DNA of 42,504 nt. Origin: a bacterium (GTDB taxonomy: Bacteria; Bacillota; Clostridia; Lachnospirales; Lachnospiraceae). Below are positions 1 through 42,504 of this stretch, piece after piece; positions within the stretch are counted from its first letter, which is position 1; each line of letters starts with the position of its first letter. Under the pieces are notes generated by a model. It made no database searches. It was not told where the DNA came from and worked only from the letters and a program-made list of their open reading frames with translations. Made by a program: the position numbers and the translations under genes. The DNA is taken from the NCBI GenBank assembly GCA_023663725.1, contig JAMPGX010000024.1, positions 1-42,504 of the forward strand, given 5' to 3'.

Positions 1-77
1 GATAGATTATCAGTAAGTTTTCCGTCACAAAACCAACAGATAACTTTGAATTATCAATCATTTCTTCTTTGCCTCCC

Positions 78-107
78 TTGACAAATCCCCCACCCACCCA
101 ATATAAT
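78..107 (+). promoter_or_regulatory. sigma-A promoter of the marR operon
   Basis: A perfect TTGACA (78-83) and a perfect TATAAT (102-107) are separated by 18 bp, about 45 bp upstream of the MarR-family start codon. This is seen directly in the sequence. No clear operator palindrome overlaps it, although autoregulation is common for MarR proteins. Confidence 0.85.
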
Positions 108-153
108 ACACTCATATACGCAATATATTGCCCATACAGAAAGGAGCCCCATC

Positions 154-618
154 ATGACCACAGAAGAAGTATCCTCCAGAATATCCCCCCAACGTGCCCT
201 ATTTGGCCTTTTTTTCGCCTTTCACAACAGGCTCCAGGCGGCGGGCGATTCCTTCTATGAAGAGATAACCTGCAAGCAGTTCTTCCTGCTGGCCTGCCTG
301 AACCTTTACCCTGACGAGGCGCCCACCGCCAACGAGTTGGCCGAGACCATGGGAAGCTCTCGGCAGAGTGTGAAGGAGATTCTCAATAGCCTTGAGCGGA
401 AGGGGCTGGTCAACCTGCAGGCCGACGGGGGAGATCGGAGAAAGCGCCGGATTTACCTGACAGAAAAAGCCGCTCGGATGGCGGAGCAATATCAGGAACG
501 AGAGGTAGCCTTTTTGAACAAACTCTTTGAAGGTGTAGATGAGAAAGAGATTGCGCACACTTACAAAGTGCTTTCCCATATAGAAGACAATCTCAGAAAA
601 ATCAGAATAGAACAATGA
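154..618 (+). CDS. MarR-family transcriptional regulator
   Basis: A 154-aa winged-helix DNA-binding protein of typical MarR length. The helix-turn-helix lies at about residues 60-90 (ANELAETMGSSRQSVKEILN), followed by the basic wing (DGGDRRKRRIYLT) and a C-terminal dimerisation helix. MarR proteins usually act as dimers that repress nearby genes until a small ligand or oxidant is sensed. The start is supported by AGGAG at 141-145 and the upstream sigma-A promoter. The stop lies 23 bp before the flavodoxin start, so the two genes form one operon and the flavodoxin is the natural target. The inducer cannot be inferred from sequence. Confidence 0.9.
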   Translation: MTTEEVSSRISPQRALFGLFFAFHNRLQAAGDSFYEEITCKQFFLLACLNLYPDEAPTANELAETMGSSRQSVKEILNSLERKGLVNLQADGGDRRKRRIYLTEKAARMAEQYQEREVAFLNKLFEGVDEKEIAHTYKVLSHIEDNLRKIRIEQ

Positions 619-641
619 ATCAGAAAATGGAGGGGTGTCCG

Positions 642-1166
642 ATGAAAACAATTATATTTTACAATTCCCAGACGGGATTTACCAAACGTTATGCGCAGTG
701 GCTCGCGGAGGCGACAGATGCTGAGTGCCTGGAACTGGAAGCCGCCAAAAAGCACACCTATGACAACTATGACGCGATTGTATTTGGAGGCTGGGCCTGC
801 GCGGGCGGTATCAGCAAGCTCAAGTGGTTCAAGTCCCATATGGAGCAATGGGAGGGCAAAAAGCTGGCAGTCTTTTGTGTGGGAGGCAGTCCAGCGGATA
901 ATCCCGACATTCCCAAGGCGCTTCGTGGCAATTTTAATGACTCTCAATGGGAAAGAGTAAAGGTGTTTTACTGTCCAGGTGGCTTTAATTATGAAAAGAT
1001 GTCGGCGACTTCCAAAATGATGATGAAGATATTTATCAAAGCATTAAGAGCCAAGAAGGATAAGTCAGAGGAAGAAAAAGTCATGGCGGATATGATTTCC
1101 CATTCCTATGACATTTCCGATAAAAAATACATCGAGCCTATTCTGGAGTACCTAAATGGCAGATAG
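642..1166 (+). CDS. flavodoxin-domain protein
   Basis: A 174-aa protein beginning KTIIFYNSQTGFTKRYA, the phosphate-binding loop of flavodoxin-type FMN proteins (T/S-x-T-G-x-T pattern). It continues with the alternating beta/alpha pattern of the fold, including YDAIVFGGWACAGG and KLAVFCVGGSP. The likely role is FMN-dependent electron transfer or an NAD(P)H quinone/flavodoxin-type reductase. The protein partner is unknown. An upstream in-frame ATG at 615 overlaps the marR stop, but GGAGGGG at 629-635 favours the start at 642. It is co-transcribed with the MarR regulator. The OFF-oriented sigma-28 promoter at 1334-1360 points antisense toward its 3' end. Confidence 0.85.
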   Translation: MKTIIFYNSQTGFTKRYAQWLAEATDAECLELEAAKKHTYDNYDAIVFGGWACAGGISKLKWFKSHMEQWEGKKLAVFCVGGSPADNPDIPKALRGNFNDSQWERVKVFYCPGGFNYEKMSATSKMMMKIFIKALRAKKDKSEEEKVMADMISHSYDISDKKYIEPILEYLNGR

Positions 1167-1252
1167 GCGCTCAGGGGTTGTGGACAGGGGAAGTACCTGT
1201 TGGAGCGGCGATGAGAAGGGCTTAAAAAATCCATATTGATATATCCCTGTTC

Positions 1253-1269
1253 CTGCGGTATAGCCGCAG
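1253..1269. other. small GC-rich hairpin between the flavodoxin gene and inversion site 1
   Basis: A short palindrome (CTGCGG, TATAG loop, CCGCAG) lies downstream of the flavodoxin gene. It has no T-run, so it is at best a weak terminator. Nothing coding is visible from 1167 to 1288. Confidence 0.35.
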
Positions 1270-1288
1270 AGTCAGAGATGTACACGAC

Positions 1289-1324
1289 AAAGAGGTAACA
1301 CATTTTACATTGTGTTACCTCTTT
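1289..1324 (+). repeat. left inversion site of flagellin switch 1
   Basis: Two perfect 14-bp inverted arms (AAAGAGGTAACACA and its complement) flank an asymmetric 8-bp centre, TTTTACAT. This is the architecture of a core site bound by two tyrosine-recombinase monomers. The reverse complement of the whole site recurs at 2170-2205 with most positions conserved, including 7 of 8 centre bases. The two sites are therefore inverted relative to each other, and recombination would flip the DNA between them. Confidence 0.8.
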
Positions 1325-1333
1325 ACATTTACT

Positions 1334-1360
1334 ATATCGGAGCGAACAGATAAAACTTTA
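1334..1360 (-). promoter_or_regulatory. sigma-28 (flagellar) promoter, pointing left (OFF orientation)
   Basis: Read on the minus strand, this is TAAAGTTT (1353-1360), an 11-bp spacer and TCCGATAT (1334-1341). The sigma-28/FliA/SigD consensus is TAAAGTTT-N11-GCCGATAA, so the match is nearly perfect. A promoter of the same layout sits at the same relative place in unit 2. No comparable promoter is visible between the right site and csrA 1, which suggests this one is meant to serve csrA-flagellin after inversion. Confidence 0.85.
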
Positions 1361-1562
1361 GCCCTATTATACATTTTTTTCAAAAATAATGCTAAGGCCA
1401 TCAAATTCCGGTATTTAGTTAAGGCCAAAGGATATCAATCCTGCCATATTGCAGGCTCTGGCCATAGGAGGAGCAATGGAGTAAATTTGAAGGTGACTCG
1501 TTAACGCTCAAGCAAAGCGACATTACAGACACAAGCCCGTAATGCGCAGAAGGAAGGAAAAA

Positions 1563-2156
1563 ATGAACACAGCACAACCGATCAGAAACAAGGATGACCT
1601 GGCCCATATCAAGGAATATTACAGGGCAGTCAGACCAAACAGCAGAAATTATCTATTGATTATTATCGGATTGAACACGGCGCTTCGGGTGTCGGATATT
1701 GTTCAACTCAAGTGGCAGGATGTATACGATTTTGACTCCGCTACCTGTCGGGAGCATATTCGCCTCGTAGAGCAGAAGACAAAAAAATCATCCGTCATTT
1801 TTCTGAATGACAGCGTGAGAAGCGCGTTGGATGAATATCGTCTGCATCTGATGGCGGAGGGAACCGCTATATCGAATGAGGATTACCTCTTTGGCAGTTA
1901 TGGGAGAGGTGATGCTCATATCACCAGGATTCAGGCTTTTCGCCTTATAAAAAGAGCGGCTGCCGCCTGTGGAATAGAGGGCGTGATCAGCTGCCATTCC
2001 CTGAGAAAGACCTTTGGCTATCATGCATGGAAGCAGGGAATGTCGCCAGTATTGTTGATGAATATATACAATCACTCCTCCTTTCGGGTTACGCAAAGAT
2101 ATCTGGGGATTGAGCAGGATGATCGAGACATGATATTTCAAAACATAAAATTGTGA
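1563..2156 (+). CDS. small tyrosine recombinase (candidate DNA invertase 1)
   Basis: A 197-aa FimB/FimE-sized phage-integrase-family protein, consisting of the catalytic domain without a long N-terminal arm-binding domain. The catalytic set is visible: Arg in NTALRVSDIVQL, Lys in EQKTKKSS, His-x-x-Arg in CHSLRKTFGYHAW, the second His in YNHSSFRV and the Tyr nucleophile in TQRYLG. The start at 1563 follows AAGGAAGGAAAAA; an upstream ATG at 1542 lacks a site. The gene lies inside the segment it probably inverts and reads toward csrA 1, so its transcript could run across the right site. It is clearly related to, but diverged from, recombinase 2. Cognate action on sites 1 is inference. Confidence 0.9.
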   Translation: MNTAQPIRNKDDLAHIKEYYRAVRPNSRNYLLIIIGLNTALRVSDIVQLKWQDVYDFDSATCREHIRLVEQKTKKSSVIFLNDSVRSALDEYRLHLMAEGTAISNEDYLFGSYGRGDAHITRIQAFRLIKRAAAACGIEGVISCHSLRKTFGYHAWKQGMSPVLLMNIYNHSSFRVTQRYLGIEQDDRDMIFQNIKL

Positions 2157-2169
2157 CCCGCCAGCGGGC

Positions 2170-2205
2170 AAAGAGGTAACATAGTGTAAAATCTGTTACC
2201 TGTCT
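2170..2205 (-). repeat. right inversion site of flagellin switch 1
   Basis: The inverted partner of 1289-1324. Arm AAAGAGGTAACATA (13 of 14 identical), centre GTGTAAAA (7 of 8) and second arm TCTGTTACCTGTCT (11 of 14) match the reverse complement of the left site. It lies only 43 bp upstream of csrA 1, the right place for delivering a promoter. Mismatches concentrate in the outermost arm, and the strand-exchange centre is conserved. Confidence 0.8.
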
Positions 2206-2248
2206 AGTATGAGACAGAATCCACAAAGTATTCAAGGAGGAAAGAAAA

Positions 2249-2548
2249 ATGCTTAGAATGTCCGTGGCAACAGAGGAATACTTGATGATCGGCGAGGATA
2301 TCAAGTTGGTGTTTCTGGGAGGGACGGGGAAACATCTGAGAATCATGATCGATGCGCCCAAGGAGGTCAACATCGTCAGGAGCACGGTTCTGGAGAAAAA
2401 TATCACCGACCCCGCGGAAAAGGCAAGGCTCCCGAAGTATCATCGGGAGGAAGAGCATCCGGAGAAATACAGGAAGAAAAATATTTCCATTGTGAGAAAT
2501 ACGGAGGCGTTTACCCTTGAGGAAGGACGCCAGACAGCAAAGTGGTAA
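2249..2548 (+). CDS. csrA: CsrA-family RNA-binding translational regulator, flagellin-linked copy 1
   Basis: A 99-aa protein whose first 55 residues follow the CsrA/RsmA fold: MLRMSVATEEYLMIGEDIKL, then LRIMIDAPKEVNIVR. The latter keeps the conserved I-x-A-P core and the RNA-contacting Arg. A basic tail of about 40 residues extends beyond the usual CsrA length of 60-75 residues. CsrA dimers bind GGA motifs in mRNA leaders; in Bacillus subtilis CsrA represses translation of hag, and FliW antagonises it. No fliW is seen in this window. The start is preceded by AAGGAGGAAAG. It is followed by the flagellin leader and should share the flagellin transcript. Copy 2 has an almost identical protein. 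Confidence 0.88.
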   Translation: MLRMSVATEEYLMIGEDIKLVFLGGTGKHLRIMIDAPKEVNIVRSTVLEKNITDPAEKARLPKYHREEEHPEKYRKKNISIVRNTEAFTLEEGRQTAKW

Positions 2549-2727
2549 TACTCGCTGCTAACCTAGGGGCGGCGACTATTATATACCGGCAGTCCGGTGG
2601 GCGTATTGCCAAGAATGAAAGATATGTCCGCCAGGATGCAGGGAGAACCCGAAGAGGTTCGAGTAACCAATCATATGGCAATACCGGGTAAACGGATGTA
2701 CTCGGTCACAAACAAGGAGGTAAAATC
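2549..2727 (+). promoter_or_regulatory. structured flagellin mRNA leader 1 with two candidate CsrA sites
   Basis: A 179-nt spacer between csrA 1 and flagellin 1, with no base difference found against the leader of unit 2 (7033-7211). Hairpin 2683-2706 (ACCGGGTA paired with TACTCGGT, one G-U) displays AACGGATG in its loop, a strong CsrA-type GGA site. The Shine-Dalgarno ACAAGGAGGT at 2712-2721 also fits the CsrA consensus. A long-range pairing GTATTGCC (2603-2610) with GGCAATAC (2677-2684) and a GAACC/GGTTC hairpin add structure. The two-site layout resembles the Bacillus hag leader, where CsrA blocks ribosome binding. Binding is inferred. Confidence 0.75.
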
Positions 2728-4515
2728 ATGGTAGTACAACACAATTTAAGAGCAATGAATTCCAACAGGATGCTGGGGCTGACATCCTCATCTCAATCCA
2801 AGTCCACAGAGAAACTGTCTTCCGGCTACAAAATCAACCGCGCCGCTGATGATGCTGCAGGGCTGGCGATTAGCGAGAAGATGCGCAAGCAGATTAGAGG
2901 TTTGACACAGGCTACAGCTAATGCACAGGATGGCATCAGTGCAGTGCAGACTGCAGAAGGCGCATTGACTGAGATTCACGATATGCTGCAGAGAATGAAC
3001 GAATTAGCGATCAAAGCTGGTAACGGAACTCAGTCCGAGTCTGACAAGCAGACCGTACAGGACGAGATTGATCAGTTGATCACTGAGATTGACCGTGTTT
3101 CCGAGACCACCAAGTTTAATGAGATCTATCTGCTCAAAGGTTCGGGTGAGAACAAGAATGTCGGCGAGGTTAGCGCCAAGGTTGACGGCAAGATTCAGGA
3201 AGCGGCGATCACGGAGGCGAAAGGCAATATTTATAAGGCCACCTTTGATATGACGGATGCTACTAAGCTGGATGCTGGAACGGAGGATAAGGCGACAATC
3301 ACCTATCTGGACGAGGCTGGTGATAAGAGAACCCGCGATGTGGTCTTTAAGACCGGTAAAGACGAAAAGGCAACTGCTGCTAATCTGGCGGAGGCTGTCA
3401 ACAAGGATGACGTGTTAAAACACATCTTTAAAGCTTCCTCCAATGCTTCCGGTGAAATATCTATTGAGTCCAAGCTGGATGGCACCAAGACGGACGACAC
3501 CAAAAATAAGGTAGACAATATTGAGTTCGAATCGGCCTCCAATAGCGGTGGCACAAGACTGAATAAGTTTACGACTGCCGGTGCTACGAAGGCTGCTGCG
3601 ACGGGAGAGTCTTTCTCCGTTTCGATTGGCGGCAAGAAGGAAGCCAGTACTGCTGGAACAGCGGTGGCGTTTGATACAGGTGCAGGAAATGGTGTACTGC
3701 AGGACGGTGAATCCATTACCATTAATGGCAAGACTTATACTTATGATGCAAGCAAGAACAATGCATCCGTTGCAGATTCCTTCAGGACGCTGGACGATTT
3801 AAATAAGCTTTTGGAGGCGGATGGGTATCAGGCCAATATTGTAGTGACGGCTACACAGGTGGATAAAAAGTATGACGATGAAAATAACGTGCTCAGCACC
3901 GAGAAATCGGATTATTCTCAGGAAATATTAGCGGATAGGACCGATAAGGCCCTACTGGGAGCGCTTGTGGCCACTGATTTTGAGACTGTAAATTTCTTAA
4001 AGGGAGCAGCGCATACCGACGGTACAGCGGATACGGCAACAAACTTTGACAATATTAAGGTTGAGCTGCGCATCACCGAGAAGTCCTCCGCTGAGAAAGC
4101 ATCCGACGTTCTGAGTTTCAGCCTGCAGGTAGGTGCGGACACGACTGAGGAGAACAAGATCGACGTGGATATCCAGTCCATGAGTGCCAAGAGTCTTGGC
4201 ATCAATAAGGTGACAGTGACAGGCAAGGATTCCACTAATGCTGACAAGGCGGTTAATACCATAGCCGATGCTATTGCACAGGTTTCCAAGCAGCGTTCCG
4301 CGCTTGGCGCGATTCAGAACCGCTTAGAGCACACCATCAACAACTTGGATAACGTAGTGGAGAATACTACCGCCGCCGAAAGCCAGATTCGCGATACCGA
4401 TATGGCTACCGAGATGGTCAGATACTCCAACAACAACATTCTGGCGCAGGCTGGCCAAGCGATGCTGGCCCAGTCCAATCAGGCCAACCAGGGCGTACTG
4501 TCCCTGCTCCAGTAA
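2728..4515 (+). CDS. fliC: flagellin 1 (595 aa)
   Basis: The major filament protein subunit, exported by the flagellar type III system. The N-terminal D0/D1 region (1-140) has typical MVVQHNLRAMNSNR, KLSSGYKINRAADDAAGLAI and the LQRMNELA stretch that corresponds to the TLR5-contact region. The C-terminal D1/D0 region (about 510-595) ends QSNQANQGVLSLLQ. The middle (about 145-505) is a long, surface-exposed variable domain unlike that of flagellin 2. N- and C-terminal coding regions are nearly identical at DNA level in both copies. The start follows AAGGAGGTAAAATC. In the orientation shown, its sigma-28 promoter is turned away, so expression is predicted to be low. Confidence 0.95.
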   Translation: MVVQHNLRAMNSNRMLGLTSSSQSKSTEKLSSGYKINRAADDAAGLAISEKMRKQIRGLTQATANAQDGISAVQTAEGALTEIHDMLQRMNELAIKAGNGTQSESDKQTVQDEIDQLITEIDRVSETTKFNEIYLLKGSGENKNVGEVSAKVDGKIQEAAITEAKGNIYKATFDMTDATKLDAGTEDKATITYLDEAGDKRTRDVVFKTGKDEKATAANLAEAVNKDDVLKHIFKASSNASGEISIESKLDGTKTDDTKNKVDNIEFESASNSGGTRLNKFTTAGATKAAATGESFSVSIGGKKEASTAGTAVAFDTGAGNGVLQDGESITINGKTYTYDASKNNASVADSFRTLDDLNKLLEADGYQANIVVTATQVDKKYDDENNVLSTEKSDYSQEILADRTDKALLGALVATDFETVNFLKGAAHTDGTADTATNFDNIKVELRITEKSSAEKASDVLSFSLQVGADTTEENKIDVDIQSMSAKSLGINKVTVTGKDSTNADKAVNTIADAIAQVSKQRSALGAIQNRLEHTINNLDNVVENTTAAESQIRDTDMATEMVRYSNNNILAQAGQAMLAQSNQANQGVLSLLQ

Positions 4516-4550
4516 TACCGCGGACAATGAGACAAGGATTCATTGCAAAA

Positions 4551-4583
4551 CAGGAGACCCGCCGAATGGCGGGTTTTCCTGTG
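4551..4583 (+). terminator. terminator after flagellin 1
   Basis: The stem CCCGCC / GGCGGG (4558-4573, loop GAAT) is followed by TTTT. It is extended by outer pairing ACAGGA with TCCTGT. It lies 40 bp past the flagellin stop and before the left site of switch 2. Confidence 0.85.
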
Positions 4584-4642
4584 GATACAGAGCAATGTAT
4601 TTTATGGATGATTTGGGGTACAATTTATCCAGAGCATAAAAC

Positions 4643-4679
4643 AAGGATGCAACACTTTGTGCTAAAATGTTGCATCCTT
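4643..4679 (+). repeat. left inversion site of flagellin switch 2
   Basis: Perfect 12-bp inverted arms (AAGGATGCAACA and its complement) surround a 13-bp asymmetric centre CTTTGTGCTAAAA. The reverse complement recurs at 6634-6670 with 12 of 13 centre bases and about 19 of 24 arm bases conserved. The arm sequence differs completely from that of switch 1, so a separate recombinase specificity is likely. Confidence 0.8.
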
Positions 4680-4692
4680 ATTTACAATACCT

Positions 4693-4719
4693 ATATCGGT
4701 GCTTTTTCAAATTACTTTA
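4693..4719 (-). promoter_or_regulatory. sigma-28 promoter of switch 2, pointing left (OFF orientation)
   Basis: On the minus strand: TAAAGTAA (4712-4719), an 11-bp spacer, then ACCGATAT (4693-4700). Spacing and -10 match the sigma-28 consensus and the switch 1 promoter. It lies 13 bp from the left site and fires back toward the 3' end of flagellin 1, against the terminator at 4551-4583. Confidence 0.82.
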
Positions 4720-4751
4720 GAGCAAAATGAAAAAATTTGCTTATTTTTTTC

Positions 4752-4780
4752 TTGCATAGTTCCTCTCTGTATGCTACGAT
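4752..4780 (+). promoter_or_regulatory. sigma-A promoter of rpn 1
   Basis: TTGCAT (4752-4757), a 17-bp spacer and TACGAT (4775-4780). The same arrangement occurs before rpn 2. Near-identity between the two rpn upstream regions begins just before this promoter and continues into the gene. Confidence 0.6.
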
Positions 4781-4879
4781 ATTTTCAAAGCATATATTCT
4801 TTTTAGTTTGGCAGAGTCATTCTCTATTCAGAACATCAGAAAATCTATGCTTTACATTCAAAAAAGGACAATTGAAAAG

Positions 4880-4938
4880 GGGCAGGAGATTTTCAGATAT
4901 TCTGATTATCTCCTGCGGACAGAAGCAGGAGGTATGAA
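4880..4938 (+). promoter_or_regulatory. rpn 1 leader with two mutually exclusive hairpins over the Shine-Dalgarno
   Basis: In the leader, the segment CTCCTGC (around 4911-4917) can pair with an upstream GCAGGAG (around 4882-4888) or with GCAGGAG inside the ribosome-binding site (around 4926-4932). The first hairpin would free the site and the second would bury it. The leader of rpn 2 (about 8923-8981) has the same sequence. Whether this works as a translational switch is inference. Confidence 0.5.
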
Positions 4939-5949
4939 ATGCACAGACAGGTAGAAGATACCTACTTATCCCAGGCAGTTGTGGCTGCAGGGACTACCGC
5001 CGCCTATGACGCCAATGTAAAATTTCTGCTGGCGGACAAGCAGATATTGGCAAGGATCTTGAAATATACGATTCAGGAATGCAGAGATATGGAGGTTTCA
5101 GATATTATTTCTTGCATAGGCGATGATATCGAGGTGGCGTCAGCTGCACTGGACCCAGGGCTGAGCAATCTGGGGCGCGTCAAGGGGGATAAAGAAGAGG
5201 ACAATGTTCCAGGGGAAGGCGCGATATATTATGATATCCGTTTCAACGCATATCTTGGACGGGCGAAAACAAAATTTCTGATCAATCTGGAGGCGCAGAA
5301 GCTGACAGGCCATAGCGCATTGGGATATCATCTGGAGAACCGGATTGTATATTATTTGGCCAGGATGGTCTCGGCCCAGAAGAACACGGAATTCGGTCAT
5401 TCGGATTATGACAGCCTGAAGAATGTGCGCAGTATCTGGATATGTATGGACAGCGGGGAAAGGGGCGACTCGATAGAGGAGATCAATCTGGAGCGGAAGA
5501 CCGTGTATGGGGAGGGGGATAACACTCACAGCGTGAAGCTGATGCAGGGCATCATCATCAATATACGTGCAACCTCCGGAGAGAAGCCATCAAAGAATCG
5601 CCTGATTGCCATGTTGGAGGTGCTACTGTCAGAGAAGAATGTACAGGATAAGAAGGATATCTTGGAGAAAGAGTATGGAATGATCATGCAGGTAGAGACC
5701 GAAGGGAGGATGCAGTCTATGTGTAATTTATCAGAGGTATTTATTGAGAAGGGGATTCGGCAGGGAGCCCTGAATCAAAGTCGTCGTGGAATCTTGGAGC
5801 TGCTGGAGGATTTGGGGGTTATTCCAGAAGATATACTTACTGTTGTCCAGCATGAAAAGGATATGGACACCCTCCGCATATGGCTCAAGGCGGCAGCCAG
5901 AGCAGAGAGTATGGATGCTTTTAGAGAGAAAATAAACGCAATATGTTGA
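4939..5949 (+). CDS. Rpn/PD-(D/E)XK family nuclease (putative transposase), copy 1
   Basis: A 336-aa protein of the Rpn / PD-(D/E)XK nuclease family transposase type. The nuclease core spans about residues 20-210. The catalytic acidic pattern is visible as YYDIRFNAYL (Asp) followed by FLINLEAQK (Glu-x-Gln/Lys). The C-terminal third is helical. Rpn proteins are magnesium-dependent DNA nucleases that promote RecA-independent recombination in E. coli, and many members are still annotated as transposases. The start follows AGGAGGT. The gene lies inside invertible segment 2 and is a close duplicate of rpn 2, differing mainly near the C-terminus. Its role with the flagellin loci is unknown. Confidence 0.82.
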   Translation: MHRQVEDTYLSQAVVAAGTTAAYDANVKFLLADKQILARILKYTIQECRDMEVSDIISCIGDDIEVASAALDPGLSNLGRVKGDKEEDNVPGEGAIYYDIRFNAYLGRAKTKFLINLEAQKLTGHSALGYHLENRIVYYLARMVSAQKNTEFGHSDYDSLKNVRSIWICMDSGERGDSIEEINLERKTVYGEGDNTHSVKLMQGIIINIRATSGEKPSKNRLIAMLEVLLSEKNVQDKKDILEKEYGMIMQVETEGRMQSMCNLSEVFIEKGIRQGALNQSRRGILELLEDLGVIPEDILTVVQHEKDMDTLRIWLKAAARAESMDAFREKINAIC

Positions 5950-5960
5950 TTTGAAGTACC

Positions 5961-6000
5961 GCAAAAGGGGACTGACGGCAGAGTGTCAGTCCCTTTTTGC
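5961..6000. terminator. bidirectional terminator between rpn 1 and recombinase 2
   Basis: A strong stem-loop: GCAAAAGGGGACTGAC pairs with GTCAGTCCCTTTTTGC, with a short loop and T/A runs on both sides. It can end the convergent transcripts of rpn 1 (+) and recombinase 2 (-), and would keep working after inversion of the segment. Confidence 0.85.
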
Positions 6001-6021
6001 GTGCAAATATTTCGGTATGGC

Positions 6022-6597
6022 CTACAGACAGATATTGGAAAAAACAGCGTCCTTATCGTCTTGTTCGATGCAGAGATAGCGCCTGGTAATCTGGTATGAG
6101 GAGTGATTGTAGATGCTCATCAGCAGCGCAGGGGGTGTTCCCTGTTTCCATGCCTGATATCCGAAGGTCTTCCGCAGGGAGTGGCAACTGATATGGTCTG
6201 GCAATCCAACCTTTTCTGCCGCGTGCCGGATGATTCGGTAGGCTTGGCAGCGGGATAAAGGTTCCCCCGATTTACGACTGCTACAAAACAGATAGGGGTT
6301 TGAAGCGTCAGTATAGTAGCGCCTGCGGTATTCCCGTAGCAAAGTCTGTAATTCGCCGTTAATCAAGAGTCGGCTATATTTTCCTGTTTTTTGCTCTTTT
6401 ATTGTCAAATGCTCTTTGACCTGACCGTCATGATACAGCATATCCCAAGTCAGATGCAACAGATCGTTGATGCGCAGGGCAGTGTTCAATCCGGCGATAA
6501 TCAGGGCATAATTGCGGTAGTGAGGTTCAACGTACAGATAGTAATTTTTGAAATCCTGCAATGATTTTTTGTCTCGAATAGGTTGTGTTGCGCTCAT
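6022..6597 (-). CDS. small tyrosine recombinase (candidate DNA invertase 2)
   Basis: A 191-aa FimB-sized tyrosine recombinase related to recombinase 1 by shared QPIR, NTALR, SCHSLRKTFGY and IYNHSS blocks but clearly diverged. The catalytic residues are present: Arg in NTALRINDL, Lys in EQKTGKYS, CHSLRK (His-x-x-Arg), NHSS (His) and RRYLC (Tyr). The minus-strand start is preceded by GAGGAG. It lies at the right end of invertible segment 2 and reads away from csrA 2, the opposite direction to recombinase 1 in its unit. Different recombinase plus different site sequence suggest each unit has its own cognate pair; this is inferred. Confidence 0.9.
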   Translation of the reverse strand: MSATQPIRDKKSLQDFKNYYLYVEPHYRNYALIIAGLNTALRINDLLHLTWDMLYHDGQVKEHLTIKEQKTGKYSRLLINGELQTLLREYRRRYYTDASNPYLFCSSRKSGEPLSRCQAYRIIRHAAEKVGLPDHISCHSLRKTFGYQAWKQGTPPALLMSIYNHSSYQITRRYLCIEQDDKDAVFSNICL

Positions 6598-6633
6598 AGT
6601 AATCTCCTCTCAGTTTTTGAATGAATTGTGAAT

Positions 6634-6670
6634 CGGGATGAAACATTTTAGCACAAAAAGTTGCATCCTG
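6634..6670 (-). repeat. right inversion site of flagellin switch 2
   Basis: The inverted partner of 4643-4679. The centre TTTTAGCACAAAA matches 12 of 13, and flanking arms GGATG, AACA and GTTGCATCCT are conserved. It lies 62 bp upstream of csrA 2. Between it and csrA 2 is a small hairpin (CCCCGC / GCGGGG, 6699-6713) just before the ribosome-binding site. Confidence 0.8.
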
Positions 6671-6732
6671 AACAAAAAAGATTGCAAGGCGGCAGACGCC
6701 CCGCATGGCGGGGGATGCAGGGAGGTAGAAGG

Positions 6733-7032
6733 ATGCTTAGAATGTCAGTGGCAACAGAGGAATACTTGATGATCGGCGAGGATATCAAGCTGGTGTTCCT
6801 GGGAGGAACGGGGAAACATCTGAGAATTATGATCGATGCGCCCAAGGAGGTCAACATCGTCAGAAGCACGGTTCTGGAGAAAAATATCACCGACCCTGCA
6901 GAAAAGGCGAGGCTCCCGAAATATCATCGGGAGGAGGAGCATCCAGAGAAATACAGGAAGAAAAATATTTCCATTGTGAGAAATACGGAGGCGTTTACCC
7001 TTGAGGAAGGACGCCAGACAGCAAAGTGGTAA
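6733..7032 (+). CDS. csrA: CsrA-family RNA-binding translational regulator, flagellin-linked copy 2
   Basis: A 99-aa protein whose predicted sequence is the same as copy 1; only scattered silent differences are seen in the DNA. It has the CsrA core (IGEDIKLVFLGG, IMIDAPKEVNIVR) plus the same basic C-terminal extension. The start follows GGGAGGTAGAAGG. As in unit 1, it stands between the right inversion site and the flagellin leader. When the switch is ON, the same mRNA should carry both the repressor and its flagellin target. Strong sequence conservation of two copies argues for recent duplication or gene conversion. Confidence 0.88.
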   Translation: MLRMSVATEEYLMIGEDIKLVFLGGTGKHLRIMIDAPKEVNIVRSTVLEKNITDPAEKARLPKYHREEEHPEKYRKKNISIVRNTEAFTLEEGRQTAKW

Positions 7033-7211
7033 TACTCGCTGCTAACCTAGGGGCGGCGACTATTATATACCGGCAGTCCGGTGGGCGTATTGCCAAGAAT
7101 GAAAGATATGTCCGCCAGGATGCAGGGAGAACCCGAAGAGGTTCGAGTAACCAATCATATGGCAATACCGGGTAAACGGATGTACTCGGTCACAAACAAG
7201 GAGGTAAAATC
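7033..7211 (+). promoter_or_regulatory. structured flagellin mRNA leader 2 with two candidate CsrA sites
   Basis: I find no difference from leader 1 over 179 nt. The candidate CsrA hairpin is at 7167-7190 and the Shine-Dalgarno site ACAAGGAGGT at 7196-7205. Complete conservation of a non-coding stretch, while the central coding parts of the flagellins diverge, argues for selection on leader structure or for gene conversion. Confidence 0.75.
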
Positions 7212-8645
7212 ATGGTAGTACAACACAATTTAAGAGCAATGAATTCCAACAGGATGCTGGGGCTGACATCCTCATCTCAATCCAAGTCCACCGAGAAGCT
7301 GTCTTCCGGCTACAAGATCAACCGCGCGGCTGACGATGCTGCAGGGCTGGCTATCAGCGAGAAGATGAGACGGCAGATCAGAGGTCTGACCCAGGCGTCC
7401 GCCAATGCGCAGGACGGTATCAGCGCAGTGCAGACCGCAGAGGGCGCTCTGACCGAAGTGCACGATATGCTGCAGAGAATGAACGAGCTGGCAACCAAGT
7501 CTGCCAACGGAACTAACTCTCAGGAGGAGCGCGATTATATCCAGAGTGAAGTTGACGCTTTGATCGACGAGATCGACCGTGTCGCCGAAACCACCAAGTT
7601 CAACGAGATATATTTGCTCAAAGGCGAGGGCACAAAAGAGGCGACATTTACCACAAAGATTGAGGCGGTAGAGGGTTCCGATCTTACGGTGACGTACAAA
7701 AAGGGATATGGTACAGACAGTGGTATTGAGTTTAAAACGGGCAAAGCGGACAGCGATATCGCAGGCCTAGGCAATACTAATGGCGGTATTTATGTTGCTG
7801 GTTCCGACACTGCGATTAAAACATTGGCCGATCTGAAACAGCATCTGGAAGTAGATAAGGCTGGAAACGTTAAAGTTAAAGACGGCATCCAGTTCTATAA
7901 GGAGGCGGCTAGCACAACTACAGAGTGGGGAGCCCAGAAAACGGCGGTGGCAGAGGCGGATATAACAAATCTGTTGCAGCCTGGCAGCACAAAGCTCTCG
8001 TCGAAAAACGACGGAACTGTTCTCGTGAATGAAGAAGATCTCAAAAACAGTTTTGACGAGGACGGCACTTATACCAGCAAGTTATACTATAAGAATGGCT
8101 CAGGCGCATGGACGGAGATCGGCGGCGACCGAATCAAGGAGTTTGTTGACGTCAAGGCCAAGGTAGAAGAGGTGGAGGCTTCGGAAGAGACCGAAACCAA
8201 ACAGGTGACAGGCGACCTGAAGTTCAACCTCCATGTGGGCGCAGAGGGCAACAGCGATAACAAGATTGAAGTTGTGATTGAGGCTATGAGCGCGGAAGGT
8301 ATTGGTATTGACAGTCTCAGATCCAAGGAAGGGCAGGAGCATTCGGGCGGCGTGAGCAGTGAGAACTCCGCCACTGCATCCATCGAGACCATCAAGGCTG
8401 CCATTAAGAAGGTTTCTCAGCAGCGTTCCGATCTTGGCGCCGTGCAGAACCGCTTAGAGCACACCATCAACAATCTGGACAACGTTGTGGAGAACACCAC
8501 TGCGGCAGAAAGCCGGATTCGCGATACCGATATGGCTACCGAGATGGTCAGATACTCCAACAACAACATCTTGGCCCAGGCAGGTCAGGCGATGCTGGCC
8601 CAGTCCAATCAGGCCAATCAGGGCGTACTGTCCCTGCTCCAGTAG
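7212..8645 (+). CDS. fliC: flagellin 2 (477 aa)
   Basis: A flagellin with conserved D0/D1 ends almost identical to flagellin 1 (MVVQHNLRAMNSNR start, LQRMNELATKSANG, QSNQANQGVLSLLQ end). The central domain (about 145-385) is shorter and unrelated. The filament surface would therefore differ antigenically depending on which copy is expressed, while assembly and secretion signals stay constant. The start follows AAGGAGGTAAAATC. Predicted silent in the orientation shown, because its sigma-28 promoter at 4693-4719 faces away. The chain csrA-leader-flagellin should be one transcript. Confidence 0.95.
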   Translation: MVVQHNLRAMNSNRMLGLTSSSQSKSTEKLSSGYKINRAADDAAGLAISEKMRRQIRGLTQASANAQDGISAVQTAEGALTEVHDMLQRMNELATKSANGTNSQEERDYIQSEVDALIDEIDRVAETTKFNEIYLLKGEGTKEATFTTKIEAVEGSDLTVTYKKGYGTDSGIEFKTGKADSDIAGLGNTNGGIYVAGSDTAIKTLADLKQHLEVDKAGNVKVKDGIQFYKEAASTTTEWGAQKTAVAEADITNLLQPGSTKLSSKNDGTVLVNEEDLKNSFDEDGTYTSKLYYKNGSGAWTEIGGDRIKEFVDVKAKVEEVEASEETETKQVTGDLKFNLHVGAEGNSDNKIEVVIEAMSAEGIGIDSLRSKEGQEHSGGVSSENSATASIETIKAAIKKVSQQRSDLGAVQNRLEHTINNLDNVVENTTAAESRIRDTDMATEMVRYSNNNILAQAGQAMLAQSNQANQGVLSLLQ

Positions 8646-8695
8646 GGTTCATTGTAGTGCTACCGACAGTAGAAATACTCATGCTGTCACAAAAG

Positions 8696-8757
8696 AAAAG
8701 GAGCTGTTGCAAAATGGACGAGTAATCGTCTGTGGAGCAGCAGCTCCCTCTTTTCGC
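8696..8757 (+). terminator. probable terminator after flagellin 2
   Basis: An inverted repeat, AAAAGGAGCTGTTGC with GCAGCAGCTCC followed by CTCTTTT, about 50 bp past the flagellin stop. The 25-nt loop and the interrupted T-run make it weaker than the flagellin 1 terminator. The stretch 8646-8788 holds nothing else I can identify. Confidence 0.5.
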
Positions 8758-8794
8758 CATAGAAAATCCCATAGAAAATTTCCTATTTTTTCTC

Positions 8795-8823
8795 TTGCAC
8801 ATTTACTCCTTATATGCTACGAT
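8795..8823 (+). promoter_or_regulatory. sigma-A promoter of rpn 2
   Basis: TTGCAC (8795-8800), a 17-bp spacer and TACGAT (8818-8823), at the same relative position as in rpn 1. The following leader to 8981 is almost identical to that of rpn 1, including the alternative hairpins around the Shine-Dalgarno. Confidence 0.58.
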
Positions 8824-8981
8824 ACTCTCAAAGCATATATTCTTTTTAGTTTGGCAGAGTCATTCTCTATTCAGAACATCAGAAAATCTATGCTTTACAT
8901 TCAAAAAAGGACAATTGAAAAGGGGCAGGAGATTTTCAGATATTCTGATTATCTCCTGCGGACAGAAGCAGGAGGTATGAA

Positions 8982-10022
8982 ATGCACAGACAGGTAGAAG
9001 ATACCTACTTATCCCAGGCAGTTGTGGCTGCAGGGACTACCGCCGCCTATGACGCCAATGTAAAATTTCTGCTGGCGGACAAGCAGATATTGGCAAGGAT
9101 CTTGAAATATACCATTCGGGAATGCAGAGATATGGAGGTCACGGATATTATTTCTTGCATAGGCGATGATATCGAGGTGGCGTCAGTAGCGCTGGCCCCA
9201 GGGCTGAGCAATCTGGGGCGGGTCAAGGAGGATAAAGAAGAGGACAATGTTCCAGGGGAGGGCGCGATATATTATGATATCCGTTTCAACGCATATCTTG
9301 GACGGTCGAAAACAAAGTTTCTGATCAATCTGGAGGCGCAAAAGCTGACGGGCCATAGCGCATTGGGATATCATCTGGAGAACCGGATTGTATATTATTT
9401 GGCAAGGATGGTCTCGGCCCAGAAGAATACGGAATTCTGTCATTCGGATTATGACAGTCTGAAGAACGTGCGCAGTATTTGGATATGCATGGACAGCGGG
9501 GAAAAGGGCGACTCGATAGAGGAGATCAATCTGGAGCGGAAGACCGTGTACGGGGATGACGATAACGCCCACAGCGTGAAACTGATGCAGGGCATCATCA
9601 TCAATATACGCAGTACATCTGGAGAGAAGCCATCCAAGAATCGCCTGATTGCCATGCTGGAGGTATTGCTGTCAGAGATGAATGTGCAAGATAAGAAGGA
9701 TATCTTGGAGAAAGAGTATGGAATGATCATGCAGGTAGAGACCGAAGGGAGGATGCAGTCTATGTGTAATTTATCGGAGGTATTTATTGAGAAGGGTATT
9801 CTGCGGGGAATGAAGCAGGGTATGCAACAGGGAATCTTGGAGTTGCTGGAGGATTTGGGTGTTATTCCAGAGGACATATTTTCTGTCATTCAGCAGGAAC
9901 AGGACATGGATACCCTCCGCATATGGCACAAGGCGGCAGCCAGAGCGGAGAGTATGGATGCCTTTAGGGAGAAAATACACTGTGCGGAAAAGGAAAATCT
10001 AATTGTCAGTCAGTATACATAG
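8982..10022 (+). CDS. Rpn/PD-(D/E)XK family nuclease (putative transposase), copy 2
   Basis: A 346-aa close duplicate of rpn 1 with the same nuclease motifs (YYDIRFNAYL, FLINLEAQK). The main differences are in the C-terminal part, where KGILRGMKQGMQQGILELL replaces the corresponding stretch, and in a short extra tail. Gln/Gly/Met-rich repeats like this before ILELLE are typical of the variable C-terminal end of Rpn proteins. The start follows AGCAGGAGGT. It lies downstream of flagellin 2 and outside the inverted sites found here. Together with rpn 1 it suggests that the promoter-leader-rpn block was copied as a unit. Confidence 0.82.
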   Translation: MHRQVEDTYLSQAVVAAGTTAAYDANVKFLLADKQILARILKYTIRECRDMEVTDIISCIGDDIEVASVALAPGLSNLGRVKEDKEEDNVPGEGAIYYDIRFNAYLGRSKTKFLINLEAQKLTGHSALGYHLENRIVYYLARMVSAQKNTEFCHSDYDSLKNVRSIWICMDSGEKGDSIEEINLERKTVYGDDDNAHSVKLMQGIIINIRSTSGEKPSKNRLIAMLEVLLSEMNVQDKKDILEKEYGMIMQVETEGRMQSMCNLSEVFIEKGILRGMKQGMQQGILELLEDLGVIPEDIFSVIQQEQDMDTLRIWHKAAARAESMDAFREKIHCAEKENLIVSQYT

Positions 10023-10066
10023 ATTCGCGGCAGCAAGCAATCCACAGAGAAGGAGGGTCACAGCAC

Positions 10067-11812
10067 ATGGAAAAAATGCAAAACAGACACATCGCAGAGA
10101 GGCAGCGCAGCACCAGCTACAGGAACTTCAACGTGGGCATATATTGTCCGGTCCACAATGTGAACAGCATCACAGATCTGGAGGAGTTTGACAGGAAATT
10201 CCGGCATCTCTCCGATCATGTGAAGGTCGGCCGCGCGTACATTGAGTGCTACAGGGGCATGGAATGGGCGGACAGGGAACAGCTTTTGAAGGTGAAGGGA
10301 TATTTCGAGAGCAAGGGGATCGCCACCTCGGGCGGCATCACGACCTGCGCAGGCGGTGCCAATGAGGAGGGCTTTATCTCCCTGTGTTATTCCAGACCGG
10401 AGGGGAGAGATATCTTACAAAAGGCGGTAAGGCTGAGCGCGGAGGTTTTTGACGAGCTGATACTGGATGATTTCTACTTTATGAATTGCAGATGTCGGGA
10501 CTGCATCGCCCAGAAGGGCGACCGCACATGGGCGCAGTTCCGCCTTGACCAGAAGAGGCAGATCACGGATGAGATCGTGATGAAGACGGCCAAGGAGGTC
10601 AATCCCGATATGAATGTCATCGTCAAATTCCCTCAGTGGTACGAGGTGTTTAACGAGACAGGCTATGATCTGCGGATGGAGCCGGCTTTGTTTGATGCGA
10701 TCTATACCGGCACGGAGACCAGAAATCCCACCTACGCTGCGCAGCACCTGCCGAAGTACCTGAGTTACTTCGTCATGCGCTATCTGGAGAGCGCGGCGCA
10801 GGGCAGAAACCTGGGCGGCTGGTTTGATCCCTATGAGTGTACCTACAATCTCACCTCCTATCTGGAGCAGGGCTATCTGACCCTGTTTGCCAAGGCCAGG
10901 GAAGTGATGCTGTTCTGCCTCGGCTCTCTGATCGAGGACTCCTCGCTGCGGCTGTTTGCTCCGGCGGTGGGCGAGCTGTTTGCGGAGGTGGACGCGTATC
11001 TGGGGCGGCTCGGCAATCCCAGAGGAGTGGCGGCCTACAGGCCCGCCTGTGCCAGAGGGGAGGACAATCTGCACAACTATCTGGGGATGTGCGGCATTCC
11101 GTTTGAGCCCTGTATCGATTATCCAGAGCAGGAGAAGGTGATCTTTCTTGCTCAGGGGGCGGCGGATGATCCTCAGATCGTGGAAAAGATGAAAAAGAGT
11201 ATGCTGGAAGGGGCCTATATCGTGGTAACCAGCGGATTTGTCAGCAAGCTGGGAGACGCGTTCGGAGAGTTTGTGAATGTGAAATACTCGCCCAGAAAGG
11301 CGCTGGTCAGTGAATATGCGGATACCCGAGACAACGGTGTGACCGTGAGCGGCAAATATGTTGGAACGAAGCCAATCCTGATTCCTCAGCTTGACTACTG
11401 CACCAACGACGTATGGGAGCTGGCGGCGGCCTATGGGACGGACAACAATTTTCCTATCGCGCTCCGCTGCTCCTACGGGGCGGGAAAGATCAGCGTTATC
11501 ACGATTCCTGACGATATGGGCGACTTATACCATTATCCCGTTCAGGTGCTCAATGTAATCCGGCGGCTGCTCATGAGAGAGATGCCTGTTACGATCGACG
11601 GACCGGCGAAGGTACAGCTCTTTGTCTACGACAACGATACGGTGATTGTACGCTCCGATCTGCCCTATACCGAGCAGGTGACCCTGAGGCTGGCGGACGG
11701 TATCAAAGGGGTGAAGGAGCTCGTAAAAGGTTTCAGTTTCCCCGTATCGGACGGAAAACTGCATCTGTCTATGGCGTCGGGGATAAACTATGTGCTGGAG
11801 TTGGTGAAATAG
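10067..11812 (+). CDS. uncharacterised 581-aa protein, possibly glycoside-hydrolase-like
   Basis: Not recognised with confidence. The first 300 residues read like a TIM-barrel hydrolase: NVGIYCPVHNV, a GIATSGGITTCAGG turn, then LILDDFYFMNCRCRDC, with a paired Asp and three Cys in a possible active or metal site. Around residues 330-470 the pattern (KVIFLAQGAADDP, GAYIVVTSGFVSKLGD) resembles the class-I-amidotransferase-like domain of GH42-type enzymes. The C-terminal part is beta-rich. There is no signal peptide or membrane helix, so it is probably cytoplasmic. The start follows AGGAGGG at 10051-10057. It is 44 bp after rpn 2 and may be read through from it. The function is a guess only. Confidence 0.6.
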   Translation: MEKMQNRHIAERQRSTSYRNFNVGIYCPVHNVNSITDLEEFDRKFRHLSDHVKVGRAYIECYRGMEWADREQLLKVKGYFESKGIATSGGITTCAGGANEEGFISLCYSRPEGRDILQKAVRLSAEVFDELILDDFYFMNCRCRDCIAQKGDRTWAQFRLDQKRQITDEIVMKTAKEVNPDMNVIVKFPQWYEVFNETGYDLRMEPALFDAIYTGTETRNPTYAAQHLPKYLSYFVMRYLESAAQGRNLGGWFDPYECTYNLTSYLEQGYLTLFAKAREVMLFCLGSLIEDSSLRLFAPAVGELFAEVDAYLGRLGNPRGVAAYRPACARGEDNLHNYLGMCGIPFEPCIDYPEQEKVIFLAQGAADDPQIVEKMKKSMLEGAYIVVTSGFVSKLGDAFGEFVNVKYSPRKALVSEYADTRDNGVTVSGKYVGTKPILIPQLDYCTNDVWELAAAYGTDNNFPIALRCSYGAGKISVITIPDDMGDLYHYPVQVLNVIRRLLMREMPVTIDGPAKVQLFVYDNDTVIVRSDLPYTEQVTLRLADGIKGVKELVKGFSFPVSDGKLHLSMASGINYVLELVK

Positions 11813-11848
11813 CGTATTTAAGCCAAATACCGCGAGGGAGGGCTGGCT

Positions 11849-12826
11849 TCAGGCCGGCCCGCTCCCGCCATCGCCACATTCCTCCGAACAGGCCAGCGTT
11901 TGCCGCTGAATATGAAAGTCCTTTCGCGGGTGCTTGGACGACAGGATATCCCTCTGCTTCGCCATGGTCACATGGGTATAGACCTCAGTGATGTTGATGG
12001 AGCTATGCCCCAGCATCTCCTGAATGTAACGGATATCCACATCCGCTTCTAGCAGGCTGGTGGCAAAGGTGTGCCGGAACATATGCGGGGTGATATGCTG
12101 GTCGATCGCAGCGAGGGAGGCATACTTATTGATCATCCTGCGCACAGACTGGTCTGATAGCGCCCGTCCCGACTGATTGACGAAAAAGTGATTACAATCC
12201 AGCATTTTCTGTCCAAATGTGTTCTTGTATGTGATCAGCATGCGGATGACATCATCATTGCCAATCTGTATTTTCCGCTCCTTGGAGCCTTTCCCGTAGA
12301 TCAATATGTAGTTATCGCAGAGATTGACATCGCTGATTTTCAGCGCGCATAATTCGGAGATACGCATTCCCGTGGCGAAGAGCAGTTCTATGACCGCTAT
12401 GTCCCGAAGCGTACTGTTGCGCTGGTAATCGGTCTCGGCTGTCTCGTGCTGCCTGTAGATCGTGGACAGAAAGGTCTCTACCGTGTGAAGTGGAATCGTC
12501 CTGGGGAGGATGACGGGCTCCCGAAACCGTATATGCATCCGGCTAAACGGGTTCCGGTCGAGCAGCTCCCTGTATTCAAAATAATGAAAGAGCGCCTTGA
12601 TGGACGCAATCTTCCGCTTTACAGTCTTGGGCTTATATTTCTGATGCAGGCCCGCGATATAGTTTTCGAGCAGAGCGGGGGTTACGGCCTCGATACCGCT
12701 GACGGGGATGCTGGCCAGAAATTGTGTCAGGTCGATTCGATAGGCTTTTAACGTTTTACCGTCCAACCTTTTCTGATATTTGCAATATTCGAGATAACGC
12801 TCAATCTGTGTCTGTAAGTTGTTCAT
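11849..12826 (-). CDS. XerC/XerD-like tyrosine recombinase
   Basis: A 325-aa full-length integrase with an N-terminal SAM-like core-binding domain (1-90, QIERYLEYCKYQKRLDGKTL) and a catalytic domain. Catalytic residues: Arg in FATGMRISELCAL, Lys in YGKGSKERKI, His-x-x-Arg in PHMFRHTFATSLL, His in LGHSSI and Tyr in TEVYTHV. It is longer than the usual 295-300 aa XerC/D because of a C-terminal tail. The start follows AGGAGG. It is clearly different from the two small recombinases and could be a chromosome-dimer resolvase or a site-specific integrase. Its promoter region contains a perfect 12-bp inverted repeat and two direct repeats that may be its own binding sites. Confidence 0.88.
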   Translation of the reverse strand: MNNLQTQIERYLEYCKYQKRLDGKTLKAYRIDLTQFLASIPVSGIEAVTPALLENYIAGLHQKYKPKTVKRKIASIKALFHYFEYRELLDRNPFSRMHIRFREPVILPRTIPLHTVETFLSTIYRQHETAETDYQRNSTLRDIAVIELLFATGMRISELCALKISDVNLCDNYILIYGKGSKERKIQIGNDDVIRMLITYKNTFGQKMLDCNHFFVNQSGRALSDQSVRRMINKYASLAAIDQHITPHMFRHTFATSLLEADVDIRYIQEMLGHSSINITEVYTHVTMAKQRDILSSKHPRKDFHIQRQTLACSEECGDGGSGPA

Positions 12827-12840
12827 TTTGTGCCTCCTGT

Positions 12841-12901
12841 GTTTTTCCTATTAGTTTATCAGAAATAATTTTCTTTACAAATCTTTACAAATAGGAAAAA
12901 C
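12841..12901. repeat. inverted repeat and tandem direct repeats in the divergent promoter region
   Basis: A perfect 12-bp inverted repeat, GTTTTTCCTATT (12841-12852) and AATAGGAAAAAC (12890-12901), encloses two tandem 10-bp copies of CTTTACAAAT (about 12873-12892). The array overlaps the T-box promoter on the plus strand and a likely recombinase promoter on the minus strand. It could be an operator or a recombinase-binding site. Confidence 0.6.
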
Positions 12902-12912
12902 TCCTGTATAAT
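12884..12912 (+). promoter_or_regulatory. sigma-A promoter of the T-box/metG operon
   Basis: TTTACA (12884-12889), a 17-bp spacer and a perfect TATAAT (12907-12912). Transcription should begin near 12919, just before the T-box leader. Confidence 0.8.
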
Positions 12913-12918
12913 CCATTC

Positions 12919-13260
12919 CATACAGCAAACGCATTGACGAAGAGAGTACACATGCCAGCGCTTTACAGAGAGCATTCCCGCAGGTTGCTGTGGCTGAGAG
13001 GAATGGGGAGGGAAGCATGTGGAAGATGGCTTCCGAGCAGCGCACCGAACCGCGGGCTGTGGAGGGATTTGTTTCCAGGACAGTGGCGGCCAGGCTGCGA
13101 CAGGCTCCGCCTGTTATAGCGGATAGGGTTTTAGACGTTGTTTGCGACGGCTTCTAAAGACCCGATGAGGTCTCTCTCGTGAGGGAGGGATGAAGAGAAG
13201 TGGTAACACGGAACTGCGATCCGTCTTCTCATGCAATAGATGCATGAGAAGACGTTTTTT
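12919..13260 (+). promoter_or_regulatory. T-box riboswitch, probably methionine-specific
   Basis: A leader of about 340 nt with T-box landmarks. These are the AGAGAGTA start of stem I, an AGAGAGC bulge, a GGTTGCTGTGG apical region and a specifier region GGAAGATGGCTTCC with ATG at 13026-13028. The antiterminator bulge GTGGTAACACGG lies near 13200. The terminator 13222-13254 (CGTCTTCTCATGCA with its complement) is followed by T6. UGGU would pair with the ACCA end of a tRNA with A73, which fits tRNA-Met, as does the AUG specifier. Uncharged tRNA-Met should prevent termination and raise expression of the downstream gene pair including metG. Confidence 0.85.
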
Positions 13261-13362
13261 GATGTATATCCGACAGTTGTGTGGTAAGCGTATAATGGAA
13301 GATGGAAGGCAGCGCAGAAAAATAGCAAAGGATTGTCCAACGAAGTGGGAAGAGGAGGTGCC

Positions 13363-14913
13363 ATGAATAAGCGAGAAAGAATGATTAAGGGAATGGAACT
13401 TGGGGTGATCGGAATCATGCTGGTGTTTCTTACTGTGGCTAACTTATTTTTATCAGAGCCTAGGCCCTTAGGTGAGTGGGATGATTTTGCGTTGGTAACG
13501 GTCTCCCTTTTGCATGACGGTAATTTCACCGTTTCACAGGAAGATATCATATATGCCAGAGAGGTGCTGCCAGAGTGGAATTGCTATCTTGATTCCTATC
13601 GCCTGTCAGGATACTTTGCGGGCAACGGAGATGAGTTGTCATGGTATTTTCCCAGCTACAGTTTGTTGTGTCTGCCGATTATGTGGGGATTGAGACTATT
13701 GCATTTCTCAGGTACAAATACTTTTGTGATCGTTAATATCTTGCTGTTTATAAGTGCTCTGCTAGTAATCTGTTTCCACAGTACGTTCCAAGAGATAACA
13801 AAGTTGGGGCTTATCATGGCTCTGTGCGCTAATCCCGTGATTATTTATACCTGTTGGACATCGGGAGAAATATTTATTTTTTCTTTTCTGATTATGGCGC
13901 TTGTACATTGGGAGAGAAAGGAATATGGGAGGACGGCGATTTTCTTATCCGTTGCGTCCACATTAAATCCTACGGTATTGGCCGCTGGATTGATTGTGAT
14001 TCTGGAGTTTATGATAGGGGAGATACGAAAGAGAGGCATCAGGGATATTTTGCGCAGACCGGGATATATTCTGTTAGTCGCCTGCTGTTGGCTGCCTTGC
14101 TTTTTGCCCTTTGTCTGGAACCTCTGCTATGTCGGTCATATTAACATGACCGCGGCCACGGAGATGAATGTCGAGCTGCGACGGGTAGTAGGAAGGTTCT
14201 GGGCGTATTTATGGGATTTAAATTTAGGTTTTTTACCTTATTACGGCTTGTTTTTTCTGGCTTTCTGGATTATTTTGGTGATGGGGGTAATTCAGAAGAA
14301 ATGGCATATTTGCGCTATGGGAGCAGCATTTCTGGCAGTCGTTATGAGCTATTCTCTGGAGGTGCATATCAATTCGGGAATGAGTGGTCTGGCGAGATAC
14401 AGCGCATGGTCGGGAACGATTATGCTTATGATGGTTTTTGCGTATTTTGATCGATTTAGAGGACAGACATTGCGAAATATCACAGCGCTGGGGACAATTG
14501 CTGCCGTTGCTGGAAACGGAGGGATGGTGTTGATGATAATGGCATCCAATCCAATCGGATATTTGGAGATGACTCCCCTTGCCGCATGGACGTTGGATCA
14601 TGTGCCGGCCCTATACAACCCGCTGCCAGATATTTTCAACGCGCGAACTAATCACTTGGATCAGGTTGTATATGAACAGAACCTTCCAATTGTATATTGC
14701 AATGGGCAGAACGAGATTCGAAAAATATTACTGAGACCAGAATATTGCGATAGAGTATTAGAGATGGTGACATGTGATGGCGAGGTATATGAATGGCTTG
14801 AAGAGGAGCTTGCTGTCATAAAGACGGGTGGCAGGGAGAGATATTTATCTGTGACCGACAGGTATCCTATGTACTATCGATCGTCAGGAAATGAAACAGG
14901 CAGTTCTCAATAA
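13363..14913 (+). CDS. polytopic membrane protein, GT-C glycosyltransferase-like
   Basis: A 516-aa protein with about 10-12 predicted membrane helices, starting with a helix after MNKRERMIKGMELGVIG. It has an early acidic extracellular loop after helix 1 (PLGEWDDFALV), where GT-C lipid-linked-sugar glycosyltransferases carry their catalytic Asp/Glu. A soluble C-terminal tail of about 90 aa follows. The family match is by topology only. The start at 13363 is chosen from AGAGGAGGTGCC. It sits between the Met T-box and metG with only 16 bp to metG, so it should respond to methionine starvation. It is more AT-rich than metG, suggesting later insertion into the metG transcription unit. Confidence 0.65.
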   Translation: MNKRERMIKGMELGVIGIMLVFLTVANLFLSEPRPLGEWDDFALVTVSLLHDGNFTVSQEDIIYAREVLPEWNCYLDSYRLSGYFAGNGDELSWYFPSYSLLCLPIMWGLRLLHFSGTNTFVIVNILLFISALLVICFHSTFQEITKLGLIMALCANPVIIYTCWTSGEIFIFSFLIMALVHWERKEYGRTAIFLSVASTLNPTVLAAGLIVILEFMIGEIRKRGIRDILRRPGYILLVACCWLPCFLPFVWNLCYVGHINMTAATEMNVELRRVVGRFWAYLWDLNLGFLPYYGLFFLAFWIILVMGVIQKKWHICAMGAAFLAVVMSYSLEVHINSGMSGLARYSAWSGTIMLMMVFAYFDRFRGQTLRNITALGTIAAVAGNGGMVLMIMASNPIGYLEMTPLAAWTLDHVPALYNPLPDIFNARTNHLDQVVYEQNLPIVYCNGQNEIRKILLRPEYCDRVLEMVTCDGEVYEWLEEELAVIKTGGRERYLSVTDRYPMYYRSSGNETGSSQ

Positions 14914-14929
14914 AGAGAGGAGGATTTTT

Positions 14930-16930
14930 ATGAGTAAAACACCTTATTACATTACAACGGCTATCGCTTATACATCCGGTAAGCCGCACATTGGCAACAA
15001 CTATGAGATCGTGCTGGCAGACGCCATCGCCCGCTTCAAGAGAAAGCAGGGCTATGATGTGTTTTTTCAGACCGGTACGGATGAGCATGGGCAGAAGATC
15101 GAGTTGAAGGCTCAGGAGGCGGGCATTACCCCCAAGGAATTCGTGGACCGGGTGGCGGCTGTGATTCAGGGTCTATGCGACCAGCTGAATGTTCAGTATG
15201 ACAAATTCATCCGCACGACGGATCAATCCCATGAGAAACAGGTGCAGAAGATCTTTAAACGCCTGTACGATCAGGGAGACATCTACAAGGGCTCCTATGA
15301 GGGGATGTACTGTACTCCCTGCGAGTCTTTCTGGACCGAGTCTCAGCTGGTGGACGGCAAGTGTCCGGACTGTGGCAGAGAGGTGAAGCCCGCCAGGGAA
15401 GAGGCCTACTTTTTCCGGATGAGTAAATATGCGGACCGGTTGATCGAGCATATCAATACCCATCCGGAGTTCATCCAGCCCGTGTCCCGCAAGAATGAGA
15501 TGATGAACAATTTCCTGCTGCCTGGGCTGCAGGACCTGTGCGTATCCCGCACCTCCTTCAAGTGGGGGATTCCGGTTGACTTTGACGACAAGCATGTGGT
15601 CTATGTGTGGCTGGATGCGCTGACCAATTATATCACCGGCATCGGCTATGATGCGGACGGCAACAGCACGGAGCAGTACAAAAAGTACTGGCCTGCGGAT
15701 TTGCATCTGATCGGCAAAGACATTATCCGCTTCCATACGATATACTGGCCCATCTTTCTGATGGCGCTGGGTGAGCCGCTGCCCAAGCAGATATTTGGTC
15801 ATCCCTGGCTGCTGATGAACGCCATGAAGATGAGCAAATCCAAGGGCAATGTGATCTATGTGGACGATCTGATCGACTTCTTCGGCGTGGATGCCGTGCG
15901 GTATTATATGATTCATGAGATGCCTTACGACAATGACGGCAACGCCACCTGGGAGCTGATCGCCGAGCGCACCAATTCGGACCTGGCCAATACGCTGGGC
16001 AATCTGGTGAACCGCACGATCTCCATGAGCAATAAATATTTTGGGGGCGTGGTGGAGGATAAGGGGATACAGCTCACTCCCGAGGACAGCGTCATCGACG
16101 AGGATCTGAAAAAGACCATCACCGGCGTTTACGCCAAGGTCGTGGAGAAGATGGACATCCTGAGAATTGCGGACGCCCTGACGGAGATCTTCGGGATATT
16201 TAAGCGTTGCAACAAGTATATTGACGAGACCGAGCCCTGGGTGCTGGCCAAGGATGAAGCCAAATCAGAGCGCCTGGCCACCGTGATGTACAATCTGGTG
16301 GAAGGTATCGTCATCGGCGCCTCTCTGCTGGAGCCCTATATGCCTGAAACCGCGGAAAAGATAGCCGCTCAGCTGAATACCTCCCTGCGGGGCTTTGACC
16401 AGCTGGAGGAGTTCGGTCTGTATCCGAGCGGCAACAAGGTGACAGATCAGCCGCAGATTCTCTTCGCCCGTTTGGACATGAAGGAGGTGGAGAAGCGGGA
16501 GCAGGAGTTGTATGAGGCTATGGCCGCCGCTGCCGGCAATCAGAGTGAGGCTGACGGCTCATCTGTCGCGGAGGAAGAGGCGGTGATAGATATAGAGGCC
16601 AAGCCGGAGATCACCTATGACGATTTCGCCAGGCTTCAGTTCCAGGTGGGTGAGATCATTGCCTGTGAAGCGGTACCCAAGTCCAAAAAGCTCCTGTGTT
16701 CCAAGGTTAAGATCGGCAGTCAGGTGCGTCAGATCGTATCGGGAATCAAGGCGCATTACACCCCCGAAGAGATGGTGGGTAAGAAGGTTATGGTGCTGGT
16801 CAATCTGAAACCGGCTACCCTGGCCGGAGTACTGTCGGAGGGCATGCTGTTGTGCGCGGAGGATGCAGAGGGCAATCTGGCCCTGATGACAGCGGAGAAG
16901 CCTATGCCATCCGGCGCGGAAATCTGCTGA
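14930..16930 (+). CDS. metG: methionyl-tRNA synthetase
   Basis: A 666-aa class I aminoacyl-tRNA synthetase that charges tRNA-Met with methionine using ATP. It has the HIGH-type motif KPHIGNNY near the start, a zinc knuckle CTPCESFWTESQLVDGKCPDC, the KMSKS loop MKMSKSKGN, an anticodon-binding helical domain and a C-terminal tRNA-binding EMAP/OB domain (about 565-666, QFQVGEIIACEAVPKSKKL). The start at 14930 follows GAGAGGAGG; an upstream in-frame extension lacks support. Control by the Met-type T-box at 12919-13260 fits its function. The length agrees with long MetG forms that carry the C-terminal domain. Confidence 0.97.
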   Translation: MSKTPYYITTAIAYTSGKPHIGNNYEIVLADAIARFKRKQGYDVFFQTGTDEHGQKIELKAQEAGITPKEFVDRVAAVIQGLCDQLNVQYDKFIRTTDQSHEKQVQKIFKRLYDQGDIYKGSYEGMYCTPCESFWTESQLVDGKCPDCGREVKPAREEAYFFRMSKYADRLIEHINTHPEFIQPVSRKNEMMNNFLLPGLQDLCVSRTSFKWGIPVDFDDKHVVYVWLDALTNYITGIGYDADGNSTEQYKKYWPADLHLIGKDIIRFHTIYWPIFLMALGEPLPKQIFGHPWLLMNAMKMSKSKGNVIYVDDLIDFFGVDAVRYYMIHEMPYDNDGNATWELIAERTNSDLANTLGNLVNRTISMSNKYFGGVVEDKGIQLTPEDSVIDEDLKKTITGVYAKVVEKMDILRIADALTEIFGIFKRCNKYIDETEPWVLAKDEAKSERLATVMYNLVEGIVIGASLLEPYMPETAEKIAAQLNTSLRGFDQLEEFGLYPSGNKVTDQPQILFARLDMKEVEKREQELYEAMAAAAGNQSEADGSSVAEEEAVIDIEAKPEITYDDFARLQFQVGEIIACEAVPKSKKLLCSKVKIGSQVRQIVSGIKAHYTPEEMVGKKVMVLVNLKPATLAGVLSEGMLLCAEDAEGNLALMTAEKPMPSGAEIC

Positions 16931-16965
16931 GAATCCCACTACTTTATAAAATTTCCATAAAGAGG

Positions 16966-16994
16966 TTAAAAAGTACAACAATATGGTGTATAAT
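16966..16994 (+). promoter_or_regulatory. sigma-A promoter of the alpha/beta hydrolase
   Basis: A perfect TATAAT (16989-16994) with TTAAAA (16966-16971) 17 bp upstream. A hairpin ATGCATGGC/GCCGTGCAT (about 16997-17020) follows in the transcribed leader. Confidence 0.6.
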
Positions 16995-17073
16995 AAATGC
17001 ATGGCTTTTGGGCCGTGCATTTATGATATGCCGTTTTATCAGGCAGAATGTGTGCGCAGGGAGTAGATCAGCT

Positions 17074-18018
17074 ATGAAAAAAGAAGAATTCTACTATGAT
17101 TCCAGAGACAACCGTTCCAGAATACATGCGGTCAGATATATACCTGAGGATCGGGAACCGGTATGTGTCGTGCAGATTGCCCATGGGATGGCAGAGTATT
17201 TTGAGCGGTATGAGGAATTCGCCAGATTTTTGACAGATCAGGGCTGCATAGTTGCTGGCAATGACCATCTGGGGCATGGCAAAAGCGTGGGTGAGGATAA
17301 GCTGTATGGGTATTTCTGTGAACAGGACCCTGCCACCGTGGTGGTGAGGGATGTTCACCGTCTGAAGAAGATGACCCAACAGGAGTACCCGGGATTGCCC
17401 TATGTGATCATCGGTCACAGCATGGGGTCCTTCATCCTGAGAAATTACCTGACTATGTATGGAACTGGCATCACGGGGGCGGTTATCATGGGCACGGGCT
17501 ACCGCACTGTGAGTTCCATGCGGGTGCTCAAATTTCTTATTCAGATACAGAAGCTTTTCCTGGGAGCCAGACATGTGAGCAGGTTTTGCGACAAAGTAAG
17601 CTTTGGCAGCTATAACCGGCGCATTCCGGATGCCAGGACCGAATTTGACTGGCTGTGCAAGGACGAGGAGAGCGTGCGGCGGTACATGGAGGACCCTCTG
17701 TGCGGCAATATCTTCACGCTCAACGGATTTCAGACTCTCACAGAGCTGATTCTGAGGGCGAATGACCCCAGGCGCCTGCAGAAGATTCCTGCGGAGCTGC
17801 CGTTGATGGTCATCTCCGGCGACGCCGACCCTCTGGGCGAGTATGGCAAGGGTATTCCCAAGGTATGTGACGCTCTGCGCAGCGCCGGAGTGAGGGATGT
17901 GGAGATGCATCTGTGTGAAACGGGCAGGCATGAGCTGTTGAACGAGCCGGAGCGAGCGCAGATTATGGAGGAGATATTTGACTGGATCAGGAGGCATTGC
18001 CTGACTTCCGGCGCATAA
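17074..18018 (+). CDS. alpha/beta hydrolase, lysophospholipase/monoglyceride-lipase-like
   Basis: A 314-aa serine hydrolase of the Hydrolase_4 type. The oxyanion strand is VVQIAHGMAEYFERYE, the nucleophile is Ser in the elbow GHSMGS, the probable acid is Asp in SGDADPLGE and the catalytic His is in TGRHELLNE. The likely reaction is hydrolysis of a lipid or small ester; the true substrate is unknown. There is no signal peptide, so it is cytoplasmic. The start at 17074 follows GGAG; a longer reading frame upstream starts inside metG and lacks support. It has its own promoter and sits alone between metG and the D-2-hydroxyacid dehydrogenase. Confidence 0.88.
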   Translation: MKKEEFYYDSRDNRSRIHAVRYIPEDREPVCVVQIAHGMAEYFERYEEFARFLTDQGCIVAGNDHLGHGKSVGEDKLYGYFCEQDPATVVVRDVHRLKKMTQQEYPGLPYVIIGHSMGSFILRNYLTMYGTGITGAVIMGTGYRTVSSMRVLKFLIQIQKLFLGARHVSRFCDKVSFGSYNRRIPDARTEFDWLCKDEESVRRYMEDPLCGNIFTLNGFQTLTELILRANDPRRLQKIPAELPLMVISGDADPLGEYGKGIPKVCDALRSAGVRDVEMHLCETGRHELLNEPERAQIMEEIFDWIRRHCLTSGA

Positions 18019-18087
18019 AAAAGGAAAAAATACTATAAACTATTCCCAAAAGTTCTGTGGAGCTTATTTAATCAGGAGGGAATTGTA

Positions 18088-19083
18088 ATGAAGATAGCAT
18101 TTTACAGTACCAAGCCCTATGACCGTATCTGGTTTGAACCGCTGGGGAAGGAATATGGATATGAGATCCATTTTATTGAATTTCCCTGCACCAGAGAGAC
18201 TCTGTTTATGGCGAAGGGATGCGATGCCATCTGCGTGTTTGTGAATGATCATATAGACAGTGATATGATCGAAACGCTCTATGACATGCATGTGAAGGGT
18301 ATTTTGCTGCGCAGCGCCGGATTCAACAACGTGGATATGAAAGCTACGGAGGATAAACTGACCGTGCTGCGGGTACCCAGCTATTCGCCGGAGGCGGTGG
18401 CGGAATTTGCGATGGCTATGCTGCTCACGTTAAATCGCTGTGTCCATAAAGCCTATAATCGCACCAGAGAATTCAATATGAGTCTTCACGGCTTGATGGG
18501 TACGGATCTGCACGGCAAGACGGCTGGAATTATCGGCACTGGACGTATTGGGCAGGCGATGATCAGAATTTGTCAGGGCTTTGGCATGGAGATCATAGCA
18601 TTTGATCCATATCCCAATCCTCAGCTGGAGGTATCCTATGTGAACAGGGAAGAGCTGTTCAGGCGTGCGGACGTGATCAGCCTGCACTGTCCGTTGACCG
18701 CTCAGACCCGCCATATGGTTAATCGGGAGACCATCTCGATGATGAAGGAGAAGGTCTTTCTGATCAATACCTCCCGAGGAAGTCTGATTGATACCGACAG
18801 CCTGATCGAAGGGCTGCTGCGGAAGAAATTTGGAGGAGTCGGGCTGGACGTATATGAGGAGGAGGAGGGGATCTTCTATGAGGACTGTTCGGGCGAAATC
18901 ATCGAGGATGAGAATCTTGCCAGGCTGCTGACCTTCCCTAACGTACTGATCACGTCTCATATGGGATTTTTTACCACTGAGGCTATGGAGGCCATCGCGA
19001 GAGTTACCATGGAAAACGCATACGCGCTGGACAATGGCCTGCCGCTTAAGAACCAGGTGGGAGCCTGCGCTGCCAAGGAGTAG
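18088..19083 (+). CDS. D-2-hydroxyacid dehydrogenase, D-lactate dehydrogenase type
   Basis: A 331-aa NAD-dependent enzyme of the D-isomer 2-hydroxyacid dehydrogenase family. The Rossmann motif is GIIGTGRIG, the substrate-binding Arg region is LLRSAGFNNVD, the acidic residue is in GLDVYEEE and the catalytic His is in TSHMGFFT. Length and the VYEEEEG pattern match fermentative D-lactate dehydrogenases, which reduce pyruvate to D-lactate and regenerate NAD. The start follows CAGGAGGG. The next gene begins 31 bp downstream. Other 2-hydroxyacid substrates (phenylpyruvate, 2-hydroxyisocaproate type) cannot be excluded. Confidence 0.88.
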   Translation: MKIAFYSTKPYDRIWFEPLGKEYGYEIHFIEFPCTRETLFMAKGCDAICVFVNDHIDSDMIETLYDMHVKGILLRSAGFNNVDMKATEDKLTVLRVPSYSPEAVAEFAMAMLLTLNRCVHKAYNRTREFNMSLHGLMGTDLHGKTAGIIGTGRIGQAMIRICQGFGMEIIAFDPYPNPQLEVSYVNREELFRRADVISLHCPLTAQTRHMVNRETISMMKEKVFLINTSRGSLIDTDSLIEGLLRKKFGGVGLDVYEEEEGIFYEDCSGEIIEDENLARLLTFPNVLITSHMGFFTTEAMEAIARVTMENAYALDNGLPLKNQVGACAAKE

Positions 19084-19114
19084 ACCATAGAGCTTCAACA
19101 GAAAGGAAACAAAT

Positions 19115-19594
19115 ATGGAAACGAATCACTTCCCCTACACAATCAGATGGGCATTGCCAGAGGACTGGGATCCAGCCATGGAGATGGTGTGGCGCACCTT
19201 TCTGAAATTTGAGGGGAGAGATTATTCCCAGGAGGGTATCGATAACTTTGATACCTTCATACATGATGGAACACTGAGAAACATGTTTCTTAACGGTCGG
19301 TACCAGGTGTTGGTGGCTCTGGATAAAGGCCGTGTCGTGGGGTTGGCTTCGGTGCGCAACAACAATCATCTCTCCCTGCTGTTTGTCGATGAGGACTATC
19401 ATCACCATGGAATCGGCAGGATGCTGATGAGGGATCTGTTTAAGTATCTTGCGGAGGAAGCGGGGGAACACAGCATGACGTTGACGGCTGCGCCCTATGC
19501 GGTGGGGTTTTATGAGAAGCTGGGCTTTTATGCCATGCGGCCCGAGGAGCAGGTGTCAGGAATCAGAGTGACTTATATGGAGAAATTTTTTTGA
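19115..19594 (+). CDS. GNAT-family N-acetyltransferase
   Basis: A 159-aa acetyl-CoA-dependent acyltransferase of usual GNAT length. Beta-4/motif A is VVGLASVRNNNHLSLLFVDEDYHHHGIGRMLM, whose HHGIGRML is the acetyl-CoA pyrophosphate loop; motif B is YAVGFYEKLGFYAM. The substrate is unknown. The start follows GAAAGGAAACAAAT. It may be co-transcribed with the dehydrogenase upstream. Confidence 0.88.
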   Translation: METNHFPYTIRWALPEDWDPAMEMVWRTFLKFEGRDYSQEGIDNFDTFIHDGTLRNMFLNGRYQVLVALDKGRVVGLASVRNNNHLSLLFVDEDYHHHGIGRMLMRDLFKYLAEEAGEHSMTLTAAPYAVGFYEKLGFYAMRPEEQVSGIRVTYMEKFF

Positions 19595-19655
19595 ACAGGG
19601 GTGATATTTCCCAAACACTTAATTATACCAAAATCATGAAAGGAAGAAGAAACGT

Positions 19656-20363
19656 ATGAAATTTTTGAGTATTGACAGTCCTCTTATGCAGATGATGAGT
19701 AAGGTGGCGGATCTGATGATAATCAATCTGCTCACCGTTGTCTGTATGATTCCTCTGATTACAGGAGGAGCGGCTCTCACGGCCATGCATTATCAGGTGT
19801 TAAAGGTGGTGCGCGACGAAGAGTGTTATGTTGTAAAGGGGTATTTTAAAGCGTTCAGAGAGAATTTCAAGCAATCCACAGTGATCTGGCTGATTATGCT
19901 CCTGGTCGGCTTGATACTGGGAGGAGATTTCTTCATTATTTACACCTCAGAGAGAGAGTTTCATTTCATTTTCAGAGCGATTATGGGGGCGGTCGCCATA
20001 TTTACCGCTTTCACATTCTTGTATGTGTTCCCCGTACAGGCCAAATTCGTCAATCCGGTATTCCGAACGATCAAGAATGCTATGGCAATCAGTATAATGC
20101 AGGCGCCCAAGAGCGTGGTTATGCTGGTATTGTATGTGGCTCCCATAGTGCTCGCGGTGTTCTTTCCTGGCATATTCCCGTTGATTATCCTGTTTGGCAT
20201 GTCGCTGCCTGCTTTCCTGGCGGCAAAAATGTACAATAAGTTTTTCCTCAAGCTGGAGGCCCGAATCAATGAAATAAATGGCGTTTCGGACGCTTCCCCC
20301 GAAGAGGAGGAAGAGGGAAAAATCTTCCATGATCAGTTGGATGCGGTTCTGGAAGAGAAATGA
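19656..20363 (+). CDS. YesL-like (DUF624) membrane protein
   Basis: A 235-aa integral membrane protein with about five hydrophobic helices. The N-terminal LMQMMSKVADLMIINLLTVV and TGGAALTAMHYQVLKVVRDEE are typical of the YesL/DUF624 family. In Bacillus and Clostridia it is often encoded with carbohydrate ABC transporters and glycan-degradation genes. The exact role is unknown. The acidic C-terminal tail (EEEEEGK) is cytoplasmic. The start follows AAAGGAAGAAG. It lies directly upstream of the msmK-type ATPase gene, which fits a sugar-transport context. Confidence 0.8.
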   Translation: MKFLSIDSPLMQMMSKVADLMIINLLTVVCMIPLITGGAALTAMHYQVLKVVRDEECYVVKGYFKAFRENFKQSTVIWLIMLLVGLILGGDFFIIYTSEREFHFIFRAIMGAVAIFTAFTFLYVFPVQAKFVNPVFRTIKNAMAISIMQAPKSVVMLVLYVAPIVLAVFFPGIFPLIILFGMSLPAFLAAKMYNKFFLKLEARINEINGVSDASPEEEEEGKIFHDQLDAVLEEK

Positions 20364-20515
20364 GATGTAAAGTTGTGTAATGTGTCCAATAAACCATGAT
20401 TGTTTTGTGTATTATGCCAGAAAAGGTGAAAATGCTGCTGATTTGTGAACAATTCATACAATCGGAAACAAAATCTTTGTGGAATAGTGGCATAGAATTT
20501 CGAGAGAGTTTTAGG

Positions 20516-20554
20516 TATACTTAGTTCATAGCTGTAGTGATACATATCGCTACA
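20516..20554 (+). promoter_or_regulatory. promoter and operator-like palindrome upstream of msmK/ugpC
   Basis: TATACT (20516-20521) is a plausible -10, with a poor -35. A palindrome TGTAGTGATA-CA-TATCGCTACA (20533-20554, one mismatch per arm) lies just after the expected start of transcription. This is a good position for a repressor such as a LacI- or GntR-type regulator. The rest of 20364-20596 shows nothing else. Confidence 0.5.
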
Positions 20555-20596
20555 TAAACACAAAAATAATTATCTATCATGAAAGGAGTTATTTTT

Positions 20597-21709
20597 ATGG
20601 CAAGTTTATCTTTGAAGAATATCTGTAAGGTATATCCTAACGGCTTTGAGGCTGTTAAGAATTTCAACCTTGAGATCAAAGATCAGGAATTCATCATCTT
20701 CGTAGGTCCCTCCGGCTGTGGTAAGTCTACTACTCTTCGTATGATCGCGGGACTGGAAGACATTTCATCCGGTGAGTTAAAGATTGGTGACAGAGTGGTT
20801 AATGATGTTGAGCCCAAGGACAGAGATATCGCGATGGTATTCCAGAACTACGCTCTGTATCCTCACATGTCTGTATATGACAATATGGCGTTCGGCCTTA
20901 AGCTTAGAAAGGTTCCCAAGGATCAGATAGATAAGATGGTTAAAGAAGCAGCCAGGATTTTGGACCTGGAGAAGTTGCTTGATCGTAAGCCCAAGGCTCT
21001 GTCCGGCGGTCAGAGACAGCGTGTGGCTATGGGACGTGCTATCGTTCGTAACCCCAAGGTATTCCTGATGGATGAGCCTCTTTCCAACCTGGATGCCAAG
21101 TTGCGTGTGCAGATGAGAATTGAGATTGCCAAGCTGCATCAGAGACTGGGCACCACCATTATCTACGTTACCCATGATCAGACCGAGGCCATGACGCTGG
21201 GTACCAGAATCGTCGTTATGAAGGATGGCGTCATCCAGCAGGTTGACACTCCTCAGAATCTCTATGATAAGCCTCAGAATCTGTTTGTCGCTGGATTTAT
21301 GGGATCTCCTCAGATGAACTTCCTGGATGCCACCGTGAAGGTGACTGGTGACGTTGCGAATCTGGAGATCGCAGGCCGCTGCATTCCTCTGCCTCCTGCA
21401 AAATCCAAGAAGATTATTGATGGCGGCTACGATGAGAAGGTTGTCACCTTTGGTATTCGTCCTGAGGATGTATATGATTCCCAGACGTATATTGAGTCCT
21501 CTCCCAACAGCGTGTTTGAATCTACGATTAAAGTATACGAGCTGCTAGGCGCGGAAGTATATCTGTACTTTGATCTGGATGTGTTCCCGATGACTGCCAG
21601 AGTTGATTCCCGCACGACTGCAAGACCTGGAGACACCGTGAAGTTCGCTCTGGATGTTGAAAAGATTCATGTATTTGACAAAGAGACCGAGCAGATCATT
21701 ACCAATTAG
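20597..21709 (+). CDS. ugpC: sugar ABC transporter ATP-binding protein (MsmK/UgpC type)
   Basis: A 370-aa ATPase of the MalK/MsmK/UgpC group. Walker A is GPSGCGKST, the Q-loop is MVFQNYALYPHM, the signature is LSGGQRQRVAMGRA, Walker B is VFLMDEP and the switch His is in YVTHDQTEA. A C-terminal TOBE-type regulatory domain follows (about 240-370). In Firmicutes such a lone ATPase commonly powers several carbohydrate ABC importers. No permease or binding-protein gene is adjacent here, which supports that multi-client role. The start at 20597 follows AAAGGAG; the upstream ATG at 20579 lacks a site. It ends at a strong terminator. Confidence 0.95.
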   Translation: MASLSLKNICKVYPNGFEAVKNFNLEIKDQEFIIFVGPSGCGKSTTLRMIAGLEDISSGELKIGDRVVNDVEPKDRDIAMVFQNYALYPHMSVYDNMAFGLKLRKVPKDQIDKMVKEAARILDLEKLLDRKPKALSGGQRQRVAMGRAIVRNPKVFLMDEPLSNLDAKLRVQMRIEIAKLHQRLGTTIIYVTHDQTEAMTLGTRIVVMKDGVIQQVDTPQNLYDKPQNLFVAGFMGSPQMNFLDATVKVTGDVANLEIAGRCIPLPPAKSKKIIDGGYDEKVVTFGIRPEDVYDSQTYIESSPNSVFESTIKVYELLGAEVYLYFDLDVFPMTARVDSRTTARPGDTVKFALDVEKIHVFDKETEQIITN

Positions 21710-21721
21710 TAAGATTACCCG

Positions 21722-21752
21722 GAGAGGTGCTGGTATCCAGCACCTCTTTTTT
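21722..21752 (+). terminator. terminator after msmK/ugpC
   Basis: The stem GAGGTGCTGG / CCAGCACCTC with a TAT loop is followed by TTTTTT. Confidence 0.9.
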
Positions 21753-21845
21753 AACATAGGGCTTAAATGGGAAGCTTGAGAGTATATATCATGGCAGCTG
21801 GAATAATTGGATGGCAGAACAGATGATATGTACGGAAAGGAAAAT

Positions 21846-22934
21846 ATGATATCAAGTCAGATTATTCAGACAAGCATAGATGAGTTAAGAGCGATTACCA
21901 AGGTAGATCTATGCGTATACGACTCAACTGCAGCTTTGATTGCCTCTACCGCCGACATGAACGAAATATCCGCAAGCCTGGTCAGCAGTTTTGTTGCTTC
22001 TCCCGCAGATAGTCAGGTGATAGGCCTGCATCATCTGCTGAAGATCTTAGACGAAGGAGAACTGCTCTATGTGCTGGTAGCCAAGGGGACTGGAGAGGAC
22101 GTATATATGGTGGGCAAGATCGCCGTCTGTCAGATACGAAATCTTGCAATTGCCTATAAGGAGAGGTTTGATCGCAATAATTTCTTCCAGAACCTTCTGC
22201 TGGATAATTTGCTTCTGGTAGATATTTATAATCGGGCAAAGAAGCTGCATGTGGATGTGGTGATGCCGAGAGCGGTTTTTTTGATTGAGACCAGGCTGGA
22301 CAAGGACAGTATTGTGATGGAGCTGCTGAAGGGAATGTTTTCCAGTCAGAGCGGTGACTATATCACTGCGGTGGATGAGAGTAGTGTGATTCTGATCAAA
22401 ACCTTGGACCAGGCGGCTACTTATCAAAATCTGTGTGATGTTGCCCGCACGATTGTGGCGATGACAAATGCCGAGGCTATGCTGAATGTCAGGGTGGCAT
22501 TTGGCACAGTGGTGCAGGAGCTCAAGGATGTGTCCAAGTCCTATAAGGAGGCTAAGCTGGCGCTGGATGTGGGGAAGATATTTTATGCGGAGCGCAATGT
22601 GGTGGCTTATAGCACATTGGGGATAGGACGTTTGATCTATCAGCTTCCCATCAATCTGTGCAGGATATTTATTGAGGAAATATTTGGAAGCAATGTCCCC
22701 AGCGATCTGGATGACGAGGCTCTGACGACCATCAACAAGTTCTTCGAGAATAATTTAAATGTTTCGGAAACCTCCAGACAGCTGTTTGTGCATCGGAATA
22801 CGCTGGTATATCGGATAGAGAAGATTCAGAAGAGCACAGGTCTGGATCTGCGCAACTTTGATGATGCATTGACTTTCAAGATTGCGCTGATGGTGGTAAA
22901 CTATATGAAATATCTCGATTCTCTGGAATATTAA
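21846..22934 (+). CDS. CdaR-family (PucR-type) transcriptional regulator
   Basis: A 362-aa regulator. The N-terminal part is a CdaR-like sensory domain (ISSQIIQTSIDELRAITKVDLCVYDS). The centre is a GGDEF-like CdaR domain without c-di-GMP residues. The C-terminal PucR helix-turn-helix spans about 295-355 (FFENNLNVSETSRQLFVHRN, TLVYRIEKIQ). CdaR proteins respond to sugar diacids in E. coli; Firmicute members often sit beside msmK-type ATPases, as here, and probably control sugar uptake. The start at 21846 follows GGAAAGGAAAAT; upstream alternatives lack a site. The effector is unknown. Confidence 0.85.
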   Translation: MISSQIIQTSIDELRAITKVDLCVYDSTAALIASTADMNEISASLVSSFVASPADSQVIGLHHLLKILDEGELLYVLVAKGTGEDVYMVGKIAVCQIRNLAIAYKERFDRNNFFQNLLLDNLLLVDIYNRAKKLHVDVVMPRAVFLIETRLDKDSIVMELLKGMFSSQSGDYITAVDESSVILIKTLDQAATYQNLCDVARTIVAMTNAEAMLNVRVAFGTVVQELKDVSKSYKEAKLALDVGKIFYAERNVVAYSTLGIGRLIYQLPINLCRIFIEEIFGSNVPSDLDDEALTTINKFFENNLNVSETSRQLFVHRNTLVYRIEKIQKSTGLDLRNFDDALTFKIALMVVNYMKYLDSLEY

Positions 22935-22965
22935 TTTATGGCATAAAACGGACAACCCCATAATA

Positions 22966-23047
22966 CAATTATAGTGAGCCGGGTGCAGCGCTGCCTGCAG
23001 GAGCTGTGGAATACCAGACGGCAACTATAATTGTGTTGGGGGGTTTT
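22966..23047 (+). terminator. long hairpin at the junction of the CdaR gene and the next gene
   Basis: CCCCATAATACAATTATAGT pairs with ACTATAATTGTGTTGGGGGG over about 19 bp, closing a 40-nt interior that can pair further (GCCG/CGGC). TTTT follows at once, then the ATG of the next gene at 23050. It may be a terminator for the CdaR gene. It also covers the only G-rich ribosome-binding sequence of the next gene. Confidence 0.6.
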
Positions 23048-23049
23048 CT

Positions 23050-24108
23050 ATGTACTATGACAAGCGGGTTCGATATATAGATTACCTGGAAAATGGTGAG
23101 AAACGCCGCAATTGCGGATATGTGAAAGCGGTTGTGAACAATGGCAGTCTGTTGCTGCAGATGCAGATTAAAGGGCTGTATGAGACCGATGACGTGACAT
23201 CGGAGGTGACGCTTGAGGGCACCGATGTGGAATGCCACATTGGTACAGTGGCAATCCGGCAGGGGGGCGGAAGCTTTTACAGGGAGTTCCAGGATCCGGC
23301 GCATGAGGGCGAGGAGATGGAGATCAAGGAGGGACTGAGTTATGGGCAGTTGCAGCGGATTGTCATACAGCTGTCCCCTCGAAGAAGCCTGCGCTGTATC
23401 TGGAGGGAGGTTGTAGATATCGGAGCGGTCGAGCCGGAAGAACAGATAGGAAGCAGAAGTGAGATAGGGCTTATGACGCCGGAGACGAGCGACGGGAGCG
23501 AATTCCAGGGCTTGACAATGGCGCTGGAGGAACCAGTGCAGAGCCGTGGCGAGACCGATGCGACGACATCGGAGCAGCAGGCACAGAGCCGTGGCGAGAT
23601 TGATGGAATGACGCCGGAAAAACGGGCGGAGAGCGAGCCGGAAGCGCAAATGCCGGAAGTGGAGAAGCTTGCAGATACGGAGGCTACAGAGAGGACAGGA
23701 GAACGGCCAAGTCAGGAGTTGCATACAACAGAAGCAAATCCTGGCACAATGGCTATGTGCGAGGATAAATGGCAACAGCTTCGGAGGATATATCCACATA
23801 TCTATCCGTTTCAGGATGAACGGGAATACCTGTCTCTGAGGCCGGAGGATTTTGTGATTCTCTCCTCTGACGCCTATCGCCTGGTGCGCAACAGTTTTCT
23901 GCTGCACGGCTATTACAACTATAAGCACCTAATTTTGACAGGCGTGTCGCAGAGAGGCGTGGAACAGTACTATATAGGAGTGCCAGGAAATTTTTATGAG
24001 AAAGAAAAGCAGGTAGCGATCATGTACGGCTTCAGCAGCTTTGAGTGTAAGCATGAGCCGGCCGAGGAGGGGGATTTTGGATACTATATGATCCGTGTAA
24101 GCATATAG
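23050..24108 (+). CDS. conserved Lachnospiraceae-type hypothetical (DUF6128-like)
   Basis: A 352-aa protein with three parts. An N-terminal beta-rich domain (1-125, YYDKRVRYIDYLENGEKRRN) is followed by a Glu/Thr/Ser-rich, repeat-bearing linker (about 135-230, with repeated QSRGE motifs). The C-terminal conserved domain (about 235-352) has RPEDFVILSSDAYRLVRNSF and YYIGVPGNFYEKEKQVAIMY. The C-terminal pattern recalls a domain of unknown function common in Lachnospiraceae; DUF6128 is my best memory match and is not verified. There is no signal peptide or membrane helix. The usual Shine-Dalgarno is missing; GGGGGG 6 bp upstream lies in a hairpin. Confidence 0.6.
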   Translation: MYYDKRVRYIDYLENGEKRRNCGYVKAVVNNGSLLLQMQIKGLYETDDVTSEVTLEGTDVECHIGTVAIRQGGGSFYREFQDPAHEGEEMEIKEGLSYGQLQRIVIQLSPRRSLRCIWREVVDIGAVEPEEQIGSRSEIGLMTPETSDGSEFQGLTMALEEPVQSRGETDATTSEQQAQSRGEIDGMTPEKRAESEPEAQMPEVEKLADTEATERTGERPSQELHTTEANPGTMAMCEDKWQQLRRIYPHIYPFQDEREYLSLRPEDFVILSSDAYRLVRNSFLLHGYYNYKHLILTGVSQRGVEQYYIGVPGNFYEKEKQVAIMYGFSSFECKHEPAEEGDFGYYMIRVSI

Positions 24109-24126
24109 CTTCAATAAAATGAGCAC

Positions 24127-25071
24127 CTACACACCGGAGCAATCGAAGGGCGGAATATAGCTTTCCTGCGCGGTATCGCCGTCCTGAATATAGACATTCT
24201 CCATGCCCAGACGCAGGCAGTAGTCGATTACGCGGCGGTATTCTTCAGAGGTGACCCGACGGTTCAACTCCGCATATTCTGCGACATGGGGCAGAGGCGT
24301 GTACTGACACATAACGCTGACATAGATGTCATTCCTATAAGTATCATGGAGATAGTGGAGTACCTTCTTGGTATCCTTGACCTGACCCGGCAGTACCAGA
24401 TGGCGCACGAGCATTCCTCGGCGCAACAGAGCGGTGTCAGGAGGATATACGGCGCCTTCGCTGTGAGTGGCTATAGACACGGGACGGGTGAATTCGGGTC
24501 TGCCCACCTGACGGAACATTTCTGCCAGAGCCAGCTTCGCTCTGTCAAAATAGTCGGCGGCGTGGGAATATCTGGCGCTGAGCTCGGAGGACATATATTT
24601 TAGATCGGGGAGATAAATGTGAACCAATCCCTCCAGAAGCTTAAGTGCATTCACATCCTCATAGCCGCTGCTGTTGTAGACGACCGGCAGGGACAAGCCG
24701 TCGAGACTGGCTTGACGCAGGGCGCAGGCGATAGCGGGAATGTAATGTGTGGGAGTCACCAGATTGATATTGGCGGCTCCCTGTTGCTGTAACTCAAGAA
24801 AGATTTTACTCAGACGACCGATGGAGATTTCCTTGCCGGACTGTCCCTGGGCGATATCATGATTCTGACAATATACGCAGCCCAAGCTACAACCGCTGAA
24901 AAACACAGTGCCGGAACCTGCGGCGCCGGAGATGCAGGGTTCCTCCCACATATGCAGCGCGGCGCGGGCTACCCGCAGCTGCGCAGTCTGACCGCAATAT
25001 CCTGTCTGGCCGGCCAATCGATTGACATGACAGTGACGGGGACAGAGCGCGCAGGAGGAAAAATTGTGCAT
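24127..25071 (-). CDS. radical SAM protein, PflX-like (COG1313)
   Basis: A 314-aa radical SAM protein. The cluster-binding motif is CSLGCVYCQN (C-x3-C-x2-C), preceded by an N-terminal Cys set CALCPRHC...GYCG that may hold a second Fe-S site. The pattern HMWEEPCISG and PDLKYMSSELSARYS matches the PflX group related to pyruvate formate-lyase activases. Activity is unknown. I chose the start at 25071 (after AAAGGAG) over an upstream extension that would run into the SRP RNA. Oxygen-sensitive chemistry fits an anaerobe. The short spacer to the SRP RNA suggests possible read-through from the SRP promoter. Confidence 0.85.
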   Translation of the reverse strand: MHNFSSCALCPRHCHVNRLAGQTGYCGQTAQLRVARAALHMWEEPCISGAAGSGTVFFSGCSLGCVYCQNHDIAQGQSGKEISIGRLSKIFLELQQQGAANINLVTPTHYIPAIACALRQASLDGLSLPVVYNSSGYEDVNALKLLEGLVHIYLPDLKYMSSELSARYSHAADYFDRAKLALAEMFRQVGRPEFTRPVSIATHSEGAVYPPDTALLRRGMLVRHLVLPGQVKDTKKVLHYLHDTYRNDIYVSVMCQYTPLPHVAEYAELNRRVTSEEYRRVIDYCLRLGMENVYIQDGDTAQESYIPPFDCSGV

Positions 25072-25146
25072 TGTGAGGGCTCCTTTCAGCAGAATGATCT
25101 GAGAGTATAAGACCGCATACCGCAGGCTGCTGCACAGACTCCGCCC

Positions 25147-25235
25147 GGCACCCTTGCGGCACATGGGAGGTTCCGCTTAGTGCTGCTTTGTTCCCAACCT
25201 GACACGGTTCACGGATTCCCATTGCGCAAGACCAA
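25147..25235 (-). ncRNA. ffs: small signal recognition particle RNA
   Basis: On the minus strand, the hallmark SRP core GTCAGGTTGGGAACAAAGCA (GTCAGG, GGAA loop region, AGCAGC) lies in a long hairpin. The 5' arm CTTGCG...ATGGGA pairs with TCCCAT...CGCAAG. This matches the bacterial small SRP RNA, which binds Ffh to target membrane proteins. Exact ends are estimated. Transcription probably begins near 25276, so the 5' end may be processed or longer. Confidence 0.85.
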
Positions 25236-25282
25236 ACTTCATCATCTGATTCACAGTTGCTCCTGCGATATACGGCTTTTAT

Positions 25283-25311
25283 AGTGTAGCGTTTTATCAG
25301 GTTTTTGTCAA
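25283..25311 (-). promoter_or_regulatory. strong sigma-A promoter of the SRP RNA
   Basis: On the minus strand: TTGACA (25306-25311), a 17-bp spacer and TACACT (25283-25288). This near-consensus promoter suits a stable RNA. Confidence 0.88.
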
Positions 25312-25342
25312 GGGAAATTCGACTTTGCCTCCTAAATTTTCC

Positions 25343-25371
25343 TTGCAAATTGAGGTTGTATTATTTATACT
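25343..25371 (+). promoter_or_regulatory. sigma-A promoter of the flavin reductase-rubredoxin gene
   Basis: TTGCAA (25343-25348), a 17-bp spacer and TATACT (25366-25371), divergent from the SRP RNA promoter. Confidence 0.75.
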
Positions 25372-25446
25372 TAAGTTACGTATCCTATATATTGCCAATC
25401 GGCTATGGGAATAGTATTTGGCGTCCACACGCAGAAAGAGGGAAAT

Positions 25447-26088
25447 ATGAATAATCAAGCATTCAGGCAATTATCTTACGGAGTATATGTGGTCAGCACA
25501 TGGGACGAGGGCAGAGCCACCGGTTGTACCGCCAACAGCGCCATGCAGATCACTTCGGAACCGGCTACAATCGCCGTGAGCATCAACCATAGCAATTACA
25601 CCAATACCTGTATCCAGAAGCTGGGCAAGTTTGCTATCTCCATATTGGGCGAGCACTCTGATCCCGGTACGATCGGCGTGTTTGGCTTCAAGAGCGGCAG
25701 GGATTACAATAAGTTTGATGAGGTGAAGCCGGAGATACGGGGATATATGCCTGTGATACCGGATGCCTGTGCCTATATTGTATGTGAAGTGGTAGACAAG
25801 CTGGAGACCAGCACCCACACCGTGTTTCTGGGAAAAGTTGTGGATGCGGATATCCTGAGAGCGGATGATCCGATGACCTATGCCTACTATCACAAGGTGA
25901 TCAAGGGCAAGAGCCCTAAGGCGGCGCCCACTTATATTCCGGAGGAGCCCCAGGCGGAAGAAGGGGATAAATATGTCTGCGGCATATGCGGGTATGAATA
26001 TCAGGGCGAGATTCCCTTCGAGGAGTTGCCGGAGGATTATGTCTGCCCAGTGTGCAAGCAGCCTAAGTCAGTGTTTCAGAAGAAGTGA
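25447..26088 (+). CDS. flavin reductase-rubredoxin fusion protein
   Basis: A 213-aa protein. Residues 1-155 form an FMN-binding split-barrel flavin reductase domain ([34 protein letters not shown]). The C-terminal 45 residues are a complete rubredoxin, with Cys pairs [10 protein letters not shown] and YVCPVCKQP binding iron. Such high-molecular-weight rubredoxins pass electrons from NAD(P)H to oxygen- or peroxide-detoxifying flavoproteins in anaerobes. The start follows AGAGGGAAAT. Its 3' end overlaps the 3' end of tadA on the other strand by 26 bp, so the two genes are convergent. Confidence 0.9.
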
Positions 26089-26587
26089 CCTCTGGGGCGT
26101 TCGCGCGTTTTTCCTGTTTGTTGCGGAGGCGCAGTCGGACGAAGAACTCTTTCAGAATCGCGCTGCACTCCGCCTCCAACACTCCTCTGGTCACGGCGGC
26201 CTGGTGGTTGAACTGGGACATTTCCAATATGTTCAACACTGAGCCGCCACATCCAGCCTTGGGATTCATGCACCCCATGACCACCTCAGGGATGCGGGCC
26301 TGAATGATGGCGCCGGCGCACATCTGACAGGGCTCCAGAGTCACATACAGCGTGCAGTCCTCCAGCCGCCAGTCGCCGATTACTCGGCTGGCTTTGTTGA
26401 TGGCGGTAATCTCGGCGTGCGCCAGCGTATTCTTGTCGGTGTTGCGGCGGTTATAGCCCCGCCCGATCACCTTTCCCTCATGGACGATGACGCAGCCGAT
26501 GGGCACTTCGCCCAGCGCCAGCGCTTTCTGCGCCAGCTTCAGCGCCATTCTCATATATTTTTCCTGTATACTTATGATTCCAGCCAT
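26063..26587 (-). CDS. tadA: tRNA-specific adenosine deaminase
   Basis: A 174-aa zinc deaminase that converts A34 of tRNA-Arg(ACG) to inosine. It has the zinc/catalytic motif HAEITAI (His and proton-shuttle Glu) and PCQMCAGA (two zinc-binding Cys), plus the VPIGCVIV entry strand. The length is near the usual 150-170. A basic C-terminal tail ends beyond the domain and overlaps the convergent upstream gene. TadA is essential in most bacteria. Confidence 0.93.
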
Positions 26588-26762
26588 ATGGTTCTCACCG
26601 CACCTTCTTCATATTTTGCTAACTGACACACGCGTTTCCGTCTCAACGAGCCGCTTTTTCTAATTTCATATTATATTTGCGGATGTGAGGAAATGCGTAT
26701 ATACTGGAATTATTGTAACGCACACTGTATCTACCGTCAAGACGGGCGGGGAGGAAACCCAT

Positions 26763-27452
26763 ATGCGCTTCTGTGGAATCAATAAAACAACTCTTCTGGA
26801 CTATCCCGCACATGTAGCGGCAACCTTGTTTACCGGCGGCTGTAATATGCGATGTCCTTTTTGCCACAACGGTGGCCTGGTGCTGGAGCCGGAAGCTCAG
26901 CCGCAGATATCGGAGGAGGAGGTCCTGCGTTTTTTGCATAGGCGACAGGGGATTCTGGACGGGATATGTATCACTGGAGGCGAGCCGACACTCCAGTCAG
27001 GGCTGGAGGACTTTATTCGACGGGCGAGAGAACTCGGATATCTGGTGAAGCTGGATACCAATGGGTATCGCCCGCAGGTGTTAGAGCGCCTGCTCAACCA
27101 GGGCCTGCTGGACTATGTGGCCATGGACATAAAGGCTTCCCGCGAGCATTATTCGGATGCCTGTGGGCTGCCGGAGGTAGACCTGGTTCTGATTGAGAGG
27201 AGTGTGGAACTGTTGAAGGCATCACAGGTTCCCAGCGAATTTCGGACGACAGTGGTCAGGGGCATACATACGCTGGAGGAATTTACAGAGATCGGCCGAT
27301 GGTTGCAGGGCGGCAAGGCCTATTTTATACAGAGCTACCGAGAGAGTGGCCAGGTGATACGATCCGGTCTGGAAAGCTTTAGCCGCGAGCAGCTGGAGGA
27401 AATGCAAAGGCGGGCGGCAGTGTATATACCACAGACCGCGCTGAGAGGATAG
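26763..27452 (+). CDS. anaerobic ribonucleotide reductase-activating-like radical SAM protein (NrdG2 type)
   Basis: A 229-aa radical SAM activase. The start MRFCGINKTTLLDYPAHVAA is typical of the NrdG2/TIGR02495 group. The iron-sulphur motif is CNMRCPFCHN and the SAM-binding GGE motif is ITGGEPTLQSG. The family activates glycyl-radical enzymes, classically the class III ribonucleotide reductase. The partner enzyme is not in this window. The start at 26763 follows GGGAGGAAACC; a longer in-frame start upstream is less supported. Confidence 0.85.
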   Translation: MRFCGINKTTLLDYPAHVAATLFTGGCNMRCPFCHNGGLVLEPEAQPQISEEEVLRFLHRRQGILDGICITGGEPTLQSGLEDFIRRARELGYLVKLDTNGYRPQVLERLLNQGLLDYVAMDIKASREHYSDACGLPEVDLVLIERSVELLKASQVPSEFRTTVVRGIHTLEEFTEIGRWLQGGKAYFIQSYRESGQVIRSGLESFSREQLEEMQRRAAVYIPQTALRG

Positions 27453-27566
27453 ACTACTCGAAAATGCTCCCCAAGAGCGCGATATAGGGAACCTGCGGAG
27501 AAAACAGGAATATTATGCTATTAAGTCTATGATGAATATGTGGTGATATTCTTGGAAATATGGAGA

Positions 27567-28190
27567 ATGATATTGGAGGCAGCGGCAATTGCGGCGGCTC
27601 TCTCCGTCGATGCCTTTGCAGCGGGCTTTGCCTATGGAACCAAGCGAATCAGGCTTTCCCAGCTCTCTGTGCTGGTGATCAATGTGATTTGCAGCGCCAT
27701 TGTGGGGATGTTTCTGGGACTGGGCAGTCTGGTGGCCATATTTATCCCAGCAGGCTTGCAGCGGGGGCTGTGCTTTGGCCTGCTGTTTGCGTTGGGAATG
27801 ATTAAGCTGCTGGATGGTATTACCAGGGCGGCAATTCGAAAATATGGCAATTTGGATGGTCGTCTGGATTTTTCTCTGTTCAGCCTGCGCTTTGTATTAC
27901 ATGTATATGCAGATCCCGCAGCGGTAGACCTGGATCATTCGAAGTCGATCTCCGCAGTCGAGGCGGCTTCTCTGGCGCTGGCCCTGTCGCTTGACGGAGC
28001 GGCGGTGGGCTTCGGAGCCGCCATGGGGCAGGTCAGCATTTCAGCGGTGGTAATCGCGTCCCTCGTGGCCAACCAGATCACGCTGATGTCGGGCTCCTGG
28101 CTGGGGGAAAAACTCTCTCAAAGGTTTCATATGTCCCTTGGTTGGCTGGGAGGTGTGATCCTGTTGCTCCTGGCCGTTAGTAAACTGTAA
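27567..28190 (+). CDS. ytaF: YtaF-like sporulation membrane protein (MntP/YtaF fold)
   Basis: A protein of about 207 aa with six membrane helices in two repeats, each headed by a family motif: AALSVDAFAAGFAYG near the start and ALALSLDGAAVGFGAA in the second half. The YGTKRIRL segment and the soluble linker before the second repeat (PAAVDLDHSKSISAVEA) point to YtaF rather than the shorter Mn exporter MntP. YtaF is linked to sporulation in Bacillus; a cation-transport role is only suggested by the fold. The start is uncertain: ATG 27567 gives the typical N-terminus, while GTG 27540 is the longer option. Confidence 0.75.
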   Translation: MILEAAAIAAALSVDAFAAGFAYGTKRIRLSQLSVLVINVICSAIVGMFLGLGSLVAIFIPAGLQRGLCFGLLFALGMIKLLDGITRAAIRKYGNLDGRLDFSLFSLRFVLHVYADPAAVDLDHSKSISAVEAASLALALSLDGAAVGFGAAMGQVSISAVVIASLVANQITLMSGSWLGEKLSQRFHMSLGWLGGVILLLLAVSKL

Positions 28191-28208
28191 AAAGATAGTG
28201 TCTTTTTG
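28188..28208 (+). terminator. weak terminator-like hairpin after ytaF
   Basis: AAAAAGA, a short TAGTG loop and TCTTTTT lie at the ytaF stop. The stem is A/T-rich, so efficiency is uncertain. Confidence 0.4.
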
Positions 28209-28283
28209 TCGGAATATGTGTTATACTATTACTGATTACAGGTTTTATGAGGGATTGTGTCAGCAAGATAGAGGGGTATCAAA

Positions 28284-30392
28284 ATGCGGAAGAAAAAATG
28301 GGTTGTTTTGTGGGATAAACTGGAAAGCAGCGGCAGGCTTGTAAATATTCGTTCTGCCTTTATCATGGCAATTCCCGTGATTTTGGCCGGCTCTATTGCA
28401 CTGATCGTACAGACGCTGCTGGAGCTGATCGGGCTGGAGATGGCGCCGCTCAATTTTATCAGAGGTCTGGCGTCTCTTGTATATAATGCCACATTTGGCG
28501 TTTTGTCCCTGATTATGACTGCTCTGATCTGTATAAAGAATCTGGAGCAAATAGACCAGAGGTCCAATACGCTGCAGGGGATATTGATGTCTGTAACGGG
28601 CTTCATTCTCTTGAATGGAGGGCTGGAAAGAGCGCTGACACAAGGCAGTCTGGGAGTAAAAGGGATGTTCACCGCCATTGTGACGGCCTACCTGTCCTCT
28701 GAGCTGTATGGCCTCTTTCAACGCCTGTTTTGTAGAAAGGCCGGCAATCGATATGGGGATGATCCGGATTTTCAGGATATTGTGCGCAGCTTGCCGGCAA
28801 TGTTTTGTACTATAACGATTCTGGGGCTGATAAATCAGACGATAGCGCTGCTGACACCGGCTGACAGCTTTAACGATCTGTTTGTCCTGGCAGTGAACTG
28901 GCTGGCAGGAGGCATGGGACGCAGCTTGGGCAGTGGGATATGCTTTGTGCTGATCAGCAGCCTGCTATGGTTCTTTGGCATCCATGGCAGCGATGTGCTG
29001 GAGCCTATGACGCAGAGGCTGTTCCAGCCTGCCATTGAAAGTAATTCTGCTCTGGTTGCGTCAGGAGGCCAGGCGACAGAGATCCTGTCCAAGACTTTTT
29101 TTGATGTATTTGTGCTGATGGGCGGCTGTGGCTGTCTGATTGGTCTGTTTTTCTGTATCCTCATTACCAGCAGGAACAAAGACCTACGCAGCCTGACCAA
29201 GCTATCGGCCCCCATGGTAATATGCAATATCAATGAGATGATGACTTTTGGGATACCGGTTATCATGAACCCTGTCTTTTTGGCGCCGTTTCTGCTGGCT
29301 CCGCTGGTGTGTCTTCTGGATTCCTGGGCAGCTATGCGTCTGGGACTCGTTCCCCTGCCGATTATGGAGGTGGAGTGGATCACTCCGCCGCTCATCAGCG
29401 GTTATATGGCTACCGGCTCTCTGGCCGGCACGCTGCTGCAGCTGATCAATATAGGGATCAGTATCCTGATATACTGGCCATTCTTGAAGATATATGAGGC
29501 ATGGCAGCAGCATCAGCTGCAGGAGCAGCTCAGGCGGGTTACGGATTATATGAGGAAGATGGAGCATGCGGGGCGTCCTCTGGAGTTGACGCGGCAGCGG
29601 GATGAGATTGGCACTATTTCGCGTAAGCTTGCACAGGAGCTGAACCGTAGCCTTCGCGAAGGGCGGATCAGAATCTTCTATCAGCCGCAATACAATGCCA
29701 AGGATGAGTGTATGGGCGCGGAGGCGCTGCTTCGATTCGGCACCGAGAGATACGGAGACATCTACCCGCCGCTGGTACTGCAGTTGGCCAAGGAGATGGA
29801 CTATCTGTGGGAGCTGGAGAAATATATTCTCAGCTATGTGGTAAAGGATGCGGAGAATGTGCAGAAAGCGGTAGGACACAAGGTCAAGGTATCCATCAAT
29901 GTGACGCCGGAAACGATGCAGACTGAGGAGTTCATGGATTATATGGAGCTGATCAATATCCGCTGGAACAAGGAGCTGGTGGATATCTGTATCGAGGTAA
30001 CAGAGCAGACGTACATGGACATTGACGATATGGATGAGGTGCTGAGCCAGCTGCATGAACTGGGATATATGCTGGCAATCGACGATTTCTCTATGGGGAG
30101 CACTTCAATCCAGTATTTGAAAAAGAATTATTTTGACATCATCAAATTGGACGGCAATCTGGTGAAGAATATCTTTGGCCCGGGTAATGAGCGGGAGATA
30201 CTGAATTCTATCACCACGTTGGCCAAGTCTCTGGGCATACAGGTTATTGCGGAGTACACGGAGAATCGTCAGATACAGAAGGCGCTGGAGGAGATGGGAT
30301 GCTCTTTCTACCAGGGATATTTCTACAGTCCGGCAGTCAGTATCGAACAGCTAGGAGATGCGTTAAAACAATTTGAACGCAACAAGGAGTAA
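28284..30392 (+). CDS. PTS EIIC-like membrane domain fused to a c-di-GMP phosphodiesterase (EAL) domain
   Basis: A 702-aa fusion. Residues 1-415 resemble a lactose/cellobiose-type PTS EIIC permease (FFGIHGSDVLEP, CNINEMMTFGIPVIMNPVF, PPLISGYMATG). A linker of about 50 aa precedes an EAL domain (about 455-700). EAL residues for catalysis are present: GAEALLRF, the Asn in VSINVTPET, Glu in ICIEVTEQ, AIDDFSMG, IKLDG, VIAEYTEN and YQGYFYSPA. It is therefore probably an active c-di-GMP phosphodiesterase at the membrane. No EIIA or EIIB domain is attached or adjacent, so the EIIC part may act as a sugar sensor instead of a transporter. The start follows GAGGGG. Confidence 0.88.
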   Translation: MRKKKWVVLWDKLESSGRLVNIRSAFIMAIPVILAGSIALIVQTLLELIGLEMAPLNFIRGLASLVYNATFGVLSLIMTALICIKNLEQIDQRSNTLQGILMSVTGFILLNGGLERALTQGSLGVKGMFTAIVTAYLSSELYGLFQRLFCRKAGNRYGDDPDFQDIVRSLPAMFCTITILGLINQTIALLTPADSFNDLFVLAVNWLAGGMGRSLGSGICFVLISSLLWFFGIHGSDVLEPMTQRLFQPAIESNSALVASGGQATEILSKTFFDVFVLMGGCGCLIGLFFCILITSRNKDLRSLTKLSAPMVICNINEMMTFGIPVIMNPVFLAPFLLAPLVCLLDSWAAMRLGLVPLPIMEVEWITPPLISGYMATGSLAGTLLQLINIGISILIYWPFLKIYEAWQQHQLQEQLRRVTDYMRKMEHAGRPLELTRQRDEIGTISRKLAQELNRSLREGRIRIFYQPQYNAKDECMGAEALLRFGTERYGDIYPPLVLQLAKEMDYLWELEKYILSYVVKDAENVQKAVGHKVKVSINVTPETMQTEEFMDYMELINIRWNKELVDICIEVTEQTYMDIDDMDEVLSQLHELGYMLAIDDFSMGSTSIQYLKKNYFDIIKLDGNLVKNIFGPGNEREILNSITTLAKSLGIQVIAEYTENRQIQKALEEMGCSFYQGYFYSPAVSIEQLGDALKQFERNKE

Positions 30393-30399
30393 ATGCGCT

Positions 30400-33276
30400 A
30401 TGCTGAGACTAAGACCTTATAAGAACAGTGATGCGGAGATCATTGTGGGATGGCTGGGAGAAGAAAGGGAGTTCCGTCAATGGTGTGCCAACATATATGA
30501 CCACTATCCGATCAGCGCGGAGGAAATGGATACCTTTTACAGGGAGACGGAATACACATATCCGATGACGGCGCTGGACGAGGATGGAATTGTGGGGCAT
30601 CTGTCCCTGCGCTATGCCGATACGGAGGAGAAGGAGGTGCGGCTGGGCTTTCTGATTATCGCTCCCGAAAAGAGGGGGGCGGGATATGGCAGGGAGCTGT
30701 TACATCAGGCCGCCAGATATTCAATGCTTTTTCTGGGGGCGGAGAGAATCAGTCTGGTGATCTTTGAGGAGAATGCCAGGGCATACGCCTGCTATCTGAC
30801 GGCAGGGTTTCGGGATGTGACAACAGGCCAGCCCAGAATCTATGCCTTCCAGGACGAGACCTGGCATTACCGTAAGCTGGAGCTGGATATGTCCAGGGAG
30901 GCGCCAGAAAGAATCGATAAGGTATTGGCTCAGGTGCGCAGGGATGTGTTGACGGGCTTGTACGATCAGCAGGGAATGGTGGAGCAGCTGGAGCGATGGA
31001 AGGAAATATGCCTGGAGAGGGGCGAAAAGCTTCTTCTGGTCAGTGCGGACATAGACAGACTGAGGAATATTAACAATATATATGGGCATTCCGAGGGGGA
31101 TGTGGCGATTCAGACCATGGCGGAGATTCTGAAGGACAGCCTGTCAGAGCGAGAGGTTGCCGCGCGCGTGGGCGGAGATGAATTTGTCATAGCCATGCAT
31201 ACAGGCGGGGAAGTCGAGCAGATTGTGGACAGTCTGATTCATGCGATCAGCGGCCGCCTGGACAATTATAACCGTATTTCCGACAAAGAATATAGCATAG
31301 GCTTCAACTATTCGTATATCGTTCTGGAGCCGGATCGAGAGATGCGAGTACAGGATGCGCTGGACGACGCATTCAATCAGAAGCGCATTGTGAAAAACAA
31401 TCGCAGGACCTATTCCGCAATGAATGGGAGGATGGAACAGGAGGATTACGATCCCGCGGAAGAGAAGAGCGTGAACGATATTCTGGATCAAAACAGCTTT
31501 CGCTATGACTTCCAGCCGATTGTAAATGCCAGGACGGGGGATATCTACGGGTATGAAGCGCTTATGCGGGCAAAATACAACGACGCAGTGTCCCCCTATG
31601 TGATTCTGAAATATGCCATCAAATGTAAGCGACTCTATGATGTGGAGCGAGCCACGTTCAGCAATGTCCTGTCGGCAGTGGCAGGGAAGAGAGGGCTTTT
31701 TGAAGAGAAGAAGGTATTTCTCAACAGTATTCCCGGCTATCAGCTGGATTACGCGGATTACGAGAAGCTCCGGCGAGAGTATGGGGATATTCTGCAGCAG
31801 CTTGTGGTGGAGGTGATTGAGCAGGCGGAGTTAAATGATGAGGAGCTCAATACCCTGCTGCAGAGAAGTCGGGAGGATGGATTTGAAATCGCTATAGATG
31901 ACTATGGGACGGGCTACTCCAACACGGCCAGTCTGCTTCGATATCTGCCCAACTGCCTGAAGATTGACAGATTGTTGATCACGAACATTCAGGACGACGC
32001 CAAGAAACAGCATTTTGTGAAAAGCATTATAGAATTCGCGCATAACAACGGCTTCCTGGCTCTGGCAGAGGGCGTGGAGACAGCTGCGGAGCTGAAAGCG
32101 GTAATCCATATGGGGATAGATCTGATCCAGGGCTTTTACACGGCAAGGCCCTCCGCGGAGATCATCCAGAAGGTGGCTCCGGAGATCAGGGATGAGATTG
32201 TCAATACTACAATAGACAACAAGGGGCAGAGCAACCGCAAGGTATTCATGGTGACGGAGGAGAAGGAGCTGCCTTTGATGCGCCTTGCTCTGGAACAGTA
32301 CACGGGCATTCTCCTGTCCGATCAGGAGTTGATCCTGGTGGGTAATGAAGGTTATGTGGCCGGCATGTCTATCAAGATAAAGGACGGAAGCTGCGGCAGG
32401 CTGACTCTGCGCAATGTGCATCTGGAGAGTATTGCGGGACAGCCCTGCATTGATATTGGCAGGAATGCCAGTCTGACGATTCTGCTGGAGGGTGACAATG
32501 AACTGGACAAAATCGGTATTCGCGTGCCGAAGGAGAGTCGTCTGATCGTGGAAGGCAGTGGCCGTTTGAAGGTTGAGGCGCGGGAGATCCAATGCTATGG
32601 CATTGGCAATTCCAGCAACGCCGAGGTGGGAGAGATCATCTGGGCATCCTCCGGCACATTGTACATACATGCGGAGGGAAATGAATGCTTTGCATTAGGC
32701 GGTGGCATCTACAGGCAGGGCGGGGGTATACAGATCAACAGCGGGAGCATAGAGCTTAACGTGGCCAGCGAAACGGGGATCGGCATAGGCTGTCATGTGG
32801 GAAACTTGCCTGTCAACATACGGAATTGCAGGACCAGGGTGGAAATCAATTCCGGAACAGGAATTGGCATCGGCTGCATGGAGGGAGATCAGAATATTCA
32901 TATTGCCAACTCCAGTGTGGAGGTTAGAGGCTCCGGAAGTCATCTCTGCGGCATTGGCAGTGTGAAAAAAACGGGCGGGCTGATCCACATAGAGTCCGGC
33001 AGCCTCGCTGTTCAGTTCAGCGGACAGAATGTTGGGCTGGTAGGAAACGAGGGTGGTACTCTGACTGTGCTGACACAGGATTGTCGTCTGAATCTGAAAG
33101 GCGATGGGAGTCGGGTGTGGGGTATTGGCTCCATGGATCAATCGGCAACTATCTGGAGCAAGAATTCGACCTACGATATCAATATTCATGCGGGTGATTA
33201 TATGGCGATTGGCGCTGCGGAGGCAAAGACGGTATTCGACGGCGGCGAGAGGCATCTGAAGGTGAATGAGGATTGA
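30400..33276 (+). CDS. GNAT-GGDEF-EAL-beta-helix multidomain c-di-GMP protein
   Basis: A 958-aa protein with four parts. (1) A GNAT acetyltransferase domain at 1-165, with acetyl-CoA loop RGAGYGRELL. (2) A GGDEF domain at about 175-335 with intact ARVGGDEFVIAM and no RxxD inhibitory site. (3) An EAL domain at about 350-605 with intact GYEALMRA, FLNSIPG, EVIEQAEL, AIDDYGTGYSN, LKIDR and LAEGVETA. (4) A 330-residue C-terminal beta-helix-like domain with repeated GIGIGC and GIGS motifs. No membrane helix is seen, so it is cytoplasmic. It starts 7 bp after the EIIC-EAL gene with AAGGAG and forms an operon with it. Whether it is a net cyclase or phosphodiesterase is unclear. Confidence 0.88.
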   Translation: MLRLRPYKNSDAEIIVGWLGEEREFRQWCANIYDHYPISAEEMDTFYRETEYTYPMTALDEDGIVGHLSLRYADTEEKEVRLGFLIIAPEKRGAGYGRELLHQAARYSMLFLGAERISLVIFEENARAYACYLTAGFRDVTTGQPRIYAFQDETWHYRKLELDMSREAPERIDKVLAQVRRDVLTGLYDQQGMVEQLERWKEICLERGEKLLLVSADIDRLRNINNIYGHSEGDVAIQTMAEILKDSLSEREVAARVGGDEFVIAMHTGGEVEQIVDSLIHAISGRLDNYNRISDKEYSIGFNYSYIVLEPDREMRVQDALDDAFNQKRIVKNNRRTYSAMNGRMEQEDYDPAEEKSVNDILDQNSFRYDFQPIVNARTGDIYGYEALMRAKYNDAVSPYVILKYAIKCKRLYDVERATFSNVLSAVAGKRGLFEEKKVFLNSIPGYQLDYADYEKLRREYGDILQQLVVEVIEQAELNDEELNTLLQRSREDGFEIAIDDYGTGYSNTASLLRYLPNCLKIDRLLITNIQDDAKKQHFVKSIIEFAHNNGFLALAEGVETAAELKAVIHMGIDLIQGFYTARPSAEIIQKVAPEIRDEIVNTTIDNKGQSNRKVFMVTEEKELPLMRLALEQYTGILLSDQELILVGNEGYVAGMSIKIKDGSCGRLTLRNVHLESIAGQPCIDIGRNASLTILLEGDNELDKIGIRVPKESRLIVEGSGRLKVEAREIQCYGIGNSSNAEVGEIIWASSGTLYIHAEGNECFALGGGIYRQGGGIQINSGSIELNVASETGIGIGCHVGNLPVNIRNCRTRVEINSGTGIGIGCMEGDQNIHIANSSVEVRGSGSHLCGIGSVKKTGGLIHIESGSLAVQFSGQNVGLVGNEGGTLTVLTQDCRLNLKGDGSRVWGIGSMDQSATIWSKNSTYDINIHAGDYMAIGAAEAKTVFDGGERHLKVNED

Positions 33277-33301
33277 TCAAACACTGCCCCTGCAGGATGA
33301 C

Positions 33302-33343
33302 AAAAGGAACTGCGCCCCATTGTTTGGCGGACAGTTCCTTTTT
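33302..33343. terminator. bidirectional terminator before tRNA-Ser
   Basis: AAAAGGAACTG (33302-33312) pairs with CAGTTCCTTTTT (33332-33343), with an additional inner CGCC/GGCG pair. A-run and T-run on the two sides allow it to end both the c-di-GMP operon (+) and the tRNA transcript (-). Confidence 0.88.
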
Positions 33344-33354
33344 CTTCTAACCAG

Positions 33355-33440
33355 CGGAGCCGGAGGGATTCGAACCCTCGTGCCCCGGAGGGCAAACGCA
33401 TTTCGAGTGCGCCCCGTTATGACCGCTTCGATACGGCTCC
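33355..33440 (-). tRNA. tRNA-Ser (CGA anticodon)
   Basis: On the minus strand, an 86-nt class II tRNA. Acceptor GGAGCCG pairs with CGGCTCC, with discriminator G. The anticodon loop is CTCGAAA (CGA), the variable arm GCCCTCCGGGGC is long, and the T-arm is GAGGGTTCGAATCCCTC. The long variable arm and G73 fit serine. CCA is not encoded. Confidence 0.95.
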
Positions 33441-33456
33441 CTGTAATCCGTTATTT

Positions 33457-33485
33457 ATTTTAAAGCATAATCTCTAGTTTGGCAA
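33457..33485 (-). promoter_or_regulatory. sigma-A promoter of tRNA-Ser
   Basis: On the minus strand: TTGCCA (33480-33485), 17 bp and TAAAAT (33457-33462), placed about 15 bp upstream of the tRNA. Confidence 0.75.
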
Positions 33486-33509
33486 GTGATATTTTTTCCG
33501 TTGAGAGTC

Positions 33510-33538
33510 TTGTCCATAAAAGGGATTTGGGGTATAAT
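33510..33538 (+). promoter_or_regulatory. sigma-A promoter of the pfkA operon
   Basis: TTGTCC (33510-33515), 17 bp and a perfect TATAAT (33533-33538). Confidence 0.82.
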
Positions 33539-33611
33539 TATTTTGTGTAAAAGATAATGCATTCTGGCAGCGATGCGGCAATGCAGAATAGAATGAATGG
33601 AGGAACGGGAC

Positions 33612-34685
33612 ATGAAGAGAATCGGTATGTTGACAAGTGGCGGTGACTGTCAGGCGTTGAACGCAGCGATGAGGGGCGTGGTGAAGACGCTGTTCAACGC
33701 GGAGGAGAAGGTGGAGATATATGGCTTCCTTGATGGCTACAAGGGATTGATATACAGCCATTTCCAGATGTTGACGGGCAAGGATTTTTCCGGCATTCTG
33801 ACAAAGGGCGGCACGATTCTGGGCACCTCTCGCACACCGTTCAAGACGATTCATGAGCCGGATTCCAACGGAGTGGACAAGGTGGAGGCCATGAAGCAGA
33901 CCTATCACAAGCTGCAGTTGGACTGCCTGGTGGTGCTGGGAGGCAATGGCACCCACAAGACAGCCAATCTGCTGCGAGAGGAAGGACTCAACGTCATCAC
34001 CCTGCCCAAGACCATCGACAACGACCTGTGGGGGACGGATATGACCTTTGGCTTTCAGAGCGCTGTCAATATTGCCACTGATGCCATCGATTGCATTCAC
34101 ACTACGGCGGCGTCCCACGGCCGCGTGTTTATCGTGGAGGTGATGGGACACAAGGTAGGCTGGTTAACGCTGAATGCAGGCATGGCTGGCGGAGCGGACA
34201 TTATTCTGTTGCCGGAGATACCCTATGATATCGATAAGGTGATCGACAAGATCGAGGAGAGAGACCGAAACGGCAGCCGCTTCACGATCATTGCTGTGGC
34301 GGAGGGCGCGATCTCCAAGGCGGATGCCAAGCTCTCCAAGAAGGACTATCGGAAGAAGCAGGAAAAGAATCCATATCCCTCCGTATCCTATGAGGTGGCG
34401 GCTAAGATTCAGGAGAAGACAGGCCGCGAGGTTCGGGTGACGGTTCCCGGCCATATGCAGCGGGGCGGCAGCCCTTGCCCTTACGACAGAGTATTCGCCA
34501 GCCGTCTGGGAGCAGAGGCGGGAAAACTGATTCTGGAAGGCCAGTTTGGATTTATGGTTGGATATAAGAATCGTGAGGTGGTGAAGGTGCCGTTGGAGGA
34601 GGTGGCCGGCAAGCTGAAGATGGTTGCGCCGGATGCTCCCATCGTGCATGAGGCTAAGCTGCTGGGTATTAGCTTTGGAGATTGA
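33612..34685 (+). CDS. pfkA: 6-phosphofructokinase
   Basis: A 357-aa phosphofructokinase that phosphorylates fructose 6-phosphate in glycolysis. Motifs: MLTSGGDCQALNAAMRG, GGNGTHKTA, PKTIDNDLWGTDMTFGF and the substrate loop PGHMQRGGSPCPYDR. At the position of E. coli residue 104 it has Gly (as in ATP-dependent enzymes), while at position 124 it has Lys (PKTIDND), as in PPi-dependent or group III types. The phosphate donor is thus uncertain, with ATP more likely. The start at 33612 follows GGAGG; the ATG at 33597 is part of that site. dnaX begins 6 bp downstream. Confidence 0.93.
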   Translation: MKRIGMLTSGGDCQALNAAMRGVVKTLFNAEEKVEIYGFLDGYKGLIYSHFQMLTGKDFSGILTKGGTILGTSRTPFKTIHEPDSNGVDKVEAMKQTYHKLQLDCLVVLGGNGTHKTANLLREEGLNVITLPKTIDNDLWGTDMTFGFQSAVNIATDAIDCIHTTAASHGRVFIVEVMGHKVGWLTLNAGMAGGADIILLPEIPYDIDKVIDKIEERDRNGSRFTIIAVAEGAISKADAKLSKKDYRKKQEKNPYPSVSYEVAAKIQEKTGREVRVTVPGHMQRGGSPCPYDRVFASRLGAEAGKLILEGQFGFMVGYKNREVVKVPLEEVAGKLKMVAPDAPIVHEAKLLGISFGD

Positions 34686-34690
34686 TCAAG

Positions 34691-36253
34691 ATGTCATATA
34701 CAGCATTATATCGTAAATTCCGTCCAGACACTTTTGCGGATGTGAAGGGACAGGATCATATTGTGACGACTCTGCGGAACCAGATCCGCGCCAACCGCAT
34801 CGGTCACGCCTATCTGTTCACCGGCACCAGGGGGACGGGCAAGACCACGGTGGCCAAGATACTGGCCCGCACGGTCAACTGTGAGAATCCCACGGAGGAC
34901 GGCCCCTGCGGGGAGTGCGCGATCTGCCGCAGTATCGCGGCCGGAGCCAGCTTGAATGTCGTTGAGATTGACGCGGCCTCCAACAATGGAGTGGACAATA
35001 TCCGTGAGATCGTGGAGGAGGTTTCCTATTCCCCCACGGAGGGCAGATACAAGGTCTATATCATAGACGAGGTCCATATGCTGTCCATAGGAGCTTTCAA
35101 CGCCCTGCTTAAGACTCTGGAGGAGCCGCCCTCCTATGTGATCTTTATTTTAGCTACCACGGAGGTACACAAGCTTCCCATTACGATACTGTCTCGGTGT
35201 CAGCGATATGATTTCAAGCGGATATCTATCGACACGATCACTTCCCGTATGCGTGAGCTGACAGAGGCGGAGCAGGTGGCGGTGGAGGAGAGAGCGCTGC
35301 GCTATATTGCCAAGACCGCAGACGGCTCCATGCGTGACGCGCTGAGCCTGTTAGATCAATGCATTGCCTTTCACTTGGGAAACGAGTTGACCTATGACAA
35401 GGTGCTGGACGTGCTGGGAGCAGTGGATACGGAGGTGTTCAGCCGTCTGCTGCGTAGTGTTTTGCAGCAGGATGTGCTCGGCTGCGTGCAGCTTCTGGAG
35501 GAGATCGTCATGCAGGGCAGAGAGCTGACCCAATTTGTGACCGATTTTACCTGGTATCTGCGCAACCTGATGCTGGTGCAGTCCTCCGACAATCTGGAGG
35601 ATGTGATCGATATGTCCTCCGACAATTTGGCCCATCTCAAGGAGGAGGCGGGCATGGTGGATATGAATCAGATTATCCGATATATCCGCATTTTCTCCGA
35701 GTTGAGCGGTCAGATCCGATATGCCAGCCAGAAACGCATTTTGGTGGAGATCGCTCTGATCAAGCTGTGCAAGCCTGCCATGGAAGTGTCTCAGGACGCC
35801 CTGTTGGAGCGAATCAGAGATGTCGAGGACAAGGTGGAAAGGGGTGTAGTTGCGATGCCAGCTGGACGGGAAGTCCCAGGGCAAGTTGCCCAGGAGACAT
35901 CGGCCAGGACCAGGCCCCAGTTGCCCAAGGCAATTCCCGACGAGATTCGAGAGGTGGTCAGCCGTTGGCCGGCCATTGCGGGTAATGCAGAGAATCCCAT
36001 GAGGGCGTATTTGAAGGGTGCAAGTCTGAGCCTGGGCGGAGATAACCGCCTGATCGTGGTCCTGCAGGATGGAGTAAGCTCGGACTATTTTACCCAGCAT
36101 TCGCAGAATAAGGAGCAGCTGGAGGCCTTGATTGCGGATTATATCGGCAAGGCGGTGGAGGTCGATATTCAGACGGTGGGCAGCAGGCAGGAATTTGAGG
36201 AAAGCTATGTGGACCTATCCCAAATCATCCAGATGGAGATCGAGGAGGAGTAG
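34691..36253 (+). CDS. dnaX: DNA polymerase III subunit gamma/tau
   Basis: A 520-aa clamp-loader ATPase for chromosome replication. AAA+ motifs: Walker A GTRGTGKTT, zinc module CENPTEDGPCGECAICRSI, Walker B YIIDEVHML, sensor LATTEVHKLP and the Arg finger in LSRCQRYDF. Domain III and a tau-like C-terminal region follow. No frameshift slippery site is evident at the gamma/tau boundary. The start at 34691 follows GGAG within the pfkA 3' end. Normally dnaX-ybaB-recR form one operon; here a mobile-looking cassette separates dnaX from ybaB. Confidence 0.97.
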   Translation: MSYTALYRKFRPDTFADVKGQDHIVTTLRNQIRANRIGHAYLFTGTRGTGKTTVAKILARTVNCENPTEDGPCGECAICRSIAAGASLNVVEIDAASNNGVDNIREIVEEVSYSPTEGRYKVYIIDEVHMLSIGAFNALLKTLEEPPSYVIFILATTEVHKLPITILSRCQRYDFKRISIDTITSRMRELTEAEQVAVEERALRYIAKTADGSMRDALSLLDQCIAFHLGNELTYDKVLDVLGAVDTEVFSRLLRSVLQQDVLGCVQLLEEIVMQGRELTQFVTDFTWYLRNLMLVQSSDNLEDVIDMSSDNLAHLKEEAGMVDMNQIIRYIRIFSELSGQIRYASQKRILVEIALIKLCKPAMEVSQDALLERIRDVEDKVERGVVAMPAGREVPGQVAQETSARTRPQLPKAIPDEIREVVSRWPAIAGNAENPMRAYLKGASLSLGGDNRLIVVLQDGVSSDYFTQHSQNKEQLEALIADYIGKAVEVDIQTVGSRQEFEESYVDLSQIIQMEIEEE

Positions 36254-36291
36254 CGCCGGAAGGAACCTGAGATAGAAGGAATCAGAAGCAA

Positions 36292-36299
36292 AATAGAAA
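36292..36299 (+). repeat. left candidate target-site duplication
   Basis: AATAGAAA, repeated directly at 36925-36932, flanks the inverted ends of the cassette. Confidence 0.6.
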
Positions 36300-36924
36300 G
36301 TCCCAATTCGACTTTGTGTTCCCAGTAGAATCAAGTAGATAAATATGTAACATGAGCCAATAATTATAAAATTCATAGTTGGGAGAATATAATATGAATA
36401 ATTCATTTGACGTAAAAGAAATCAGAATACTACCAATGGATAAGAAAGAAGAGTTTAAAACAGAGGAAGAAGTAAGAAAATTCTTATCAGTCGAATTGAT
36501 ACAAAGAGATGGAAAATACTATTATAGAGAACGCGGAATGGACATTGAAGATGGCTGCGTATTAGTTCTGTTCCAATACGACACAGCGATAGTTGGCTAT
36601 GGAATTTTGAAAGATATTGAGTCAGATATATGTACACATGAAATAAATGGTAAAACGATTCAATATAACGGATATTTTCAGTTTTTTGCTATGTCGATTC
36701 ATAATGTTTCGCACATTACATTAGGGGAAATACAACAAATAGACGATAGGATTACACATTTTTCAAATTCAAAATGGCGAATTGGAGCAGAGCATTTCAA
36801 TAAAATTTGTCATTTATTGCTGCAAAAGCAAGTGGAATTTGAGAAAAATAGATTTGATTGATTTGAATAAATATACATTAAGAATATTGATTCTATCACT
36901 GGGAACACAAAAGCGAATTGGGAG
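36300..36924. mobile_element. non-autonomous insertion cassette (625 bp) between dnaX and ybaB
   Basis: Inverted ends TCCCAATTCG-x2-TTTGTGTTCCCAGT (from 36301) and their complement (to 36923) enclose one AT-rich reading frame. A direct 8-bp repeat AATAGAAA borders both ends. Conceptual removal of the cassette plus one repeat restores a compact dnaX-ybaB spacer with the ybaB ribosome-binding site. There is no transposase inside, so movement would need one supplied in trans. The family is not identified. Confidence 0.7.
36394..36861 (+). CDS. hypothetical cassette protein, AT-rich
   Basis: A 155-aa protein that I do not recognise. It starts [20 protein letters not shown], has a beta-rich centre ([20 protein letters not shown]) and a helical C-terminus ([17 protein letters not shown]). 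The centre vaguely recalls PUA/EVE-like folds; this is a weak impression only. There is no signal or membrane helix. The start follows GGGAG. Base composition is strikingly lower in G+C than all neighbours, with many AAA, ATA and TTA codons, as expected for acquired DNA. It is the only gene of the 625-bp cassette. Confidence 0.65.
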
Positions 36925-36932
36925 AATAGAAA
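36925..36932 (+). repeat. right candidate target-site duplication
   Basis: AATAGAAA, a direct copy of 36292-36299. The ybaB ribosome-binding site follows immediately. Confidence 0.6.
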
Positions 36933-36949
36933 TATGGAGGAATGGACCA

Positions 36950-37294
36950 ATGGCGAAACGCGGAGGCTATCCCGGCGGCATGATGCCGGGCAATATGAAT
37001 AATCTGATGAAGCAGGCGCAGCGCATGCAGCGCCAGATGGAGGAAGGACAGAAGGAGCTGGAGACCAAGGAGTTTACCGCATCCGCTGGAGGGGGCGCAG
37101 TGGAGGTTACCGTGTCCGGTAAAAAGGAAGTGCTGAAGGTGAAGCTCGCTGAAGAGGTTGTAGATCCGGAGGATATCGAGATGCTTCAGGATCTGATTAT
37201 GGCGGCTGTCAACGAGGCGATGAAGCAGGCGGATCAGGCTAACGAGGAGTTGATGGGCAAGATGACTGGCGGATTGGGAGGCTTTCCTTTCTAA
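36950..37294 (+). CDS. ybaB: YbaB/EbfC-family nucleoid-associated protein
   Basis: A 114-aa DNA-binding nucleoid protein. It starts with a Gly/Met-rich stretch ([14 protein letters not shown]), then the helical [17 protein letters not shown], then the YbaB beta core ([20 protein letters not shown]), and ends GGLGGFPF. It forms dimers that clamp DNA and is usually encoded with dnaX and recR, as here. The start at 36950 follows GGAGG; longer in-frame starts upstream run through the cassette and are rejected. The stop overlaps the recR start (TAATG). Confidence 0.93.
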
Positions 37295-37890
37295 TGGAAT
37301 TGTATAGCGGATGCATCAATAAATTAATAGAGGAGTTGGCGGCGCTGCCGGGAATTGGCGGTAAATCCGCGCAGCGGCTGGCGTTCCATCTGATCAATAT
37401 GCCCGCGGACAAGGTCAGTCGCCTGGCACATACGATTATGGAGGCGAAGGAGAATGTCAGATATTGCAGTGAGTGTTATACACTGACAGATCAGGAGATA
37501 TGTCCCGTGTGTGCCAACGCGAAGCGGAATCACCGGCTTATCATGGTGGTGGAGAATGCCCGTGATCTGGCGGCTTATGAGAAGACGGGAAAATATGAGG
37601 GAGTCTATCATGTGCTGCACGGGACGATCTCTCCGATGCTGGGCATTGGCCCTGGCGATATCAGGTTGAAGGAGTTGATGGCCCGTCTGGAGGGCGAGGT
37701 GGATGAGGTAATCATCGCCACTAACTCCAGTCTGGAGGGAGAGACTACAGCTATGTATATCAGCAAATTGATCAAGCCCACAGGCATCCGCGTGACTCGT
37801 ATTGCCAGCGGCGTGCCGGTAGGAGGAGATCTGGAGTATATTGATGAAGTGACATTGCTGCGCGCCCTGGAGGGTCGCGTGGAAATATAG
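37294..37890 (+). CDS. recR: recombination mediator RecR
   Basis: A 198-aa protein of the usual length. It has the helix-hairpin-helix (LAALPGIGGKSAQRLAFHL), the four-Cys zinc module CSECYTLTDQEICPVC and a Toprim domain (LIMVVENARDLAAYEKTGKY, onward to GETTAMYI). With RecO it loads RecA onto single-stranded DNA in gap repair. The start overlaps the ybaB stop, showing translational coupling. Confidence 0.97.
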   Translation: MELYSGCINKLIEELAALPGIGGKSAQRLAFHLINMPADKVSRLAHTIMEAKENVRYCSECYTLTDQEICPVCANAKRNHRLIMVVENARDLAAYEKTGKYEGVYHVLHGTISPMLGIGPGDIRLKELMARLEGEVDEVIIATNSSLEGETTAMYISKLIKPTGIRVTRIASGVPVGGDLEYIDEVTLLRALEGRVEI

Positions 37891-37931
37891 TACCCGCCGC
37901 AGGGCGGATACGGAAGATGGAGGACAGAGAG

Positions 37932-38978
37932 ATGGGGATTACGATTACGAAGAGAAAGTTTGGCACAGATGGCCAGGGGCGGGAGGTGACGCTCTACACC
38001 CTGGAGAATCACAATGGAATGAAGGCGGAGGTGACTGATCTGGGAGCGATCCTGGTCAATCTCTATGTGCCGGATGGAGAGGGACGGTTGGAGGATGTAG
38101 TGCTCGGTTTCGACAGCGCGGAGGGGTATCTGAAAAATGGCAGTTTCTTTGGCGCGACCATTGGTCCCAGCGCCAACCGTATTGGCGGCGCACAATTTGA
38201 GATTGACGGCAACGTCTATCATGTGGATGTGAACGACGGCCCCAACAATCTGCACAGCCATATGCAGCAGGGATATCACAAGCAACTGTGGGAGACCAGC
38301 ATGGGTGAGGACAGTGTCAGCTTTACGATTCGGGATGCAGACGGCAATATGGGCTTCCCCGGCAACAAAGAGCTGCAGCTTACATATACTTTGGATGAGG
38401 AGAACGGACTGACGCTGCACTATCATGGCATCAGCGATAAGAAGACCATTCTCAATCCCACCAATCACACCTATTTTAATCTGAACGGACATAAGGCGGG
38501 CAATATCGAGGAGCATCAATTACAGCTTGTCGCTTCTCACTATACGCCTGTTGTGGAGGGAGCGATTCCGACCGGAGAGATTGCTCCCGTGGCCGGCACC
38601 GTGATGGATTTCACCCAGCCCAAGACGGTAGGGAAGGAAATTCGCAGTGATTTTGAACAATTGCTGCTGACCCAGGGATACGACCATAACTGGGTAGTGG
38701 ACGACTGGGATGGACAGCTCCGCCTGATCGCTGTGCTGACAGCGCCGAAAAGCGGCCGCTGTATGCACGCTTACTCCACATTGCCGGGCGTGCAGTTCTA
38801 TGCCGGCAACTGCATCAGTCCCGAGTCGGGCAAGGATGGAGCGTTCTACGAGAAGCGGAGCGGCCTGTGCCTGGAGACGCAGTATTATCCAGACAGCATT
38901 CATCAACCTGATTTCCCTTCCTGTGTATTTGGCGAGGGCAGGGAATATGACTCCACAACTGTCTATCGTTTTGTGTAA
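37932..38978 (+). CDS. galM: aldose 1-epimerase
   Basis: A 348-aa mutarotase that interconverts alpha and beta forms of glucose or galactose. Motifs: catalytic His in PTNHTYFNLNG, the second His in NNLHSHMQQG and the catalytic Glu in GLCLETQYYPDS. The length is as usual for GalM. The start at 37932 follows GGAGG at 37919-37923, in preference to ATG 37917. It may be read from the recR operon; a small CCGCC/GGCGG hairpin separates them. Confidence 0.94.
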   Translation: MGITITKRKFGTDGQGREVTLYTLENHNGMKAEVTDLGAILVNLYVPDGEGRLEDVVLGFDSAEGYLKNGSFFGATIGPSANRIGGAQFEIDGNVYHVDVNDGPNNLHSHMQQGYHKQLWETSMGEDSVSFTIRDADGNMGFPGNKELQLTYTLDEENGLTLHYHGISDKKTILNPTNHTYFNLNGHKAGNIEEHQLQLVASHYTPVVEGAIPTGEIAPVAGTVMDFTQPKTVGKEIRSDFEQLLLTQGYDHNWVVDDWDGQLRLIAVLTAPKSGRCMHAYSTLPGVQFYAGNCISPESGKDGAFYEKRSGLCLETQYYPDSIHQPDFPSCVFGEGREYDSTTVYRFV

Positions 38979-39009
38979 GGAACAACTAAGAAAATTGTCG
39001 AACCATTTT

Positions 39010-39107
39010 TGAATCTGCACGACAAGGAATGATAAAATACCTCTCGCTCCCATGCTATATTTATAGCTGACATTGACTGAAAAGCATAGGATGTGGGAGG
39101 TGTTTTT
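39010..39107 (+). promoter_or_regulatory. promoter-leader with hairpin upstream of the LysM gene
   Basis: TTGAAT (about 39014) is followed after 17 bp by ATAAAA, a plausible promoter. Downstream, CTCCCATGC (about 39048) can pair with GCATAGGATGTGGGAG (39083-39098), so the hairpin includes the GGGAGG ribosome-binding site, and TTTTT then runs into the ATG at 39108. This may be a transcriptional or translational attenuator, or chance pairing. Confidence 0.4.
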
Positions 39108-40385
39108 ATGGAATTACCAAAAAATATTACACAGATCGGGGAAGCAGACCGCACCTGTAAGATCTATGTGGAGGACTATGTGGTTTCTTACATGAAGCAG
39201 CTTAGCCGTCAGACACAGGATAAAGGACCTGCCATTGCCCTATATGGCAAATATACCAAGGAACAGACGCTGTCCTATTTTTTTATCTACGGCGCCTGCC
39301 AGATTCTATCGATCAGCAAGGAAGTGCGTCATCTGTCCCAGGCTCAGAATCAGGAAGTGGAGCGTCTGCGCCAGCGATATTTTCCAGAGTATACTTTTCT
39401 GGGCTATCACATTTTTGATGGCGAGATGGCGGAAGGCATGCATATTCTGGAGCAGGATACCTGTCGTTACATAAAAGGATATGCTTGCTTCTATGAGAAA
39501 AATGACAGTATGCTTGCCTATATGGTAGATAATAAGACGCAGGCGCATGAGCCGGAGCAGTATGGGCAGGAGAAATATGATCGGGCCAGAGCCAGACAGG
39601 AGGAGAGGCGCACCCAGTATGAGCAGAGGAGGCAACGGCAGCAGGATGGAGCGGAGGTATCGGCCAGAAGCAGAGCGCGCACAGAGAGGAAGACGCCGGA
39701 TGCATCACAGGGAGCTTCTCTGAAGATGATGCGTATGTCGGCGGCTGCGGTTTTTGCGGTATTGTGTCTGATAGGAGTTGCGGCCGTAACCAGAGGTGAC
39801 GGAGAGGGAACGCTTGGGGAGAAGGCGAAGCAATTGTGGGCACAGCTGTCGGACGGACAGTCTGATCCGGCCGCCCCTGCGCAGGGAGACGAGAGCTCAG
39901 AGACAGCTCCGGAAATCCATAATTCGGGGACTCTGATGGCGGAAAATAGCCTGATCGATGCGATTCGGCAGGAGAATCAGGATGCGGCAGCTGTGTCGGG
40001 ACAGGCAGTGGCCGTAAAGCCGGAGGAGAGCGAAGCGACGGCATCTTCCGAAGCTCCCCCGCAGGAATCATCTGAGACTGCGCAGGGGCAGGAAGAGCAA
40101 CAGGTACCGCCTGCTCAGGAGGACCAGGAGTCTGAATCTCAGGAAGCAGCGGAGCAGGTGGAGGGAGAAGCTCAGGAGATTCCAGTTCAGGGGCCGTCTA
40201 TATCGGAGGTTGAAGCCCAGCAACCGCAGGAGCCCGTCAGCTATATCATCCAGCAGGGTGATACGCTGATTGGCATCAGCACAAGGCAGTATGGAAATGA
40301 CAGTTATGTGCAGGCAATCTGTGAACTGAATGGGATTACGAATGCGGATAATATTCAAATCGGACAAAAAATTCTACTCCCCTGA
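39108..40385 (+). CDS. LysM-domain membrane-anchored protein
   Basis: A 425-aa protein. The N-terminal domain (1-140, ICKIYVEDYVVSYMKQL-type) is soluble and resembles a JAB/MPN-like fold without its metal residues. A basic, Gln/Arg-rich stretch precedes one membrane helix (about 210-228, MSAAAVFAVLCLIGVAAV). A Glu/Gln-rich low-complexity linker (about 240-375) leads to a C-terminal LysM domain (YIIQQGDTLIGISTRQYG, NIQIGQKILLP) that binds peptidoglycan. The topology suggests an N-in protein spanning membrane and wall. The start follows GGGAGG. The function is unknown; it is conserved in Lachnospiraceae in my recollection. Confidence 0.8.
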   Translation: MELPKNITQIGEADRTCKIYVEDYVVSYMKQLSRQTQDKGPAIALYGKYTKEQTLSYFFIYGACQILSISKEVRHLSQAQNQEVERLRQRYFPEYTFLGYHIFDGEMAEGMHILEQDTCRYIKGYACFYEKNDSMLAYMVDNKTQAHEPEQYGQEKYDRARARQEERRTQYEQRRQRQQDGAEVSARSRARTERKTPDASQGASLKMMRMSAAAVFAVLCLIGVAAVTRGDGEGTLGEKAKQLWAQLSDGQSDPAAPAQGDESSETAPEIHNSGTLMAENSLIDAIRQENQDAAAVSGQAVAVKPEESEATASSEAPPQESSETAQGQEEQQVPPAQEDQESESQEAAEQVEGEAQEIPVQGPSISEVEAQQPQEPVSYIIQQGDTLIGISTRQYGNDSYVQAICELNGITNADNIQIGQKILLP

Positions 40386-40483
40386 GAGAAAGTATGTTAT
40401 ACTGACTAAGAAAGTACTCTGAAGGTAAAAGAGAAAAGCGTGTGATGATATACACGAGGTCATAGTACATGCGAGGTTGCTAT

Positions 40484-41680
40484 ATGGCGGATATCAGGAA
40501 TTTTCAGCAGGAAAGAGAAAAAAGAACGAAGGGACAGGCGGACTTTCGCCATAAATTATGGCATTACCGCCTGTCTCATGTATATCGGTTCCTGCTTGTG
40601 ATTATCGCCCTGGTCGCGTTAATTGTCCTGGTGGTGGTACAATACAGGAACCATATATACACATCCTATGAAGTGACTCATTCTGTGGACGTGGACATGG
40701 TAAACGGCACAGTACATATGCCGTTAGGCAGTCATATTCTCACCTATAGCAACGATGGGGCCCATTGTACGGATGCGAAGGGAAATGTCCTATGGAACCA
40801 GACCTATCAGATGCAGGATATTATCGTAGTCACCAACGGCAATGTAGTGGCCATTGGCGACTACAATGGCCGCGAGATATACATATTAGATGAAAATAAG
40901 AAGCTGGGAGAGGTCAGTACCACGATGCCTATCAGAAGTATCGCGGTGGCCCAGACAGGACGTGTTGCCGTCACTGTGGCAGACACCAAGGTTACGTGGG
41001 TACAGATCTATGACCCCGATGGAAAGTGGAGGTATGAGGTGAGGACGACCATGGAAAAGAGCGGATATCCGATTGCCTCAGCGCTCTCTCCCAATGGCGA
41101 TTTGCTGGGCCTGGCATGTATCTATGTAGATTCGGGAGTGGTCATGACCAATGTGGCCTTTTACAATTTTGGCCAAGTGGGTGCAAATAAAAGTGACTAT
41201 TATGTAAGCGGTTCGACTTATCCTGACACGGTGATTCCAAGCATACGCTTTTTGGATAATGGGACGGCTTATGCAGTGGGAGACGATCGCCTGTTGTTTT
41301 ACAGCGGCACACAGATTCCGGAATTGACCAATACCTATTTTTATGAGGAAGAGGTTCAGGCGGTATACAGCGATGAGAATTATGTCGGTCTGTTGTTCAG
41401 AGGAAATTCTGCGGACGCTCGGCACAAGCTGCAGGTGTTTCGTAATACTGGCGAGAAGATCGGGGATTATCTGTTTGACATAGAATTTCAGCACTTGGTT
41501 TTCGGGCAGGATAATTTTGTCGCATACGGAGAGCAAGGATGCCTGATTCGCACTCTGGGCGGAGTGGAAAAGTTTCAGGGTGAATTTGCCAAGGCTGTCC
41601 AGGTGATGCTCCCTCAGGGAAACAGCTACAGATATTTGATTCTCACCAATGATAGCATTGATACGATACAGTTCAAATAG
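40484..41680 (+). CDS. DUF5711-like membrane-anchored beta-propeller-type protein
   Basis: A 398-aa protein. A short basic N-terminus is followed by one membrane helix (about 35-55, FLLVIIALVALIVLVVVQY) and a large external beta-rich domain with WD/PQQ-like repeats (ILTYSNDGAHCTDAKGNVLW, GDYNGREIYILDENKKLGEV, QIYDPDGKWRYEV). It resembles proteins annotated as DUF5711 in Clostridia; this is from memory. The start at 40484 follows GAGG; the ATG at 40469 is an alternative. It precedes a CvpA-like gene by 79 bp and is probably in the same transcript as the cell-envelope genes around it. Confidence 0.75.
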   Translation: MADIRNFQQEREKRTKGQADFRHKLWHYRLSHVYRFLLVIIALVALIVLVVVQYRNHIYTSYEVTHSVDVDMVNGTVHMPLGSHILTYSNDGAHCTDAKGNVLWNQTYQMQDIIVVTNGNVVAIGDYNGREIYILDENKKLGEVSTTMPIRSIAVAQTGRVAVTVADTKVTWVQIYDPDGKWRYEVRTTMEKSGYPIASALSPNGDLLGLACIYVDSGVVMTNVAFYNFGQVGANKSDYYVSGSTYPDTVIPSIRFLDNGTAYAVGDDRLLFYSGTQIPELTNTYFYEEEVQAVYSDENYVGLLFRGNSADARHKLQVFRNTGEKIGDYLFDIEFQHLVFGQDNFVAYGEQGCLIRTLGGVEKFQGEFAKAVQVMLPQGNSYRYLILTNDSIDTIQFK

Positions 41681-41759
41681 TGGACCGCTCATGCCATCGT
41701 GTGAACTGAGTTTGCTCTGCGTGAGAACGGATGTGGAACTCGAAACGGAGGAAATACAG

Positions 41760-42260
41760 ATGAATATTATGCTGGTTATTATAGTGTTGTTTTTTCTTTT
41801 TAAGATTGTTGATGGGTATAAAAAGGGGATGGTTAAGGAGATAATCTCCTTAGTGACATTGATCATCATGGGGATCATGGTGATGCTGATCAGCAGAGGA
41901 TTACACAGCTACATGGAAAAGGAGGCAGTGGGTGTAATCATTGCCATAGTTCTGCTGGCGTTGCTGGGTATCGTACATCACCTGCTGGGAGTGGTGTTCT
42001 TTTCGGCAAAAATGATTACCAAGCTTCCCGTAGTGCATTGGGCAAACAAACTGCTGGGGGCTGTTTTTGGCGCTCTGGAAGTGATATTCCTTCTTCTGCT
42101 TGTCTATTCTTTTATCATGTTTTTTGGACTTGGAATGATTGGTCAGCAGATTTTGGAGTATACCAGAGAGAGCGCGGTGCTGACGAAGCTTTATGAGCAC
42201 AACATCGTTGCCAAAATGATGGAGGACTTGATGAAGCAGTTGCCGATACAGGGATTGTGA
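41760..42260 (+). CDS. CvpA-family membrane protein
   Basis: A 166-aa integral membrane protein with four hydrophobic helices. The opening VIIVLFFLFKIVDGYKKGMV matches the CvpA/colicin V production family (G-x-x-x-G near helix 1). The exact role in Firmicutes is unclear; CvpA is required for colicin V export in E. coli and is broadly linked to envelope homeostasis. The start at 41760 follows GGAGGAAATAC. No terminator is obvious before the downstream rRNA-like promoter. Confidence 0.82.
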   Translation: MNIMLVIIVLFFLFKIVDGYKKGMVKEIISLVTLIIMGIMVMLISRGLHSYMEKEAVGVIIAIVLLALLGIVHHLLGVVFFSAKMITKLPVVHWANKLLGAVFGALEVIFLLLLVYSFIMFFGLGMIGQQILEYTRESAVLTKLYEHNIVAKMMEDLMKQLPIQGL

Positions 42261-42384
42261 GGAATATGTGACCTCCCATATGAGTGAAGATCGTAAATAT
42301 TCATCCAGGCTTTTGCCAAACAAATGGTTCCATATATTGAACTAAATAAAATAAAAAAAAGTATAAAAAAATTTTTGAAAATAG

Positions 42385-42413
42385 TTGACAACAGAAAAAA
42401 CGTATGCTACTAT
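42385..42413 (+). promoter_or_regulatory. strong sigma-A promoter, probable rRNA operon P1/P2
   Basis: A perfect TTGACA (42385-42390), 17 bp and TACTAT (42408-42413). A run of A/T-rich sequence upstream (about 42340-42384) looks like an UP element. The downstream 3' sequence (TTCCTTGACAACTAAACAGC) resembles the leader seen before 16S rRNA genes in Clostridia. The 16S gene itself is outside the window. Confidence 0.75.
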
Positions 42414-42448
42414 ATTAAAGCTGTCCCAGTAATGAGCAGATAGCAATT

Positions 42449-42481
42449 TCCAGTTCGTAACGAAGTCACGAACTGGAAAGT
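42449..42481 (+). other. perfect 12-bp hairpin in the probable rRNA leader
   Basis: TTTCCAGTTCGT pairs fully with ACGAACTGGAAA around a 9-nt loop. There is no T-run, so it is probably a processing or antitermination element of the rRNA leader. The function is inferred. Confidence 0.55.
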
Positions 42482-42504
42482 TCCTTGACAACTAAACAGC
42501 AATG

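Follow-up and report, generated by a model that had tools for sequence, protein, structure and literature searches.

Two segments between inverted repeats upstream of csrA and flagellin genes

In the window, by which we mean the whole analysed stretch of 42,504 nucleotides, two pairs of csrA-like and flagellin genes are each preceded by a DNA segment that is enclosed by inverted sites and encodes a recombinase. The first segment (switch 1) is bounded by a distal site at 1289-1324 and by a csrA-side site at 2170-2205. A sequence-only reading had described these 36-bp sites as inverted copies, and this is borne out: their 32-nt arms are 91% complementary, and the inverted-repeat score is 23, compared with at most 14 among 200 dinucleotide shuffles. 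The distal site has perfect 14-nt palindromic arms and, taken leftward and outward, looks like a hairpin with a U-rich tail. The csrA-side site is an imperfect palindrome and an outward T-run is absent.

Between the two sites lies a sigma-28 promoter on the minus strand (1334-1360), which reads TAAAGTTT-N11-TCCGATAT from 1360 to 1334. The same reading had called it near-perfect and pointing left, and indeed its score of 15/16 was reached by none of 2000 shuffles of the segment; against one strict consensus it scores 14. Scanning the whole window for sigma-28 sites, with a spacer of 11 only and CGAT required, gave four matches (1360, 3930, 4719 and 24798), and a scan of the region of switch 1 and flagellin 1 with spacers of 10-12 added no site upstream of csrA 1. 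Within these scans it is true, as had been claimed, that no other sigma-28 promoter precedes this gene. With the promoter directed away from csrA-flagellin 1, the segment in the window is in the OFF state.

The segment also encodes tyrosine recombinase 1 on the plus strand (1563-2156, in a frame open from 1542). The 1542-2156 ORF matches Phage_integrase (E 5.4e-22) and contains the catalytic residues, confirming that an enzyme of FimB size is encoded here. An invariant Met in a 15-row alignment makes 1563 the likely start, which gives a protein of 197 aa. Weak similarity, below the cut-off, was found to two NCBI models of tyrosine-type DNA invertases. To the right follow, all on the plus strand, CsrA-like protein 1 (2249-2548, 99 aa), a diverged switch-type CsrA without Arg6 and with Arg44, the flagellin 1 leader (2549-2727) with GGA motifs, one of them within the ribosome-binding site, and flagellin 1 itself (2728-4515, 595 aa).

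A second complete switch, overlooked in the sequence-only reading, occupies 4644-6669 and would serve flagellin 2. Its site pair scores 27, compared with at most 15 among 200 shuffles. The sites carry GATGCAAC arms; the distal one (4644-4678) shows AGGATGCAAC arms and an outward U-rich tail, and the csrA-side one (6635-6669) is an imperfect palindrome. The sigma-28 promoter (4693-4719, minus strand) points leftward, towards the 3' end of flagellin 1, so that this switch is OFF as well. Tyrosine recombinase 2 (6022-6597, minus strand) is about 48-50% identical to recombinase 1; both frames are intact and all catalytic residues are present. CsrA-like protein 2 (6733-7032, plus strand) has the same amino acid sequence as CsrA-like protein 1, and flagellin 2 (7212-8645, plus strand, 477 aa) has ends that are 86-90% identical to those of flagellin 1. 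The leaders of the two flagellin genes are identical across the 200 nt shown, and both flagellin frames are intact.

Segment 2 contains, in addition, an ORF (4939-5949, plus strand) whose similarity to a PD-(D/E)XK nuclease family transposase stays below the threshold (E 0.027). This ORF follows flagellin 1; a second copy, 91% identical, is found at 8982-10022 on the plus strand and is not part of the switch mechanism. We observed an ORF of this sub-threshold type after three flagellin matches (window 4939-5949 and 8982-10022; L026:5211-6206), one copy being trapped within switch 2. Just past the flagellin cassettes, 11849-12826 encodes a tyrosine recombinase of full length that has a SAM-like domain at its N-terminus. 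The long ORFs at 10067-11812 and 13333-14913 (581 and 526 aa) gave no Pfam match at a maximal E-value of 5. Further downstream lie two neighbouring domain fusions, PTS EIIC with EAL (28284-30392) and acetyltransferase with GGDEF-EAL (30373-33276).

Elsewhere in the genome we found two homologues of the recombinase at E <= 1e-50, on contigs C49 and C13; the fifth match, at E 1.7e-9, is a weak one. The C49 homologue belongs to a complete module in the OFF state. The C13 switch (L021:8335-9243) is in the ON orientation; its csrA frame stops after 59 aa, and no flagellin match was found within the 18-kb stretch or on the contig. This fourth switch is a relic. The genome thus holds four segments with four different cores, of which three precede csrA-flagellin and one precedes a cut-short csrA without flagellin. 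It also contains nine strong and two weaker Flagellin_N matches, two canonical fliW-csrA pairs and a FliA-type sigma factor. A flagellin gene on contig C5, which no recombinase match adjoins, has two promoters of the same sigma-28 motif.

Recurrence and orientation of the modules

Recombinase 1 has matches at E <= 1e-30 in 36 of 101 genus genomes. When an alignment of 15 homologues was used for the search, 43 of 138 genus genomes gave a match at E <= 1e-60; at E <= 1e-45 this was the case for 33 of 397 sampled family genomes (32 of 334 genera) and 48 of 392 sampled order genomes. The order search furnished 25 new loci, and csrA or flagellin lay within about 1.5 kb in six of them and in three of the 20 outside the family, counts in which distant csrA and flagellin genes may be missed, the queries having come from this family. 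For the census we scanned 104 stretches with 108 recombinase matches, comprising all listed genus- and family-level places and, of the order-level places, only ten more in full; L017 and L019 were excluded from the final count as duplicates of L087 and L112, to which their contigs are equal in length. In 29 of the 108 scanned matches neither csrA nor flagellin occurs within 2.5 kb on the side reading away. Because so many relatives (29/108; 17/20 outside the family) have neither gene nearby, a recombinase on its own does not speak for a flagellin switch; the family of these enzymes extends beyond the switch. Seven stretches of viral contigs matched a search pattern, but no relative of recombinase 1 is encoded in any of them; a phage origin is unsupported.

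We counted as a complete one-sided module a site pair around a recombinase, together with an outward promoter (score at least 12, at most 80 bp from a site) and a csrA or flagellin gene reading away. This anatomy is conserved in 70 of the 108 matches, from 55 genome handles and one named MAG. csrA adjoins all 70 modules and flagellin 66, leaving four with csrA only. The outward promoter is present in 70/70 by construction, since it is required for completeness; the same requirement is satisfied by 24 of 2100 shuffled segments, and a score of at least 14 is reached by 54 of the 70 real segments versus one of the 2100 shuffles. The -10 box stands a median of 18 bp (range 3-58) from the site that it faces, and the segments are 706-2553 bp long. 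Neither complete one-sided nor bipolar in the scan were 36 of the 108 matches: L088 and L126 have sites and promoter, csrA or flagellin not being found, and in each of the remaining ones the site pair, the promoter or the flagellin neighbour is missing.

The orientation of the one-sided modules is strongly skewed, with 67 OFF and three ON (C13 of the genome studied here, L160 and L234). Inside the genus 45 of 47 modules are OFF, outside it 22 of 23. With such a skew, inversion could be rare or biased.

Homologous modules in opposite states differ in just the way that an inversion would leave behind. When L160 (ON) is compared with L097 (OFF), the segment aligns in the reversed direction (73% over 763 nt) while the csrA side aligns forward (76% over 301 nt). 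The same holds for C13 (ON) and L087 (OFF), with 78% over 776 nt for the reversed segment and 81% over 212 nt for the forward csrA side, and C13 compared with switch 1 of the window (OFF) again shows an inverted segment next to a collinear flank. In these opposite-state homologues the change of orientation falls at the sites. On the distal side the forward alignment extends only 24 nt past the site in both L160/L097 and C13/L087; L160/L097 has two further weak forward matches there, and the 24 nt of C13/L087 bear a resemblance to the inner flank on the promoter side as well. Because the match is so short and has this resemblance, the distal flank is weaker evidence for inversion than the csrA side. 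Both orientations do occur, between homologues. The earlier proposal of a flagellin ON/OFF switch drawn in its OFF state is thereby supported: the module recurs, and homologues are found in opposite orientations that turn at the sites.

Opposite orientations could also be produced by separate insertions of a small mobile cassette, made up of recombinase, sites and promoter, without any inversion. Related recombinases outside the family, which mostly have no recognisable csrA or flagellin (3/20; 6/25 overall), would suit such a cassette. L160 and its OFF relative L036/L097, however, keep the same csrA-side outer half-site and leader despite the reversed segment, and across 69 modules the csrA-side and distal sites differ systematically, which is unexpected from random insertion. 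We give separate insertions next to no credence and return to inversion as the preferred explanation.

Strand exchange by a tyrosine recombinase needs a matching core. The central 6 bp are identical within the site pair in 71 of 71 modules, an identity inflated by the inverted-repeat search, which seeds on eight identical bases; between modules these positions carry an information of only 0.1-1.3 bits. In the odd-centred modules (n=48), positions -7, -6 and -4 on the outer side are identical in only 33-35, and the inner half-site (+3 to +13) is identical in 45-48. The core therefore stands out on the outer side only, the inner half-site being equally uniform. L133, whose two sites are unequal in length, was excluded from the analyses of cores, palindromes, T-runs and catalytic residues. 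Recombinases with the same arm class share 57% identity versus 51%, a difference that none of 1000 label shuffles equalled. This correlation fits cognate pairs of recombinase and site, and relatedness alone may contribute to it. In the 12 genomes with several modules (27 modules) all cores are distinct within each genome; we do not count this as evidence of insulation between switches, because chance gives distinct cores too.

Tyrosine recombinases use an R, K, H, R, H, Y set of residues for catalysis, and the corresponding R49, K79/K82, H152, R155, H178 and Y187 are present in all 71 aligned recombinases. One of them belongs to L119 (L119:4085-4675, G408:C61), an OFF module whose recombinase is interrupted by a stop, at residue 74 within the aligned stretch, and which is possibly a locked switch. 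This case bears on the question of whether the family once inverted and is by now fixed in the window, with flagellins 1 and 2 either silent or expressed by read-through only. The 67 OFF modules among 70 would agree with such a fossil, as would the C13 relic with its 59-aa csrA frame and no flagellin match found, and the imperfect csrA-side site of switch 2. Against it stand the intact recombinases 1 and 2 with their complete catalytic residues, the 6-bp cores that are still matched within each pair, and the intact flagellin frames. We regard a fixed OFF state in the window as improbable and favour a working switch.

Site asymmetry, bipolar modules and the switch-type CsrA

The two sites of a module are not equivalent. 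The ten bases that follow outward contain on average 6.5 T at the distal site and 2.7 at the csrA-side site; of 69 modules, 66 have more T on the distal side, one has fewer and two have equal counts. At least six T are reached at 54 of 69 distal sites versus four of 69 csrA-side sites. Inward, the means are 5.5 T (distal site) and 3.9 T (csrA-side site), and six or more T are found in 35/69 and 16/69, respectively. Given these inward averages, the side that stands out is the one facing csrA, and not the distal side alone. The mean folding energy is -14.5 kcal/mol at the distal and -10.0 kcal/mol at the csrA-side site, and the worse palindrome is the csrA-side one in 38 modules and the distal one in six (25 equal; n=69). 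Since the distal site combines outward T-richness with the stronger fold, a transcript made in the OFF state probably ends there, leaving the path to csrA open when the promoter is ON. A part of the distal T-run may serve as terminator for upstream genes.

Two modules are bipolar, with divergent flagellins at both ends (L156:2365-6450, G012:C33; L164:1691-6223, G028:C6). Neither outlet reaches six T in these (3 to 5 of 10, counted from the site midpoint and not from the palindrome centre). In such a module one promoter would choose between two flagellins.

These observations weigh against another reading, in which the promoter acts as it is drawn: its product on the distal side would be an antisense or small RNA, and transcription of csrA-flagellin would start at a different promoter or run on from the recombinase gene. 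The drawn orientation prevails in 67 of 70 modules, and weak sigma-70-like matches do lie inside the recombinase gene, although across positions 900-9000 such matches have a shuffle-like frequency (14 versus a shuffle mean of 11.6, sd 3.8). A promoter meant for the distal side would nevertheless fire into a site that is terminator-like in 54/69 modules, while the csrA side is open (terminator-like in 4/69). To the left of switch 1, both genes that gave Pfam hits are oriented towards the switch and not the opposite way, and the promoter of a bipolar module faces a flagellin whichever way round it lies. We give very little credence to a promoter that works only as drawn. A related point applies to the inversion model that we prefer: switch 1 and the other type A modules have their recombinase gene directed at csrA, so that read-through could express csrA-flagellin in the OFF state.

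The csrA genes of the modules encode a distinct form of the protein. In canonical CsrA, Arg6 and Arg44 are important. All 70 switch-type CsrA proteins have kept Arg44, and Arg6 is missing, position 6 being V, I, L or M in 70/70; both canonical CsrA proteins of the same genome contain Arg6. At csrA-tldR loci the linked CsrA is enriched on the leader of the flagellin that is thought to be repressed by TldR (PMC13418256). By analogy, the co-encoded CsrA-like protein might regulate flagellin translation, which we propose more weakly than the switch itself. GGA motifs occur in eight of eight flagellin leaders examined (nine strong flagellin matches, the one on C33 omitted); being found in all of them, they are non-discriminating, and we do not use them as support for a likeness between CsrA and FljA.

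Taken together, the locus is in all likelihood a self-contained flagellin phase-variation switch driven by a tyrosine recombinase. The FimB-size enzyme, encoded inside, would recombine the two inverted sites with their common 6-bp core and so flip the segment. In the ON orientation the outward sigma-28 promoter near one end would drive csrA-flagellin; in the OFF orientation it would fire at the distal site, whose hairpin and U-rich tail are likely to end transcription. From the compared sequences we infer, for this strain, that the segment inverts and its promoter is transcribed, that the distal site terminates and that each recombinase acts on its own site pair.

A broader proposal, which we offer only tentatively and with some reservation, is that Lachnospiraceae may possess a modular form of flagellin phase variation independent of that in Salmonella. 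Each cassette would have its own recombinase, an invertible sigma-28 promoter and a private core. The distal site would act as the OFF terminator, the diverged CsrA would reset the translation of the other flagellins as a counterpart of FljA, and the bipolar versions would alternate two flagellins.

Such a switch would matter for the host. According to PMC13353774, the Lachnospiraceae flagellin CBir1 is immunodominant as an antigen in mice with colitis and in about half of patients with Crohn's disease. If such flagellins switch cell by cell, the flagellin that the host meets is set by the state of the population as well as by gene content, and surveys that take flagellin repertoires from genes would then misjudge exposure. 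With the strong OFF bias (67/70) and the bipolar modules, sequencing reads can put this directly to the test.

Relation to known invertible switches

In the open-licence literature, taken without the inverton survey of Jiang et al. 2019, we recognised no description of tyrosine-recombinase switches at Lachnospiraceae flagellins. Sigma-28 promoters and csrA are named for the flagellins of Roseburia and Eubacterium in PMC3720852, from which the words recombinase and phase variation are absent.

The closest published case that we have seen (PMC13418256) is the hin-linked inversion of a FliA-type promoter at csrA-tldR loci. There, too, an invertible promoter segment lies upstream of a flagellin-linked csrA, a genome can have several loci (an Oscillibacter has four csrA-tldR loci), and control of flagellin isoforms is suggested (PMC13418256). 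Those loci have a serine invertase, hin, beside a segment of about 120 bp (PMC13418256), whereas here a tyrosine recombinase lies inside a segment of 706-2553 bp. Among ten window proteins scanned, none gave a TnpB/TldR-like Pfam hit, and the locus does not belong to the hin-csrA-tldR type. The novelty apparently lies in the type of recombinase, the modularity and the bipolar forms; the idea is close to that of the hin-csrA-tldR loci.

In the hin-fljBA system of Salmonella, a flagellin promoter is inverted by a serine recombinase encoded inside the segment, and the operon contains a second, regulatory gene. The invertible flagellin promoter, the recombinase within the segment and the second regulatory gene are all shared with the modules described here. 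The window enzyme, however, is of the tyrosine and not the Hin type, and in the bipolar modules a single promoter faces either flagellin directly, which is unlike hin-fljBA. Phase variation by hin-fljBA is mentioned in PMC13418256 and PMC11868660.

The RecV flagellar switch of Clostridioides difficile resembles ours in its tyrosine recombinase, its inverted repeats and its ON/OFF control of flagella (PMC7446863). It is, however, a 154-bp switch within the flgB leader that is devoid of a functional promoter and acts via Rho, and what it controls is the flgB operon and not one flagellin (PMC7446863). The segments described here are not leader switches of this type, as they contain a sigma-28 promoter motif.

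The modules share most with fim-type invertons: the catalytic set, inverted sites with matched cores, an outward promoter and both orientations (here between homologues) were all found. In Escherichia coli the fimB and fimE genes lie outside the fimS segment, and the target is the fimbriae. The invertible promoter and the small tyrosine recombinases of about 200 aa are thus common to both systems, while fimS differs in having its recombinases outside the segment and a fimbrial target; fimS is described in PMC7446863.
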